DNA from: Antrihabitans cavernicola
GTDB lineage: Bacteria; Actinomycetota; Actinomycetes; Mycobacteriales; Mycobacteriaceae
Assembly: GCF_008297975.1 (NCBI RefSeq)
Contig: NZ_VLNY01000021.1
Coordinates: forward strand, 1 to 57,755
Length of the DNA: 57,755 nt
Direction: 5' to 3'
The stretch's first letter is position 1. Every line of letters begins with the position of its first letter. The notes below the pieces were generated by a model. The model did no database searches, had not been told where the DNA came from, and saw only the letters and a program-made list of their open reading frames with translations. The position numbers were made by a program, and so were the translations under genes. Below, one piece after another: positions 1 through 57,755 of the stretch.

Positions 1-181
1 CCGCAACGAGCAGCTGCTCAGGGTTCCAACGAGTCGCGTCGCCGCGGCCGATCACAGGATCAGCCGACGCCGGAATCGGTTGCCTCCCAGGCGAATGGAC
101 TGCATGATTGCGCGAGTAGCTGCCATACCCGGTAGTGGCGCCAGTCCATTCGATTTCGATCTCGTAATGATGCTCACCCAC
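1..181 (-). CDS. OsmC family peroxiredoxin-like protein, partial (cut by window start)
   Basis: Reading the minus strand from a GTG at 179-181 gives about 60 residues that run off the window edge without a stop. They include EHHYEIEIEWTG, a middle PASADP stretch and RWNPEQLLVA. The last motif is the hallmark of OsmC-type proteins, which reduce organic hydroperoxides with a cysteine pair. The catalytic cysteines would lie beyond the window, so activity cannot be judged. GTG at 181 is the best start because the family normally begins a few residues before the EYEVEVxWTG strand. No strong Shine-Dalgarno site is obvious. Confidence 0.75.
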   Translation of the reverse strand, partial: MGEHHYEIEIEWTGATTGYGSYSRNHAVHSPGRQPIPASADPVIGRGDATRWNPEQLLVA

Positions 182-289
182 GACGACGAGCGTCCCACAC
201 CTACCCAACGAGGGATAGTCCGGCCACGCACTGAACCTGTGCGACTTCGGTCCCACCTACGCACACGTTCGCGCGAACAAGTGCGCTTT

Positions 290-400
290 GGAGAAGGATT
301 CGTTGGAAGCTATTGCGACGCTGTTCTTTTCCTCCCGCTCCGTCAACACCTGGAACAGCAGTTCGGCACCGCGTTTGTCGAGTTCCATGTAGCCGAGCTC
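290..400 (-). pseudogene. istB: IS21 helper ATPase IstB, internal fragment
   Basis: Thirty-seven codons on the minus strand encode an unmistakable internal piece of IstB, with ELGYMELDKRG, AELLFQVLTEREEKNS and VAIASNESFS. These cover the Walker B region and following strand of the AAA+ helper of IS21 transposition. Both ends are abrupt. Upstream, at about 401, the sequence becomes unrelated next to the recombinase gene at 460. Downstream, after SFS, it changes to non-IstB codons. The fragment cannot function. A C-terminal IstB fragment starting at about the next residue lies at 55876-56010. Confidence 0.85.
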
Positions 401-459
401 TTGTCTCAACAGTCTTTCCTGTGTTCGGGTTGTCCTGGACTCACTGAGGGGAGCTGCCG

Positions 460-1543
460 GTGGACGATGTCGCCGAGTTCGTGGAGCACTTGGTGCTCCT
501 GGGCCGCTCCAACTACACGATCTGGAACTACCGGCTCGGCGTCGAACACTTCCGGCGATGGCTAGATCCTCGCTCGCTGAACGCCGCGACCCGGACGGTC
601 GTCGGGGAATACATCCACGACTTCGCCGAGCGGGGCGGCGGACGCGCTCCGCGGACGGTGAATCATCGCCTGGCGGCACTGGCCGCGCTTTATGGGTTCT
701 TGATCGAGCGCGATAGTAGGCGCGCCAGCGGTTCGTGGGCGGGGTGTGAGAATCCGGTGCCCAACGGTGTTGCTGGGCCGGCGCATGGAATGCCTGGTCG
801 GGACCTACCGCAACGCGGCCGTCTGGAACTGCACCACCGCGAACCTCGTTTGCTGCCACGCGATCTCGATCCAGCAACGGCCGAGCGTCTCGCGGTCGCC
901 CCATCCTCGGCACGCGATCGGGCGATCGTCACGTTGCTGCTGCGCACCGGTCAACGGATCGGCGACTGGAGCGACGAGCACGGCCGCCACGGGGTGCTCG
1001 GCATGCGGTTGACCGATGTCGATCGGCGACGCCGGACGATCACCGTACGGCTCAAGGGCGGGCGCTCGCGACGAGCACCGGGTCCCGGTTACCCCGGACT
1101 GGTGGCCACTGCTCGATGACTACCTGAATTCCGAACGCGGACAACCGGATACGGTAGCGCTGTGGGTCGGGCGTCGACAAGGAGCCGACCGGCCGTTGCG
1201 GTATCCGGCGTTCGAGACATCGTTTCGACGGACCACAAGGAGCATGGGTGGGCACGCGACTCCGCACATGTTCCGGCACACCGTCGCCCAGCAATTGGTC
1301 GACACCGCCGGAGTGAAGGTCGCCCAAGAAGTCCTCGGCCACCGACACATATCCACCACCGCCGACGAGTACGCCCACGTCGACGAGAAAGCGATGCTCG
1401 CCGCACTGACCGAAGTCGCCCGCAGGCAACGACACTCACTGCTCGCCGTGGTCGAACCGACACCGCGTTACGCGTTTCCCTACTCCTACTCCAGTGACAC
1501 CGTCGCCGCCCTCGACGAACTCACCGACGGCAGCCGGCGATGA
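460..1543 (+). pseudogene. Tn554 TnpA-like tyrosine recombinase, one frameshift
   Basis: About 361 codons' worth of sequence, the length usual for Tn554-type TnpA. Frame 1 (460 to about 1070) carries the SAM-like core-binding domain and the first catalytic arginine in RTGQRIGDW. Frame 2 (about 1070-1543) carries MFRHTVAQ (the HxxR box), VLGHRHISTT and the nucleophile tyrosine in DEYAHV. The two frames join if about 4 extra bases near 1066-1070, in a G/C-rich run after codons for RLKG, are removed. All visible catalytic residues survive, so this is a recent lesion, a sequencing error or possibly programmed. The stop overlaps the start of the next gene, as in Tn554 tnpA-tnpB. Confidence 0.8.
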
Positions 1544-3370
1544 TGGACCGGGCCAGCCTGCTTTACACCGCCCGGCGGATGCGGCATCAGCCGTTCGACC
1601 GGGACGCGGTGGTCGAGATGCTGAGCCTCGAAGTGTCGTGTTGGGACCTGAGCCTGAAGGCCTGCCGCGCAGTGTTGGCCGGCGCGACGAGATTCGTCGA
1701 AGCATCACAACCTGCAGACAACCGAATGTCGCTGCAGCAGTGGTGGAACGACACCGCCGGCCGGAAACCGATGACATCGATGATGGCGCGGCCGCTGATC
1801 ACCGGCCGGCTCGTGCAACCGAGCGCGATGTTCATGTCCAAGGTCCTGGTCGAACCGTGGGTGCGCGCGTTACCCTCCGAAGATCCGCTCACGGTCGCGG
1901 GTCAACGCCTGCAGCAGGCGTGCGAGCAGGTTGCGTGGGCAGCGCCCAAGGGCCGCCGCCGCGGGATCTGCACCGGGATGCGACTGATGCTCGCCCACGA
2001 CTACGACCGACTCGACCAGCTCACCGATGACGACCTGGAAGAGTTGCCGCCCGGCGCGAACGCTCTCGACATCCTCGACGGTGCTCTCTGCGATCTGGGC
2101 GTGTTCCGCCGGTCCCCGCGACGAGGCACCGTGCGACGAAAAACGCAGCCGCTTATTCACCGATATGTGCACCTGTGGCACCGAGCCCGGTTCACCGCTG
2201 ACACAACACATGCCGGTCGCGATCCCACTCACCACCCACGACCTCAACAGCGGCGGGTTCGCCGCGGCCCGCGCCCGCACCACCGCACGAATGACGGCGA
2301 CGGTGATGGATCTGACCCGTGAAATCCCCAACATCCGCGCTTATGCGTTACGGACCTGGCACGAGGCCACCCAACGGCTAGCAGAAGACCCCGAAGCCAC
2401 TACCGCGATCCGTGCCGAGCGGGACCGGTTCTGAGACTGGGCGCTGCTGGAACTGTTGTTGACCAGCGGGCTTCGGGTGGAGGAGGTCAGCGAACTCACC
2501 ACGCTCGACGTTGTCAAACGGAAGCTGCCCGACGGCCAGATCTACTATCTGCTGCACGTCAAACCGTCGAAATGCGATCGGGCACGGGTCATACCGATCG
2601 GCGACGGACTCGGCCGGGTCATCGCCGAAATCATCGGCCACATCAAGACCTTCTACCGCACCGACGCGGTCCCTGCTTGCGACCGCCGCGACTACGTCGC
2701 CAAGGCCCCGCTACCGACCGCGCCGTATCTGCTGCAAGGAGTAGGACATCCCAGCGCGATGTCGATCCAGACCATCCGCGGCCGGCTGACGAACCTGTCA
2801 CTCGCGGGCGCTCGCCACGCCGACGGCACCCCGCTGCGACTGCTACCGCAGGACTGCCGACGCGTCTTCGCCACCGAACACCTCAACAACAACAACAACC
2901 CTGTCCACGTCATCGCCGCACTACTCGGACACGCGTCCTTGGACACCGTGATGATCTACGCCAAGCTCTACCCGGACACTCTGATCGAGGGCTACCGTAC
3001 AGCGATGCGCGGGCTCTACACCGACGTCTACGACACCGATGCCCTGCGCTCACCGGCCGTCGAGGAATGGAAGGCGTTCGCCGCCGGCTCCAGCCTGCGT
3101 GACATGGGCACCCACATATGCGCCCTCCCGACCGGTGAGCACTGCAGCCGCGGGCTGGTCTGCCTCGGCTGCCACCACGCCCAACCCAAAAAGTCGGCGG
3201 CACCCGTGTTTCGGCGCATGATCGCCAGCCACACCCGCGCACTCGACAAAGCCAGAACCCGCGGTGAACCCGCCGGACAACTCGCCGCCCGCGAACTCGA
3301 ACTCGACCGCCTCCGCAGCGCGCTACACCGCGCCGAGGAACTCGACGACGACGTCGCGGACGCCTTGTAA
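1540..3370 (+). pseudogene. Tn554 TnpB-like tyrosine recombinase, frameshift plus premature stop
   Basis: Starts at overlapping ATGATG and spans about 610 codons, close to Tn554 TnpB (about 630). The N-terminal third is in frame 1 (1540 to about 2110). The rest is in frame 2 and is interrupted by an in-frame TGA at 2432-2434. The C-terminal catalytic part has the arginine in LTSGLRVEE, LLGHASLDTVMIY with the tyrosine, and a cysteine/histidine-rich tail (GEHCSRGLVCLGCHH). Where relatives have HDCRR this copy has QDCRR, so the HxxR histidine is also lost. With two disruptions and a catalytic substitution it is almost surely dead. No convincing TnpC follows. Confidence 0.8.
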
Positions 3371-3587
3371 TCGGCCGGCTGATGCCGCCCAACGAGCCGG
3401 AGACCATCATCGGTGAAGGCACCGGTCGCCCACCTAAGCGGGTGCGTCGACGATGGACCGCGATCACGACCGGCGAATGCGGCGCGCAGCCATTCGGCGA
3501 CAGCGAAACACCCCTACGCCGAGGTCTCTACCAACTGTGCACTCTTGGCCACCCCGACGCGGCCGACGACCCGCGCCGCGTCTGCGA

Positions 3588-3867
3588 TCAGTGGCCCTGC
3601 GGATCGGTGATTGCCAATCCTTCCGCATTCTTGACCTGTCTGTGCCGCAGCAGAATCCAGCCGGTACCCGCTCCACTCGCCAGACATGCCGGCGCGGTGA
3701 TCAGTACCCAGCTTCTAACCATCAGCGGTGGCAACCAAGAAGAACGCAAGAAACGCCAAACCGAGAACGATCAAGGCGAAACCCGGCCAATTGCGTTGGT
3801 CTTCGATCGATTTACCCGCATGTGTCCGCGTCATACGCTGCTGATCGGGTCGAAAATCCTCGCTCAC
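3588..3867 (-). pseudogene. UsfY-like small membrane protein, frameshifted
   Basis: From GTG 3865-3867 the minus strand encodes a basic/polar N-terminus with MTRTHAGKSIED and a hydrophobic helix (FALIVLGLAFLAFFLVA), then hits a TAG at 3715-3717. Shifting frame just before the stop continues with a second hydrophobic segment (WVLITAPACLASGAG) and a charged tail ending at 3588. The layout of THAGxS followed by two helices and a basic tail resembles UsfY, a small actinobacterial membrane protein encoded beside sigF. The window contains a SigF-like sigma factor about 6 kb away. Family assignment is by recollection of the motif pattern and is tentative. Confidence 0.45.
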
Positions 3868-3872
3868 CGCCG

Positions 3873-4324
3873 TCAGCTCTTCCCGTCTAGATCTGGTTGT
3901 ACCACCACCACCGACGGAAACGACGTTGTACCACCACCGACGGAAACGACGATGTGGTCGTTCATCGGGCATTCGTCCACAGCGCGCTGCGCGAGCGCAT
4001 CCCGAACCTCGCCGTCGTCGAGATTGGGCAGCTCGAAAGATACGGCGGCAGTTAGGACATATCCTCGCTGATCATCATGTGTCAGTCTCATTTTCGCGGT
4101 CACAACTACATCACTGACATCGATGTCACCGTTTGTTGTCGCACGTACCAGGGTCTGACGCAGGAAGGTCGCGAGCGCTGCCGCGTAGAGACGTTTCGGG
4201 GGTCAGGTCGTCGGTACCGTTCGCAACATCGGGAGTTGCGACGAAAGCGAAGACTGTCGATCTCGTCTATGCGAACATGCCCAGCGTCGGCGACCGCATG
4301 CGTTGCATAGCGTTGCCCGGTCAT
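3873..4324 (-). pseudogene. Ohr/OsmC-type organic hydroperoxide reductase, multiply frameshifted
   Basis: Three minus-strand frames join into one Ohr-like protein. ATG 4322-4324 begins MTGQRYATHAVADAGHVR. After a shift come VATPDVANG and DDLTPE. After a second shift come LYAAALATFLRQTL (the counterpart of LFAAGYAACF), VSDVVVTAKMRL and LTAAVSFELPNLDDGEVR. The end resembles the family's VCPYS box but reads DECPMNDHI. The cysteine normally present in the AAGYAACF motif is absent. The gene is broken and probably inactive. Ohr enzymes reduce organic hydroperoxides using lipoyl groups. Confidence 0.6.
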
Positions 4325-4731
4325 CTCCACGACAACGCACTCGGGGACAGTGCCCGGACAACCGCGTCGAGGAGGTAAGTCATATGACTCCTTGCATTCA
4401 GGGGTGGTTACCGAGCGATCGCTGCGTCTATCGAACGAAACGTATTCCTCACTGTGGTACCCCGTATCGAAGAAACGATGCAGAAGTGGTGCAACCGCCG
4501 TCTCGTCGGCAGGCCTCACCTGTATCGGTCGATCCCGGCGATCGCCGTTCGCGTGCCCGGCCGAAGCTAGAGCGAAGCCGACGAATTCGGGTCGACCGAA
4601 CACCAAACTGTGCAGGTCTCACGCATACTCCGCAGACAATCGACGGCCGCGCTTCGCCGTCGACGCCGGATGCACCTGGATTCCGGAATCCAGTGATCGT
4701 CGCCAGGCGTCACATGGACCCTCGCTGAGTT
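4325..4731. other. Intergenic, no gene recognised
   Basis: Open frames cross this stretch on both strands but none has recognisable motifs or a ribosome binding site. It lies downstream of the GAF-ANTAR gene at 4732 and upstream of the Ohr-like pseudogene. Confidence 0.4.
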
Positions 4732-5475
4732 TCAGGTGCGCGACGCAGCGGTCACGGCGTGGGGGTCGAGGTGGCCGGTGACGAGTTGATACGCAATGTC
4801 ACCGAGGCGGCTGTTGGTGCGGCGGGCGTGCCCGCGCAGGAGGTGGAAGGCTTGTTCCATGTCCAGATCAACGGCGTGGGCGAGGACACCTTTGGCTTGC
4901 TCGATAGTGATGCGGCTGTTCAACGCGGTCTGCAACTGCTCGGTCAGCACCTCGCCGCGGCTGATCGCACGTTCTTGCAAAATACCGATAGTGGCGGTGT
5001 CGGCCAGCCCACGCGCGACCGTCAGGTCCTCCTCGGGTAGCGGGCCGCGGGTGGTGCCGAACAAGTTGAGCGCGCCGATGGTTTGTCCGCGTAACCGCAG
5101 CGGCACCGCATGCACCGACAGAAAACCTTCCCGAACTGCCTCCGGGGCAAAGACCGGCCAACGCTGCGTCTGCGCGGTCAGGTCCTCGATGAGGACCGGC
5201 TCCCCGCTGCGCACACAATCGAGGCACGGGCCCTCGTCAGCCTGCAGTTGGAACAGCTCCAACAAACGGGTGCGTTCGGTGGAGGAGGCCAGGACCTGCA
5301 GACCACCACGCTGATCGTCGAACATCAGCCCGGCTGCTGCAGCGTCGAGCAGGTCCACGCAGTGCTGGACCAACTGGTAGAGCACGTCGACCACGTCGTA
5401 GTCGTCGACGAGGGTGTCGGCCATACCCACGAACGCCCGCACCAGGGCCGTTTCGCGGTCGGTGTGCGATGACAT
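4732..5475 (-). CDS. GAF-ANTAR domain transcription antitermination regulator
   Basis: A 247-residue cytoplasmic regulator. Residues about 20-165 form a GAF domain (YQLVQHCVDLLDAAAAGLM, ADEGPCLDCVRSGEP, VPLRLRGQTIGALNLFG) that would bind a small ligand. Residues about 175-235 form an ANTAR domain (ALNSRITIEQAKGVLAH, AFHLLRGHAR, LGDIAYQLV), which binds paired hexaloop RNA hairpins to stop termination. A GGAG sits just before the ATG. It is the first of several similar genes here, and the next minus-strand one ends only about 70 bp upstream. The sensed signal cannot be inferred; relatives respond to stress or redox cues. Confidence 0.9.
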   Translation of the reverse strand: MSSHTDRETALVRAFVGMADTLVDDYDVVDVLYQLVQHCVDLLDAAAAGLMFDDQRGGLQVLASSTERTRLLELFQLQADEGPCLDCVRSGEPVLIEDLTAQTQRWPVFAPEAVREGFLSVHAVPLRLRGQTIGALNLFGTTRGPLPEEDLTVARGLADTATIGILQERAISRGEVLTEQLQTALNSRITIEQAKGVLAHAVDLDMEQAFHLLRGHARRTNSRLGDIAYQLVTGHLDPHAVTAASRT

Positions 5476-5544
5476 TACGATTCATCTCCATCATCTGTGT
5501 CCTGTTACTACGGTAGCGCCGCGTCTCTCTCGGCATCTGGTGAT

Positions 5545-6345
5545 CTATTCGTCGGGTTTGCTCAGATCCACGCGGCGCGCGATGACGTCGGCTGCGACGT
5601 CGTGTACGAGGCGACCGGTCGCGAAGGCATGCCCGCGTAGCCGCGAGAGTGCTTGCGCCGCAGGTAGTCCCAGCTGGGAGATGAGCATTCCGGTGGCCTG
5701 GTGGACCTCGACGCTGCTGCGCGGCAGCTGTGTGAGCCAGTGTTCGTAGTGCTCGTCGTCATCTACGTCTGCGATGGCTCCCATATGCAGCAACGCGATA
5801 GCAGCGATATCGGCGACTTGCAGCGCGATCGACAACTCGTCGGGAACCAGTGGCCCGGCCCGGCTGCGATAGAGACCGAATGAACCGATCGCGATCGCGC
5901 CGCTCTGAATGGGAAACACGAACAATGCTGCGACCGGTAGATCGGCGATCTCGGCGGCGAAGACCGGCCACGCCGCGGTCGTCGCGGTGGCCAGATCGGG
6001 GACGAGCACCGGTCCGCGGGTGGCGAAGGCGTGAAACGACGGCCCCTCCCCCAGCGTGAACTGGATGGATTCGAGACGAGCACTGACCTCGTCACTGGCA
6101 TAGAGGGTTTCGTGATGTGCGGTGCCGTCGATCACGGTGATCGACGCCCCGTCCACCGGCAACAGGTCGACACATGCCCGACACACCCGCCCGAGAGCAT
6201 CGAGTTCGGAGTCACCGTCGTGCAGCGCGGCGAGGACCGCGGCGCGCACCGCCTGCACCGACGTGTCACCCGCAGTGTCCGCCGGCTCACTCACCACGGG
6301 CTCGACACCTCGCTCGCGGTGCGCAACCCATCCACCGAGCACCAT
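5545..6345 (-). CDS. GAF-ANTAR domain regulator
   Basis: A 266-residue protein. A GAF domain at about 45-190 shows RVCRACVDLLPVDGASIT, FTLGEGPSFHAFATRGP and FVFPIQSGAIAIGSFGLYR. An ANTAR domain at about 200-262 shows SSVEVHQATGMLISQLG and LSRLRGHAFATGRLVHDV. The ANTAR helices are canonical although the usual IEQAKG reads VHQATG. A GTG at 6294 could be the true start, giving about 249 residues; neither candidate has a convincing Shine-Dalgarno site. The next gene is divergent (start 6574), so the gap between them should hold promoters for both. Partner of the neighbouring ANTAR genes. Confidence 0.88.
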   Translation of the reverse strand: MVLGGWVAHRERGVEPVVSEPADTAGDTSVQAVRAAVLAALHDGDSELDALGRVCRACVDLLPVDGASITVIDGTAHHETLYASDEVSARLESIQFTLGEGPSFHAFATRGPVLVPDLATATTAAWPVFAAEIADLPVAALFVFPIQSGAIAIGSFGLYRSRAGPLVPDELSIALQVADIAAIALLHMGAIADVDDDEHYEHWLTQLPRSSVEVHQATGMLISQLGLPAAQALSRLRGHAFATGRLVHDVAADVIARRVDLSKPDE

Positions 6346-6573
6346 CGACGGCTGGATCGGGCAGAAACGACGGGCCTGCTTTTGCGTCGCTCATTGTGCA
6401 ACAAATGCTAGCTGCGGATGGTGCTCGGTGTTAGAAAGGAGGAACAACGAACCGCTCGTCATGTTCAACAGCTGCATGACTGGGCCATTGCACTGCCCCG
6501 AGACCCCGGTCAGTGTGCGACAGCCACATCGCGTCCGCACCAGAGCGTGACATTCCGACGGCAGGAATTGCAT

Positions 6574-7689
6574 ATGCTGCAGAATCCCCACCCCGTGTCC
6601 GAGTCAAACCGCTCGGCCGACATCACGACGGCAATGACCGCAACTATGGGGGCGATCGCGGCCCGGATCGCGCCTGCGTCCGGCGCCCAGGAAGCGGACC
6701 TGGTGAATCTGACCGCGGCGGTAGTGCTCGCGGTGCCGGCCGCCGACCATGCCGACATCGTCCGCGCCCCCATCGACGGCGAGAGCGACTTCGGACCAAA
6801 GCAACGGTATTCGGCCAGTGCAACACTCGACGAATTACACACCGCAACAGGCACTGTCGCCGACAATCCCGCCCGCACCGTCCTGCGCGAGCACCTCCCG
6901 GTACGTATCGACGACACGGTCAGCGAGGTTCGCTGGCCGCAGTTCACCGCGCCCGCGAACGCATGCGCAGTCGGGTCGATGCTGGCTCTGCCGTTGACCG
7001 CCGACGGAAACACAATCGGAGTACTGAACCTCTACGCACGTCGCCCGCACGCGTTCACTACCGACGACCGAGCACTCGCCGCGGTCTTCGCCGACACCGC
7101 CGCCGCCGCCCTGCACACCCTGATGATGCGCACCGAGCAGCACCCATCTGCGGTGGTCTGCCGTGACGTCATCGAGCAGGCCATCGGCCTGCTGATGGCT
7201 CGGCACGGTCTCAGCTCCAGGCAGGCACCGGACACCTTGGGCCGGATCGCCGATCGCCGCCACGAGTCGATGCTCACCACGGCACACCGACTCATCGGCG
7301 ATGTCCCCGACGCCGCGGCACCCCTCGTACCCGGCACCCTACGGCTCACGCGTACCGACACCGCCCACGTCGTGATCGTGCACGTGCACAACGACATCGA
7401 CTACCGCAACGCACCCGCGTTCGTGATCGGCCTCGGTGAAGTACTGATCGCTGCCGAAGCTCGACCGGTCGTGATCGACCTCCACGAGGTCGACTTCATC
7501 AGCACCGAGGGCCTGGCCGCGCTCGCCGCGCTCGACGACCGCGCCGGCCGCGGAGGATCCCCGATCTCTCTCACCGGCTCCTACCCGGTCCAACGTCAGG
7601 TGCATGTGCTCGACCTCGGCCGGAATCTGCGCTGCTACACCGATCACGGGGCCGCAACACGCGCCGCCCGCGATGGTGCGCCGGGTTAG
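6574..7689 (+). CDS. GAF-ANTAR-STAS fusion regulator
   Basis: About 371 residues from ATG 6574; the frame is open further upstream to 6418, but conserved sequence starts after 6574. A GAF domain (about 15-190) includes LPVRIDDTVSEVRWPQF and LALPLTADGNTIGVLNLYA. An ANTAR segment (about 195-250) reads CRDVIEQAIGLLMARHGLS. A C-terminal STAS domain (about 260-370) contains VVIDLHEVDFISTEGLAAL, in which the serine or threonine of the family's phosphorylation site is present (IST). STAS proteins of this type are anti-sigma-factor antagonists. The protein thus joins an RNA-binding antiterminator to a partner-switching domain, next to a STAS-sigma fusion gene. Confidence 0.85.
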   Translation: MLQNPHPVSESNRSADITTAMTATMGAIAARIAPASGAQEADLVNLTAAVVLAVPAADHADIVRAPIDGESDFGPKQRYSASATLDELHTATGTVADNPARTVLREHLPVRIDDTVSEVRWPQFTAPANACAVGSMLALPLTADGNTIGVLNLYARRPHAFTTDDRALAAVFADTAAAALHTLMMRTEQHPSAVVCRDVIEQAIGLLMARHGLSSRQAPDTLGRIADRRHESMLTTAHRLIGDVPDAAAPLVPGTLRLTRTDTAHVVIVHVHNDIDYRNAPAFVIGLGEVLIAAEARPVVIDLHEVDFISTEGLAALAALDDRAGRGGSPISLTGSYPVQRQVHVLDLGRNLRCYTDHGAATRAARDGAPG

Positions 7690-7712
7690 ACCACGACAGA
7701 CACGCGGCGATT

Positions 7713-7949
7713 GTGCGGTGGGTCGATGCTCACGGTGGTACCCCGGCAGCGGTGTGGGGAATGGCCTCACCCGATGCCGCCCGCGAGCTCCGTATCGACT
7801 TTCCCGGTATGGTCCGCGGCAGCGTCAAACACCTCAGCTGGGCCGATTGGTTCGCGAGGTTCGACACCGCCGGACTCGCCTTCCGCTTCCTCGACAAAAC
7901 GCTCACTGATGGTGGTAGCAACTTCTACCACCTCGTCGCGGCGCAGTGA
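7713..7949 (+). CDS. Small conserved-looking hypothetical protein
   Basis: GTG 7713 opens a 78-residue soluble protein (WVDAHGGTPAAVWGMAS, GMVRGSVKHLSWADWFARF, LAFRFLDKTLTDGGSNFYHL). Its amino acid make-up is protein-like and unlike the shadow frames nearby, and it starts 24 bp after the STAS-fusion gene on the same strand, suggesting cotranscription. I do not recognise the family. The frame is open upstream without a better start codon. The WADWFxxFD stretch resembles small proteins that follow stress-regulator genes, but no function can be assigned. Confidence 0.55.
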   Translation: MRWVDAHGGTPAAVWGMASPDAARELRIDFPGMVRGSVKHLSWADWFARFDTAGLAFRFLDKTLTDGGSNFYHLVAAQ

Positions 7950-8458
7950 CGCATCGACGGCGCGCCCGGCGGTGCTGTCGACGAGCTTCGCGGTCGATGC
8001 AGGAACGATGCAATCGCGACGGCGATGGGGCAAGGCCGGTTTCGACTCCTTGCGAGTGGGCAACCACCCGATAGATCACGGGGCGCTCCGTCGTATGAGC
8101 TCCAGTGATTTAGGTTTCGCAGGTTCAGCAGCGTGCCTGCGAAACCGCCTTCCTGGTAAGGCCCAACCGGCGAGCGACACCGCCCAGGTGTTACCCATCC
8201 ATGGGTGTCGTGACCGGACGCGATCACCCACGTCGACGCGTCGAATCGGACGAACGTCCGCACTACGGAACGGTTCGGGATGCTGCACAGAATTCGGACC
8301 AGCGCCGCCCACCGCTCGACGGGATCGTTCCGCTGTACCTCGCCTTTTGGCATCGAACACACTCCGGCGGCAAGTATTCGGGTCGCCTGTAGTACCTGAC
8401 TCCACGTTGATTTCGAGTCCTGACGTTGGATGCACTGCAGTCGTGGCAAGATCGATGC
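7950..8458. other. Intergenic, no gene recognised
   Basis: About 500 bp without a supportable gene. A minus-strand frame (7925-8449) contains a protein-like stretch ERWAALVRILCSIPNR but no start with a ribosome binding site and no family match that I know. It may be a relic. Confidence 0.4.
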
Positions 8459-9163
8459 ATGATCGCGGGAAACGGCAGCACCAGCTCACGGGCGCGGATG
8501 GCGGAGCTGGCCCGAAGCATGCAGGTTGCGCACGGCAGTGTGGAAGAGACACTGCAGACGATCACGCAGGCGGCGCTCACCATGGTGCCCGGTGCAGCCC
8601 AGGCCGGGATCACCCTGGTGATCGGTCGCCACAAGGTGCAGTCGCGCGCGGCGACCTCACCGGTCTCACGCGAACTCGACGAACTCCAAGAGCGCCTCGG
8701 TGAGGGTCCGTGTCTGCAGGCAACGTGGGAACACGAAACGGTCTCCGCCCCCGATTTGGCGACGGAGTCGCGGTGGCCACGATTCGCCGCCGGCGCCGTC
8801 GGTATGGGGGTGGGGTCGATGCTCTCGTTTCAGCTCTACACCGACGACAACGACCTCGGCGCAATGAACCTCTACGGATCGCGCCCGCACGCGTTCGACG
8901 CAGATTCCTACAGAACCGCCGCGGTGCTGGCCACCCACGCCGCAATCGCGTTGACCGGTGCGCAGCAACAGCAACAATGGCAATCCGCGCTGGCCACCCG
9001 CGACGTCATCGGCCAAGCCAAGGGCATGCTCATGGAGCGCTACAAGATCGATGCCGTGGCAGCCTTCGATCTACTCACCACGCTCTCGCAAGAAGCCAAC
9101 GTCAAAGTCGCCGAGATCGCACGACGGCTCGTCGATATCGCCGCCCTACCGCCGCCGTGCTGA
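8459..9163 (+). CDS. GAF-ANTAR domain regulator
   Basis: A 234-residue protein from ATG 8459. The GAF domain (about 20-160) has RLGEGPCLQATWEHETV, LATESRWPRFAAGAV and LSFQLYTDDNDLGAMNLYG. The ANTAR domain (about 170-228) has ALATRDVIGQAKGMLMERY and AFDLLTTLSQEANVKVAEI. It is the most canonical ANTAR of the cluster. ANTAR proteins bind leader RNA and favour readthrough. It precedes the STAS-sigma gene by 285 bp on the same strand. Nothing unusual in length or motifs. Confidence 0.92.
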   Translation: MIAGNGSTSSRARMAELARSMQVAHGSVEETLQTITQAALTMVPGAAQAGITLVIGRHKVQSRAATSPVSRELDELQERLGEGPCLQATWEHETVSAPDLATESRWPRFAAGAVGMGVGSMLSFQLYTDDNDLGAMNLYGSRPHAFDADSYRTAAVLATHAAIALTGAQQQQQWQSALATRDVIGQAKGMLMERYKIDAVAAFDLLTTLSQEANVKVAEIARRLVDIAALPPPC

Positions 9164-9448
9164 CGCACGCCACAACGGTATGTTCGTGTGCCCTTGCTGC
9201 GGTCCGCGCCGCCTGACCACAGCCCACCCACCCGCCGGAGCAGTGCCCAGCTCGGTTCGCCGAGTCCCTTCGTGAGCGCTGGTGCACCGGCGGGCCGGCT
9301 TTGCCCCGCACCGTCGCCGTGGTGAGCAACGATGCGCGGGCGGGTTTACGCCCGCGGCCCAACGGTTACCTCGAAGGCAACTGCGCAATTGGCGTCGAGA
9401 CAGGGCGCGCCTGCGCGTTTCTCTGCGTCGAACAACAGGAAGCGCACC

Positions 9449-10651
9449 ATGTCGACATCCGTTGTGCCCCGCCACAGGAAAATCCGCAGCCACGCCGCCA
9501 CCGATCCGTTGTCCGCGTCGATCAGCGTGCGACAACACACAGTCGTTCTACACGGCACCGGTGTCGTCGATGATCGCTCGGTTCGACTCTGGAAACGCAC
9601 CCTCGACACGGCCGCGGACTCAGCACCCCACCCGCATGGAGAAGTGGTCATCGACCTACGGCGGCTCCGATTCGACGGACCCTCCGGACTTGCGGCACTC
9701 GCCGACACTTTTCAGCGCTGTCGCACCGCCGACCACCGCCTCTCGCTCGCCGCCGTCGACCCCGACGTGAGCAACGCACTACGCCACCACTTTTCGTGCA
9801 CCAACCTCCTCACCTACGCGGACACGCAGATCGCGGTCAAGCGAGCCGAACGCCGCATGCATGCTCGGAGCCGGACGGCGAGAGCCGATGACACCCGACG
9901 CGATTACGAACATCTGGAGCCGTTGCTCGAGCAGCTCGCAGCACGTGCCGACGATCCAGGCGCACAGCGACGGTTACGTGAAGAGATCATCCGTTGCGCA
10001 CTGCCCCTGGCCGACAACATCGCGCTCCATTTCAGCAACCGTGGTGAACGCAGCGACGACCTGCTCCAAGTCGCCCGAGTGGGCCTGATCCACGCGATCG
10101 ACCGATTCGACATCGCTCGCAAGTCCAGATTCCTGCCGTATGCGATTCTGACGATGATGGGCGAGGTCCGGCACCACTTCCGAGACCGTACGTGGCCGCT
10201 GCACGTTCCACGCTCGGTACAGGACACCGTGATGCAGATCCGGCCGGTCATCGCCGAACTCTCGCAACGGCTCGGACGAGCACCGACTCCACGAGAGGTC
10301 GCCAACTCGTGTGGCATCGACTACGCGCTCGTCGTTGATGCGCTCGCCGCGACCAACGCCTGCCACACCCTCTCCGTCGTGAACTCCACCCAGGGCGACG
10401 ACTCGACCATGACGCTGGCCGACACCCTCGGCGACGTCGACCCCGGCTACGACGTCATCGACGGATGCCTAACCGTAAAAGCCCTGACCGAACAGCTGCC
10501 GGACCGCGAACGCCAAGTGCTACGGCTACGATTCGTCGACAGTATGACCCAGACCCAGATCGCCACACAGATCGGCATCTCCCAGATGCAGGTCTCGCGC
10601 ATACTCCGCAGAACCATCGATCAATTGCGCGAACTCACCCCCACCGACTGA
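9449..10651 (+). CDS. SigF/SigB-type sigma factor with N-terminal STAS domain
   Basis: A 400-residue protein from ATG 9449, preceded by AGGAAG. Residues about 15-125 are STAS-like (VVLHGTGVVDDRSVRL, VVIDLRRLRFDGPSGLAAL). In place of the phosphorylatable serine of classic antagonists this copy has DGPSG, with the serine still present. Residues about 150-395 are a sigma-70 protein of the SigF/SigB/SigG class: region 2 (LADNIALHFSNRGE, DDLLQVARVGLIHAID, FLPYAILTMMGEVRHHFRD), region 3 (RPVIAELSQRLGRAPTPREVA) and region 4 (LPDRERQVLRLRFVDSMT, QIGISQMQVSRIL). Normally the sigma factor and its STAS regulator are separate proteins linked by an anti-sigma kinase. No anti-sigma gene is visible in the window. 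Possible self-controlled sigma factor. Confidence 0.88.
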   Translation: MSTSVVPRHRKIRSHAATDPLSASISVRQHTVVLHGTGVVDDRSVRLWKRTLDTAADSAPHPHGEVVIDLRRLRFDGPSGLAALADTFQRCRTADHRLSLAAVDPDVSNALRHHFSCTNLLTYADTQIAVKRAERRMHARSRTARADDTRRDYEHLEPLLEQLAARADDPGAQRRLREEIIRCALPLADNIALHFSNRGERSDDLLQVARVGLIHAIDRFDIARKSRFLPYAILTMMGEVRHHFRDRTWPLHVPRSVQDTVMQIRPVIAELSQRLGRAPTPREVANSCGIDYALVVDALAATNACHTLSVVNSTQGDDSTMTLADTLGDVDPGYDVIDGCLTVKALTEQLPDRERQVLRLRFVDSMTQTQIATQIGISQMQVSRILRRTIDQLRELTPTD

Positions 10652-10958
10652 CCGTCGGCGACAACAGCCGCAATCCAAAACCACGGCGATGGTGCTCCGG
10701 CCCCGGGCTGCTACTTCGCGCAGTTAGTCGAGTTTGCGGGGCACCGGGGAGGTCGGTGCGCGGGATTCCACTCTGCGTCGGCCGATCACCAATGTGATGT
10801 CGGCGTGCGCCCTACCGGGAACATTACCGTGGCCGAGTATGTGATCGATTGCAGTTTCGTGTCCTCGCCGCCGGGATCATCGGGACCTTTCGCGTTTTCC
10901 ACACTCAACATTTCGACACCGCGCCGCCACACGACCGGCCTAGTGCCACATCGGAACT
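10652..10958. other. Intergenic, no gene recognised
   Basis: Sequence between the sigma factor gene and the IS256 target duplication. No gene, hairpin or promoter stands out. Confidence 0.4.
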
Positions 10959-10966
10959 CTCGAATC
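10959..10966. repeat. Target site duplication of IS256 element (left)
   Basis: CTCGAATC directly abuts the left terminal repeat and recurs at 17448-17455 directly after the right terminal repeat. Eight base pairs is the usual IS256-family duplication length. Confidence 0.85.
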
Positions 10967-10988
10967 GGGACTGTCTGAATAACGGTTG
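10967..10988 (+). repeat. IS256 left terminal inverted repeat
   Basis: GGGACTGTCTGAATAACGG and following bases match the reverse complement of 17427-17447 with only a few differences. Confidence 0.8.
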
Positions 10989-11037
10989 ATTCGATTCTTG
11001 GTTCGACACGCCAGGCTGAGCTTGGCGGGAAGGATCG

Positions 11038-11559
11038 ATGATGACCGAAACACTGGAACCCATGGCAGCGGCCGAGGTGGATCAGAGGCAGTTGGCCGAG
11101 CAGCTCCTGGCTCAGGCCAAAGAGCTAGGGCGTGGAGGCTGATGGGCCCGAACGGGCTGCTCAATCAACTCACGAAGAACGTCCTCGAGACCGCACGCGG
11201 AAATGACCGAGCACCTCGGCTACGAGAAACACGATGTCCTTGGCCGCGGCAGCGGCAACTCCCGCAACGGCACCCGCTCGAAGACCGTGCTGACCGAGAT
11301 AGGGCCGGTAGACATCGCGGTGCCGAGGGATACCGATTCCTCGTTCGCACCGCAGATCGTCAAGAAGCGGCAACGACGACTCATCGGCATCGACGAAATC
11401 GTATTGTCGTTGACGGCAAAGGGATTGACGACCGGAGAGGTCTCCGCACACTTCCAGGACATCTACGGTGCGACGGTCTCGAAGGACACCATCTCGCGGA
11501 TCACCGACAAGGTCATCGGCGAGATGGTCGAGTGGCAGAACCGGCCCCTCGACCGCGGG
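11038..11559 (+). pseudogene. IS256-family transposase, N-terminal part
   Basis: Begins at ATG 11038/11041 (MTETLEPMAAAEVDQRQLAE), shifts frame near 11105 (GPNGLLNQLTKNVLETA) and again near 11200 (MTEHLGYEKHD, RGSGNSRNGTRSKTV, IGPVDIAVPRDTD, TTGEVSAHFQDIYGATVSKD, MVEWQNRPLDR). These are signature IS256 (Mutator-type) transposase segments. The coding sequence stops making sense immediately after LDR, where the IS30 end begins. Two frameshifts plus the insertion make it inactive. Confidence 0.85.
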
Positions 11560-12343
11560 CGGTTTCTATCGGTCGTTGCGAATCCTGGACGGAAGGATTC
11601 CGATGCCGCGATACGCGCCGAACAAGATGTCTGCAGGTGTCAAGCGCCGCTACTTCGAATTGGTCAGAACGGGAATATCGGGCTCCGCGGCGGCGCAGGC
11701 GGTAGGTGTGTCCTTGAGCTGTGGATCGCTGTGGTTCATCGACGCTGGCAGCGTGCGCTTCCTCGATTCACCGATCAATCCCCGTTATCTGACACAGAAC
11801 GACCGACGCATCGAGATCACCGACGGCCTCGACCGTGGAGACGGGTCAAAGACATCGCCGAGCGGATCGGCAAAAGCTATCAAAGTGTTTACCGTGAGAT
11901 CGCCCGAAACTGGAAGCCGGACGGCACTTATCAGCCCTGGTACGCACACGGCCAGGCATACCAGCGGCGCCGCAGACCGAAGCAGCCGCGGCTCGCCGCA
12001 GATGCTGACCTGCGGAAAATCGTGGCGACGAAGCTGACCGAGAAGTGGTCACCAGCACAGATCAGCCGCTGGCTGCGGCGACGATATCGTCGCCGGTCCT
12101 GGCATCTGTGCACCGAGACGATCTACGAAAGTGTCTACCAGGGCGTGGTCATCGATTTCGATCAGGGCGCGCGGTCTTCAGGGAAGAGTCGAAACGTCCT
12201 GCGCAGCGGCCGGATCTATCGGCACCGGCGCGGACGCGGGCGCTCTCGTGACGGAGCGCTGAAACAACGAACGAACATGAGGTCGATCCATGATCGGCCG
12301 GCCAGCGTCGACACGCGCCGACAGGCGGGCCACTGGGAATCTC

Positions 12344-13797
12344 AATGCTGTTGTCAAGCCGCAAGTGGCGTGTTCGCGAGGGCGGGTTCTTGGTAGAGGG
12401 TGTGGTCGCGCAGCATCGCCCAGATCACGTTGATACGGCGGCGAGCGAGCGCGATGAGCGCCTGCTTATGGGACTTTCCGGCGGCTCGCTTGCGGTCGTA
12501 GAACGCCCTTGAAGCGGGGCTGTTCTTCAGACTTGACAGCGCGGCGAGGTAGCACGTGCGAAGGAGTCGCCGGTTGAAGCGCCGCGGTCGGTGCAGGTTG
12601 CCGCTGATCCGCCCAGAATCGCGTGGGACCGGCGCGAGCCCCGCGACGCACGCCAGCCGATCGACGGTGTCGAACCCGTCGAGGGTGCCGCCGATCTGGG
12701 CGAGGAAGGTTGCGGCGAGCACCGGGCCGAACCCTGGCATGGAGACCAGAATCGCGGCGTCGTGGTGCTGGGAGAATCGTTGGGTCAGTTCGGTGTCGAT
12801 CTCGGCAAGTTCGGCATCGATCCTGGTGATCTCGGCGGCAAGTCTGGCCACGAGCGCAGACCCCACGCGCTGGGTGGCCAGCATCGTGTGTTGGGTGTGT
12901 GCGGCATCAACCGCGGTGTGAGCGACGGCGCTGCTGTTGCGGCACCCGCGTGCTTTCAACCATGCTGTGAGCCGTGCTACGCCCATGCGCCGCAGGCTGT
13001 CGGGAGTGGCGTATCCGGACAGAAGTGTCAGGGCGGCTTTGCTTTTCGAGTAGTCGAACGCCCGTTCTAGCGCCGGAAAGTACTCCAGCAACGTGGCGCG
13101 GAGCCGGTTGATGGCCCGCACCCGTTCGTAGATGACGTCCGAGCGACGGGAGGTGAGAAGCCGTAGGTCGACGCTGATCTGGTCGGCGCCGCGAACGGGC
13201 TGCAGGTCGGTACGCATCCGTGCTTGATCGGCGATGATCCGGGCATCCTTGGCGTCTGTTTTACCGTCGCCACAGTAGGTTGCGGCAGCGTGGTGCACGA
13301 TCCTGCCTGGGATGTAGAGCATCTGCTGACCATGGTTCGCCAACAACGCGATGAGCAGTGCGGCGCCTCCGGCATTGAGGTCGGTTGCCCAGCAAAGATC
13401 GTCACCGGCCGCGATCTCGGTCACTGTGGTGATGAGCTCGAGCAGTACGGCCTCGTCGTTCTCGACTCGTTTCGACAGCAGTACCGTGCCGGATTGGTCG
13501 ATCACGACGCAATGATGTGCTCGTTTGCCTGAATCGATTCCTGCCCATATCGCTGGCATAAGTCCAGTTCCTTCCGCGCGGTCGGATGCTTGTAGGCCCT
13601 GTCGATAACCACGCCGGCACGTCCTTACCCAACGATCAATGTCGCAATTCTCAATCAGCGGTCGAGTTATCGGCGGGCAGCGGGCGGCCATTCCCAGTGA
13701 GCCGTCCAGGCGGCAGGGAGACCTGAGCCATACCCGCTGCCCGAGGGTGAATCGAACACTACGACAGCCTCGGATTCACCCTCAACAACACCGTAAG
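12344..13797 (-). mobile_element. IS110-family element inserted in the IS30 transposase
   Basis: Boundaries are set by where the IS30 transposase reading is lost and regained (GHWE at about 12343, GDLIVG at about 13798). The element holds one minus-strand transposase gene plus about 235 bp of noncoding sequence on its upstream side, typical of IS110 elements, which carry no long terminal inverted repeats and encode a guide RNA in a noncoding end in some subgroups. Confidence 0.75.
12354..13559 (-). CDS. IS110-family transposase (DEDD)
   Basis: A 401-residue protein from ATG 13559, preceded by GGAAGGA; the open frame extends upstream but conserved sequence begins MPAIWAGIDSGKRAHHCVV. The N-terminal DEDD RuvC-like domain shows the first Asp in GIDSGK, TDLNAGGAAL and GDGKTDAKDARIIADQAR. 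The C-terminal Tnp_2 domain shows MPGFGPVLAATFLAQIG, LACVAGLAPVPRDSG and LRRTCY-like RRLLRTCYLA with the catalytic Ser region (SSLKNSPASRAFYDRKR). Full length with no disruption, so it is probably active. It lies in the opposite orientation to the IS30 gene it interrupts. Confidence 0.93.
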   Translation of the reverse strand: MPAIWAGIDSGKRAHHCVVIDQSGTVLLSKRVENDEAVLLELITTVTEIAAGDDLCWATDLNAGGAALLIALLANHGQQMLYIPGRIVHHAAATYCGDGKTDAKDARIIADQARMRTDLQPVRGADQISVDLRLLTSRRSDVIYERVRAINRLRATLLEYFPALERAFDYSKSKAALTLLSGYATPDSLRRMGVARLTAWLKARGCRNSSAVAHTAVDAAHTQHTMLATQRVGSALVARLAAEITRIDAELAEIDTELTQRFSQHHDAAILVSMPGFGPVLAATFLAQIGGTLDGFDTVDRLACVAGLAPVPRDSGRISGNLHRPRRFNRRLLRTCYLAALSSLKNSPASRAFYDRKRAAGKSHKQALIALARRRINVIWAMLRDHTLYQEPALANTPLAA

Positions 13798-14085
13798 GAG
13801 GGTGATCTCATCGTCGGCTCACGAGGTCCGCAGTCCGACGCTGGTGGAACGCAAGATGCGACTCACCCTGCTGATCGGCTTGCCCACCGGACATTCGGCC
13901 CCGCAAATCGGAGACGCTCTGATAGCGACCTTTGCCCAGCTCCCGCCCAAGCTGCCGGACACTGACCTGGGACCAGGGCAACGAGATGTTTCACACGAGC
14001 GGATCGAGGCCGCGACCGGCCTCAAGATCTATTTTGCCGACCCGCACTCACCCTGGCAGCGCGGCACCAACGAAAACACTGTGAG

Positions 14086-14812
14086 TGTTGAGAGCGGCTC
14101 GGTTGGGTTGTTGAGCCAGGCTGGTGCTGGCAGCTCGAGGTGACTCTCGAGAATACTGACCGCCGCGGTGGCGTGTCTTTCGTTTGACCTGTTCCTGGGG
14201 TTGCTGGCACCGACCTGGCCCACTCGTCTTGGCTTGATTAGGAGCTTGTCCGCCGTTTGCTGGCGTGACCCCTCACAGTGCTGCCGCGACCAGTGACCTT
14301 CACCCAGGCCGATGCCTTCCACTTTCACTCTAGATGGAAGGACTACCGCAATGGTCATGCTGGCAGAGCACTACGAGTTCGTCATCGGAGGCGACCCCGA
14401 CCGGGACACGATCGACCTGGCGGTGCTCGACACCAGCGCCGGTCGGGTTCACGCTCATCTGGCCGACAGCGCTGACGGACCGGGTTATGACCGGATGCTC
14501 ACCTGGGCTGCGGAGCACGCCCCCGGCCGACGGATCTGGGCGCTGGAGGGCACCGGCAGCTTCGCCGCTGGGTTGGTCGTGGTCTTCCTCGATGCCGATG
14601 AAACGGTCGTCGAAGTTGGTGCGCTCAAACGTGCCCGCGGCGCCAAGAACGATCGGATCGACGCGATCCGCGCCGGACGCCAGGCACTCGCCCGCGACGA
14701 ACAGGGCGCGCCGCGCGCGGGTGGTCTGCGCGAGGCGCTGCGGATGGTTTTCGCTTGCAGGGAAGGGGTTTTGGTCAGCCGCACCAAGGCCATCAACGAG
14801 CTCAAGAGCCGA
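14086..14812 (+). mobile_element. IS110-like element, left part only
   Basis: Begins where the IS30 transposase is cut (about 14083) with about 265 bp of noncoding sequence, then the start of an IS110-type transposase. It ends where IS256 transposase sequence resumes (about 14813). The 3-prime half of this element and the middle of the IS256 gene are both missing, which points to one deletion spanning both. Confidence 0.6.
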
Positions 14813-14815
14813 TGA
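14351..14815 (+). pseudogene. IS110-family transposase, N-terminal fragment
   Basis: ATG 14351 follows GGAAGG at 14336. About 155 residues cover only the RuvC-like N-terminal domain: EFVIGGDPDRDTIDLAVLD with the first Asp, WALEGTGSFAAGLVVVFL with the Glu, and LKRARGAKNDRIDAIRAG with the Asp pair. It runs into VSRTKAINELKS and then an immediate stop at the junction with IS256 sequence. Relatives are about 400 residues, so more than half is missing. Distinct in sequence from the IS110 copies at 12354 and 53800. Confidence 0.8.
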
Positions 14816-15221
14816 AATGGCTCGCGATCTGCGGCCCGTGTCCACCGCATCATCGGAGTCCGCAGCCAAGGAACGGTTCGTCGAATTCTGCGGGAAATGG
14901 GGCGGGCAGTATCCAGCGATCGTGCGGATGTGGGAGAACGCGTGGACCGAGTTCGTGCCGTTCCTCGACTACGACGTCGAGATCCGGCGGGTCATCTGTT
15001 CGACCAACGCGATCGAGTCCGTCAACGCACGCTACCGACGCGCTGTCCGTGCCCGTGGACACTTCCTGACAGAGCAAGCCGCACTCAAATGCCTCTATCT
15101 CGCCACACGAGCACTGGACCCCACGGGGAAAGGCAAGGCACGATGGGCAATGAGGTGGAAGCCGGCGCTCAACGCGTTCGCGATCACCTTCGAAGGACGC
15201 ATCACCCCGAACGGTAACTAA
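14813..15221 (+). pseudogene. IS256-family transposase, C-terminal part
   Basis: Residues EMARDLRPVSTASSESAAK, FVEFCGKWGGQYPAIVRMW, FLDYDVEIRRVICSTNAIE, SVNARYRRAVRARGHFLT and RWAMRWKPALNAFAITFEG form the C-terminal end of an IS256 transposase, including the conserved glutamate region. It ends at a normal TAA (15219-15221). About 115 internal codons that should join it to the N-terminal part at 11559 are absent. Confidence 0.85.
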
Positions 15222-15304
15222 CCGACGCCGAGGTCGGATCCGCTGAGTAGGCCCGAGGCGCGGTGGCGGGATTGCTCCCGCTCCGTTTCCCCGGACCTCT
15301 CGCC

Positions 15305-15338
15305 GAACCCGCCGTGCGTCTCTCGACGCAACGGGCTC
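15305..15338 (-). ncRNA. Group II intron domain V hairpin
   Basis: Thirty-four nucleotides on the minus strand fold as GAGCCCGTTGCGTC, loop GAGA, GACGCACGGCGGGTTC. The lower stem, CG/AC bulge region and GNRA tetraloop match the catalytic domain V of bacterial group II introns. It lies just downstream of the maturase stop, as expected. Confidence 0.8.
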
Positions 15339-15354
15339 TCCACGGTCTCTGCCG

Positions 15355-16833
15355 TCAGGCTGCTCGCGGGATCGGTAACCATCGGTTGGGAATTCTGTTG
15401 CCGCGCCAGCGGTAACGGGTGACCGTCACCCCCGCCATGTTGAACAACGAGGTTCCGTCCGCCGCCGTAATCGGCAACCAACGCCCGTGGGCGGTGGTGA
15501 AGCGGCGACGCATGGCCCGCCAATTCCAGTGGTGCCGTGCTTGCAGCATCCGGATCAGCCGCCACCACACGAAGTTCTGCAGTGCGGAGAACCGGTCCTT
15601 CGCCACAGCATGTTTGAAATAGGCAGACCAGCCGCGCATGATCTGATTGAGCCGTCGGATCACGAACTCCAGACTCAGCTGCGACTGCCGATGGGTCAGG
15701 GCACGGACTTTCGCCTTCAACGACCGGATAGGCCGGTCACCGATGAAGGTGTAGACGAACCACTTGTCCGAGCCCCGCTTGCGGCGCCACTGGATGTGGA
15801 ACCCCAAGAAATCGATCCCCTCTTCGAGGTGTCGCACGTGGGTCTTCTCCGGCGAGAGCCGAAGACCCATCGGCGCGAGCACCTCACCGACCTGTTCGCG
15901 CACAGCCTCGGTGTCGTTTCTGGTCCCGTGGACCAGAACGACGAAGTCGTCGGCGTAGCGGACCAGCCGCCACGTCGGTGACCCCTTGCGGCGCCGGTAG
16001 GCCCGCTTGCCCTCGCTCGACATCGTCCCGCCCGGTTTCCACGGCGCCATCACGTGCTCGTCGAGCACGCTCAACGCGATGTTGGCCAGCAGCGGCGACA
16101 GGATGCCACCTTGGGGTGTGCCCGTCATGGTGTCCTGCTGGTCGCCGTGCTCGGTGAGCACCCCGGCCTTGAGGAACGCCTTGACCAGCAGCAGCACGCG
16201 TTTGTCTTTGACCCGCAACCGAACCCGGCCCATCAGGGCCGCATGGTCGATCCGGTCGAAACACGCCTCGATATCCGCATCCAGCACCCACCGATAGCCG
16301 TGGGAGCCGAAATGGTGAATCTCGGCGATCGCGTCCTGCGCCCGCCGGTTGGGCCGGAAACCATAGGAGACCGGCGCGAAGTCGGCCTCGACGATCGGCT
16401 CCAGCACCAGCTTGAGCGCGGCCTGCACGACCCGATCCGCCACCGTCGGAATACCGAGGCGACGAACCTTTCCCGACCCACCCGGCTTGGGAATCACGCG
16501 CTCCCGCACCGGCAACGGCCGAAACGAACCATCCTTGAGGCTGGCTCGCAGATCGTCCAGGAACCCTGGAGCCCCGACCTGTTCCTCGACGTCGGCGACC
16601 GTCAAGCCGTCCACGCCGGGAGCCCGAGCCCCACGGTTGCCCGCGACCCGATCGAACGCCACAATCAGCGTCGCCGGATCGCACACCAAATTGAACAGAT
16701 CGTCGAACCGGCGACCAGGATCGGCCACCGCCCAACGGTGAAGCTTGGCCTGCATCTCCGATACCCGCCGCCGCGACCCCACCGGGACCACCGCGGACAG
16801 GGCGTCACCATTCGGTGGCGCATCTTTCGGCAT
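15355..16833 (-). CDS. ltrA: Group II intron reverse transcriptase/maturase
   Basis: A 492-residue protein. Reverse transcriptase blocks run from about residue 60 to 330: GVDGLTVADVE, RRLGIPTVADRVVQAALK, YGFRPNRRAQDAI, DIEACFDRIDH, GTPQGGILSPLLANIAL and the catalytic RYADDFVV. A maturase/thumb (X) domain follows (IRRLNQIMRGWSAYFKH). The C-terminus (WRGNRIPNRWLPIPRAA) is short, and I see no HNH endonuclease motif. The protein would splice and mobilise its host intron. All catalytic motifs are intact. Confidence 0.95.
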   Translation of the reverse strand: MPKDAPPNGDALSAVVPVGSRRRVSEMQAKLHRWAVADPGRRFDDLFNLVCDPATLIVAFDRVAGNRGARAPGVDGLTVADVEEQVGAPGFLDDLRASLKDGSFRPLPVRERVIPKPGGSGKVRRLGIPTVADRVVQAALKLVLEPIVEADFAPVSYGFRPNRRAQDAIAEIHHFGSHGYRWVLDADIEACFDRIDHAALMGRVRLRVKDKRVLLLVKAFLKAGVLTEHGDQQDTMTGTPQGGILSPLLANIALSVLDEHVMAPWKPGGTMSSEGKRAYRRRKGSPTWRLVRYADDFVVLVHGTRNDTEAVREQVGEVLAPMGLRLSPEKTHVRHLEEGIDFLGFHIQWRRKRGSDKWFVYTFIGDRPIRSLKAKVRALTHRQSQLSLEFVIRRLNQIMRGWSAYFKHAVAKDRFSALQNFVWWRLIRMLQARHHWNWRAMRRRFTTAHGRWLPITAADGTSLFNMAGVTVTRYRWRGNRIPNRWLPIPRAA

Positions 16834-17426
16834 TACAGTCTCCGTCCTTTCTCGAAACCGCTGCCGCCCTTCGCCATGTGACCCGGCTTTCCCGGCCTCG
16901 GACTACTACGGCGGCTCCGCCCCACCCGACCCGTTTGACGGTCGATGCGTCTATCCCCAAGCGGCGCAACCGGATCGCGAGCCGCCAGGGAGCCTGACCG
17001 GGTGGTTCCCGTGTTCACTGTGATTCGCTCAACGAAGGAGGAGCCCAACTGTGTCCCTGCGGCCTCGCCACGAGTACGCCGTAGACCTTCCCCGTGGCCT
17101 CCCGACCGGCAACGGTAAACCGGCCCAGGAGTTCCCCACCGACCACGCCGGCGGGTACGCACCGCGTCCTGCCCACATCCACCAGATTCGAGCAGGCGTC
17201 AAGTTCAGAGAGACGTAACAACGCTGGTTCCTCGCGTACTCCTCTTCATCCCGCTAACCGGGCCCGCACCATCTGGCAGTGCTGGCACGTCCCGGCGTTG
17301 TCAGGGCTGCTCCCACCCTCCCCGGCACCACCCGGATCAGGCTGCCCTCAGCTCCACCGACCTACTACGACAGGCCAGCGGCGAAGGTCTCTCACCTCCA
17401 CTCGAATCACAGCGCCTCACGGCACA

Positions 17427-17447
17427 AACCGTTAATCGGACACTCCC
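17427..17447 (-). repeat. IS256 right terminal inverted repeat
   Basis: Ends CCGTTAATCGGACACTCCC and is the imperfect inverted partner of 10967-10988. It is separated from the transposase gene by the group II intron. Confidence 0.8.
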
Positions 17448-17455
17448 CTCGAATC
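17448..17455. repeat. Target site duplication of IS256 element (right)
   Basis: CTCGAATC, identical to 10959-10966. Confidence 0.85.
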
Positions 17456-17615
17456 CAATCGCGTCGGTCGACGATCTCTAGTCCGCGGCCGGCAGGTCAC
17501 CACGACGCACCGGCACCGCACGGTGGGGGCTCCACGCCGATAGTCGAAGTTGCCTCGTGCGGGATCGCAGACCCAGATGGGGCTCTCGGATTTCGTCGAC
17601 ACACTGTGCCGAGGT

Positions 17616-17849
17616 CTATGTGGAACCCCTCGGCGTCTCGGCGCTGACGGCTCGCCAGTCGCGGTGTTGCTGGTATTGCTCGGCGGTGATGCTACCGGCG
17701 ACGTAGTCTGCGAGGTCGGCGACGTCGCTGCGGGTCGGTACGGCATCGTCGTCGCCGAGTGAGTCCGACAGCTCGCGGCGTTGCCGACTCGTCAACGGCG
17801 CCCACAACTCCGGCCAGCGCCTCGCATATTTGCAGGGTTCCCACGTCAT
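17616..17849 (-). CDS. Small hypothetical protein, 77 residues
   Basis: ATG 17849 is preceded by GGAGG. The product is soluble and mostly helical: MTWEPCKYARRWPELWAPL, RQRRELSDSLGDDDAVPTR, DVADLADYVAGSITAEQY. The LADYVAGSITAEQY end recalls the VbhA-like antitoxin consensus (RYVAGEITxEE), but no toxin gene is adjacent, so that is only a resemblance. It lies 76 bp downstream of the GAF gene at 17926 on the same strand and may be cotranscribed. Function unknown. Confidence 0.6.
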   Translation of the reverse strand: MTWEPCKYARRWPELWAPLTSRQRRELSDSLGDDDAVPTRSDVADLADYVAGSITAEQYQQHRDWRAVSAETPRGST

Positions 17850-17925
17850 CGCCTCCGTGCCTCCGCTACCGCACTTGCTCCGGGTTGAACACGACGGAAC
17901 CCGGGCGTCGAAGCCTGCAGGTGGT

Positions 17926-18483
17926 TCAGTCGACGGCGGGAACGGTGCGAGCAGCGTTGTAGATGTCGATCTCGGTGTGTTGGGCGGGGGTGGAGGCGTT
18001 GACGAGGTAACCGGTGGCGATGTCGGCCAACAGCTGCGCCGCGGCGATGTCGGGGGCGGGCCAGGCGCGGGGATCGTCCGCGTAGAGATCGAGCACCCCG
18101 ATGATGTCGTCGCCGAGCCGCATCGGGATCGCCCCGACCGCGACAACCCCCGCGTCATGCGCCGCCGCCGCGTACAGGGGCCACCGGTCCCCGCAGTCGC
18201 CGATATCGGTGATGCACACCGGTGCGTCGGTCTCGTATGCGGTGCGGGCCGGCCCGTCCTGGTAATGCTCCTGCCACAACTCGACCTCAACCATGTTGCC
18301 GGTGCTGGATGTGACGAACCACAACCGCTCGTCCGAGACCAGGCTTACCCCGGCACCGGTGACCCCGAGCACCTCGGTGACGGTATCGGCCAGGTCGTCG
18401 AGGACGAACTCGCTCTCGTAGAGGGTGGGCAGGGTGCGCACGTACCGGCTCAACGCGGCTATCAAAAGGTGTTGGTCGAACAT
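17926..18483 (-). CDS. GAF domain protein lacking an ANTAR domain
   Basis: A 185-residue protein from ATG 18483 (MFDQHLLIAALSRYVRTL). It aligns by eye along its whole length with the GAF part of the neighbour at 18631 (VTGAGVSLVSDERLWFVTS, RLGDDIIGVLDLYADDPRAW, LLADIATGYLVNAST). The neighbour then continues into an ANTAR domain, whereas this protein ends within about 20 residues (AQHTEIDIYNAARTVPAVD). It can therefore sense but not bind RNA by itself. It is either a truncated paralogue or a dimerisation partner of the adjacent ANTAR protein. Confidence 0.8.
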   Translation of the reverse strand: MFDQHLLIAALSRYVRTLPTLYESEFVLDDLADTVTEVLGVTGAGVSLVSDERLWFVTSSTGNMVEVELWQEHYQDGPARTAYETDAPVCITDIGDCGDRWPLYAAAAHDAGVVAVGAIPMRLGDDIIGVLDLYADDPRAWPAPDIAAAQLLADIATGYLVNASTPAQHTEIDIYNAARTVPAVD

Positions 18484-18630
18484 CGGGACCGTATCCTCGG
18501 AATCACACCACCCGAGTGGGTGGCTGACCGCAACGCAAAACCGGGGGGATCCAGGGAGGAACGTCACCGCGTGTTCCCACCCTACGCCCGACCGACGACG
18601 ACCGACGGCGGTAGGTCGATGAATGTTGGA

Positions 18631-19350
18631 CTACAGGTGCAGGCGTAGTTCCACGATCGCGGTCGCGACCGCCCGCACGGTGACGCGGTGGCTGCGGGCG
18701 TGGGCGCGCATTAGGTCGAACGCCCGGTCGGGGTGAATGTTGTGCCGGTTGGCGAGGATGCCTTTGGCCTGCTCGATCACGACCCGCGCTCCCAAGGCGT
18801 GCTCGAGCTGCTCGGCGAGTTGGTGTTGTTGGCGCAGGGTCGAGGAGTTGACCAGATATCCGGTGGCCATGTCGGCGAACACCCCGGCGGCGGTCAGGTC
18901 GGTGGCCGACCATTCCCGCCGCTTGGCGGCGTAGAGGTCGAGGGCGCCGACCCGGTCGTCGCCGAGGGTCATCGGGATCCCGGCGACCGCCACGATTCCC
19001 GAGCCGCGGGCCGTCGAGACGAATCGGGGCCACCGGGAGGCGTGGTAGACGAGATCGGGAACCGACACGACCTGACCGGTGTCGTAGGCGTCACGGCAGG
19101 GCCCGGCCTGGAACTCTTCCTGGCAGCGTTCCAGCGCACCGGCCGCACCGGTAACCGCGGTGACCGCGGTGACCGCGGTGACGAAACGCAACCGCCCGTC
19201 GGTGGCAACACTCACCCCGGCCCCGGCCAGATCGAGCACCGCGCTCACCGATTCGGCCAACTCGGCCAACACCACGTCCACCTCGTAGGGTGCGACCAAG
19301 AGTCGGGCGAAGCGTGACAACGCGGCGGTGAACAAACCGATGTCGTACAT
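18631..19350 (-). CDS. GAF-ANTAR domain regulator
   Basis: A 239-residue protein from ATG 19350 (MYDIGLFTAALSRFARLL). GAF domain at about 20-160 (LDLAGAGVSVATDGRLRFV, MTLGDDRVGALDLYAAKRR); ANTAR at about 170-235 (LEHALGARVVIEQAKGILA, AFDLMRAHARSHRVTVRAV). Within the GAF domain a 9-bp repeat encodes TAVTAVTAVT, which may vary in copy number. It is oriented with the ANTAR-less paralogue 147 bp downstream. Same family as the four regulators at 4.7-9.2 kb. Confidence 0.9.
   Translation of the reverse strand: MYDIGLFTAALSRFARLLVAPYEVDVVLAELAESVSAVLDLAGAGVSVATDGRLRFVTAVTAVTAVTGAAGALERCQEEFQAGPCRDAYDTGQVVSVPDLVYHASRWPRFVSTARGSGIVAVAGIPMTLGDDRVGALDLYAAKRREWSATDLTAAGVFADMATGYLVNSSTLRQQHQLAEQLEHALGARVVIEQAKGILANRHNIHPDRAFDLMRAHARSHRVTVRAVATAIVELRLHL
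19154..19180. repeat. In-frame 9-bp tandem repeat
   Basis: Three perfect copies of ACCGCGGTG inside the GAF-ANTAR gene, with near-matching bases on both sides. Each unit contains the palindrome ACCGCGGT and encodes three residues, so copy changes keep the frame. Confidence 0.85.
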
Positions 19351-19658
19351 GCCTGTGTCCCCCGGTTCCCGTCCACCGTTCGGTGGGCTCACCGCAACAC
19401 GTCGACACCGATCGAGCGCGACCCCGCATCGCATATGTGCTGGCCACATTAGCCGACCGCCGGGCTGTGGGAGGGTAACCCGCGACCCGAGCCCGGCCTA
19501 GGTCGACCCGGACTGGCCCACCGAGAAGCCTGATTCGGAACCAGCCGCAGCCGACGATGAGCGTCGCCGCGCTTCGCATACCTTGCTGCACGCCCCAATG
19601 GTGACGGCGAGACCATCCGAGAATGCGTGGCTGCGAGGAGTCTGCACAGTATGTGCGC

Positions 19659-19906
19659 TCAGAGCATCACTGCAGCCAGGACAATCAGCACCCACGTGAG
19701 TACCCCCAGCCCAACCCGAGAACGATCGAGCCCACGAGTAGTCCGAGCAGCGCCATTGCACCGACGACGCCAACCGCGCCACCGAAAGCGACCGGCCAGT
19801 CACGATGCCGGTGTGCGTTGAGCAGCGGTTGCCCCGGCAGGTCCACCGTCTCGCCGCGCGCGCGTCGCCGTCGCGATTCGGAAAGACGGGGGGTCACAGT
19901 CCGCAT
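19659..19906 (-). pseudogene. Small two-helix membrane protein, probably frameshifted
   Basis: ATG 19906 overlaps the end of the WS/DGAT gene, a layout typical of translational coupling. The first frame encodes a basic N-terminus (RLSESRRRRARGE), NAHRHRDWPVAFGG and a hydrophobic stretch (VGAMALLGLLVGSIVLGLG), and ends at 19685. A one-base shift in the G-run near 19695 continues with a second hydrophobic stretch (LTWVLIVLAAVML) to 19659. Whether the shift is real or a sequencing error cannot be told. Function unknown. Confidence 0.45.
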
Positions 19907-21219
19907 GCGGTTTCGAGGGCGGCGAGTTCGCCGTCGAGGTCGTCGAGGAAGGGTTGCAGTGCGGGCACTGCCCGCCAGGCGGCGGTGAGTCCGAAACTGA
20001 TACCGGCGCCGGTACTGCTGCAGGTGATGTTGAGGGCCTGACCGTCGAACGGCACCGACACCGGGTAGAGCGCGTCGAGGCGGGCCCCGTTCCAGTACAG
20101 AGGTGTATCCGACCCAGCCACGTTGGAGATGATCACGTTCGGAGGTCGGACCGGGCAGGGGAGCCCGAGCAGGCCCGCCGCCAGCGGTGCGATACCGAGT
20201 GCGCCGGCTGCCAGTGTTTGCAGCGGGCTCATGCCACTCAACGCCGCTTTACCCTCCGCGGTGCTGACGCGGATCGCGGCGAGCCGGCATATCGGGTCGG
20301 CGAGGCGAGTGCCGAGGTTGCACATGAACACGCCAACCCGGTTGCCGCCCTGTCCGCGCGGCTGCTCGTCGGGTAGCGCTACCGGCACCATCGCGATCAG
20401 TGGTGCCTCGGGCAACGCGTGACGAGCGAGCAGATGCGCGCGTAGCGCACCGGCACACATCGTGAGGACCACATCGTTGACGGTGGTGTCGGCGTGCTTG
20501 GCGACCAGCCGCAGCCGCTCCAACGGCCAGGACCGGGCAGCGAAGCGGCGGCCTCGGGTGACCGGAACGTTCAGCACGCTCGCAGGGGCCGAGAGTGACA
20601 GTGGTCCGCCTCGACGGTGCAGGGCCCGGTGCACTGAATCGGCCAGCGCCGGCACCAGACCCACCACCTCACCGACCCCAGATCGGGTGGTGTGCCACGC
20701 GGCGCCGCTGACCTGAAACGGAGTGAACCCGGCGGACCCCTCGCCCGCCGGAGCTGGGATGGCAGCCGGTTGCTCCCACAGGGCGGGCATGTTCTGCTCG
20801 TCCGGGTTGGAACTGAGCCGACGACGCAGCATCCGCATCGCCGCGACACCGTCGGTGAGTGCGTGATGAATCTTGACGTACACCGCGAAACGGCCGTCGT
20901 CGAGACCCTCGATCAGAGCCATCTCCCACAACGGGCGGCTGCAGTCGAGCGGGTCGCCGTGCAGCCGGGACACCAAATCGAACAACTCGCCGGTTCCACC
21001 CGGGGCGGGCAATGCGTGTCGGTGAATGTGGTAGTCGAGGTCGACCTCGAGCTCGGTGTCCCACCCCCATTGCCCCAGCGAGGTCAGCGATCGGCGGGCC
21101 CGCTTCCGCAACGGCCTCGCCACTGAGTTCCGCGTCACTGCGTTCTCGAGCATCGACCGCAAGTAGGTCGCGTCTGCACCCTTGGGCGGGGTGAACACCA
21201 GCACCGCGCCGACATGCAT
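19894..21219 (-). CDS. Wax ester synthase/diacylglycerol acyltransferase (WS/DGAT), N-terminus interrupted
   Basis: The open frame from ATG 21219 encodes 441 residues starting MHVGAVLVFTPP. The acyltransferase motif HHALTDG (HHxxxDG) is present at about residues 117-123, with PLWEMALIEGL upstream and GNRVGVFMCNLGTRLADP and PPNVIISNVAGSDTPLYWNG downstream. The enzyme esterifies acyl-CoA with diacylglycerol or fatty alcohols for storage lipid. In the same frame upstream, GTG 21282 or ATG 21270 would add LLPMAPTDSMFLTADAP, the conserved family N-terminus, but a TAA at 21226-21228 interrupts it. The shortened protein lacks the PTDSMF motif, so activity is doubtful. Confidence 0.85.
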   Translation of the reverse strand: MHVGAVLVFTPPKGADATYLRSMLENAVTRNSVARPLRKRARRSLTSLGQWGWDTELEVDLDYHIHRHALPAPGGTGELFDLVSRLHGDPLDCSRPLWEMALIEGLDDGRFAVYVKIHHALTDGVAAMRMLRRRLSSNPDEQNMPALWEQPAAIPAPAGEGSAGFTPFQVSGAAWHTTRSGVGEVVGLVPALADSVHRALHRRGGPLSLSAPASVLNVPVTRGRRFAARSWPLERLRLVAKHADTTVNDVVLTMCAGALRAHLLARHALPEAPLIAMVPVALPDEQPRGQGGNRVGVFMCNLGTRLADPICRLAAIRVSTAEGKAALSGMSPLQTLAAGALGIAPLAAGLLGLPCPVRPPNVIISNVAGSDTPLYWNGARLDALYPVSVPFDGQALNITCSSTGAGISFGLTAAWRAVPALQPFLDDLDGELAALETACGL

Positions 21220-21282
21220 CGGCCGTTACGGCGCGTCCGCCGTCAAGAACATCGAATCCGTCGGTGCCATCGGCAACAGCAC

Positions 21283-21610
21283 TTTTGTCCCCTCTGTCGC
21301 GATTCGGATGCCGGACCGAACCACGGTCGGGCACCGTCCTTGCAACAGGCGGGGTCAGGGCATGTCAGAAGTATCGTTTCACACGTGACTCACATCACGA
21401 AACACCACTGCTCTCGTCAACCAGCACACACCCGATACAAGAAACAGGATCTTCGAGCGGATCCGCGCTCTGCCCGCCGGTATGCGAGCATGACGGCTAA
21501 AGAAGCACGCAGAAACGAATACCGAGCAAGCCGCATCAAGGTGCCAAGTCATGGTTTGTCCGTGCAGGTGGAGACGCAGCCGCGAAATGTCGTGTGCGCC
21601 GGGTGGGAAG
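21283..21610. other. Intergenic, no gene recognised
   Basis: Upstream of the WS/DGAT gene. No gene seen; it should contain that gene's promoter, which I could not identify. Confidence 0.35.
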
Positions 21611-22072
21611 CTACCCGCCGGGCGTCGATTCGCGACGCGCCTTCTCCTGCAGCCGTTGCTCCAACGCTGCTTCGCGGTGAATGCGATATCGCCGCATCCG
21701 TTCGGCACCGTCTATCGCTCGTCGCCGGGCCACTGCACGCTGCCACGCATGTCGATCTGCCCGGGCACGTGCGTTCGTGTGCGCTGCAGCGAACACCGCG
21801 ACCCGTAGCGCCTCACCACGCTGGATCGCTGTGGCGTCGTCGAGTAGATCGCCCGCGATCCGGTCCGCCGCGCCCAGTACCCGGCGCCACGCGAGCACCT
21901 CGGCCGACGAATCACCCATCGTCGACTCGAGACCGTCCTCGATCATCGTCAACGGCGTTCTGGCCAAGCCGTAAACGAAACGCAGCATCGGTCCCGGCCA
22001 GCCGACCCGACTGGCCACACCTGGATCAGTCGCTGTTCTCGTTGAGTCGGAATGGACTTCGGTACGAGTCAT
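21611..22072 (-). CDS. Hypothetical helical protein
   Basis: ATG 22072 (MTRTEVHSDSTRTATDPG) gives 153 residues; the frame is open far upstream but that part is low-complexity and shadow-like. Recognisable protein-like core: GPMLRFVYGLARTPLTMIED, GDSSAEVLAWRRVLGAADR, RGEALRVAVFAAAHTNAR. A long, highly charged helix (RRRAIDGAERMRRYRIHRE) leads to the C-terminus. It lies upstream of the WS/DGAT gene on the same strand, with a gap of about 330 bp. I do not recognise a family. Confidence 0.5.
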   Translation of the reverse strand: MTRTEVHSDSTRTATDPGVASRVGWPGPMLRFVYGLARTPLTMIEDGLESTMGDSSAEVLAWRRVLGAADRIAGDLLDDATAIQRGEALRVAVFAAAHTNARARADRHAWQRAVARRRAIDGAERMRRYRIHREAALEQRLQEKARRESTPGG

Positions 22073-22944
22073 ACGCAGAACCCCTTCCCCCGCAGGGGAT
22101 TTCGATCGGCCGAGACTTTTCGTTCGGCGACGACCTGAGCTCGCCAGGGACAGGGGCGAGAGGACACTCGATACAAACGGCACGGCGGTCAACAGCACGG
22201 CCGAGTGCGCATCAGTGCACACCACCGAGGATAACTGCGCCGCCTCCATCGCGAAGGATCTTCGGCATGTTCGGACCGACGTCGATGGGTCGGGCGTTTC
22301 ACCCGACGGACAACGGCGGCGGTCCCGGCCATACCTCGGACCACCCCTCGAATAGTCCGCTCGGTCACACCTGTCACCAAGGCGACGAGATGACACTGCA
22401 AGAATTGTTCTGCGAAGGTGTCGACACATGCTCCGCGTAGATCCCGGATCAGCCGGGCAACCCGCGAACCGATCCGAGTCCGATGTCGCCTGAGACACGA
22501 AAATCGGAACCCGGTCGGGCCGAACGAGCCGAGCGCGAAATATCGACGTCCAGGATGCGGTCGTAACCTCGGCCGCCGATGAAACGGCGACTCGGTCGTG
22601 GCGTCCGGTCCTGCCGCGAACGGCAGTCATGGTCCGCGCCGGCTGACGACTGGACCCACTCGGTAACGACGAACTGCACACCGCCGCCGCCCGACTATCT
22701 GCGCCGGCTGCGACGCCGGGCCAGACTTCCGGGCCTCAGCGCCGCGCCTGATCCTCACCTCCGCCGGTGTGCGGGTCGCCGACACACCCGGTGGTGTGTG
22801 AGGTGCCCTGGGTTTGGTTCCGATCTTTATCAGCGAGCCAGCCGACCCGGCCCTCGCAACCACATAGGAACTAAACCTGGGGTACTTCAAAACCACCGCG
22901 ATCAGGTCATCGACGACGGCAATGTTCATCGAAGACTCCGGCAC
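22073..22944. other. Intergenic, no intact gene
   Basis: About 870 bp in which frames on both strands stay open but show no family motifs. Around 22700-22930 the plus strand has a few protein-like scraps (ILTSAGVRVADTPGGV, LGLVPIFISEPADPALA) separated by stops, possibly a decayed gene. Confidence 0.35.
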
Positions 22945-22945
22945 C

Positions 22946-23004
22946 CGACTGGGACTCGCCCGCGTTCGCACTCGATGTTGCCGATAGGCAATGGATCTTG
23001 CCCG
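22946..23004 (+). repeat. Duplicated fragment of the adjacent AurF-like gene
   Basis: Fifty-nine bases match 23225-23283, inside the diiron oxygenase gene, with one mismatch. The copy encodes DWDSPAFALDVADRQWILP in isolation, upstream of the gene's start. Confidence 0.9.
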
Positions 23005-23102
23005 GTCCATTAGTGGTCGACACCTTGGACGGCATTTGCCTGGTACACCTCGTCACGTCAACTATGATCGATAGCAAATTCTTGTCGGCTATCGGAGGTT
23101 TC

Positions 23103-24104
23103 ATGACGATCACAGCGGAGTCGAACGATCAGTCAACCTCATCGTCAGAGGACAACTACTTCGACCAACTCCGAATACTTTCGGAAGCTTCCGTGCACAA
23201 ACGCTTCGATCCGTACCTCGATATCGACTGGGACTCGCCCGCGTTCGCACTCGATGTTGCCGATAGGCGATGGATCTTGCCCGAAAGCGACATCGTGGGC
23301 CGACACCCTTGGTATCGCGCACTTCCAGAGGGCAGGCAGATCGACATCGGGCGCTGGCGCATCGCGAACATCTACAAGGTGGGTCTGCAATTCGAGAGCA
23401 TCCTCATTCGAGGGATAACCCAGTATTCGTTCACGGTTCCGAACGGTTCACCGGAGTTCCGGTACTGCGTGCACGAGGCCGCCGAAGAATGCAACCACAC
23501 CATGATGTTTCAGGAGATGATCAACCGAATCGGTTTGGACGTCCCCGGAGTGTCTTGGTGGATGCGAGGGCTGTCGCCACTCATCCCCCTCGTCGCCGGG
23601 TTGTCTCCGACGATCTTCTTCATCGGAATCCTTGCGGGAGAGGAGCCGATCGACCACACGCAGAAAAGTATGCTGCGCGATCGGCGCGCGGATATTCACC
23701 CGTTGGCGTTGCGGGTGATGGAAATCCACGTCGCCGAGGAGGCCCGCCACATCTCGTTTGCACACCAGTTCATCGAGCGCAGGGTCACGCGGATGAATCC
23801 GCTGGGCCAGCTGGTGATGTCGGTCGCCTTCCCGATTGCGATGCGGTGGCTCGTCGGCGAAATCATGGTTCCACCGAGCGAGTTCCGTAAGAAGTTCGAC
23901 ATCCCGCAGTCGGTGATCGACGATATGTTTTGGGACGGACCCGAATCGCAGGAGGTTCGTCGAAATATGTTTGCCGACGTCCGAATGCTCGCGCACAAGG
24001 CCGGAGCGATGAACCCGCTCGGACGGCTGGTGTGGAAAATCTGCGGAATCGACGGCGACACATCGCGTTTCCGGAGCGAGCCAGCCAGAACACACACTGC
24101 ATAG
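23103..24104 (+). CDS. AurF-like diiron oxygenase
   Basis: A 333-residue protein; GGAGG at 23094-23098 fixes ATG 23103 over the longer open frame. Diiron ligands are apparent in HEAAEECNHTMMFQEM, GEEPIDHTQ and HVAEEARHISFAHQF, the ExxH-type boxes of the AurF/CmlI N-oxygenase and related ferritin-like oxygenase family. These enzymes use O2 and electrons from a reductase to oxidise amines or other substrates. The protein is similar over its full length to the one at 50318-51334. No reductase is adjacent here, so it may draw on the FprB-type or 2Fe-2S reductases 22-27 kb away. Substrate unknown. Confidence 0.85.
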   Translation: MTITAESNDQSTSSSEDNYFDQLRILSEASVHKRFDPYLDIDWDSPAFALDVADRRWILPESDIVGRHPWYRALPEGRQIDIGRWRIANIYKVGLQFESILIRGITQYSFTVPNGSPEFRYCVHEAAEECNHTMMFQEMINRIGLDVPGVSWWMRGLSPLIPLVAGLSPTIFFIGILAGEEPIDHTQKSMLRDRRADIHPLALRVMEIHVAEEARHISFAHQFIERRVTRMNPLGQLVMSVAFPIAMRWLVGEIMVPPSEFRKKFDIPQSVIDDMFWDGPESQEVRRNMFADVRMLAHKAGAMNPLGRLVWKICGIDGDTSRFRSEPARTHTA

Positions 24105-24228
24105 AGTTGATAACATTCAGAGTGCACCGACGCATTGCGATCAATGTCCGGACGTCGAAGGTTGATGAAACAGCAGTTGGTATCACTACTGCACGCGACT
24201 GAGATGGCCAGGTTCAGCAAGCTAAACA

Positions 24229-24453
24229 TTGCAGTATGGGTTGGCCCGGCGTCGCTACCTCGCCGACTTTCTGCAGGAATCAGAGCGCGTCCTGGTGACC
24301 ACGCTGCACGATTTGGGTGATCATCGACGTCAAAACGTTGCGCCGACAGATCCCATAGACCGCGATCTTGAACTCATCGCAGAAGAGAACTCGCGGTTGA
24401 CCTACACGCGTGATTGCCACAAGTTAGCCGTTCGGCTCGGTCTGCAGATATGA
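24229..24453 (+). CDS. Possible small hypothetical protein
   Basis: A 74-residue frame from a TTG with protein-like composition (RYLADFLQESERVLVTTLHD, DPIDRDLELIAEENSRLTY, DCHKLAVRLGLQI). No clear ribosome binding site and no family that I recognise. It lies 125 bp after the AurF-like gene on the same strand. It could be a remnant. Confidence 0.25.
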   Translation: MQYGLARRRYLADFLQESERVLVTTLHDLGDHRRQNVAPTDPIDRDLELIAEENSRLTYTRDCHKLAVRLGLQI

Positions 24454-24615
24454 ACCTGAAACTACCGAGGCGACGCCGACAGCATCAGCGAACACGCCAA
24501 ATCTCGACATGCCGCCGGTTCGGAGACGACGCGCGTCCATACGAGTCCCGTTGCCGACGATCCCGTTGCCTAAACGCTGTAACGTGGCTCGTCAACTGGC
24601 ACTTGCGCAGGTCCG

Positions 24616-24840
24616 TTAGTGCTTATCGTAGTGACCGTCGTGCGCCGCGTGGCGGTGTCCGTCATGAGGGTGATCGGTGGGGTCGTCGTATGGGACCGCA
24701 ACGTGACCACAGCGTTCCCGAGCTGATGCTCGTGGGCGGCGGGACCGGTGGGATCGCACTCGTCGAAATGGCCGTCGTGGGCATACAGAGATGCCGTCGT
24801 GGACGTAGTCCGTGTGTTCGTCCGCAATGTCACCTGGCAC
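24616..24840 (-). pseudogene. His-rich metal-binding small protein, frameshifted
   Basis: Pieces in two minus-strand frames resemble the short actinobacterial proteins with repeated CGHEAVPHGDHVDYxHDGH units. Present are DEHTDYVHDGI, then YAHDGHFDECDP, then CGHVAVPYDD and the typical end PHDGHRHAAHDGHYDKH before the stop at 24616. Such proteins are thought to bind zinc or other divalent metals. The frame breaks near 24700 and 24790 mean that no intact product can be made. It lies near a multicopper oxidase gene. Confidence 0.6.
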
Positions 24841-25189
24841 GATCTCGGTGGTACCACAAGATGCTGGAGGTCGGTTCGGCGAGCATGTGCGAGCTGCGGG
24901 GATGAGTTTCTGCGGTGCATCTGCTACGAGACTTGTTGTCGTCCAGTGAGCGGAGACATCCCCGCTGCTGGGGGCATCCACTCATTCACGTCACGAAGGA
25001 AGGGACGAGCCGGTGAAGCTGTCGAAACAACGGGGGAAATAGCCTGTGGCGCTTGTGATCGTCGGCGTCGTCGGCGCAGCCGGAACCGGTGGGGTCCTGA
25101 CGCGGTCCGTCGACGACGAAACACGTGCGGAATTGATAGCAGCCGGACTCCCGGACGATCCCACCGTTGCGGTCGCATGCGCGGACCGG

Positions 25190-25495
25190 CGTCCATCGCA
25201 GGTCGATCCGGCGGCGACCTCCTGTTCTCACCCGTACTGCTGAGGAGACTCGTCGACCGGGCAGTCGAAGCGCGCCCAGACTCTGCGCCAGGAGTGACTC
25301 CGGTCGACCTGACGCCGCGCGAACTCGAGGTACTTCGCCTGGTCGGCGACGGGTACAGCAACCAGGACATCGCCGACCGGCTGTACCTGGGGTATCAGCA
25401 CGGTCAAAAGCCATATCGCCAACCTGCTCGACAAGACCGGAGCCGGCAACCGGATCCGTCTGGCCGTATACGCTTCCAAGATCGCCGACCGATGA
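25190..25495 (+). pseudogene. NarL/LuxR-type response regulator, C-terminal fragment with frameshift
   Basis: The plus strand encodes the end of a receiver domain (GGDLLFSPVLLRRLVDRAV) and a LuxR helix-turn-helix (DLTPRELEVLRLVGDGYSN, QDIADRLYLG). A shift near 25392 then continues ISTVKSHIANLLDKTGAGN and IRLAVYASKIADR to a TGA at 25493-25495. The phosphoacceptor half of the receiver is missing. Non-functional. The 5-prime limit is approximate. Confidence 0.75.
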
Positions 25496-25632
25496 TTCTG
25501 TACCGCACAAGCAGACCGCATAAGGGTGGAGTCGGAAGACCGACTCGCGCGGAAGCTATTCTCAAAATCAGTATTCGAAAGATTTTCGCCAATTTACGAA
25601 TTCATTCCTGCGATGAATAGTCAGGCGGTTTT

Positions 25633-27264
25633 ATGTCATCGATCAATCGTCCCGCGAGACAAATTAATCGCAGAACCCTGTTCAAAGGTGCCGGTGGCGT
25701 GGCGGTCGCGGTTGCCGCCGGTTCGGTGGTCGCCGGTTGCGCAAGTGATTCCGGCCCTGTCGGAACCGGCACGGCGGCCCGTCGCCCGTTGCCAGTGCCG
25801 CCGCTGCTCGCGCCGCGGCTGGTCGATGGCAAGAAGATCTTCGCGCTCGACGCGCGGGCTGGTATCAGTGAGATCAAGGCCGGTATATCGACTCCGACAT
25901 GGGGCTATAACGGGTCGATTCTCGGTCCGACCGTGCGGGCCCGCCGCGGCGACCTGGTGCGGATGGAGGTGACGAACAGCCTGCCGGAGATGACGACAAC
26001 CCACTGGCACGGGATGCATCTGCCCGCCTTGATGGACGGTGGTCCGCATCAACCGATCGAACCCAGCTCGACGTGGACTCCGGAATGGCGCATCGACCAA
26101 CAGGCCGCCACCTTGTGGTATCACCCGCACCCACATGGGAACACCGGCCACCACATCTACCGGGGCCTGGCCGGGTTGTTCGTCCTCGACGACGACAATG
26201 CCGACGCTGCCGGGCTGCCGAACGAGTACGGGGTCGATGACATCCCGCTGATAATTCAAGATCGCCGATTCCACCCCGATGGCACACTCGACGAGACCGA
26301 CCGCAAGGATCTCGGCCTACTCGGGGACACCACGATGGTCAACGGCATCACCGACCCCCATTTCATCGCGACGGCACGGCGAGTACGGTTCCGCATCCTC
26401 AACGGCGCGACGATGCGGATGTTCAACCTACGCTTCTCCGATGGCCGCACCTTCCACATCGTGGCCTCGGACTCCGGGTTGTTGAACGATCCCACACCTG
26501 TCGAGAACGTCTATCTCAGCCCCGGGGAGCGGGCCGAGATCGTTCTCGACCTGAAGACCGGTGACGAAGTGACATTGCGGGCGGTCAAGTTCGCCGACAA
26601 TCTCGAAGTCGACAACAGCGACGCCCCCGACTTCGGCCTCGCCGACGAGTTCGACCTTCTGACCCTGACCGGCCCCAACCAGGGCGGCGAGCCAGCACCC
26701 TTACCGAACGGACTGAACGCGACCCTGATTGCGATGCCCGACACCAAGGGTGCACCCACTCGGAATATGGACATGGAATGGTTTCAGATCAACGGGAAAC
26801 GGATGGACATCACCCGGGTCGACGACGTCATCGACCACCAGGGGTGGGAAGTGTGGACCGTTGCCAACAAAGACAACTGGCTGCACAACTTCCACGTCCA
26901 CGACACCCAGTTCCGGGTGTTGTCGCTGGAGCGAACCTCGACTACCCCGATGATCGACGGCTGGAAGGACACCATCCTGCTCGCGCCCGGCGCTGTCGCC
27001 ACGCTGGCAGTCCGGTTCACCGGCTACACATCTACACGCTGGCCGTACATGTACCACTGCCACATGGCTTACCACGAAGACCAAGGCATGATGGGCCAAT
27101 TCGTCGTCGTCGAACCCGGACAACAGCCCGACCCGCAGATCGGGACCGGGCTCGACCACCAGATGCTCGAGTACACCGAAACCAAGCCCAGCACCACGCC
27201 GCCCACCACCGAACCCGACGCGGAACACAGTGGCTCTTCCCACAGTGGCCACGGTGGGAGCTGA
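25633..27264 (+). CDS. Tat-exported multicopper oxidase (lipoprotein-like)
   Basis: A 543-residue protein. The N-terminus has a twin-arginine signal (NRRTLFKGAGG), a hydrophobic core and a lipobox-like VVAGC, so it is exported and probably lipid-anchored. Copper ligands sit in four boxes: HWHGMH, WYHPHPHGN, HNFHVHD and HCHMAYHEDQGMMG. The last supplies the type 1 cysteine and a methionine axial ligand. These define a CueO/laccase/bilirubin-oxidase-type enzyme that oxidises cuprous ions or phenolic substrates with O2. The C-terminus is Thr/Pro/Ser/His-rich (EHSGSSHSGHGGS). All boxes are intact. No copper-responsive regulator is adjacent. Confidence 0.93.
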   Translation: MSSINRPARQINRRTLFKGAGGVAVAVAAGSVVAGCASDSGPVGTGTAARRPLPVPPLLAPRLVDGKKIFALDARAGISEIKAGISTPTWGYNGSILGPTVRARRGDLVRMEVTNSLPEMTTTHWHGMHLPALMDGGPHQPIEPSSTWTPEWRIDQQAATLWYHPHPHGNTGHHIYRGLAGLFVLDDDNADAAGLPNEYGVDDIPLIIQDRRFHPDGTLDETDRKDLGLLGDTTMVNGITDPHFIATARRVRFRILNGATMRMFNLRFSDGRTFHIVASDSGLLNDPTPVENVYLSPGERAEIVLDLKTGDEVTLRAVKFADNLEVDNSDAPDFGLADEFDLLTLTGPNQGGEPAPLPNGLNATLIAMPDTKGAPTRNMDMEWFQINGKRMDITRVDDVIDHQGWEVWTVANKDNWLHNFHVHDTQFRVLSLERTSTTPMIDGWKDTILLAPGAVATLAVRFTGYTSTRWPYMYHCHMAYHEDQGMMGQFVVVEPGQQPDPQIGTGLDHQMLEYTETKPSTTPPTTEPDAEHSGSSHSGHGGS

Positions 27265-27455
27265 GGCTCACGAACAGGGCCCGGGGCTCGCCCGGCGCCC
27301 GTCGCGGTCAACAGAGTTGTTTCGCGCCTGGCATGATCGATATCGGTGCTGGTTTCTGCCGGAACACGTCTATGAACGACACGAAAGGTCCTCCCCTCCC
27401 CCTTTACCTGGATCCTTCTTGAGTCTGGTGTGCTGGCCTGAGCGGTTTCGGATAG

Positions 27456-28224
27456 CGACTCCACGATGCTCACGTGCACACGATTCCGTTCGCCAACGTC
27501 GACTTGCTGCTGGGACAGCATCCCGGCGTGGCGCCGGCGGCCGAGCAGCAGCAGCTGATCACGCGTCGTCGCGGTGGCTACTGCTTCGAGAACAGTCAGA
27601 TATTTGCGGCTGCGCTGGAGGGTCTCGGGTATCGGGTTCGTCGGCGGCTTGGCCGGGTGCACCAATCCACCAGTACTCGCACCCACTTGGTGGTGACGGC
27701 TGCCGTCGACGACCGGTGATACCTGTGCGATCCGGGCTTCGGGTTCAGCCTGCGGTCCCATTCCGCTCGAGGCGGATGCGGTTCGCGTCGAAAACGACCG
27801 CATCTACCGCCTCCAGTTCGAGCGACCGGACGGCGTCGACTGCTGGAGCCTGATTCGAGACGGCGAAGTACAACACATCATCGACGGGCTGACTGTCCAG
27901 CCGGTCGATGCGCGCACCGGACACTTGATCACCTCGACCGACCTGGCTTCGCCGTTTGTTCGGTCCCTGATGGTTATGCGCTATACCGGCGAAGGCCATG
28001 TCACTGTCACCAATCAGGCGCGAACCGTTCGCGCACCGGGCCGTCCCACAAAGCGGGAGATCATTTCACCGGCCGATACCGTGAAGGCCGTGCGCGACTT
28101 GGGAGTCCGGCTCGATGATGACGAGGCTGCGCGGCTAGCGGCAATCGTAGCGCGGATCCGCACCGGCGGCGATGCGAATCGCTCGATGCAGACGCCTGCT
28201 CAGTCGGTGATCGTCCAGTCCTGA
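27456..28224 (+). pseudogene. Arylamine N-acetyltransferase (NAT), disrupted
   Basis: Starts without an N-terminus at RLHDAHVHTIPFANVDLLLG. It contains the catalytic cysteine in RRRGGYCFENSQIF, the histidine in TRTHLVVT, then a TGA (27717-27719) where the family has a tryptophan before YLCDPGFG (the catalytic aspartate). A frameshift follows near 27750-27780, and the C-terminal half resumes with YRLQFERPDGVDCW, LITSTDLASPFVRSLMVMRY and TKREI. NAT enzymes transfer acetyl from acetyl-CoA to arylamines. Deletion of the N-terminus, one stop and one frameshift make it dead. Confidence 0.85.
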
Positions 28225-28876
28225 ACGGGTTCGCCACGGCTTTCTTCGGAGTCGTAGGTGTAGCCCTGCCCGTCGCCGAGGCCGGACTTCCCGGCGTCAG
28301 CGCTTTTCCGCAGCATGTCCGCGAATTTGTGCTGCCGATCGTCGTCGGCGTTGCGCGCAATGTGGGCGACGACGTTGAAGCCGACGAAGTCGTAGACCTC
28401 GAACGGACCGGTCGGACTACCGGTCGCGATCCGCCACCCCTTATCGATGTCACCCGGATCGCCGATGCCGTCGACGTAGGGAGCGGCCGCAGCCTCGACG
28501 CGAAGTGTAAGGCGAGGAACTTCTCGGGTCGACCGCTGGCGTCGGCGAAGTCGCTGCGCCGCGGCGGTGAGGAGTTCGTCGTGAAGATCGTCTTCGCCGG
28601 CGCGGCCTCGCCGATCTGCGACTACACCTTCCGCTTGAGATCCAGGTTCTCCGGGACCGCCGCGATGACCAAGTCGGCGTCTGCCACCGCAGCGGCAATG
28701 TCGGTCGTGGTCGTGACGGCCGCGATGGCTTCGTCGAAGCGTGCACTGTCGAAGTCCGGCAAGATCCTGCTCGTAGTAGCCCGTTACCGTCTTGCCGTGG
28801 TAGGCGGCCTGCATGATGATCTGCGAGCCGAGCACCCCGGTTCTCCGAAGACTGTCACGTTGTCGATGTCCGTCAT
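28200..28876 (-). pseudogene. 3-hydroxyacyl-CoA dehydrogenase, multiply frameshifted
   Basis: ATG 28876 starts MTDIDNVTVFGA, followed by [20 protein letters not shown], a Rossmann NAD-binding end. The middle is readable only by hopping frames. The C-terminal part is clear: [34 protein letters not shown] and a WTITD-type end at 28200. The family oxidises 3-hydroxyacyl-CoA in beta-oxidation. The 3-prime end overlaps that of the NAT pseudogene on the other strand. Confidence 0.8.
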
Positions 28877-29236
28877 GTGGTCTCTCCATGCTGTGCTGTC
28901 CGATTGCCGACGAGGTGGTCGTAGACGAGGCGAGCATGCAGGGTCATTTGCGCACGGTGGTCACAGAGTGCAGAAAAAGTCAGCCTGGCCTCCTCCCCGC
29001 AGTGTATCGGTACCGTTTCGTCGCTGCCCTGTGCAATGTGCGGGCGACCCGGAACCCCGCGTTTACCCTGCCAGTGCCCGCTGAGACCGGCAGTCGCTTT
29101 GATCGTTCGCTCCGGGACCTACTGCATTCGCGATCATGTCCGAACTTCGGATCGCTTCGATTCTTGACCCAAACCGCTGCGCGAGAAGCGGATTCACCGG
29201 AGGGCTGACACTCCTGGGCCGACCGACGTGGGCGGG
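28877..29236. other. Intergenic, no gene recognised
   Basis: A plus-strand frame crosses most of this stretch without motifs or a ribosome binding site. Probably further decayed sequence. Confidence 0.35.
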
Positions 29237-29480
29237 TCAGTGGGGTGCGGCGGATGTTGTCTCGATCTCGATCATCATCTGGGGGTCTGCCAGGGCGCTG
29301 ATCTGGAGGGTCGCCGAAGGCACAGCGTGGGGCAACAGACGTTCCCCCTGACGCTCGATACGGCAGGTAGGTGCGCGATGTCGGTCAGGTACACGGTCAG
29401 CCGGAAGGACGTGTTCCAGTCCGGCGCCGGCACCGTTCAAGCTGCGTTCGATGTTGCGGATTGCCTGCTCGGTTGCCCCT
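29237..29480 (-). pseudogene. RidA/YjgF-family protein fragment, frameshifted
   Basis: Minus-strand residues TEQAIRNIERSLNGAGAGLE and, after a shift, RLTVYLTDIAHLPAV and VRGNV, then back to the first frame with ATLQISALADPQMMIEIET. These are the central and C-terminal parts of a RidA-type enamine/imine deaminase. The N-terminal strand is missing and two frame changes are needed. Upstream (29481-29700) the same strand has a lone hydrophobic segment, GGVVAIVTGLITIAILWSG, from another decayed gene. Confidence 0.65.
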
Positions 29481-29871
29481 CGATGGTGTGGGCTCATCGC
29501 AGGGGCCACTTCCTCGGCGTCGGCTTGACTCCAGTTGACGGCATCGTCGGGGCCAACAGGTGCATGTCCCGACCATAGGATCGCAATCGTGATCAGACCT
29601 GTGACGATGGCGACCACACCCCCGGTAATCCAAGCCAGATCCAGGCCCGGACCCCAGCGACGTCACCGATCATTTTCACGGCAGGGCGCTCCTTCCGGTT
29701 GGTGACCCGCATTCCCGCAGGCCAGCCGGACAGGTCCAACAGCCGGTCAGTTCGGCGACCCAGGCGCCGTCGCGAAGCAACTGCTGGATTCGGATGTCAT
29801 CGCGAGTGAGTTCGATGCCATCAAGAGCAAAAGCCCTCGCTTGAGTCGAGACAGGTGTGTGGCCGGCGTGA
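29481..29871. other. Remnant-rich stretch without an intact gene
   Basis: Contains the isolated hydrophobic segment noted above and, at about 29676-29880 on the minus strand, a protein-like piece (FALDGIELTRDDIRIQQLLR, CWTCPAGLRECG) that I cannot assign. Confidence 0.35.
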
Positions 29872-30220
29872 TCATCGTGGAGTAGAGCCGGTCCGGTCGG
29901 TCCAGTCGGCGAACGATCGCAGGAATCCCGCGAGGAAGTCACTGGTCGACGTATTGGTCAAGGTTCCGTCCTCGCCGAAGAAGGCGGCAGCGTCGCCGAC
30001 ATACGCCTCAGGTTGTTGCATCGTGGGCATGTCGAGAAACAGCGATCCTGCGAACTGCTTCCGCGCTGTGTGAGCCCGGTCCGCGCCGCGAAGCGAGTTT
30101 GCGGCGTCGCTGCCGGTGAGGGTGGAGTCGGTGAGAGGGCCGGGCCGCCGAATCACGGCCAAGGCCGACGGAGGGCACCGAAGACCTGGATGTGCAGGTG
30201 CTGAAGAACTCTCCGGCCTG
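29872..30220 (-). pseudogene. NADPH-dependent FMN reductase, C-terminal remnant
   Basis: The minus strand encodes GSLFLDMPTMQQPEAYVGDA, FFGEDGTLTNTSTSDFL and AGFLRSFADWTDR, the C-terminal signature of flavodoxin-like NAD(P)H:FMN reductases (the MPxxxQPE and DGxLT motifs). Upstream of about 30060 the match appears only in another frame (HIQVFGALRRPWP), and the N-terminal FMN-binding loop is absent. Inactive. Confidence 0.65.
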
Positions 30221-30406
30221 TGGACGTGAATGTATCGAAGGTGACGACGGGAATTGGAGAAACCCTTCCTAGTCCCGACTATTTGCGAGGTGTTCACGGT
30301 GGCAACATCGTGGGCATGGAGATCGGAGCGATGACGTTCTACAACCAGCGCTCCTGGTAAGAATTGTCTTCAGGAAGGGAGTCGGAGGCGGCTAGTGCCG
30401 ATCGAT

Positions 30407-30481
30407 CCTGCAGACACCTTGTTCGGCGCGTACCGAGGCATCGGAATCCCTCCGTCCAGGATCGCGACGACCGATAGAAAC
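30407..30481 (-). mobile_element. IS30 left-end remnant
   Basis: Seventy-five bases on the minus strand correspond to 11562-11637 (left end plus first transposase codons MPRYAPNK) with one indel and a handful of substitutions. Nothing else of the element is present. Confidence 0.8.
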
Positions 30482-30546
30482 TGCCTGTCCTTCGATCGAG
30501 GGGGTGCGCGAGCAAGTGGCCTGGGACCATCCATTTGCGATGAGCG

Positions 30547-31254
30547 TTAGGTGAGGCCGACCAGCTCCGACACCGGTGTCGACTTCGTCACGACGAAACC
30601 GAAGTCTCGCAGGGCGCCGTCGAGTACATGCCAGATCGACGTCTCCAGGAATGCGGCGAGTCCGTTCGAGCTCAACCTCGGACCGGGACTGACGAGCCAA
30701 CGGTTCACTGTGGCATCGACCAGTCCGAGCAGGGCGAACGCCAACGTCTCCGCGGTTTCGGCGTGCTGCGGTCGGCCAGCCAGCATCGCGTCGAACAGTC
30801 CGGCCAGATCCACGCCGATTGCGGTCTTGGTGCCGGTCACGACGCGCGATCCGGTGGTGCGGCGGCTGGCAGAGCCGGTGCCGAGAAATTGGTGGAGTCC
30901 GGGGTAGTCGACGATCCAGCCCACGTAGGTCTCCACCGCACGACCGATGGATTCGCCGACCGTGCCGCGCGGGGTCAAGGCCGGCGTCACCTCGGCCATC
31001 AGGCGATCGACGATTCGGGCGCGCAGCTGTTCGTCGAGATCGCTACGGTCCTTGAAGATTCGGTAGATGACCGAGCGCGGCAGACCGGCTCGGTCGGCGA
31101 TTTCCTGAACTGGGATGTCGGAGCCGCCGTCGTTGATCGCGTCGATGGCTGCTTCCAGTATGCGGTCCTTACGCGCGGCCTTGTGGTCGTCCCAGCGCGT
31201 GGTTCGTCCATCGGTGTGAGCAGTGCGACCTTCGTCTATGGCTGCTTCCGACAT
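30547..31254 (-). CDS. TetR-family transcriptional regulator
   Basis: A 235-residue protein. Residues about 28-75 form the TetR helix-turn-helix (KDRILEAAIDAINDGGSDI, VQEIADRAGLPRSVIYRIF, KDRSDLDEQL). The rest is a helical ligand-binding/dimer domain (ETYVGWIVDYPGLHQFLGTG). It diverges from the catabolic operon beginning at 31354, and its start codon lies 3 bp from one of three palindromes in the shared 99-bp intergenic region. It is therefore most likely the local repressor of that operon and of itself, released by a pathway acyl-CoA or similar ligand. The ligand is unknown. Confidence 0.92.
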   Translation of the reverse strand: MSEAAIDEGRTAHTDGRTTRWDDHKAARKDRILEAAIDAINDGGSDIPVQEIADRAGLPRSVIYRIFKDRSDLDEQLRARIVDRLMAEVTPALTPRGTVGESIGRAVETYVGWIVDYPGLHQFLGTGSASRRTTGSRVVTGTKTAIGVDLAGLFDAMLAGRPQHAETAETLAFALLGLVDATVNRWLVSPGPRLSSNGLAAFLETSIWHVLDGALRDFGFVVTKSTPVSELVGLT

Positions 31255-31257
31255 CTT

Positions 31258-31270
31258 GCGTACTGTACGC
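31258..31270. promoter_or_regulatory. Palindrome 1, candidate TetR operator
   Basis: GCGTACTGTACGC is a perfect palindrome around a central T, 3 bp upstream of the TetR start codon. Confidence 0.55.
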
Positions 31271-31272
31271 TA

Positions 31273-31302
31273 TTGACTCGGACAGTCTGTCTCATTTACT
31301 TT
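31273..31302 (+). promoter_or_regulatory. Candidate promoter of the catabolic operon
   Basis: TTGACT at 31273-31278 and TACTTT at 31297-31302 with an 18-bp spacer lie about 50 bp upstream of the thiolase start. Palindrome 2 lies inside the spacer and palindrome 3 just downstream, so a bound repressor would block the polymerase. Confidence 0.45.
31281..31291. promoter_or_regulatory. Palindrome 2, candidate TetR operator
   Basis: GACAGTCTGTC is a perfect palindrome around a central T between the proposed -35 and -10 boxes. Confidence 0.5.
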
Positions 31303-31305
31303 AGT

Positions 31306-31320
31306 GTGACAATTTGTCAC
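31306..31320. promoter_or_regulatory. Palindrome 3, candidate TetR operator
   Basis: GTGACAATTTGTCAC is a perfect 7+1+7 palindrome 33 bp upstream of the thiolase ATG. Confidence 0.55.
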
Positions 31321-31353
31321 AGGCAGTAGCTACAGGTCGAAACAGGAGCGTTC

Positions 31354-32544
31354 ATGGGCAACAGGGTCTTTGTGGTCGGCGTAGGAATGACCAAGTTCGA
31401 AAAACCCGGTTCGCGGGACTGGGACTACCCGGACATGGCTCGGGAGGCAGGAACAAGGGCCCTCGAGGACGCAGGCATCGACTACACCGCGGTGGAGCAG
31501 GCCTATGTGGGCTATGTGTACGGCGAATCGACCTCGGGGCAGCGTGCCGTCTACGAACTGGGCCTGACCGGCATCCCGATCGTCAACGTCAACAACAACT
31601 GTTCCACCGGTTCGACGGCGCTGTATCTGGCGGCGCAGGCCGTCAAGAGCGGGCAAGCCGAGTGTGCGTTGGCGCTGGGCTTCGAGAAGATGCAGAAGGG
31701 TTCGCTCGGCTCCACCTACGACGATCGTGAGCAGCCGATGATGCGCCATCTGTTGGCGCTCGCGGAGCTGCAGGAATTCGCGATGCCGCCCGCTCCCTAC
31801 ATGTTCGGTGCAGCGGGCAACGAACACATGGAGCGTTACGGCACCACCGCCGAGCAGTTCGCCAAGATCGGCGTGAAGAACCACAAGCATTCGATGAACA
31901 ATCCGTATGCGCAGTTCCAGGACCCGTACACGCTGGAAGAAGTACTCGCTTCCAAGCGTATCTACGGGCCGCTGACCAAGCTGCAGTGTTCGCCGACCTC
32001 GGACGGTTCCGGTGCCGCGATTCTGGCGAGCGAGGCGTTCGTCGACAAGCACGGGCTCGCGGGCCAGGCCGTCGAAATCGTCGGCCAGGCAATGGTTACC
32101 GACCTGGCGAGCACGTTCGCGGATCAGAGCGCGATCAGCCTGGTGGGTGCCGACATGACGCGTACCGCGGCGGCGAAGGTCTACGAGCAGGCTGGCATCA
32201 CGGCCGAGGACGTCGATGTGATCGAGTTGCACGACTGTTTCTCCGCCAACGAACTGATCACCTACGAGGCACTCGGTCTGTGTCCTGAGGGCGACGGCGG
32301 CAAGCTCGTCGACAACGACGACACCACCTACGGCGGACGCTGGGTGGTCAACCCCTCCGGCGGCCTGATCTCGAAGGGGCACCCGCTCGGTGCCACCGGA
32401 CTCGCGCAGTGCAGTGAACTCACCTGGCAACTGCGCGGCACCGCCGACAAGCGGCAGGTCGATGGCGCACGCGTTGCGCTGCAACACAATATCGGGCTCG
32501 GCGGCGCAGTCGTGATTACTGCGTACAAGCCCGCCGATCGCTGA
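31354..32544 (+). CDS. SCP2-type thiolase / lipid-transfer protein (Ltp-like)
   Basis: A 396-residue protein of the SCP-x thiolase group. Visible motifs are the nucleophile cysteine in [17 protein letters not shown], the [10 protein letters not shown] block with the catalytic His and the C-terminal [11 protein letters not shown]. The C-terminal cysteine of classic thiolases is not evident near the end, as usual for SCP2 thiolases and Ltp-type (retro)aldolases. It would cleave a 3-oxoacyl-CoA or carry out C-C bond cleavage on a branched side chain. First gene of the operon, preceded by GGAG and the three palindromes. The next gene is 48 bp on. Confidence 0.9.
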
Positions 32545-32592
32545 CCACACGTTCGATCACACCAATCAACAGTTGACACAAGGAGATTCGTC

Positions 32593-33024
32593 ATGGCTTC
32601 AGTTTCCGTATCCGCAACACTGCCCACCGCACCCGAAAAGGCGTGGGACGCCCTGGCTGACCTCAGCCGCTGGGAAGAGTGGCTCACCATTCACCAGGCC
32701 TGGAAGTCCGAGGTTCCGGCCGAGGTGACCCTGGGTTCGAAGTTCACCGAGGTGGTCTCGGTGATGGGTATGGCGAACAAGATCGAGTGGACCGTCGCCG
32801 AAGTCGAGGTCCCGAAGATGGTCAAGATCACCGGCACCGGCATGGCGGGTGTGACAGTGGAATTCGTGATGTCCGTTGCGCCCGACGGCACCGGTTCCGT
32901 TGCCACTGTCGATGCCAGCTTCACCGGCACCATGATCGTCGGGCCGATCGGCAAGGCGGTTGCGAAGAACGCTAAGGGCGACCTGGAGGAGTCTCTCGCC
33001 AAGTTCGCCGAACTGGTCGGCTGA
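32593..33024 (+). CDS. SRPBCC (START/polyketide-cyclase-like) protein
   Basis: A 143-residue single-domain protein (SVSATLPTAPEKAWDALAD, LSRWEEWLTIHQAWKSEVP, FTGTMIVGPIGKAVAKNAKG) with the helix-grip pattern of the SRPBCC fold, which binds hydrophobic ligands in a deep cavity. AAGGAG lies just before the ATG. Located between the thiolase and hydratase genes, it may bind the lipophilic substrate or an intermediate. No catalytic residues can be named. Length is normal. Confidence 0.88.
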   Translation: MASVSVSATLPTAPEKAWDALADLSRWEEWLTIHQAWKSEVPAEVTLGSKFTEVVSVMGMANKIEWTVAEVEVPKMVKITGTGMAGVTVEFVMSVAPDGTGSVATVDASFTGTMIVGPIGKAVAKNAKGDLEESLAKFAELVG

Positions 33025-33030
33025 TCGAAG

Positions 33031-33912
33031 ATGGGCACAACCTCCGAAACGCGCACCGTCACCTTCGACGCGTCCGGGTTGAACGAATGGACCGACGAGG
33101 AGCGCTTCGACGTCACGGCCGAGCGGATCGCCGAATACGCCGCCGCCACCAACGATCCAATCGAGCGGCACCGCAGCGGTGAGGTGGCGCCGCCGGTGTT
33201 CGCGGTGGTACCGGTGTTCTTCTCGATGGCGCCGGCAGCATTGTCGGTGGCACCGGTCGAGCTGTTGATGAAGTTGGTGCACGGCGAGCAGGACTTCCAC
33301 TTTCATCGGCCGATCTTCGCGGGCGACATTCTGGTCGTGCGGGCGAAACCGATAGGCTTCGCTGGTCGCGACAACGGGTCGACCGTGACCGTATATGCGG
33401 AAACCCGCACGGACGCAGGCGAACTGGTCAACGAACAATGGATGACCGCGTTCTTCCGCAAGGTCGACGCCGGTGCTGCCGCCGGCGAGCAGGCACCCGA
33501 TCACCGGTTCGCTTCAAAGTCGCGTTCCGCCGCACCCGTTGCGGAGCTAGCCCAGCACATCGACAAGGATCAGACGTTTCGGTACTCGCCGGCCTCGGGT
33601 GATCCGATGCCGATTCACCTCGACGACGAGATCGCCCAGATGTCCGGGCTCCCAGGCATCATCAACCATGGTCTGTGCACCATGGCGTTCACCTCGTGGG
33701 CCGCGTTGACCGAGCTGGCCGATGGCAAAACCGAACGGCTGCAACGTCTTGCGGTCCGCTTCGCGAAACCGGTGCTGCCGGATCAGGACATGGAAACGCG
33801 GTTCTGGCACGCGGGTGCGCGCGGCTCGGCGCTCAGTTCGTACGCCTTCGAGACAACCGTCGGCGACGACCTGGTGATCAAGGACGGACTCGCCGTCTTC
33901 ACGAACGACTGA
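33031..33912 (+). CDS. MaoC-family enoyl-CoA hydratase
   Basis: A 293-residue double hotdog protein starting 6 bp after the SRPBCC stop. The N-terminal hotdog (about 20-145) is degenerate. The C-terminal MaoC domain (about 165-290) has FRYSPASGDPMPIHLDDEI and GLPGIINHGLCTMAF, the hydratase 2 signature with catalytic Asp and His. It would add water to a 2-enoyl-CoA to give the (R)-3-hydroxyacyl-CoA. This matches the SDR encoded next, as in peroxisomal multifunctional enzyme type 2 pathways. Confidence 0.9.
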   Translation: MGTTSETRTVTFDASGLNEWTDEERFDVTAERIAEYAAATNDPIERHRSGEVAPPVFAVVPVFFSMAPAALSVAPVELLMKLVHGEQDFHFHRPIFAGDILVVRAKPIGFAGRDNGSTVTVYAETRTDAGELVNEQWMTAFFRKVDAGAAAGEQAPDHRFASKSRSAAPVAELAQHIDKDQTFRYSPASGDPMPIHLDDEIAQMSGLPGIINHGLCTMAFTSWAALTELADGKTERLQRLAVRFAKPVLPDQDMETRFWHAGARGSALSSYAFETTVGDDLVIKDGLAVFTND

Positions 33913-33952
33913 ACTACTTCTGCATGACTAAAACCGAGGGAGACAAGTACTG

Positions 33953-34822
33953 ATGGGCACTCTGGATGGACGGGTGGCGATCGTCACCGGCGCCGGTCGC
34001 GGCATCGGCCGTGAACACGCACTGTTGTTCGCCCGGGAGGGCGCCAGCGTCGTGGTCAACGACCTCGGCGGCGCCAACGACGGCACCGGAGCCGACACGG
34101 GGCCGGCGCAACAGGTGGTCGACGAAATCGTCGCCGCCGGCGGCAAGGCCGCGGCCAACACCGACAACATCGCCACCTGGGACGGCGCCGAATCGGTGGT
34201 TGCTCAGGCCGTCAGCGAGTTCGGCCGCTTGGACGTGCTGGTCAACAATGCCGGCATTCTGCGTGACGCGTTCATCGCCGGCATGGACGAAGCGCAATGG
34301 GACTCCGTCGTCGCTGTGCATCTCAAGGGGCACGCGGCGACACTGCATCACGCCGCCGCGTACTGGAAGGCACAGACCAAGGCCGGGGAGCCGGTCAACG
34401 CGGCAGTCATCAACACCGCATCCGCCTCGGGCACGTTCATGCCCAACGCAGGCCAAGGCAACTACGGAGCCGCCAAGGCCGGAATCGCCGCCTTGACACT
34501 GGTTGCCGCCGACGAGTTGGAGCGCTACGGAGTCCGAGTCAACGCCATCGCACCGATCGCGCGCACCCGGCTCACGCTGGCGACACCGGGTATGGGTGCC
34601 CTCTTCGCCGAAGAGGTCCCCGAGGGTGAATTCGACGCGTTCGCCCCAGCGAACATCTCGCCGCTGGTCGCCTATCTGGCCGGCCCGGAATGCAAGCTCA
34701 CCGGCAAGGTCTATGCGGTGCAGGGCGGCGGAATTTCCGAACTCACCGGATGGCACGCCGTGTCGACCACCGAGAGCGACGGCCCATGGACCATCGCCGA
34801 TCTCGCGAACAAGTTGGGCTGA
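33953..34822 (+). CDS. SDR-family 3-hydroxyacyl-CoA dehydrogenase
   Basis: A 289-residue short-chain dehydrogenase: TGAGRGIG for NAD(P) binding at residues 12-19, NNAG, the serine in INTASASG and YGAAK (the YxxxK pair). The sequence VNDLGGANDGTGADTGPAQQ is characteristic of the multifunctional enzyme type 2 (HSD17B4-like) dehydrogenase group. It would oxidise the 3-hydroxyacyl-CoA made by the MaoC hydratase. The ATG follows AGGGAG by 8 nt. Part of the operon with short intergenic gaps. Confidence 0.92.
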   Translation: MGTLDGRVAIVTGAGRGIGREHALLFAREGASVVVNDLGGANDGTGADTGPAQQVVDEIVAAGGKAAANTDNIATWDGAESVVAQAVSEFGRLDVLVNNAGILRDAFIAGMDEAQWDSVVAVHLKGHAATLHHAAAYWKAQTKAGEPVNAAVINTASASGTFMPNAGQGNYGAAKAGIAALTLVAADELERYGVRVNAIAPIARTRLTLATPGMGALFAEEVPEGEFDAFAPANISPLVAYLAGPECKLTGKVYAVQGGGISELTGWHAVSTTESDGPWTIADLANKLG

Positions 34823-34833
34823 GGAGCGCAATC

Positions 34834-37044
34834 GTGGCACGACACACCTACGAACTCGGGCTCGGCCTGAGCGAAGAACACAGCGCGCTGGCCGACTCCG
34901 TCGCATCGTTCGCCGAACGCACCATCACCACCGAACATGTCCGAGCAGCCGTCGAAGCACCGGTCGAGGACAAGTACCCGCCGTTCTGGCACGCATTGGT
35001 CGGGCAGGATCTACTCGGCCTGCACGTGCCGGAGAACGCAGGAGGTCACGGAGCCGGACTCCTGACGCTCGCCGTCGCGCTCGAGGCGTTGGGCCGCACC
35101 GTCGCTCCCGGACCCTTCGTGCCGACCGTGCTCGGCAGTGCGCTACTCGCCGCCGCGGACTCGAAGATCGGTATCGAGGTGCTCCCCGGCCTGCTCGACG
35201 GCTCCACGACAGCCGCGGTTGCTCTCGGCGAACCGCTGGTGGCTGAGGCCGACGGCGCCGGATACAGGATCACCGGAACCGCGGACGCGGTCATCGCCGG
35301 CGAGCACGCCGACGTGCTACTGCTCCCGGCCACGATCGGTGACACCGTGCGGTGGGTCGTGCTCGACGCGGCGGACGTGACGATCGGGGTCCAGGACAGC
35401 ATCGACATTTTGCGCGGTTCGGCGCGTCTGGAAGTGTCCGGACTGAGCGTCGGCGCCGATCGGGTACTCGACGGTCTATCGCAACAGCGGGTGCGTTCGA
35501 TCGCGGCTGTGGTGCTCGGCGCCGAAGCCGTCGGCGTGATGTCCTGGTGCGTCTCCACTGCCGCCGAATACGCCAAGACCCGGGTGCAGTTCGGCAAGCC
35601 GATCGGCCAGTTCCAGGGTGTCAAGCACAAATGCGCGCACATGGGCATTGCGCTGGAGCAGGCCCGCGCCGTGGTGTGGGACGCAGCCAGCGCGCTCGAC
35701 AAGGGCGACGGCACCGCCGATTTCGCTGCCGAGATCGCCGCCGTGATCGTGCCGGACGCCGCCGTGGACTGTGCGCAGGACTGCATTCAGGTACATGGCG
35801 GGATCGGATTCACTTGGGAGCACGACGCGCACCTCTACTACCGGCGGGCGCTGGCTATTCGCGGGGTGCTCGGTACCCGCGAGGAGCGGGCGAACCGCGT
35901 CGCGGATGAGTCCCTTTCGGGGGTGACGCGGGTGTCGGAGCTGGAATTGCCGGAAGAGGCAGAGACGCTGCGGACGCAGATCCGGGCCGAGTTGGCGCCG
36001 ATCGCCGGCATCGCCGACGAGGACGAGCAGTTGGTTGCCCTCGGCGACGGCGGCTGGGTGCAACCGCACCTACCGAAGCCGTACGGACGCGCTGCGTCAC
36101 CGTTGGAGCAGATCGTCATCGCTCAGGAAATCAAGACCGCCGGTATCGCGATGCCACAGCTGTTGATGGGCGGCTGGGCCGTGCAAGCGATCGTCGCGCA
36201 CGGCACGCAGCAGCAGAAAGACGACCTCGCGGTGCCCACACTGCAGGGCGAGCTGGTGTGGTGCCAGCTCTTCAGCGAGCCGGGCGCAGGATCGGATCTG
36301 GCGTCGTTGAGCACCAAAGCGGAGAAGGTGGACGGCGGTTGGAAGGTCACCGGGCAGAAGATCTGGACCACGGTGGCACAATTCTCCGATTGGGCGATGT
36401 TGATCGCCCGGACCGATACCACCAAGCCGAAGCATCAAGGCATCACCTACTTCGTACTGGATATGGCGACGCCCGGGGTGACGGTACGACCGCTACGGGA
36501 GATGACCGGCTCGGCGTTGTTCAACGAGGTGTTCCTCGACGACGTCTTCATCCCCGACGAGCATGTGGTCGGCGAGATAAACGACGGCTGGAACGTCGCC
36601 CGGACCACCCTCGCCGGTGAACGAGTTGCGTTGAGCCAGAAGATGGAGGCGTACGCAACCGACGTCGACCTCCTACGGTTCGCGCAAGGACGCACCCTGT
36701 CACCGGTCGGCCGGTACCGCCTCGGCGAGTTGATCGCGCAGAGCCAGGCGCTCGACGTGATCGGCGCCCGCGTCGTTCTCAAGCAATTGTCGGGCATCGA
36801 CGTGAGTACCACCTCCAGCGTCGGCAAGCTGCTCGGAATGGGCCTGGGCCAGGCGATCTCGGAGTTCGTGGTCGCCGAGCTCGGTGCGGCGGGGACCGTT
36901 GCCATTTCGGGCCAACCCAGCGACAAGGCGATGGAACAGCTGATCTCCGGTCGCGCCACCACGATCTACGGCGGCACCACCGAGGTGCAGCTCAACGTGA
37001 TCGGCGAGCGCATGCTGGGGCTGCCACGGGACGCAACGGCATGA
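34834..37044 (+). CDS. Acyl-CoA dehydrogenase, double-domain (FadE34-like architecture)
   Basis: A 736-residue protein from GTG 34834, which follows GAGGAG; the frame is open further upstream into the SDR gene. Two acyl-CoA dehydrogenase units are fused. The first (about 1-370; FAERTITTEHVRAAVEA, KTRVQFGKPIGQFQGVKHK, QVHGGIGFTWEHD) has HGGIGFTWEHD near the usual catalytic position. The second (about 375-735) has FSEPGAGSDLASLSTKAEK, TGQKIWTTVAQFSDWAML and a C-terminal TIYGGTTEVQLNVIGERML. Tandem FadEs such as FadE34, FadE6 and FadE22 act on bulky or branched CoA esters in mycobacteria. Its stop overlaps the next start (ATGA). Confidence 0.9.
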   Translation: MARHTYELGLGLSEEHSALADSVASFAERTITTEHVRAAVEAPVEDKYPPFWHALVGQDLLGLHVPENAGGHGAGLLTLAVALEALGRTVAPGPFVPTVLGSALLAAADSKIGIEVLPGLLDGSTTAAVALGEPLVAEADGAGYRITGTADAVIAGEHADVLLLPATIGDTVRWVVLDAADVTIGVQDSIDILRGSARLEVSGLSVGADRVLDGLSQQRVRSIAAVVLGAEAVGVMSWCVSTAAEYAKTRVQFGKPIGQFQGVKHKCAHMGIALEQARAVVWDAASALDKGDGTADFAAEIAAVIVPDAAVDCAQDCIQVHGGIGFTWEHDAHLYYRRALAIRGVLGTREERANRVADESLSGVTRVSELELPEEAETLRTQIRAELAPIAGIADEDEQLVALGDGGWVQPHLPKPYGRAASPLEQIVIAQEIKTAGIAMPQLLMGGWAVQAIVAHGTQQQKDDLAVPTLQGELVWCQLFSEPGAGSDLASLSTKAEKVDGGWKVTGQKIWTTVAQFSDWAMLIARTDTTKPKHQGITYFVLDMATPGVTVRPLREMTGSALFNEVFLDDVFIPDEHVVGEINDGWNVARTTLAGERVALSQKMEAYATDVDLLRFAQGRTLSPVGRYRLGELIAQSQALDVIGARVVLKQLSGIDVSTTSSVGKLLGMGLGQAISEFVVAELGAAGTVAISGQPSDKAMEQLISGRATTIYGGTTEVQLNVIGERMLGLPRDATA

Positions 37045-38186
37045 CCGGGGTGGGCCCACTCGCCGGACTGCGGGTAATCGAGATCGCCAGCCTCGCACCC
37101 GCACCGTTCGGCTGCATGATCCTCGCAGACCTGGGTGCAGAAGTGATCCGGGTCGAACGAGCCGGCGACGCCGGTGCGGGGCTGCTCGCCCCGTCCGGCG
37201 TCCTGGACCGGGGTCGAAGCTCCATCGCCGTAGACCTCAAGACGGCCGAGGGACGAGAGATCGTCCTGAAGTTGGTCGAGACCGCGGATGTCTTCGTCGA
37301 AGGCTTTCGCCCAGGCGTTGCCGAGCGCATCGGAGTCGGGCCGGACGAGTGCCTTGCTCGCAATCCGCGGCTGATCTACGGCCGCATGACCGGCTGGGGT
37401 CAGGACGGGCCGCTCGCGCAGCGCGCCGGCCACGACATCAACTACATCGCGATCGCGGGTGCGCTCGATCCCATCGGCCAGGCCGGTGAACGTCCGATGC
37501 CGCCGATGAACCTGTTGGGCGACTTCGGTGGCGGCGGACTGATGCTGGTGATGGGAATCCTGGCGGCGTTGCACGAGCGGACCACATCGAATCGCGGGCA
37601 GGTTGTCGACACGTCGATGGTCGAAGGAGCTGCGCTGCTGACCGCGTTCATGCACGGCATGCATGCCGTCGGGCTGTGGGACGAGGGGCGTGGCGAGAAC
37701 ATGCTCGACACCGGTGGCGCGTTCTACGACACCTACGAATGCGCCGACGGTCGACACGTTGCCGTCGGATGCGTCGAGCCGCACTTCTACGCCGAAATGC
37801 TCGGCCTACTCGGCTTGGCGGACGAGGAGTTGCCCGGCCAGTACGACCTCGACGAATCCGCCCCACTGCGCAAGCGCCTCGCCGACGTCTTCGCCACCCG
37901 GACCCGCGACGAATGGGCAGAGGTATTCGCCGACTCCGATGCCTGTGTGTCGCCGGTGCTGTCGCCCTGGGAGGCGCACAACCATCCGCACAACCAGGCG
38001 CGCGAAACGTTCGTCGACGTCGGTGGGATCCGCCAACCCGCGCCCGCACCCCGATTCAGCCGAACTCCCGCGCCGACCCCCGCCCCCGCGCCCGGCGTCG
38101 GTGCCGACACCGACGACATTCTGGGCAGACTTGGTCACAGCCCGGCGGACATCGCGCAACTGCGCACCGCCGGTGTCGTCGAATGA
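37041..38186 (+). CDS. CaiB/BaiF family protein, alpha-methylacyl-CoA racemase-like
   Basis: A 381-residue protein starting at the ATGA overlap. Family III CoA-transferase fold: GLRVIEIASLAPAPFGCMI, LGAEVIRVERAG, FVEGFRPGVAERIGVG. The racemase catalytic pair is recognisable as His in RAGHDINYIA and Asp in PMNLLGDFGGGG, and YDTYECADGRHVAVGCVEP is also typical of AMACR. It would interconvert the R and S 2-methylacyl-CoA epimers so that dehydrogenases can act. The Pro/Ala-rich stretch near the C-terminus (TPAPTPAPAPG) is unusual. Cotranscribed with its neighbours. Confidence 0.9.
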   Translation: MTGVGPLAGLRVIEIASLAPAPFGCMILADLGAEVIRVERAGDAGAGLLAPSGVLDRGRSSIAVDLKTAEGREIVLKLVETADVFVEGFRPGVAERIGVGPDECLARNPRLIYGRMTGWGQDGPLAQRAGHDINYIAIAGALDPIGQAGERPMPPMNLLGDFGGGGLMLVMGILAALHERTTSNRGQVVDTSMVEGAALLTAFMHGMHAVGLWDEGRGENMLDTGGAFYDTYECADGRHVAVGCVEPHFYAEMLGLLGLADEELPGQYDLDESAPLRKRLADVFATRTRDEWAEVFADSDACVSPVLSPWEAHNHPHNQARETFVDVGGIRQPAPAPRFSRTPAPTPAPAPGVGADTDDILGRLGHSPADIAQLRTAGVVE

Positions 38187-39688
38187 GCACGCTCGGCGAG
38201 GAGCAGGAGTTCCGTGTCGTCGTCGTCGGAGCCGGCCTTGCCGGTCTGGCGGCGGCCTACCGCTTGGAGCAGGCAGGGATCACCGACTTCGTGGTGCTCG
38301 AGAAGGCCGATCGAGTCGGCGGTACCTGGCGCGACAACACCTACCCCGGCTGCGGCGTCGACATACCCGCACCGTTGTATTCCTTTTCGTTCAACCCGAA
38401 CCCGGCGTGGGAACACAACTTCGCCCTGCAGCCGGAGATCCTCGCCTACATCGACGACACCGTCAACAAGTTCGATCTCGCGAAGTACCTGCGGTTGCGG
38501 ACCGAGCTGATCGAGGCGGCGTGGTCGAACGAACATAGGCGCTGGATCCTCGAGACGGACAACGGCTCGTACGTGGCGCAGTACGTCATCTTCGCGGCAG
38601 GCCCGATCACCGAACCGACGATCCCCGACGTCGACGGCCTCGATGACTTCGAGGGCGATGTCTTCCACTCCGCCCGCTGGAATCACGACGTCGATCTGAC
38701 CGGCAAACGAGTCGCGGTGGTGGGGACGGGTGCATCCGCGGTGCAGTTCGTCCCCGAAATCCAACCCGCAGTGGAGCAACTACACGTATTCCAGCGCACC
38801 GCGTCCTGGGTGGTCCCGCGTCTCGACATCCCGTTCCCCGGCGCGGTGCGATCAGGATTTAAGCACCTGCCGGTGACCCAGACCGGGCTGAGGACGGTCA
38901 CCGACGGCATTCTGCGTTCGATCAGCACGATGATGCGCCACGAGCGCGGCGCCCGCTTACTGAATCCGATCGGTCTTGCCTGGCTACGCCTGCAGGTGCC
39001 CGACCCGGAGCTACGCGCGAAGCTGACCCCCTCGTTCACCCTCGGCTGCAAGCGGTTGCTGTTGTCGAACTCGTATCTTCCGGCGTTGGCGATGCCGAAC
39101 GTCGAGCTGATTCCGCAGGCGCTCGCCGGTGTCGGAACGCGCCACGTGGTGGCCGCCGACGGGACCGAGCGCGAGGTCGACGTCATCATCTTCGGCACCG
39201 GTTTCGACGTGAGTCATCCGCCGATCGCCAGTCGCATCCGGGACATGGACGGCAACCTGCTCGGCGACCGGTGGGCCGACAGCCCGGAAGCGTATCTGGC
39301 GACCACCACGCCGCGGGTGCCGAACGCGTTCATCATGCTGGGTCCGAACATCCTGGTCTACAACTCGTTCCTCGGTCTCGCCGAGTCTCAACTCGACTAC
39401 GTGATCGACGCCCTGCGGCGGCTCGAGCAAGACGGTGTGGAGGTCTTCGACGTTCGCGACGAGCCTTTCCGTACCTTCAACGACGATGTTCAGAAAGCGT
39501 TGGGGCACACGGTCTTCAACAAGGGCGGCTGCAGCAGCTACTACCTGGATGCGCAGGGGCGCAACTTCACCGCATGGCCGTGGGCCACCGGTACGTTGCG
39601 CCGCCGGCTCTCGCGATTCGACGTCGACAACTACACCACCCTCCCGTACCGCACCGAAATTCGAGACTCCGCACAACCGACACGATGA
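38183..39688 (+). CDS. Flavin-containing (Baeyer-Villiger-type) monooxygenase
   Basis: A 501-residue flavoprotein starting at an ATGA overlap with the previous stop. FAD site: VVVVGAGLAGLAAAYRLEQ; NADPH site: KRVAVVGTGASAVQFVPEI. Between them lies the Baeyer-Villiger fingerprint FEGDVFHSARWNHD (FxGxxxHxxxW pattern), with VGGTWRDNTYPGCGVDIP upstream. Such enzymes insert oxygen beside a ketone to form an ester or lactone. The alpha/beta hydrolase encoded 1.2 kb downstream could open the product. The substrate is unknown; a cyclic or side-chain ketone is an inference. Confidence 0.92.
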   Translation: MSTLGEEQEFRVVVVGAGLAGLAAAYRLEQAGITDFVVLEKADRVGGTWRDNTYPGCGVDIPAPLYSFSFNPNPAWEHNFALQPEILAYIDDTVNKFDLAKYLRLRTELIEAAWSNEHRRWILETDNGSYVAQYVIFAAGPITEPTIPDVDGLDDFEGDVFHSARWNHDVDLTGKRVAVVGTGASAVQFVPEIQPAVEQLHVFQRTASWVVPRLDIPFPGAVRSGFKHLPVTQTGLRTVTDGILRSISTMMRHERGARLLNPIGLAWLRLQVPDPELRAKLTPSFTLGCKRLLLSNSYLPALAMPNVELIPQALAGVGTRHVVAADGTEREVDVIIFGTGFDVSHPPIASRIRDMDGNLLGDRWADSPEAYLATTTPRVPNAFIMLGPNILVYNSFLGLAESQLDYVIDALRRLEQDGVEVFDVRDEPFRTFNDDVQKALGHTVFNKGGCSSYYLDAQGRNFTAWPWATGTLRRRLSRFDVDNYTTLPYRTEIRDSAQPTR

Positions 39689-39698
39689 AGGCCATTCG

Positions 39699-40844
39699 AT
39701 GACCGCATACCGCTCCCCCTGGCTCGACGACGATCTCGACGCATTGCGAGAACTCGCACGATCCTTCTGTGACAAAGTAATCAAGCCGAACACCGAAAAG
39801 TTCATCGAACAACATCACGTCGATCGCGACATGTGGAATACCGCGGGCGAACTCGGCCTGTTGTGTATGTCCATCCCGGAAGAGTTCGGCGGCGGCGGCG
39901 GAACGTTCGCCCACGAGGCAGTGCTGATCGAAGAGCAGGCCCGCATCGGCGACACGTCGTGGGGTCAGACCGTGCACAGCGGCATCGTCGCGCACTACCT
40001 CAACGCGTACGGCACCGACGAACAGAAACGGCAGTGGCTGCCGAAGATGGCCAGCGGCGAGGTGGTCGGTGCGATCGCGATGACCGAACCCGGCACCGGT
40101 TCGGACCTGCAGGCGATCAAAACCAAGGCGATCCGGGAAGGCGACGACTACGTCGTGAACGGGTCGAAGACCTTCATCACCAACGGTGCGCAGGCCGACC
40201 TGATCATTGTGGTGGCCAAGACCGACATCGCCGAAGGCGCAAAGGGAATTTCGCTGGTGCTGGTCGAGGCGGACCGCGAAGGATTCCGCCGCGGCCGGGT
40301 GCTCGACAAGGTTGGACAGAAGGGCCAAGACACCTCGGAACTGTTCTTCGACGATGTGCGCGTACCGACGTCGAACCTGCTGGGCACCGAGGAGGGGCAA
40401 GGCTTCATCCAGTTGATGCTGCAGCTGCCGCAGGAACGTCTGGTCATCGCGGTCGGCTCGATCGCCGGTATCGAGACCGCGCTCGAACACACGCTGCGCT
40501 ACACCAAGGACCGGGAAGCCTTCGGACGGCCGGTGTTTGGGTTTCAGAACACCAAGTTCAAACTCGCCGAGGTTGCCACGGACGCCCGCATCGGGCGGGT
40601 CTTCGTCGACGACTGCATCGTCGCGCACCTGCGCGGTGAGCTCGACATCCCGACGGTCGCCATGGCGAAATGGTGGACGACGGAACGGGCGATGGTGGCC
40701 CTCGACGAGTGCCTGCAGTTGCACGGCGGCTACGGCTACATGACGGAATACCCGATCGCGCGGCTGTGGGCGGACAACCGCGTTCAGAAGATCTATGCCG
40801 GCACCAACGAGATCATGAAAGAGATCATCGCCCGTTCCCTCTGA
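39699..40844 (+). CDS. Acyl-CoA dehydrogenase
   Basis: A 381-residue single-domain enzyme; ATG 39699 is 10 bp after the monooxygenase stop. Family signatures: AIAMTEPGTGSDLQAIKTK, KTFITNGAQADLIIVV, ERLVIAVGSIAGIETALEH, LQLHGGYGYMTEYPIARLW and the C-terminal QKIYAGTNEIMKEIIA, whose glutamate is the expected catalytic base. It introduces the 2,3-double bond into an acyl-CoA and passes electrons to ETF. Together with the double-domain dehydrogenase it gives the operon two desaturation steps. Normal length. Confidence 0.93.
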   Translation: MTAYRSPWLDDDLDALRELARSFCDKVIKPNTEKFIEQHHVDRDMWNTAGELGLLCMSIPEEFGGGGGTFAHEAVLIEEQARIGDTSWGQTVHSGIVAHYLNAYGTDEQKRQWLPKMASGEVVGAIAMTEPGTGSDLQAIKTKAIREGDDYVVNGSKTFITNGAQADLIIVVAKTDIAEGAKGISLVLVEADREGFRRGRVLDKVGQKGQDTSELFFDDVRVPTSNLLGTEEGQGFIQLMLQLPQERLVIAVGSIAGIETALEHTLRYTKDREAFGRPVFGFQNTKFKLAEVATDARIGRVFVDDCIVAHLRGELDIPTVAMAKWWTTERAMVALDECLQLHGGYGYMTEYPIARLWADNRVQKIYAGTNEIMKEIIARSL

Positions 40845-40896
40845 AGTAACCAACGATGTCTACTCGGATCGCGGCTGAACCGCACAGAGGACCCTG

Positions 40897-41931
40897 ATGA
40901 AGAAAAGAACGACCATCGCCACCGTCGCGGGGACCACCATCGGAATGGGGACCGCGGCGGTGCTGCGGGCGCTCGGTGCCGCGCGCGCAAATCATGATCG
41001 CGAGTGGGACAACCCGCTGCTGCGCACACCGGTCGACCCGACCGTAGTTGCCGTCCGCACCCGGGACGGCGCGAGGCTGCGGGTGCACATGTATGGTCCC
41101 ACCGACGGGGAGCCGATAGTGCTCAGCCATGGTTGGACGTGTTGTATCGAATACTGGAGTCCGCAGATCAATGTTCTGGCCCGCAAGTACCGGGTCATCG
41201 CCTACGACCAGCGTGGTCACGGCCGCAGTGAATCCGGCAGCGATAGGTTCGGCCCGGCCATGCTCGCCGACGACCTCGCCTGTGTACTCGACGCGACGAT
41301 TCGTCCCGGCGAAAAAGCTGTACTGGTCGGTCACAGCATGGGCGGTATGAGCATCATGGCGTGGGCAGGCGCACATCCAGAGCAGGTCGACCGCTACGCG
41401 CACGCGATGCTGCTGGCGAATACGGCGAGCAGCGACCTCATCTCCAAAACCGTCATCCCGATCCCTTCCGGTCGGCTACCGATTCCGCAGGCGCTCAGCC
41501 GCGCCGTTCTCGGAACCCCAGTCGCCACGCCTCCGCACGCGGTGATTCGGCGGGCCTTCCAACTCGCCGTCATGTCGCCGACATCGACGGTCGAGGAAGT
41601 GGACTTCTGCTTCGGTATCGTCGCGGCGTGCAGGGGACGTATCCGGGGCCGGTGGGGTTCGGCATTGAGCCACCTCGACATCACCGCAGCTCTCGACAGT
41701 CGGAGCGTTCCGACAACCGTGTTGGCGGGCCGGCTCGATCGGCTCACTCCGCCAAGGCACTCCCGAAAACTCGCGGCGGCTTTGGCGAGCAACGGTGTGC
41801 TCGTTCGCTTCGACATACTGCCCGGTGTCGGACACATGAGCAACATCGAAGCCACAGACCACTTCAACGATGAGATCGTGCGCCTTCGCACATCGCGAAC
41901 CTTCCGCTCCGACCTGACCGGCGCGAGCTGA
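40897..41931 (+). CDS. Alpha/beta hydrolase
   Basis: A 344-residue protein. The N-terminus (MKKRTTIATVAGTTIGMGTA) is basic then weakly hydrophobic, so membrane association is possible. The hydrolase core shows LSHGWTCCIEYWSPQ (oxyanion region), YDQRGHGRSE, the nucleophile elbow VGHSMGGMS, an aspartate in LAGRLDRLTPP and the histidine in PGVGHMSNIE. It would hydrolyse an ester, lactone or thioester. The last plus-strand gene of the operon, 52 bp after the dehydrogenase; it converges with the amidohydrolase gene. Confidence 0.92.
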   Translation: MKKRTTIATVAGTTIGMGTAAVLRALGAARANHDREWDNPLLRTPVDPTVVAVRTRDGARLRVHMYGPTDGEPIVLSHGWTCCIEYWSPQINVLARKYRVIAYDQRGHGRSESGSDRFGPAMLADDLACVLDATIRPGEKAVLVGHSMGGMSIMAWAGAHPEQVDRYAHAMLLANTASSDLISKTVIPIPSGRLPIPQALSRAVLGTPVATPPHAVIRRAFQLAVMSPTSTVEEVDFCFGIVAACRGRIRGRWGSALSHLDITAALDSRSVPTTVLAGRLDRLTPPRHSRKLAAALASNGVLVRFDILPGVGHMSNIEATDHFNDEIVRLRTSRTFRSDLTGAS

Positions 41932-42031
41932 CCTTCGCGGAATATTTCGACGGTTCCAGGCCCGCGTTGCCGACGACCCTGACCTCGCCCATGGTCCTGT
42001 CGGTGTTGGGGACCACACCGCCATATCGTCG

Positions 42032-43321
42032 TCAGCCCCCAGGTGTCAGCTCACCGGCGAGATGATCGTAGGCGACGTGGGTGTGCAGGCGCACTCCGGT
42101 GACAAGTTGGTCGTCGTCGGCGTAGAAGTGCGGATTGTGGTTCGGAACCGCACCCCGCCCTCCCTCGATCGGGACGAGTCGGGTGCCGTCCACTATCTCG
42201 GTGTCCTGCACGCCCAACATGACATAGAGGCCGCCGAACTTGTTTACGAACTCCGACACGTCGTCGTAGCCGAGCGTCGGCGGGGTCTCGAGCACCTTGT
42301 CGTCCCCGGCGACCCGGCGCAGGGTCGGCAGGCCGGCGTCGACCCATTCCTGGGTGTGGTGTACCGCCGGCACGTCTTGGAGGAACTCGCATTTCGCAGT
42401 GCAGCCGTAGGCGGCCGCGCACCCGTGAGCGAGCGTCGACACTCGCTGCTGCACCTCGGCCATGTCTGATTCGACCGAGCATCGGATCGTGCCCCACATC
42501 GTGACGGTCTCGCCGATGATGTTGAACCGGCCCACGTCCTCGATGTGACCGAGGCTGACGGTGACCGGGTCGAAAGCGTTGGTCTGCCGGTAGATCTGAC
42601 CGATACCGGTCAAGATCGCCCCGACCGCGGGCATCGGATCGACACCCATCCACGGGGTCGATCCGTGCACCTGTGTGCCCCCGATTTCGATCTTGATCAT
42701 GCACGAGGCGCCGTACTGGTTACCCACCCGATAGCCCACAACCCCCTTGGGGATCGGGCCGACGTGCATACCGAACACCATCGTCGGTGCTGGATCGCTG
42801 AGAGCGCCCTGGTCGAGCATCTCTCGGGCGCCGCCCTTCTCGTCGATGGGCGGCCCCTCCTCGGCCGGCTGAAACACGAACAGCACTGTCCCCGGCAACC
42901 GCTCACGCATCCCGGCCAGCACGGTCGCCGCGCCGAGCAGCATCGCCGTATGGCAGTCGTGCCCGCACGCATGCGAGACCGGGAACGGTCCGCCCGGATA
43001 ATCCTCGTCAATCACCTCCGATGCGAACGGCACCCCCGACAGATCCTTGACCGGTAACGCATCGATATCGGCGCGCAGCGCGATCACCCGCTCACCCGAG
43101 CCGCCACCACGCAGAACTCCGACCACGCCATGCCCTGCGATGTCGGTGCGCACTTCGTCGAGTTCCAGCGACCGGAGGTGTTCGGCGATCAATCTTGCCG
43201 TCTCGGCCTCCCGGTTCGACAACTCAGGATGCTGATGGATGTGGTGGCGCCACTTGACGACCTGATCGGTCACCTCCCCGGCTCGGCGGTCCAACTCGTC
43301 ATGCAGTGCGGAATCACTCAT
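42032..43321 (-). CDS. M20-family amidohydrolase/peptidase
   Basis: A 429-residue enzyme from ATG 43321, chosen because TTGGAGG precedes it although the frame is open further upstream. Metal ligand regions: RADIDALPV, the SHACGHDCHTAMLLGAA cysteine/histidine site, QPAEEG and HNPHFYADDD at the C-terminal end. WRHHIHQHPELSNREAETA is typical of N-acyl amino acid and indole-3-acetyl conjugate hydrolases. It probably frees a carboxylic acid from an amide conjugate. It lies 176 bp downstream of the aldehyde dehydrogenase on the same strand. Confidence 0.92.
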   Translation of the reverse strand: MSDSALHDELDRRAGEVTDQVVKWRHHIHQHPELSNREAETARLIAEHLRSLELDEVRTDIAGHGVVGVLRGGGSGERVIALRADIDALPVKDLSGVPFASEVIDEDYPGGPFPVSHACGHDCHTAMLLGAATVLAGMRERLPGTVLFVFQPAEEGPPIDEKGGAREMLDQGALSDPAPTMVFGMHVGPIPKGVVGYRVGNQYGASCMIKIEIGGTQVHGSTPWMGVDPMPAVGAILTGIGQIYRQTNAFDPVTVSLGHIEDVGRFNIIGETVTMWGTIRCSVESDMAEVQQRVSTLAHGCAAAYGCTAKCEFLQDVPAVHHTQEWVDAGLPTLRRVAGDDKVLETPPTLGYDDVSEFVNKFGGLYVMLGVQDTEIVDGTRLVPIEGGRGAVPNHNPHFYADDDQLVTGVRLHTHVAYDHLAGELTPGG

Positions 43322-43497
43322 ACGAACCTCCAAGGAGAATGTGGTGGTCACTTCCGGCAGCATCAGCCTTGCCCGACGCGCATTCGCGGCGACTCGTCCA
43401 AGGATAAATGCCCGCACTGGTCCCCGGTGGCGTCATCCGCGGACTGCGCTGCGCCCCACTCGACGAGCCAGGATGTGGCGGTGTACGGGTAAGTCCG

Positions 43498-45054
43498 TCA
43501 GCGTCGCGTCGGCAGTTGCTGGACGAGGCTGATCAGCGGCGTCAGCGCTTTCTGCCATAACTCGGTGGACAGGCCGAACGGTGGGTCGAGGTTGAACACT
43601 CGCTGGGTGGCGACCGTCTGCGATTCGCAGTACTTCAGCAGGCCCTCGCGTCCGTGTCGGCGACCGATTCCGGATGCGCCCATCCCGCCCATCGGCGCAG
43701 CGGTGCTGCCGAATGCCGGTGCGTATCCTTCGTCCACATTGACTGTGCCGGTCCGGAGTTGTACCGCGATGGCCTCGCCCTCACCCGCTGTTCGGGCCCA
43801 CACGCTGGCGTTGAGTCCGTACTCGGTGTCGTTTGCGCGGGCGATGGCCTCATCGACGTCAGCGACCGGATAGATCGACACCAGCGGACCGAAGGTCTCG
43901 TTGCGTGCGCACTCCATGTCGTCGGTGACGCCGGTGAGGACGGTCGGCTCGTAGAACAGCGGGCCGAGGTCGGGTCGGGCGTTTCCCCCCGTGACCACGG
44001 TGACGCCCTTCGCCCGCGCGTCGTCGACGTGACCGGACACGGTCTTGACCTGGTCTTCAGATGCCAGGCTGCCCATGTCGGAGGTGAAGTCGTACGTGCT
44101 GCCAAGCTTCATGTTGCGCACGTGCTCGGCAAATTTGGCGGTGAACTCGTCGGCGACCGATGCTTCGACATAGATTCGTTCGATCGAGATGCACACCTGT
44201 CCGGAGTTGGCGAAGCAGGCTCGGGTAGCCGCTTTGGCGACCTTGTCGAGGTTGGCACCTTCGGCGATGATCATCGGATTCTTCCCGCCCAACTCGGCGG
44301 AGAAACCGATCAACCGGTGCCCTGCCTGCTCGGCAAGGAGGCGACCGGTCCCCGTCGATCCGGTGAACATCAGGTAATCGCAGCTCTGCGCGATAGCGGT
44401 GCCCACCACCGAGCCTGGTCCGGGAACCACCGCGAACAGCTCCCGTGGGAGCCCGGCCTGGTAGAGCAGTTCCGCGTTCGCCAACGTGCAGTAGGGGGTT
44501 TGGCTGTCGGGTTTGACAACGACGGCGTTGCCGGCGAGCAGTGCGGGGAGTGCGTCGGAGATCGACATCGCCATCGGGTAGTTCCAGGGCGAGATGATGC
44601 CGACGACGCCCTTGGCTTGATAGTTGACCACCGTCTTGGTCAGTGCCGGCAGCATGCCTTGCACCCGCTCGGGTTCGAGCAGCTTCGGTGCTTCACGCGC
44701 GTAGAAACGCGCATTGAGCATGATGTCGAGGATTTCTTCCTGAGCGGCGGAGCGCGCCTTCCCCGTTTCGGCTTGGGCCACGTCCATCAGGAACCCGCGA
44801 TTCGAACGCACCAGCGTGCGGTATCGCTCGATGATCCGGGCACGATCTCGCACCGAGGTCCGCGTCCAATCCGTCTGCGCTGCTCGGGCCTTCGCCACTG
44901 CCGCCGCTACATCGTCGGCTGTTCCGATCGGAATCTCCGCCAACGGTGCGCCGGTGAACACTTCCTCGATCGTCCTGGTCGGGCGGGTGTCAGGGTGCTC
45001 GATTGCGACGAGTGAACGTAAGCGTGTCAACGACGCGGCGGACGGAGCGGGCAT
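43498..45054 (-). CDS. gabD2: Succinate-semialdehyde dehydrogenase (GabD2-like)
   Basis: A 518-residue aldehyde dehydrogenase from ATG 45054, the length of mycobacterial GabD2; the frame is open to 45495 but the extension is shadow-like. Motifs: GIISPWNYPMAMSISDALP, FTGSTGTGRLLAEQAG, the catalytic glutamate in AELGGKNPMI and cysteine in FANSGQVCISIERIYVEA, and NETFGPLVSIYP. The product oxidises succinate semialdehyde or related aldehydes with NAD(P). In this context it could remove an aldehyde from substrate breakdown. The symbol follows the closest-looking subfamily. Confidence 0.9.
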   Translation of the reverse strand: MPAPSAASLTRLRSLVAIEHPDTRPTRTIEEVFTGAPLAEIPIGTADDVAAAVAKARAAQTDWTRTSVRDRARIIERYRTLVRSNRGFLMDVAQAETGKARSAAQEEILDIMLNARFYAREAPKLLEPERVQGMLPALTKTVVNYQAKGVVGIISPWNYPMAMSISDALPALLAGNAVVVKPDSQTPYCTLANAELLYQAGLPRELFAVVPGPGSVVGTAIAQSCDYLMFTGSTGTGRLLAEQAGHRLIGFSAELGGKNPMIIAEGANLDKVAKAATRACFANSGQVCISIERIYVEASVADEFTAKFAEHVRNMKLGSTYDFTSDMGSLASEDQVKTVSGHVDDARAKGVTVVTGGNARPDLGPLFYEPTVLTGVTDDMECARNETFGPLVSIYPVADVDEAIARANDTEYGLNASVWARTAGEGEAIAVQLRTGTVNVDEGYAPAFGSTAAPMGGMGASGIGRRHGREGLLKYCESQTVATQRVFNLDPPFGLSTELWQKALTPLISLVQQLPTRR

Positions 45055-45226
45055 GGCTGGCACCTCGAATGGATGAGTGGTTCGTGCGGTTACACACAAA
45101 CTACCCGGTGGAGGCCTAGGCGTCACTCGACTCTTCGGCAACTGCTTTCGAGGCTGTGACACGCGTGAGTTCATGACAGTGATTCCGCGGTTGTGATGGC
45201 GTGTCCGCGGACAGGCCGGCAAGTTG

Positions 45227-45874
45227 TCAGAGATCTGGTCGGACTGTTCGGGCGGCGGCGACGGCCATTTGCGCGATTTCGTCGACCAGATCGTGGCGAG
45301 AAAGTGTGACGTCGCCGTCCAGCCAGGCCGTGACGGCTCGGGCTGTGCCCACCACGAGGATGAGTGCAACCAGGTTGAGTCGCTGGCGTTGGGCGGGGGT
45401 GCTGTCGGTGTCGGCGAGCACGAGCTGTACCAGTAGGCCGGCGAGGCGCTGCTCGGCGCTGTCGACTGTGCCGTTGTGCACGTGGTTGCCGACAACGTCG
45501 ACGTACACCTTCGCCTTGCGCGGGTCGTCGGTGAGGATAGCGACGACCCGTTCGATCCCGGCGTGGACGCGGGTGAGCAGGGGCATCGCCGTGCTGGACA
45601 GTGAGCTGATCACGGCGTCGGTGATCTCGGCGATGAGGGTGTCGATCAGTGCTGCGAAGAGTTCGTCTCGGTTGCGGAAACTTTCGTAGAAGTAGCGTTT
45701 CGACAGGCCTGCCTCGGCGCAGATGGCATCCACGGTGGTGCCCATCATTCGCTGTGCGGCGGCAATGGTGTAGCAGGCGTCGAGCAGGCCGACTCGGCGC
45801 GTGCGGCGCCGTTCGTCTGCGCTGATCCCCCGAAACGGCCTGATCACCTGCGTCACCCGAACATCTTGACACAT
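45227..45874 (-). CDS. TetR-family transcriptional regulator
   Basis: A 215-residue protein (ATG 45874; a GTG 6 codons on is an alternative). The helix-turn-helix region is GLLDACYTIAAAQRMMGTTV, DAICAEAGLSKRYFYESFR, NRDELFAALI. The C-terminal helices (RRVHAGIERVV-like TRVHAGIERVVAIL, NLVALILVVGTARAVTAWL) form the effector domain. It diverges from the reductase/diiron gene pair at 46020-48424 and probably controls that pair; a promoter-like sequence lies in the intergenic region. Effector unknown. Confidence 0.92.
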   Translation of the reverse strand: MCQDVRVTQVIRPFRGISADERRRTRRVGLLDACYTIAAAQRMMGTTVDAICAEAGLSKRYFYESFRNRDELFAALIDTLIAEITDAVISSLSSTAMPLLTRVHAGIERVVAILTDDPRKAKVYVDVVGNHVHNGTVDSAEQRLAGLLVQLVLADTDSTPAQRQRLNLVALILVVGTARAVTAWLDGDVTLSRHDLVDEIAQMAVAAARTVRPDL

Positions 45875-45895
45875 GCCCGTTCCGACTTCTACATT
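45866..45895 (+). promoter_or_regulatory. Candidate promoter for the reductase-diiron operon
   Basis: TTGACA at 45866-45871 and TACATT at 45890-45895 with an 18-bp spacer. It overlaps the TetR start region and lies about 125 bp upstream of the chosen reductase start, supporting the shorter reductase. Confidence 0.4.
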
Positions 45896-46019
45896 CTCGA
45901 CACGGCAGCGTTCTCAGTTTTGGCGTCGACTCCAAATCGTCGACTGCAGTCACGGCGTGAGGTTGCCGTGGCGATGTGGGGCTCGCATCGGGGTCGAAAC
46001 GACCGGGATCGAGGATCGA

Positions 46020-47147
46020 ATGCGCGCAGTGATGACAGCGTTGTCGAGGGTCGAACAGCGGCTCCCGGGTCGGGGCATGTTCGGACCGGCACCGATCACC
46101 ATTGCCCGGCCGAACGGCCCCGCGAAACGATGGAGCAGGGGCACCCCGGCCGCGACGTCCACCCGGGTGCGAGTGGTGAGCGTGGTCCACGAAACGGCCG
46201 ACGCGGTGACGCTCGTGCTCCAAACCGTCGATGGTCGGCCGGTGCCGTATCGGGCAGGGCAGTACCTGACGCATTGCTTTCCGATAGACGGGTCCGTGGT
46301 CAAGCGCGCGTACTCGATCAGCGAACCCGAGGGTGGGCGCTTGGCCTGCACGGTGAAGTGCATCGAGGGAGGAGTGGTGTCCGGGTTCGTCGCTTCCCGG
46401 ATCGCGATTGGCTACGAATACACGGTGCTGGGCCCGTCGGGCGATTTCGTAATGCCCGAGGATCCGCGCGCGCCGCTGGCGTTCCTGGCGGCGGGCAGTG
46501 GGATCACTCCGGTGATCAGCATGATCGAAACAGCGTTGCACCGAGACACGGTGGCACCGATCCGGCTCGTCTACGCCGCGCGATCAGAGCCGGAGGCGAT
46601 CTTCGCGTCCCGCCTTGCAGCGCTGGCCATCCAGAATCCGCATCTCAGTGTGTTCATGGAATGGTCGCGCTCGAGATCGGCCGGCGGTGCGCCGGGCCGG
46701 CTCACCGGCGAGCAGGCCGCAAACTCGCTCTCCGCCGGTGCGGCCACCCACGTGTTTCTGTGCGGACCCACCGCACTGATGGATGCAACCGCGACCGCAC
46801 TGCACGACCGCGGCCTGCCGGCTCAGCAGATTCATCGGGAGCGTTTCTATCCCGCCCCGCGGCACACCCAGCATTTGCCGGCCGGCCCGCAGACACTCCG
46901 GTTCGCCTCCTCGAACGCGACCGTGTCCCAGCGGCCCGGCGAGACGATCCTCGATGCCGGCCTGAGACACGGAGTGCGACTGGATTTCAGTTGCACAGTC
47001 GGCGGCTGTGCCGCCTGCAAGGTCCGGGTGCTCGACGGGAACGTCACCGTAGATGAGCCCAACTGCCTGACTGCCGAGGAACGAGCCGACGGGTTTGTGC
47101 TGGCCTGCTCGGCGTATGCCCTCGACAGCACAACCATCGACGCCTGA
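46020..47147 (+). CDS. Oxygenase reductase with FAD, NAD(P) and 2Fe-2S domains
   Basis: A 375-residue protein from ATG 46020 (MRAVMTALSRVEQRLPGRG). FAD domain with PYRAGQYLTHCFPIDG and VKRAYSISEPEGG; NAD(P) domain with LAAGSGITPVISMIETAL and FLCGPTALMDATATAL; C-terminal plant-type ferredoxin with FSCTVGGCAACKVRVLDG and, about 29 residues on, LACSAYA, giving the four cluster cysteines. This is the architecture of PaaE, KshB and the DesA3 partner Rv3230c. It passes electrons from NAD(P)H to an oxygenase. The obvious partner is the diiron protein 26 bp downstream. Confidence 0.93.
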   Translation: MRAVMTALSRVEQRLPGRGMFGPAPITIARPNGPAKRWSRGTPAATSTRVRVVSVVHETADAVTLVLQTVDGRPVPYRAGQYLTHCFPIDGSVVKRAYSISEPEGGRLACTVKCIEGGVVSGFVASRIAIGYEYTVLGPSGDFVMPEDPRAPLAFLAAGSGITPVISMIETALHRDTVAPIRLVYAARSEPEAIFASRLAALAIQNPHLSVFMEWSRSRSAGGAPGRLTGEQAANSLSAGAATHVFLCGPTALMDATATALHDRGLPAQQIHRERFYPAPRHTQHLPAGPQTLRFASSNATVSQRPGETILDAGLRHGVRLDFSCTVGGCAACKVRVLDGNVTVDEPNCLTAEERADGFVLACSAYALDSTTIDA

Positions 47148-47173
47148 ACCATTCGAACGAGGAGAACAAGGTC

Positions 47174-48424
47174 ATGAAAAATCCAGCCAAGGCGCCGATG
47201 GAGACGATGCTGCGTGGCCTGCCGATGCAAGCGCAGAACGAAATCCACAAAGCGATGGACAATATCGGCCTCGCCCTGTCGATCGAGAACCCGAAGGTCG
47301 CGGCCGCGCTCGCCCCCTCGGCGGTGCGAGGTCTTGTTCTTGGGGCGGGCAAACGCGGCGATCACGTCGACATGCAGGCCAACCACAGCGCCCACTACAC
47401 ATTGAGCTATCAGGGTGACTTCACCGAGATGTACGACCTGTACCGGCGGGCGGTCACCAATCAATGGGACGGCGACGCAGACCTGCCGTGGAACACCGAC
47501 GTCGCGCCCGATAATCATCAGGCCGCGATCCTGCCGCGCAGCTTCGTCCCGTTCGACGCGATCGAGGGATTCGGAGTTCGGCTCACCGCACTGGAAGAAC
47601 GGCGGCTGACCTGGGATGTGGCCGCATGGATCCTGAGCCAGTTCATGCACGGGGAACAGGGCGCGCTCTATGCCGCGGCGCAAGTCACCGAGAGCGTGCA
47701 GTGGATGGACGGCAAACTCTACGGCGCCACCCAGGTCATGGACGAAGGCCGTCACCTCGAAGTGTTCCTACGCTACCTCGACACGAAGCTGGAGAAGATC
47801 TATACCGTCAACGACAACCTGTTCGTGATCATCGACGACCTGATGACCGACGGGCGCTGGGACATCAAGTTCCTCGGTATGCAGATCATGATCGAGGGTC
47901 TCGCGCTCGGCGCCTTCACCACCATCTACCAGCAGACCCGTGAACCACTGCTCAAACAACTGTTGAAAATGGTGATTCAAGACGAGGCCCGTCACGTCCA
48001 CTACGGTGTGCTCGCGCTGCGTGAACATTTCACCAAGAACCTCTCCGAATCCGAACGACGTGAACGCGAGGACTGGGCGTACGAGGTCGCCCTGCTGATG
48101 CGCAACCGATTCAAGATGCGCGAGATCTACGACGAATGGTTCTCCCACAAGATCTCACTCAAGCGGTGGGACGAGGAAGTGCTGCAGGCGCCGGGCATGC
48201 TCGGCTTCCGCAACATCATGTTCCAGCGGTTAGTGCCCAACCTCGAATACATCGGCCTCATGAGCGACCGGATCAAAGCCCACTACGACAAATCAGGTCT
48301 CACCCAGTACCTCGGCGGTAAGAACGCCACCCAACTCACCGCCGACGAACTCACCGCCGAGCCTGACACCGGCGGTCACGACGATGAGATGCCTGCAGAA
48401 CTCCACAGTTTGATCACATCCTGA
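47174..48424 (+). CDS. Ferritin-like diiron oxygenase (R2-like)
   Basis: A 416-residue protein preceded by GAGGAG. Carboxylate/histidine boxes for a diiron site are seen in QFMHGEQGALYAAAQVTES, VMDEGRHLEVFLRYL, MIEGLALGAFTTIYQQ and IQDEARHVHYGVLALREHF, in the spacing of ferritin-like/ribonucleotide-reductase-R2-like oxygenases. It is cytoplasmic, with no signal or membrane segments. The reductase encoded immediately upstream fits as its electron donor. The substrate is unknown; lipid hydroxylation or desaturation is an inference from the fatty-acyl gene context. Confidence 0.88.
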   Translation: MKNPAKAPMETMLRGLPMQAQNEIHKAMDNIGLALSIENPKVAAALAPSAVRGLVLGAGKRGDHVDMQANHSAHYTLSYQGDFTEMYDLYRRAVTNQWDGDADLPWNTDVAPDNHQAAILPRSFVPFDAIEGFGVRLTALEERRLTWDVAAWILSQFMHGEQGALYAAAQVTESVQWMDGKLYGATQVMDEGRHLEVFLRYLDTKLEKIYTVNDNLFVIIDDLMTDGRWDIKFLGMQIMIEGLALGAFTTIYQQTREPLLKQLLKMVIQDEARHVHYGVLALREHFTKNLSESERREREDWAYEVALLMRNRFKMREIYDEWFSHKISLKRWDEEVLQAPGMLGFRNIMFQRLVPNLEYIGLMSDRIKAHYDKSGLTQYLGGKNATQLTADELTAEPDTGGHDDEMPAELHSLITS

Positions 48425-48574
48425 ACGACGCGGGCCGCACAGTCGGGACGGCGCGCCTGGCATGCTTCAAGATCCGAACCATCACGTCGAGGGACCAGTG
48501 CCCAGCTGCGCCACTACGTCGCTACCGCACGATCGGATAGATAAGGATTTGACGCCGAAGACCTTGTCGTCGTA

Positions 48575-50302
48575 TCACTTGCGGACGCGATGTAGCGGCG
48601 AGAGCCGCAGAAGCCGATGCGGACGTGCCGCAGCCAGAGTGACCATTTCGGCTCGATCGACGATCTTGTCGCGGACCCGGTGCTGCACTGCCCCGCGTTG
48701 TAGCTCCACCCGGTCGATCGCCTGCCAACCGGCGCGATCGACGACGGCGGGTTGGCGTCGACTCACGAAACGTTTCAACGCCGAAGCCTTGGTCGTGGGT
48801 GCCGTCAGGAGCCCACAGTTGAAGTCGTCGACGAGAGCGTTGACCGTCTCCTGAGCGCAGGACTTGTTGGTGCCGATGTATCCGGTCGGACCACGCTTGA
48901 TCCATCCGGCCACGTACGTGCCGGGAACACGATCGCCATCGACGCGGTCCAATACTCGCCCATCGGAGTTGGGCACGACTCCCCCCGCCTCATCGAAAGG
49001 TAGACCGGTCACGGGGATGCCACGGTATCCGATCGAGGTGAGGACCAGGCCCGCATCGAGAGTTTCGGCATGCCCGGTCGGCTTGGCCCGCAGCACACCG
49101 TCGTCACCGAGCACGAGCGAGGTCGCCACCAACTCCACTCCCGCGACGTGGTCTTCACCAACGATCCGCTTCGGTGCCGACAGATACCGCAGCGTGATCT
49201 GCTTGCGACCTGGCGTGGCCGAATCGCGCGTACTCAACTCCCGCAGCATCCGCAGTTTCTGGACAACCGAATGGTCCAAGCTGCCGTCACGTTCGCGCCT
49301 GGCGGTCACCTCGTCGAGTTCGAAGTGCGCTGGATCAAGTCTCACACGCAGGTTCGGTACGGCGAGCAGACCGGCGAACTCTGGGACAGTGAAGGCCGAT
49401 TGCGCGACTCCGCGTCGTCCGACGATCACCACCTCCTCGATGCGGCTGTTCCGTAATGCTTCCAACGCCGGAGCAGCGATATCGGTGGCGGCGAGCTGGT
49501 CCGGGTCAGCGGTAAGGATCCGGGCCACGTCGAGTGCGACGTTGCCGTTGCCGATGATCACCGCGCGAGGATGCGACAGGTCGAACGGGTGGTGCGCGTG
49601 GTCGGGGTGGCCGTTGTACCAGGCGACGAAGTCGGTGGCCGACGCACATCCAGGCAGGTCGACGCCGGAAATGTTCAGCCGCCGGTCCGAGGAGGCGCCC
49701 ACCGCATAGATGACGGCGTGGTGGTGCTCGAGCAGATCTTGATGTGTCAGATCGGTACCGACCTCGACGTTGAGGTAGTACTCGAATCCCGGCTGGTCGG
49801 CGATAGTTTCGAATAGTTCGCTGACCTGCTTGGTGTGTTGATGGTCGGGTGCTACTCCGGCACGGACAAGCCCGTGTGGCGTGGGAAGCCGGTCGAAAAC
49901 GTTGACTTGCACGTCGGGTTGGGTCAGCAACTCGTCGGCGGCATACATCGCGGCGGGTCCGGAGCCGACGATCGCTACGCGCAGCGCAGCCACGTCTTGG
50001 CGTGCGGCCGGCGGCGGCGTCACGGGCGCCAGCAGGGGACGCTGCCGGGGCTCCCTGTAGAAGTCGGCGTTGATCCCCAGGTATCGCTGCTGAGAATCCG
50101 TCAGCTTGGACTGCGGCACGATCGCATCGACCGGACAGGCCGACACACAGGCCCCGCAGTCCACGCAGGACGCAGGATCGATATGCAGCATTTCCGCGGT
50201 CAGAAAATCGGGTTCGTCCGGCGTCGGGTGGATGCAGTTCACCGGACACGCGTACACACAGGACGCGTCGCTGCAACACGACTGGGTTACCACATGAGGC
50301 AT
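48575..50302 (-). CDS. fprB: Ferredoxin-NADP reductase with N-terminal ferredoxin (FprB-type)
   Basis: A 575-residue fusion, the same length as mycobacterial FprB. An N-terminal 7Fe/8Fe-type ferredoxin (about 1-85) shows CSDASCVYACPVNCIHP and CVDCGACVSACPVDAI. The adrenodoxin-reductase-like part follows: VAIVGSGPAAMYAADELL (FAD), TPHGLVRAGVAPDHQHTK, AVIIGNGNVALDVARIL and IVGRRGVAQSAFT (NADPH), AGWIKRGPTGYIGTNKSCA. The domain carries electrons from NADPH to iron-sulfur or diiron partners. It starts 15 bp after the stop of the AurF-like gene, so the two form an operon. Its 3-prime end converges with the plus-strand diiron gene. Confidence 0.95.
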   Translation of the reverse strand: MPHVVTQSCCSDASCVYACPVNCIHPTPDEPDFLTAEMLHIDPASCVDCGACVSACPVDAIVPQSKLTDSQQRYLGINADFYREPRQRPLLAPVTPPPAARQDVAALRVAIVGSGPAAMYAADELLTQPDVQVNVFDRLPTPHGLVRAGVAPDHQHTKQVSELFETIADQPGFEYYLNVEVGTDLTHQDLLEHHHAVIYAVGASSDRRLNISGVDLPGCASATDFVAWYNGHPDHAHHPFDLSHPRAVIIGNGNVALDVARILTADPDQLAATDIAAPALEALRNSRIEEVVIVGRRGVAQSAFTVPEFAGLLAVPNLRVRLDPAHFELDEVTARRERDGSLDHSVVQKLRMLRELSTRDSATPGRKQITLRYLSAPKRIVGEDHVAGVELVATSLVLGDDGVLRAKPTGHAETLDAGLVLTSIGYRGIPVTGLPFDEAGGVVPNSDGRVLDRVDGDRVPGTYVAGWIKRGPTGYIGTNKSCAQETVNALVDDFNCGLLTAPTTKASALKRFVSRRQPAVVDRAGWQAIDRVELQRGAVQHRVRDKIVDRAEMVTLAAARPHRLLRLSPLHRVRK

Positions 50303-50317
50303 GAAGGCGCTTCTCCG

Positions 50318-51334
50318 CTACGTCGTCGCCCGGACCGAAACCCGGCTCGGTTCACTGCGGAACCGGGAGGCCTTTCCGTCGATCTTCAACATCTTCCACA
50401 GCCGACGTGAGACCGGGTTCATCAGGCCGGCTTCCTGAGCCAACATGCGCACGTCCGCGAAGTAGTCGCGCAGCGTCTGCCGCGACTCGGGCTTCTCCCA
50501 GAACAGGTCCTTCTTCACGGACTCCGGGATGTCGAACTTCGACCAGAACTCGGGCGGCGGAATCACGATGACGTCGCACAGCACACGCATCGCGATCGGG
50601 AACGCCAACGAGATTGCGAACCGCCCGGGTGGCGACATTTCCGGGATGTGCCGACGCAGGAACTCGTGGGCGAACGAAATGTGTCGTGCTTCTTCGGCAA
50701 CGTGAATCGCCATCACGCTCGACATGATCGGGTGGATCTCGGCACCCGAGCGAAGAATGGTCTTCTGAATGTGGTCGATCGGCTCCTCACCGGCCAGGAT
50801 CCCGATGAAGAAGATGATCGGGAAAGCGGACCCCGCCAACGGCAGGAACGGTGCGACAACGCGAAACCACTTCCGGCCGCCCGGTACGTCGACACCGATC
50901 CGATTCACCATCTCCTGAAACATCAGGGTGTGATTGCCCTCTTCGATCACCTCGTGAGTGCAGTATCGAAACTCCGGGGAACCGTTCGCCGCGCGGAACA
51001 CGTACTGCAGGACCCCACCCATGAGGACGGTTTCGAACTGCAAACCAACCTTGGCGATGTTCGCCTGACGCCACATCCCGATGGCGATCTTCTTCTCGTC
51101 CGGAAGCGCCAGATACCAGGGGTGATTGCCCAGCGGGTCGGCCTTGGGAAGGATCCATCGCGGATCGCTACCGGTCACCTCGAACTCGGACGAGTCCCAC
51201 GTAATGTCGACGTAGGGGTCGAAATGCCGGTGTACAGACCCCTCGGACAGTAACGTCAGGGTCTCTTCATACGACAAGTCGAAGTCATCGGACCGGTGAT
51301 CCGACCCGCGTGCTGGCGCATTCGAAAGCGTCAT
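50318..51334 (-). CDS. AurF-like diiron oxygenase
   Basis: A 338-residue paralogue of the protein at 23103, similar from end to end. Ligand boxes: CTHEVIEEGNHTLMFQEM, GEEPIDHIQ and IHVAEEARHISFAHEF. The N-terminal third (SVHRHFDPYVDITWDSSEF, DPRWILPKADPLGNHPWYL) repeats the paralogue's SVHKRFDPYLDIDWDSPAF pattern. GAGGGAG precedes the ATG. It is followed directly by the FprB-type reductase gene, making a self-contained oxygenase plus electron supply. AurF relatives N-oxygenate amines, but this subgroup's substrate is unknown. Confidence 0.9.
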   Translation of the reverse strand: MTLSNAPARGSDHRSDDFDLSYEETLTLLSEGSVHRHFDPYVDITWDSSEFEVTGSDPRWILPKADPLGNHPWYLALPDEKKIAIGMWRQANIAKVGLQFETVLMGGVLQYVFRAANGSPEFRYCTHEVIEEGNHTLMFQEMVNRIGVDVPGGRKWFRVVAPFLPLAGSAFPIIFFIGILAGEEPIDHIQKTILRSGAEIHPIMSSVMAIHVAEEARHISFAHEFLRRHIPEMSPPGRFAISLAFPIAMRVLCDVIVIPPPEFWSKFDIPESVKKDLFWEKPESRQTLRDYFADVRMLAQEAGLMNPVSRRLWKMLKIDGKASRFRSEPSRVSVRATT

Positions 51335-52109
51335 GTGCTTCTCCCTCTATCGATCGACTCGTGCCGCTGAGGCTTCGAGTGGTGCCGATGTCCGGCAGCG
51401 AATCTGCAACCGCTCTTATGCTAACTGTAACCCGATGTCCCACATATACCCAAGGCGCATCAGTGTGCCGCCCTGGCGCGATGTTCAACACCACCCACCG
51501 CGGTACATCTCCGCCCGACCACCCGTTTGGTCTGTCGCCTCTGTCGCCGGGTTCTATTTGTTCGAGTGGGTGGCCCGCCTCGGCCGGAAGCCAGACCGGT
51601 AGCGGTGATCGAATGTCTGCTGAGTCTGTCAAGTTTGTGTGGCCCCATCGAAGCAGGTTTGCATGGCCCCATCGAAGCAGGTTTGCATGGCCCCATGCGC
51701 ATACGAATGGTCTGCAGCGTGACGCAGGCCGATATTGATGGCGGGTGAATGCGCTCCGAACGAGACGCGCGATGCAGGGGTGTCGGGTGACCGGGAGTTC
51801 CAATAACGAAGTCCGCCATTACCGACGGGAAATCGTCCGGTGCTCGAACCGCTTTGGTGGTAGTAGCAGCGGAAATCTCAGGTTCCGAAATGCGACGCCA
51901 GCCGACCTGCGTTGGGGAACTAGCTACAGAACACACACTGAACACGTCGTCCGGTCATACAAGCGGTTCCGTCAGCAGGTGGAATGGCTTGCAGATTGCT
52001 GAGATCGCAATCTGGGCATCGACCGGACCGGAACACATTCGACACCGAAACCGCACCGGCTTCCCTGCTGAGGCTGTCGTCAGTCTGACTAGTTGCGGCC
52101 AGCGTGTAG
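51335..52109. other. Intergenic with direct repeats, no gene recognised
   Basis: Contains the upstream region of the AurF-FprB operon, a 24-bp tandem repeat (51641-51696) and no gene with recognisable motifs. Open frames here are repeat-driven. Confidence 0.4.
51641..51696. repeat. 24-bp direct tandem repeat
   Basis: Two perfect copies of a 24-bp unit starting GGCCCCATCGAAGCAGG, at 51641-51664 and 51665-51688, then 8 bases of a third. A degenerate half-unit precedes them. Confidence 0.9.
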
Positions 52110-52155
52110 CGAAGCCGGTAGAGGGCCCTTGCATCTTAGCTCTCTACCGGCTTCG
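52110..52155 (-). terminator. Perfect 14-bp stem hairpin, candidate terminator
   Basis: CGAAGCCGGTAGAG at 52110-52123 pairs perfectly with CTCTACCGGCTTCG at 52142-52155 around an 18-base loop. It lies just past the stop of the small membrane gene at 52174. There is no T-run on either side, so it could instead be a transposon end or a protein site. Confidence 0.5.
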
Positions 52156-52173
52156 TTCCGGTCGACCGCCGCA

Positions 52174-52401
52174 TCAGATCCGGCGCCGCCCCAGCAAGGT
52201 TGCGAACTGCCACGGACCCCAAACCGCCAGAGCAGCGACAACGAGCACCCAAACGGGCGCATCGGTCGCTACTGCCAACACGACGCCGACAATAACGACA
52301 GCGAGGAAACAGATCGGCCAAGACCATATCTCCCGGCGGCTTTGCCGACTGCGATCTGCGGTCACATGATCAACGGGATTCATCGGCTCCATGATTCCCA
52401 T
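52174..52401 (-). CDS. Small two-helix membrane protein
   Basis: A 75-residue protein. The polar N-terminus (DHVTADRSRQSRREIW) is followed by two hydrophobic helices (PICFLAVVIVGVVLAVA and VWVLVVAALAVWGPW) and a basic end (LLGRRRI), predicting both termini in the cytoplasm. ATG 52392 is an alternative start. It lies 82 bp downstream of the secreted protein gene at 52484 on the same strand. Family not recognised; the layout resembles UsfY-like proteins but without their motif. Confidence 0.6.
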   Translation of the reverse strand: MGIMEPMNPVDHVTADRSRQSRREIWSWPICFLAVVIVGVVLAVATDAPVWVLVVAALAVWGPWQFATLLGRRRI

Positions 52402-52483
52402 TCTCGCGCAGACAGCAGCCGTTGCCCAGATCCCCCCACGACATCCGACGTGCTCACTTGAGCGTGAGAACGACGCTCCGCTA

Positions 52484-53416
52484 TCACAACCCTGAGCAAT
52501 TTTCCTCTCCTACCCCATCGAAGCGATCGCTCGACGGAATCAGACGTGTCTGATAGCACTGATTGTCGTTGAAAGGTCCGTGATTGACGATTGCCTGGAA
52601 GACCTGAATCAGATTGACACCGCCGATCGCGCAAATTGCGGTGATGAGGAGCTTGAGCGGTCCGGGAACTGGCAGTTGGTTTGCGAGAGCGCATGTCCCG
52701 ACAGCGAGGACGCCACCCGCAACGATGATCGCGATACGCAAAGCATTCAACTCGTAACCTCGCGCGTTGAGATAAATCCCGGCTCCATAGGTGATTCGAG
52801 GATCCACGACGATCTGCCCCTGAGCACCCGTGGTATCGACCGACTGAACCAACTGCTGCCCACGAACCTCATAGCTCGTCGGTAGCGATCTACCGGCGGC
52901 GTCGATGGCCCATGGCTTCGCCAACGCGACGTACTCGGTGATCGTGCCCGCGCCCGCAGCTCTCTGAAACTGGACCGAGCCATCAGCCGCCACCTTTGCA
53001 ACGACACCCGCAGGTAGCGTCAGGTTCCACGTTGCACTGCTCTCACCAGGGCGCAGCACAGCCAAAGTCGCACCATCGACACCAAGCTTCCGCGTGCTGT
53101 ATTTGTCCGTGACTGCTTGATCACCCACGCGAACTGACGGTCCACCGTCCGGAATTGTCACGGCAATGCGCCCAGTGGACGCCTGAGCTGATATCCCCTT
53201 GTCGGTAACGTCGATTGGCGGTGCTTGCGGGGGAATACTTGTGGGCGCAGGCTTCGACGCACCCGCTCGTTCGGCGTCGGACTGAGCCTTCGCTGCCGTC
53301 GCAGCGACCTCGCCAGGTGGCGGCGGTGGATCAGCTTGCGCGGCCGGTATCCCCAAGATCGCCACGGAAACAGCTACTGCCGCAACAGTTCCCCTCAAAG
53401 CAACGCGTTTGAACAT
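52484..53416 (-). CDS. Secreted hypothetical protein with C-terminal hydrophobic segments
   Basis: A 310-residue protein from ATG 53416, with AAGGGGG upstream; the frame is open further but lacks a signal there. Residues 1-28 form a Sec signal peptide (RGTVAAVAVSVAILGIPAAQA), giving a mature start DPPPPPGE. The middle is a beta-rich domain (TGRIAVTIPDGGPSVRVGD, PGESSATWNLTLPAGVVAK). Near the end are hydrophobic stretches (RIAIIVAGGVLAVGTCALA and LLITAICAIGGVNLIQVF) and two cysteines (NDNQCYQ, ENCSGL). I do not recognise the function; cell-envelope location is likely. Confidence 0.75.
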   Translation of the reverse strand: MFKRVALRGTVAAVAVSVAILGIPAAQADPPPPPGEVAATAAKAQSDAERAGASKPAPTSIPPQAPPIDVTDKGISAQASTGRIAVTIPDGGPSVRVGDQAVTDKYSTRKLGVDGATLAVLRPGESSATWNLTLPAGVVAKVAADGSVQFQRAAGAGTITEYVALAKPWAIDAAGRSLPTSYEVRGQQLVQSVDTTGAQGQIVVDPRITYGAGIYLNARGYELNALRIAIIVAGGVLAVGTCALANQLPVPGPLKLLITAICAIGGVNLIQVFQAIVNHGPFNDNQCYQTRLIPSSDRFDGVGEENCSGL

Positions 53417-53799
53417 GAAGCCCCCTTCGTCGTCAGTAGACGAAATCGACTGCAAACCCCACCGCCGCAGATTCCCCCTGCCGGCTCGCTGAGTTAACGA
53501 GCCATCCGCAGCGTAAGCACGCGCCATCCGATAAAACAGTGAAGATGTTGGGTGAGTTGTTCGGTGGGGGTCTGACTTCCCGATAAACTGACCCGCTCTG
53601 CTCCTGAGGGGTGTCCTTCGTGCGACCTGTCGGCTCCTGCCGAACAACTCACCACCTGGTGGTGGATGGTCGGACCGGGCGGGGATGTGACTTCATAGGA
53701 CCTTGTCGTGCATCGTGCCCCGTCACTGTTGTGTCCGCCCGGCCCGATTCGGTCATCCACTCGCCTCGACCGCAGCCGAGCGAGGGAGACCTATCCACG

Positions 53800-54948
53800 A
53801 TGACAGCCACCACAGTGCAGCCGCAACCAGCAGTTGTTGTCGGCGTCGACGCACACAAGGACACCCACCACGGCGTTATCCTCACAACCACGGGACAACG
53901 GTTGGCCGACAGACAGTTCGAGGCGACCAGTGCCGGATACCGGCAACTGCGCGACTGGGTCCGCGAGTTTGGCGCTGAGGCGGTGTTCGCTGTCGAGTCC
54001 ACCGGCTCCTATGGTGCCGGTCTGACCCGCTACCTGCTCGATGCCGGCCACGAGGTCCGGGAGGTCAACACTCCGCACGCGCACGCCAAGGCCCGCCGAG
54101 GCAAGACCGATGCTCTTGATGCCGAAGCCGCCGCCCGCAAGGTGTTGGCCGGGGATGCGATCGCCAGCCCGAAGACCAGTTCCGGTGCGGTGGAATCGAT
54201 TCGGATGCTGACGGTGGCCCGCAACTCGGCGGTCAAGGCCCGCTCTGTCGCGCTGGTGCAGTTGCAGTCGGTACTGGTGACCGCCCCCGCGTCGTTGCGC
54301 GAGCAGATCACCGTGACTGGTATACGCCGTCAAGCCGCGGTATGCGGCAAGTTCCGACCCGACATCGCCCGTCTGTCCGACCCGGTCCAGGCCGCGAAAC
54401 TCACCCTGAAAACCCTGGCGCAGCGCATCACCGAACTCGATACCGAGATCGCGGCGCTCGACAGCCACCTCGAGACGTTGGTGGCCGACGTGGCACCCAC
54501 CCTCGTCTCGCGCACGGGTATCGGTGCCGGGCATGCGGCCCAGTTCCTGATCACCGCCGGACAGAATGTCCAACGTTTGCACAGCGAGGCCGCGTTCGCC
54601 CGCCTGTGTGGGGCCGCCCCGATCCCGGTGTCCTCGGGCCGCACCGACCGGATGCGGCTGCATCGTGGTGGGGACCGCCAGGCCAACCGGGCGCTGCACA
54701 TGGTCGTCGTGGTCCGGCTGCGGTTCGACCAGCGCACCATCGACTACATGCGCCGACGCCGCGCCGAGGGACTGTCCAAAAAAGACGTTATGCGCTGCCT
54801 GAAACGGTTCATCGCACGCGAGGTCTACCACGACCTCCGCACCGACCTCGCGCCGCTGATCGAACCGCTCAACGCAATCTCGAGAGCGATTCCCGATACA
54901 ACGGTGGAAAGCTGCGGCACACTGTTATGCGGCGGTAGCAAATGTTGA
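53800..54948 (+). CDS. IS110-family transposase (DEDD)
   Basis: A 382-residue transposase from ATG 53800, with GAGGGAG upstream. The RuvC-like N-terminus shows VVVGVDAHKDTHHGVILTT with the first Asp, AVFAVESTGSYGAGLTRYL with the Glu and ARRGKTDALDAEAAARKVL with the Asp pair. The C-terminal Tnp_2 domain has RTGIGAGHAAQFLITAGQ, FARLCGAAPIPVSSGRTDR and HRGGDRQANRALHMVVVV. It is uninterrupted, so probably active. It belongs to a different IS110 subgroup from the copy at 12354. Element ends were not resolved; noncoding sequence at 53500-53799 and 54949-55000 probably belongs to it. Confidence 0.93.
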   Translation: MTATTVQPQPAVVVGVDAHKDTHHGVILTTTGQRLADRQFEATSAGYRQLRDWVREFGAEAVFAVESTGSYGAGLTRYLLDAGHEVREVNTPHAHAKARRGKTDALDAEAAARKVLAGDAIASPKTSSGAVESIRMLTVARNSAVKARSVALVQLQSVLVTAPASLREQITVTGIRRQAAVCGKFRPDIARLSDPVQAAKLTLKTLAQRITELDTEIAALDSHLETLVADVAPTLVSRTGIGAGHAAQFLITAGQNVQRLHSEAAFARLCGAAPIPVSSGRTDRMRLHRGGDRQANRALHMVVVVRLRFDQRTIDYMRRRRAEGLSKKDVMRCLKRFIAREVYHDLRTDLAPLIEPLNAISRAIPDTTVESCGTLLCGGSKC

Positions 54949-55173
54949 TGGCACGCCCGGGCATCCATCGCGTGCAGTGTCGCTCGCATTCGAGCGCGGT
55001 TCGTTGACCCTCGATCTCGTCGCCAGATGGCCACCGCCACTCATCGGACAGCTCGTCCGTAATCCCGTAACAACGATTGCCCAGTCGATGCCTCCGGCGC
55101 TTCCAGCGGCCCGCGCGCAAGATCTGGACCGGCGCTCAATCGTTGTCACACAATTGGATTGGAGTGCCACAAC

Positions 55174-55686
55174 GTGGGCAAATACCGAATCACTGACGGC
55201 AACGAGCGGACGTTGATCGAGGACACGCTCGATCACAACCGCGAAGCGCTTATCGCGACTGCGCGAGGGCTGTCCGAGGTCGATGCCCGCCGTCGGCTCG
55301 TCGCCTCACTCACGACGCCGATCTCGGTGATCAAACACGCAGCCGCCGCGGAACGAATCTGGTTTCAACGCTTTTGGGCGGAGATGGATGCATCGGACTG
55401 CGACGGCTACTCCGAGCGCGACGAGGGCACCTTCGCAGTTGCCGACGACGAGTCACTGGCAGATGTCATCGCCGAGTTCGAGCGCGCCAGTCAACGATCG
55501 CGGACCATCGCCGCGCGCTTCGCCCTCGACGACACCAAGGACAATCCTCGTGAGGGCACGGTCAGCATGCGATGGACGATGCTAGCGATGATAGAAGAGT
55601 TCGCCCGGCACGCCGGTCACGGTGACATCCTGCGCGAACAGATCGAGCGTCCCCTCACCCATAACGGCGGCAGATCGCGGGCTTGA
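55174..55686 (+). CDS. DinB/DUF664-family protein
   Basis: A 170-residue protein from GTG 55174, 10 nt after TGGAG. The DinB four-helix pattern is clear: TLIEDTLDHNREALIATAR, LTTPISVIKHAAAAERIWF with the first metal histidine region, then RWTMLAMIEEFARHAGHGD with the HAGHGD motif supplying two histidines. Such proteins bind a divalent metal and include mycothiol- or bacillithiol-dependent S-transferases. The exact activity is unknown. It is flanked by an IS110 gene and an istB remnant. Confidence 0.9.
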   Translation: MGKYRITDGNERTLIEDTLDHNREALIATARGLSEVDARRRLVASLTTPISVIKHAAAAERIWFQRFWAEMDASDCDGYSERDEGTFAVADDESLADVIAEFERASQRSRTIAARFALDDTKDNPREGTVSMRWTMLAMIEEFARHAGHGDILREQIERPLTHNGGRSRA

Positions 55687-55875
55687 CGAGTATAGGACCG
55701 TCGGATGAATCCACCGAAATAGATACCGAAGTGGCGAAAGTGACTGATGAGGCTCAGGGGAGAGATTGGAATCCGTAGGAATGCGGAGTACATCTGCGAT
55801 AGATGTCGATCTTCGTTGATTACCGATTGTGCATCGATGCCGCGCGGATACCGTCCGCGAGGGTGGCCATTGGAT

Positions 55876-56010
55876 CTATTGCCCCTGGGCGGCTTTGGTG
55901 TGGGCGAGTCGGTAGGAGTCGGTGCCGGTTTCGATGATGTTGCCGCCGAACGTCAAGCGGTCGACGATGGCGGCGCACAGGCGTGGATCGGTGAACGTCT
56001 TCGTCCATCC
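55876..56010 (-). pseudogene. istB: IS21 helper ATPase IstB, C-terminal fragment
   Basis: The minus strand encodes GWTKTFTDPRLCAAIVDRL, TFGGNIIETGTDSYRLAHT and KAAQGQ, then a stop at 55876-55878. This is the intact C-terminal end of IstB. Codons upstream of GW (RAPD) do not match IstB, so the fragment begins abruptly at 56010. It appears to continue directly the internal fragment at 290-400, which ends in NESFS. Confidence 0.85.
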
Positions 56011-56149
56011 ATCCGGGGCTCGCATATGTTCGTTTCCCCGGATAGGTGCTGCTAGCTGGCCTTTCCACTCTCTTGCGTGTCCTGCCGTTCTTTGAGGTAA
56101 AACTGGTATATGTTAGGCACTGCCTTAATCGTTCAGGTGGGAAGAAGGT

Positions 56150-57217
56150 GTGTCTGTGGTGGGCGGACTGCGGCTGATCCCCGGTGGTGCCGTGGCCGGC
56201 GAGCCGGTCTCCTCGGATCCGCTTGTGTTCCAACAGGATTGCGTGGATGCGTTCGTCGCGTCATGGCGGGCACGGGGTTTCAGTCCGGTCACCATCGACA
56301 ACGACATCGGATTGTTGGAGCGAACGTTAGCGGCGTTGGGGTGTGCAGCCTGGGAGGTGACAGCCGAGGACATCGACCGGGTCGTCGGTGATCTCGCCGT
56401 GGCGGGTAGGTCGACATCGACGCGTCGCGAGTATGTGCAGATCTTCAAGGGATTCCACCGGTTCCTGCAGGTGCGCAAGGCGGCGGAGATCGAGTCGACG
56501 TTCGGGGTGCGGCTGGTCTGCCCGGTCGACGAGTTCAATGCCTCTCGGCACGTCGGCGACGATTCGCCGGCCTTGTTGCCGCCGCCAACGCCGGACCGGG
56601 TCGACGAGTTCTTCGACTTCCTCAAGGCGCGTATCGCGACCGCCCGCAAGTATGCACCCGCGGCCCGCGACTATGCGCTGTTCCGGACGCTCTATCACGC
56701 CGGGTTGCGGTCGGAGGAGTCGTCGCTGCTGGAGATTCCGGATCTGCATTTCGGGCGCGGTCCGTTCGGCAAAGTCCACGTGCGGTTCGGCAAAGGCGCT
56801 CACACGTCCGGGCCGAGACCGCGCTGGGTACCGATGCTCGACGGACTGGACCTGGTGCTGCGGTGGTTCCTCGACGATGTGCGACCCAAACTTCCCGAAT
56901 CAACGGTCTTGTTCGCCGACGAGTCCGGCGGCGCGTTGCATCAGGGCACGATCCGCAACCGATTGCGGTATCTGATGGAGCTGGAAGGCCACCCGGTCAC
57001 CGAGCGGTTCAGCCCGCATGCGCTGCGCCGCGCCTGCGCGACTCACAACTACGAACGCGGGGTGGATCTCGCTGCGATTCAACAGCTTCTCGGCCACTGG
57101 ACGGTGAGCTCGACGATGCGGTATGTCCGCCCGTCGACCACGTTCATCGAGGACGCCTACCGTCGCGCGGTCACCTCGACCTTGGCCGAACTCAGCGGAG
57201 AGGACACGACGTCGTGA
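56150..57217 (+). CDS. Tyrosine-type site-specific recombinase
   Basis: A 355-residue recombinase from a GTG after GAAGAAGG. The N-terminal SAM-like domain (FVASWRARGFSPVTIDNDI, TSTRREYVQIFKGFHRFLQ) precedes the catalytic domain: arginine in LYHAGLRSEESSLLE, HALRRACATHNYERG (HxxR), LLGHWTVSSTMRYVRP (GH and tyrosine). All catalytic residues are intact. Its stop overlaps the next start (GTGA), so it forms an operon with the XRE gene and the Zn-ribbon protein. Such modules move integrative elements; the element would extend beyond the window. Confidence 0.93.
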   Translation: MSVVGGLRLIPGGAVAGEPVSSDPLVFQQDCVDAFVASWRARGFSPVTIDNDIGLLERTLAALGCAAWEVTAEDIDRVVGDLAVAGRSTSTRREYVQIFKGFHRFLQVRKAAEIESTFGVRLVCPVDEFNASRHVGDDSPALLPPPTPDRVDEFFDFLKARIATARKYAPAARDYALFRTLYHAGLRSEESSLLEIPDLHFGRGPFGKVHVRFGKGAHTSGPRPRWVPMLDGLDLVLRWFLDDVRPKLPESTVLFADESGGALHQGTIRNRLRYLMELEGHPVTERFSPHALRRACATHNYERGVDLAAIQQLLGHWTVSSTMRYVRPSTTFIEDAYRRAVTSTLAELSGEDTTS

Positions 57218-57528
57218 GAATCCGCTGGCGCCTGCGGATGGCCGCAGCGCAACGCGAGGTCTGGACCGGCACCGAGTTGCGCCGGTTGCTCGCCGAGAAG
57301 GCGGGCCTCGAGCTGTCGGCGGCATCGGTGTCGGCATTGATGACCAAGGAACCCAGCCAGATCAAGATGTCTACGCTGATCGCGTTGTGCACCGCCCTGC
57401 AATGCACTCCGGACGACTTGTTCGAGGTCGATATCACTGCCTTGGAGAAACCGGTGTCGCCACCACGACCTGTCGTGGCCGAACCGAAGGCCGTGAACGC
57501 GCGCGGTCGCTCGATGCCGCCGATGTGA
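57214..57528 (+). CDS. XRE-family helix-turn-helix regulator
   Basis: A 104-residue protein. A Cro/CI-type HTH occupies residues about 15-70 (TGTELRRLLAEKAGLELSA, SVSALMTKEPSQIKMSTLI, ALCTALQCTPDDLFEVD), followed by a Pro-rich tail (KPVSPPRPVVAEPKAVN). It starts within the recombinase stop codon (GTGA overlap), indicating translational coupling. It probably controls or assists the recombinase module. Confidence 0.9.
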   Translation: MRIRWRLRMAAAQREVWTGTELRRLLAEKAGLELSAASVSALMTKEPSQIKMSTLIALCTALQCTPDDLFEVDITALEKPVSPPRPVVAEPKAVNARGRSMPPM

Positions 57529-57560
57529 GCGGCCTCAGTTCGCGAAAGTGACTGTGTCCG

Positions 57561-57755
57561 ATGGGAAAACGGCAACGCGACTGCGTGAACTGCGGCGCTC
57601 CGGTCGGGATCATCGGCCGCGATCTGTGCTGTCGATGCAGCGTCCGTCGACGCGAACGGGCCAGCAAACAGCCCTGCCCCGACTGCGGCCTAGATAGGCT
57701 GCTGGACGCCGGGACCGGGCGGTGTGTACGGTGCTCGCGCCGGTGCAGCGAGTGC
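57561..57755 (+). CDS. Zn-ribbon-rich recombinase-module protein, partial (cut by window end)
   Basis: ATG 57561 opens 65 residues running off the window. They hold at least five CxxC-like pairs: RDCVNCGAP, DLCCRCSVRRRE, KQPCPDCGL, GRCVRCSRRCSEC. This is a string of zinc ribbons at the N-terminus. In comparable actinobacterial modules the gene after the recombinase and XRE genes encodes a large second recombinase with such an N-terminus, but that part is not visible here. Start chosen at the first ATG, 32 bp after the XRE stop. Confidence 0.75.
   Translation, partial: MGKRQRDCVNCGAPVGIIGRDLCCRCSVRRRERASKQPCPDCGLDRLLDAGTGRCVRCSRRCSEC

What the first reader, a model, noticed from the sequence alone, without database searches (positions are those of the whole stretch)
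45227..51334. Diiron oxygenase module with two electron-delivery proteins
A reductase (FAD, NAD, 2Fe-2S) is paired with an R2-like diiron protein on one strand. A ferredoxin-FprB fusion is paired with an AurF-like oxygenase on the other, converging on each other, with a TetR gene. A second AurF-like gene lies at 23103. Three diiron oxygenases and two redox partners beside a lipid-type catabolic operon suggest a coordinated hydroxylation or N-oxygenation system. It may be the entry reaction that supplies the operon, which lacks an obvious activation step.
Basis: partly seen in the sequence, partly recalled or inferred. Interest (0 to 1): 0.7.

Follow-up and report, generated by a model that had tools for sequence, protein, structure and literature searches.

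The report
Two independent diiron oxygenase gene cassettes
Two separate oxygen-using enzyme kits, each with its own electron supplier, happen to lie side by side here; one is a widespread gene pair of unknown substrate that a few related bacteria also carry next to the same fat-breakdown operon, the other is a rare add-on.

Summary
The genes are real and at the stated places, but they are not one module. (1) AurF-type oxygenase plus ferredoxin-FprB fusion (51334-48575, minus) is a conserved operon: of 397 genomes of the order, 72 have a close AurF relative, and all 72 carry at least one AurF directly upstream of FprB. (2) TetR/reductase/R2-like (45227-48424) is a separate, rare cassette, found in four Mycobacterium species and Mycolicibacter acidiphilus (reductase/R2-like alone in Smaragdicoccus niigatensis); none of these 6 loci has AurF or FprB in the up to 10 kb read on each side, and three congeners lack the R2-like protein. 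The adjacency is seen only on this IS-rich contig. The operon does encode a CoA-transferase. Both AurF proteins keep the seventh histidine typical of N-oxygenases; the R2-like protein lacks it. Substrates are unknown.

The parts
45227..45874 (-). TetR-family regulator of the reductase/R2-like cassette (divergent)
   Evidence: PF00440; 49-54% relative in the same place in 5 of 6 related loci
46020..47147 (+). PaaE-like reductase (FAD, NAD, C-terminal 2Fe-2S); ORF opens at 45873, start at 46020 inferred
   Evidence: Pfam; start and ribosome-binding site; 55-60% relative beside R2-like in 6 of 6 loci
47174..48424 (+). R2-like six-ligand diiron protein, probable oxygenase, remote relative of AurF
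   Evidence: E161 E191 H194 E241 E271 H274 invariant in 17 sequences; R2/R2lox-type fold; hhalign to AurF 97.8%
48575..50302 (-). FprB-type fusion: ferredoxin (7Fe type by its cysteines) + FprA-like NADPH reductase
   Evidence: cysteine pattern
50318..51334 (-). AurF-type diiron oxygenase (AurF50), 15 bp upstream of FprB
   Evidence: PF11583 355 bits; E101 E132 H135 E183/184 H211 E214/215 H218 invariant in 21 sequences
23103..24104 (+). second AurF-type oxygenase (AurF23), no FprB of its own
   Evidence: PF11583 340 bits; 71% relative beside the same operon in G003
30547..31254 (-). TetR2, divergent regulator of the lipid-type operon
   Evidence: PF00440 25.4 bits; a relative stands beside the thiolase or beside ACAD1 in most operon loci
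31354..38186 (+). operon: SCP2-type thiolase, SRPBCC protein, MaoC hydratase, SDR, fused double acyl-CoA dehydrogenase (ACAD1), family III CoA-transferase
   Evidence: the run thiolase-SRPBCC-MaoC-SDR-ACAD1 is found in 56 of 59 places, the exceptions being G553 (contig end), G404 and G423
38190..39688 (+). FMO/Baeyer-Villiger-type monooxygenase between CoA-transferase and second ACAD; not at this spot in G003 (ORF opens 37676; domain from about 38210)
   Evidence: G003 order
39723..40844 (+). second acyl-CoA dehydrogenase (ORF opens at 39435; domain from about 39723)
40897..41931 (+). alpha/beta hydrolase, where G003 has an acyl-ACP-thioesterase-like gene
42032..45054 (-). M20 amidohydrolase (42032-43417) and succinic-semialdehyde-dehydrogenase-like gene (43498-45054) between operon and cassette; not assigned to either

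Best explanation
Two independent self-contained oxygenase systems lie next to each other on a mobile-element-rich contig. System A, AurF50-FprB, is a conserved operon of Mycobacteriales. Electrons pass NADPH to FAD (FprA-like half) to the ferredoxin half to the diiron site of AurF, which activates O2, most likely to oxygenate nitrogen (seven-ligand site). AurF23 is a second AurF without its own reductase and probably shares FprB (inferred). In this genus and in genus g87 the AurF genes stand beside a TetR2-controlled acyl-CoA operon or part of it, and probably act on a substrate or intermediate of that pathway (inferred). System B, TetR / PaaE-like reductase / R2-like, is a rare cassette in which NAD(P)H electrons pass FAD and 2Fe-2S to a six-ligand diiron oxygenase. 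It was inserted between operon and AurF-FprB in this strain's lineage and has no demonstrated link to either. Shown: gene content, ligands, distribution, synteny. Inferred: electron flow, N- versus C-oxygenation, substrate.
For: AurF directly upstream of FprB on the same strand (gap 12-214 bp, median 36) in 72 of 72 genomes with an AurF hit at E<=1e-100, out of 397 searched; 29 of 29 top FprB loci besides the window's; own second pair on C23 and pairs in G001, G002, G003. Reductase/R2-like: reductase adjacent in 6 of 6 named loci, no AurF or FprB within the flanks read; no AurF or FprB in 20 of 20 further R2-like loci, in 19 of which this reductase is not found either (M. gastri L043 has it); not in 3 congeners; in M. 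ostraviense cassette and AurF-FprB lie 1.61 Mb apart. Operon link: G003, g87, AurF within 200 bp of TetR2 in 5 of 58 other places against about 0.03 expected by a crude Poisson model. H211 present in AurF50 and AurF23; such a seventh histidine is called characteristic of N-oxygenases in passages of PMC13061610.
Against: 53 of 58 other operon places show no AurF in the stretch read (some stretches cut by contig ends; one, G487, has an FprB relative only), so AurF is not required for the operon; congeners G001 and G002 have the AurF-FprB pair without the 80% operon. In g87 only SRPBCC, ACAD1 and TetR2 of the operon were found. The window's operon groups with the own C3 copy, beside which no AurF, CoA-transferase or ACAD2 was found, so the window may be a mosaic. 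TetR2-adjacent AurF proteins are not one clade. The Poisson model assumes 7 AurF per 6-Mb genome and independent loci, and the idea came from G003 and G404; the new cases alone (G423, G592, G709 of 56) give P 3e-6, and G592 and G709 alone 3e-4. No activity, expression or interaction data.
Confidence: 0.65

Rival explanations
1. One coordinated module: reductase, R2-like, AurF50, FprB and AurF23 jointly feed the operon.
For: All lie within 28 kb on one contig. Smaragdicoccus niigatensis carries both the reductase/R2-like pair and AurF50-FprB-AurF23 beside a shortened operon, on different contigs.
Against: No R2-like match in the stretches around the operon in G003, G404, G423, G592 or G709 or near 29 FprB loci; a TetR of its own in 5 of 6 loci; not found in the 3 congeners.
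Confidence: 0.1
2. AurF50-FprB is a general housekeeping or stress pair unrelated to the operon; its place beside the operon in G000 and G003 is inherited chance, and AurF23 likewise.
For: The pair is present in genomes without the operon. Its M. gastri form lies beside a class V aminotransferase instead. In M. tuberculosis Rv0885 is reported under CRP and in hypoxia experiments and fprB in iron deprivation (passages of PMC4117774, PMC4916473, PMC9577196).
Against: AurF genes of different subtypes recur within 200 bp of TetR2 in three genera.
Confidence: 0.25
3. FprB is a P450 redox partner and AurF is only a genomic neighbour.
For: FprB is listed among P450 redox partners of M. tuberculosis (passages of PMC6469627 and PMC9577196); the former says that characterising its electron transfer to P450s is still to be done.
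Against: AurF-FprB adjacency in 72 of 72 genomes with an AurF hit. I did not search the flanks for P450 genes; the neighbours scanned include none.
Confidence: 0.15
4. The R2-like protein is an R2lox- or RNR-R2-type protein rather than an oxygenase.
For: Fold hits; weak Pfam/NCBIfam scores; the profile search of solved structures ranks an R2lox homologue first (E 1.7e-5), then ADO and R2lox entries, and lists no AurF entry up to E 10.
Against: Below both cut-offs (18 vs 33.6; 30.8 vs 194 bits); F198 at the usual radical-tyrosine place (place recalled); full-length profile match to AurF (97.8%; no equal test against R2lox was made); dedicated reductase in 6 of 6 loci.
Confidence: 0.12

Closest known systems
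AurF / CmlI arylamine N-oxygenases (PF11583)
   Same: Family score far above cut-off; same seven-ligand pattern including the extra histidine (ligand list from passages of PMC13061610).
   Different: Only a weak direct match to the AurF structures (E 0.0073); FprB-type partner next door, whereas the Dob3 paper says its cluster encodes none; acyl-CoA operon rather than a biosynthetic cluster nearby.
Rv0885-Rv0886 (fprB) of M. tuberculosis
   Same: Same gene pair by layout: the M. gastri copy (G368) lies divergent from a class V aminotransferase, matching the CRP site reported for serC and Rv0885 (passage); FprB = Rv0886 (passage). That Rv0885 is AurF-like is recalled.
   Different: The window pair lies near an acyl-CoA operon; 61% AurF and 55% FprB identity between window and M. 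gastri.
dnfABC (DnfA AurF-like, DnfB FAD/NAD/2Fe-2S reductase)
   Same: AurF-clan oxygenase with a neighbouring reductase (passages of PMC9478400).
   Different: Here the FAD/NAD/2Fe-2S reductase goes with the R2-like protein, and AurF goes with an FprB fusion; a DnfC relative was not looked for.
R2lox / RNR R2 / aldehyde-deformylating oxygenase
   Same: Fold class and six-ligand E..ExxH..E..ExxH pattern.
   Different: Below every curated cut-off; N-terminal extension of about 60 residues shared with L043; own reductase.
Phenylacetyl-CoA epoxidase reductase PaaE
   Same: Best NCBIfam hit of the reductase (TIGR02160, 181 bits).
   Different: Cut-off 420.8 not reached; adjacent genes are TetR and R2-like, not PaaA/B/C.

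Membership tests
AurF family (AurF50, AurF23) | PF11583 over its curated cut-off | tested here: met
   355.1 and 340.2 bits against 29.6
AurF family (AurF50, AurF23) | six metal ligands plus seventh histidine of N-oxygenases | tested here: met
   E101 E132 H135 E183/184 H211 E214/215 H218 invariant in 21 sequences; list from PMC13061610 passages
AurF family (AurF50, AurF23) | N-oxygenation of an amine | not testable with these tools
   needs enzyme assay
FprB ferredoxin-reductase fusion | N-terminal ferredoxin fused to FprA-like FAD/NADPH reductase | tested here: met
   FdxA-type hit (59.6 bits, below the FdxA cut-off of 125, as expected for a fusion) and FprA hit; cysteines
AurF-FprB operon | AurF directly upstream of FprB | tested here: met
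   window gap 15 bp; 72 of 72 genomes with an AurF hit
RNR small subunit (PF00268) | curated score for the R2-like protein | tested here: not met
   18.0 bits against 33.6
R2lox | NCBIfam NF006200 score for the R2-like protein | tested here: not met
   30.8 bits against 194
R2lox | Val/Tyr crosslink residues | tested here: inconclusive
   A164 and M236 stand at the expected spacing, but the R2lox positions are recalled and no R2lox was aligned
Aldehyde-deformylating oxygenase | PF11266 over cut-off | tested here: not met
   20.0 bits against 28
AurF family (R2-like protein) | PF11583 over cut-off | tested here: not met
   10.8 bits for the window protein and 14.2 for M. gastri; wider relatives L044 and L052 pass with 55.6 and 32.0
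AurF family (R2-like protein) | seventh histidine | tested here: not met
   V267 at the equivalent place, nearly invariant
Phenylacetyl-CoA epoxidase PaaABCE | PaaE score and PaaA/B/C neighbours | tested here: not met
   181 against 420.8 bits; neighbours are TetR and R2-like

The most novel reading that the evidence does not exclude
A TetR2-controlled acyl-CoA operon has repeatedly recruited AurF-type N-oxygenases, in places as a twin AurF set sharing one ferredoxin-reductase fusion, so that a nitrogen-bearing lipid or acyl intermediate is N-oxygenated during catabolism. This would be a catabolic role for a family known from natural-product biosynthesis and hydroxylamine oxidation, and would make FprB the native AurF reductase across Mycobacteriales.
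Probability: 0.2. Interest if true: 0.65.

Novelty: new variant of a known kind. Interest (0 to 1): 0.45.

Why it matters
The native electron donor of AurF-family oxygenases is often unknown (for Dob3 so stated in PMC13061610, passages); an AurF-FprB operon conserved in Mycobacteriales offers a direct, testable answer and an alternative to reading FprB as a P450 partner. The recurrent placement of AurF genes beside one acyl-CoA operon points to a pathway in which to look for the substrate. The reductase/R2-like cassette is an uncharacterised diiron branch that comes with its own reductase and so should be open to reconstitution.

Tried and rejected
Rejected: a single three-oxygenase module (distribution); R2-like as a member of R2lox, RNR R2 or ADO by curated cut-offs, though the solved-structure profile search leans that way. 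My first idea that the weak 25% hits in congeners were R2lox was wrong for the one tested: of the five translated, L010 scores 246.6 bits as AurF; the other four were not scanned. Neighbours of wider R2-like relatives gave no common function, nor did those of the cassette. A shared TetR operator: a palindrome GTAGGAAC-N6-GTTCCTAC stands in the TetR/reductase gap of Mycolicibacter acidiphilus (L102) and imperfectly in M. gastri and M. ostraviense, but only degenerately in the window, so it was not used. Promoter and terminator scans were at chance level. Plasmid search: the eight best rows shown (of 60 and 70 matching records) matched only integrase/regulator and group II intron DNA, so the contig cannot be called a plasmid. 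The dehydrogenase query used was out of frame; it was redone. The second structure-prediction job and the other fold searches were not used. Paper searches: no held paper has both fprB and AurF or Rv0886 and diiron; in the listings I saw no title or abstract on these cassettes. Of the papers cited I saw passages only; PMC12090724 and PMC10401708 were seen in passages and not used.
Full report
What is there. The window is the whole of contig C14 (57,755 bp) of a 5.66-Mb assembly, G000. All five genes are open frames: TetR 45227-45874 (-), reductase 46020-47147 (+; start inferred from ribosome-binding site), R2-like 47174-48424 (+), FprB fusion 48575-50302 (-), AurF50 50318-51334 (-). AurF23 is at 23103-24104 (+). 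AurF50 and AurF23 match PF11583 with 355 and 340 bits and keep all seven ligands, invariant in 21 family sequences. FprB is a ferredoxin fused to an FprA-like reductase.

The R2-like protein. Curated families do not name it. Its AlphaFold model (mean pLDDT 71.9; residues 1-81 and 398-416 below 50) resembles R2, NrdF and R2lox (TM-score by query length at most 0.46, so fold class only). E161, E191, H194, E241, E271 and H274 are invariant among 17 relatives. Its family placement is open. A profile of the family aligns over most of its length to AurF (hhalign 97.8%), and of four members scanned L044 and L052 pass the AurF cut-off while the window and M. gastri proteins do not. Against that, the same profile searched over solved structures ranks an R2lox homologue (E 1.7e-5), aldehyde decarbonylases and R2lox first and lists no AurF entry up to E 10. 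It lacks the seventh histidine, V267 standing there. The Dob3 paper (PMC13061610, passages) calls that histidine characteristic of N-oxygenases, so C-oxygenation or another oxidation is more likely for this protein; this is inference.

The two halves are independent. AurF-FprB: of 397 genomes of the order, 72 have an AurF hit at E<=1e-100 to AurF23 (at most five candidates per genome were scored), and all 72 have at least one AurF directly upstream of FprB on the same strand (75 of 110 AurF hits; 75 of the 130 FprB hits copied from a truncated list). All 29 top FprB loci besides the window's show the pair, as do G001, G002, G003 and the own C23 copy. In M. gastri (G368, identified by its 84,960-base contig) the pair stands divergent from a class V aminotransferase. 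This matches the Rv0884c-Rv0886 layout of M. tuberculosis (FprB = Rv0886 from PMC6469627 passages; CRP site of serC and Rv0885 from PMC4117774 passages; that Rv0885 is AurF-like is recalled). Reductase/R2-like: close relatives (71-79%) were found in 6 loci of the species-level genome collection, a scan limited to two exact peptide patterns: M. innocens, M. gastri, M. persicum, M. ostraviense, Smaragdicoccus niigatensis, Mycolicibacter acidiphilus. The reductase is adjacent in 6 of 6 and the TetR in 5 of 6; none has AurF or FprB in the 10 kb (less at contig ends) on each side. In one search, 58 of 397 genomes have an R2-like hit at E<=1e-10; apart from the window and one M. gastri locus (78%) the identities are 33-43%. 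Of 20 fetched loci none had AurF or FprB nearby, and only M. gastri L043 had this reductase. In the three congeners only 24-25% hits were found. In M. ostraviense the cassette (5.57 Mb) and the AurF-FprB pair (3.96 Mb) are 1.61 Mb apart on what must be the same scaffold, given its size.

The AurF genes and the operon. The operon is thiolase (SCP2 type), SRPBCC, MaoC, SDR, fused double acyl-CoA dehydrogenase (ACAD1), then CoA-transferase and a second acyl-CoA dehydrogenase (ACAD2), with divergent TetR2. It is not short of an activation step: a family III CoA-transferase is encoded, and in this window also an FMO/Baeyer-Villiger-type enzyme and a hydrolase. In congener G003 the block reads AurF50, FprB, then on the other strand a thioesterase, ACAD2, CoA-transferase, ACAD1, SDR, MaoC, SRPBCC, thiolase, then TetR2 and AurF23 head to tail, with no R2-like match and no reductase match in that 40 kb; reductase relatives of only 33-34% appear in other stretches, L119 of G001 and L193 of G003. 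Against G003 the window has an FMO between CoA-transferase and ACAD2 and 7.7 kb (hydrolase, amidohydrolase, dehydrogenase, cassette B) between ACAD2 and FprB; AurF23 lies elsewhere. In S. niigatensis (G403, the same contig and coordinates as G404) and in G423 of the same genus g87, AurF50-FprB-AurF23 stand on one strand next to TetR2, SRPBCC and ACAD1; thiolase, MaoC and SDR were not found there.

How general is that link. One search found ACAD1 at E<=1e-250 in 58 of 395 family genomes (59 places). I examined the surroundings (up to 20 kb, 40 kb for some; several cut by contig ends) of all 58 places other than the window. Five have an AurF gene in the stretch: G003, G404, G423, G592, G709 (genera g1, g87, g3). 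One more (G487) has an FprB relative only. In all five the AurF match lies within 200 bp of TetR2 (2-172 bp). With 7 AurF per 6-Mb genome (the own genome's count, assumed for all) 0.03 such cases are expected (P about 1e-10 for five). The idea arose from G003 and G404, so the fair test is the new cases: G423, G592 and G709 of 56 give P 3e-6, G592 and G709 alone 3e-4. Treat this as a rough guide. The adjacent AurF proteins fall in several clades, so different AurF types came to the same spot. Against this, 53 of 58 places show none, three further places outside the family (G333, G238, G017) show none, and the own second operon copy on C3, the window copy's closest relative (support 94), shows none.

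How it most likely works. AurF-FprB: NADPH electrons pass FAD and the fused ferredoxin to the diiron site, O2 is activated and probably inserted on nitrogen. The passages of PMC13061610 say that the Dob3 cluster encodes no redox partner, and PMC9478400 describes dnfA with a 2Fe-2S reductase gene dnfB, so a dedicated partner next to an AurF gene is plausible. M. tuberculosis papers discuss FprB with P450s (passages). No held paper joins fprB with AurF or Rv0886 with diiron. Cassette B: NAD(P)H, FAD, 2Fe-2S, diiron; substrate unknown.

Verdict. Confidence in the composite explanation was lowered slightly (0.68 to 0.65) on checking, because the g87 operon is shortened and the placement of the R2-like protein is less settled than first written.

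Noticed in passing
window 2456-3370, 11203-12396, 12354-13691, 15355-16833, 53611-54948, 56150-57217: Two tyrosine integrases near the contig ends, a Mutator-type and two IS110-type transposases and a group II intron RT: an IS-rich mobile or plasmid-like contig; its right end matches integrase genes of Rhodococcus plasmids.
   Followed up: partly
G000:C3:124133-126472 (L183, L184): Second copy of the lipid-type operon; thiolase 96% but MaoC and ACAD1 only 77-81% identical to the window copy, a gradient that suggests gene conversion or a mosaic.
   Followed up: partly
G000, seven AurF places: Seven AurF-family genes in one genome, two of them on this contig.
   Followed up: no
G403 (Smaragdicoccus niigatensis): Eight FprB-like matches at E<=1e-100 in one genome.
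   Followed up: no
window 24748-27264: LuxR-type regulator (weak hit) followed 12 bp later by a multicopper oxidase.
   Followed up: no
window 19894-22440: Wax ester synthase/diacylglycerol acyltransferase beside a divergent 408-aa ORF without a Pfam hit.
   Followed up: no
L102, TetR/reductase gap: Perfect palindrome GTAGGAAC-N6-GTTCCTAC, imperfect in M. gastri and M. ostraviense, a candidate TetR operator.
   Followed up: partly
L115:12309-14571: Next to AurF23 in G003: a protein with both a Cro-type HTH and a TetR domain, then another acyl-CoA dehydrogenase.
   Followed up: no
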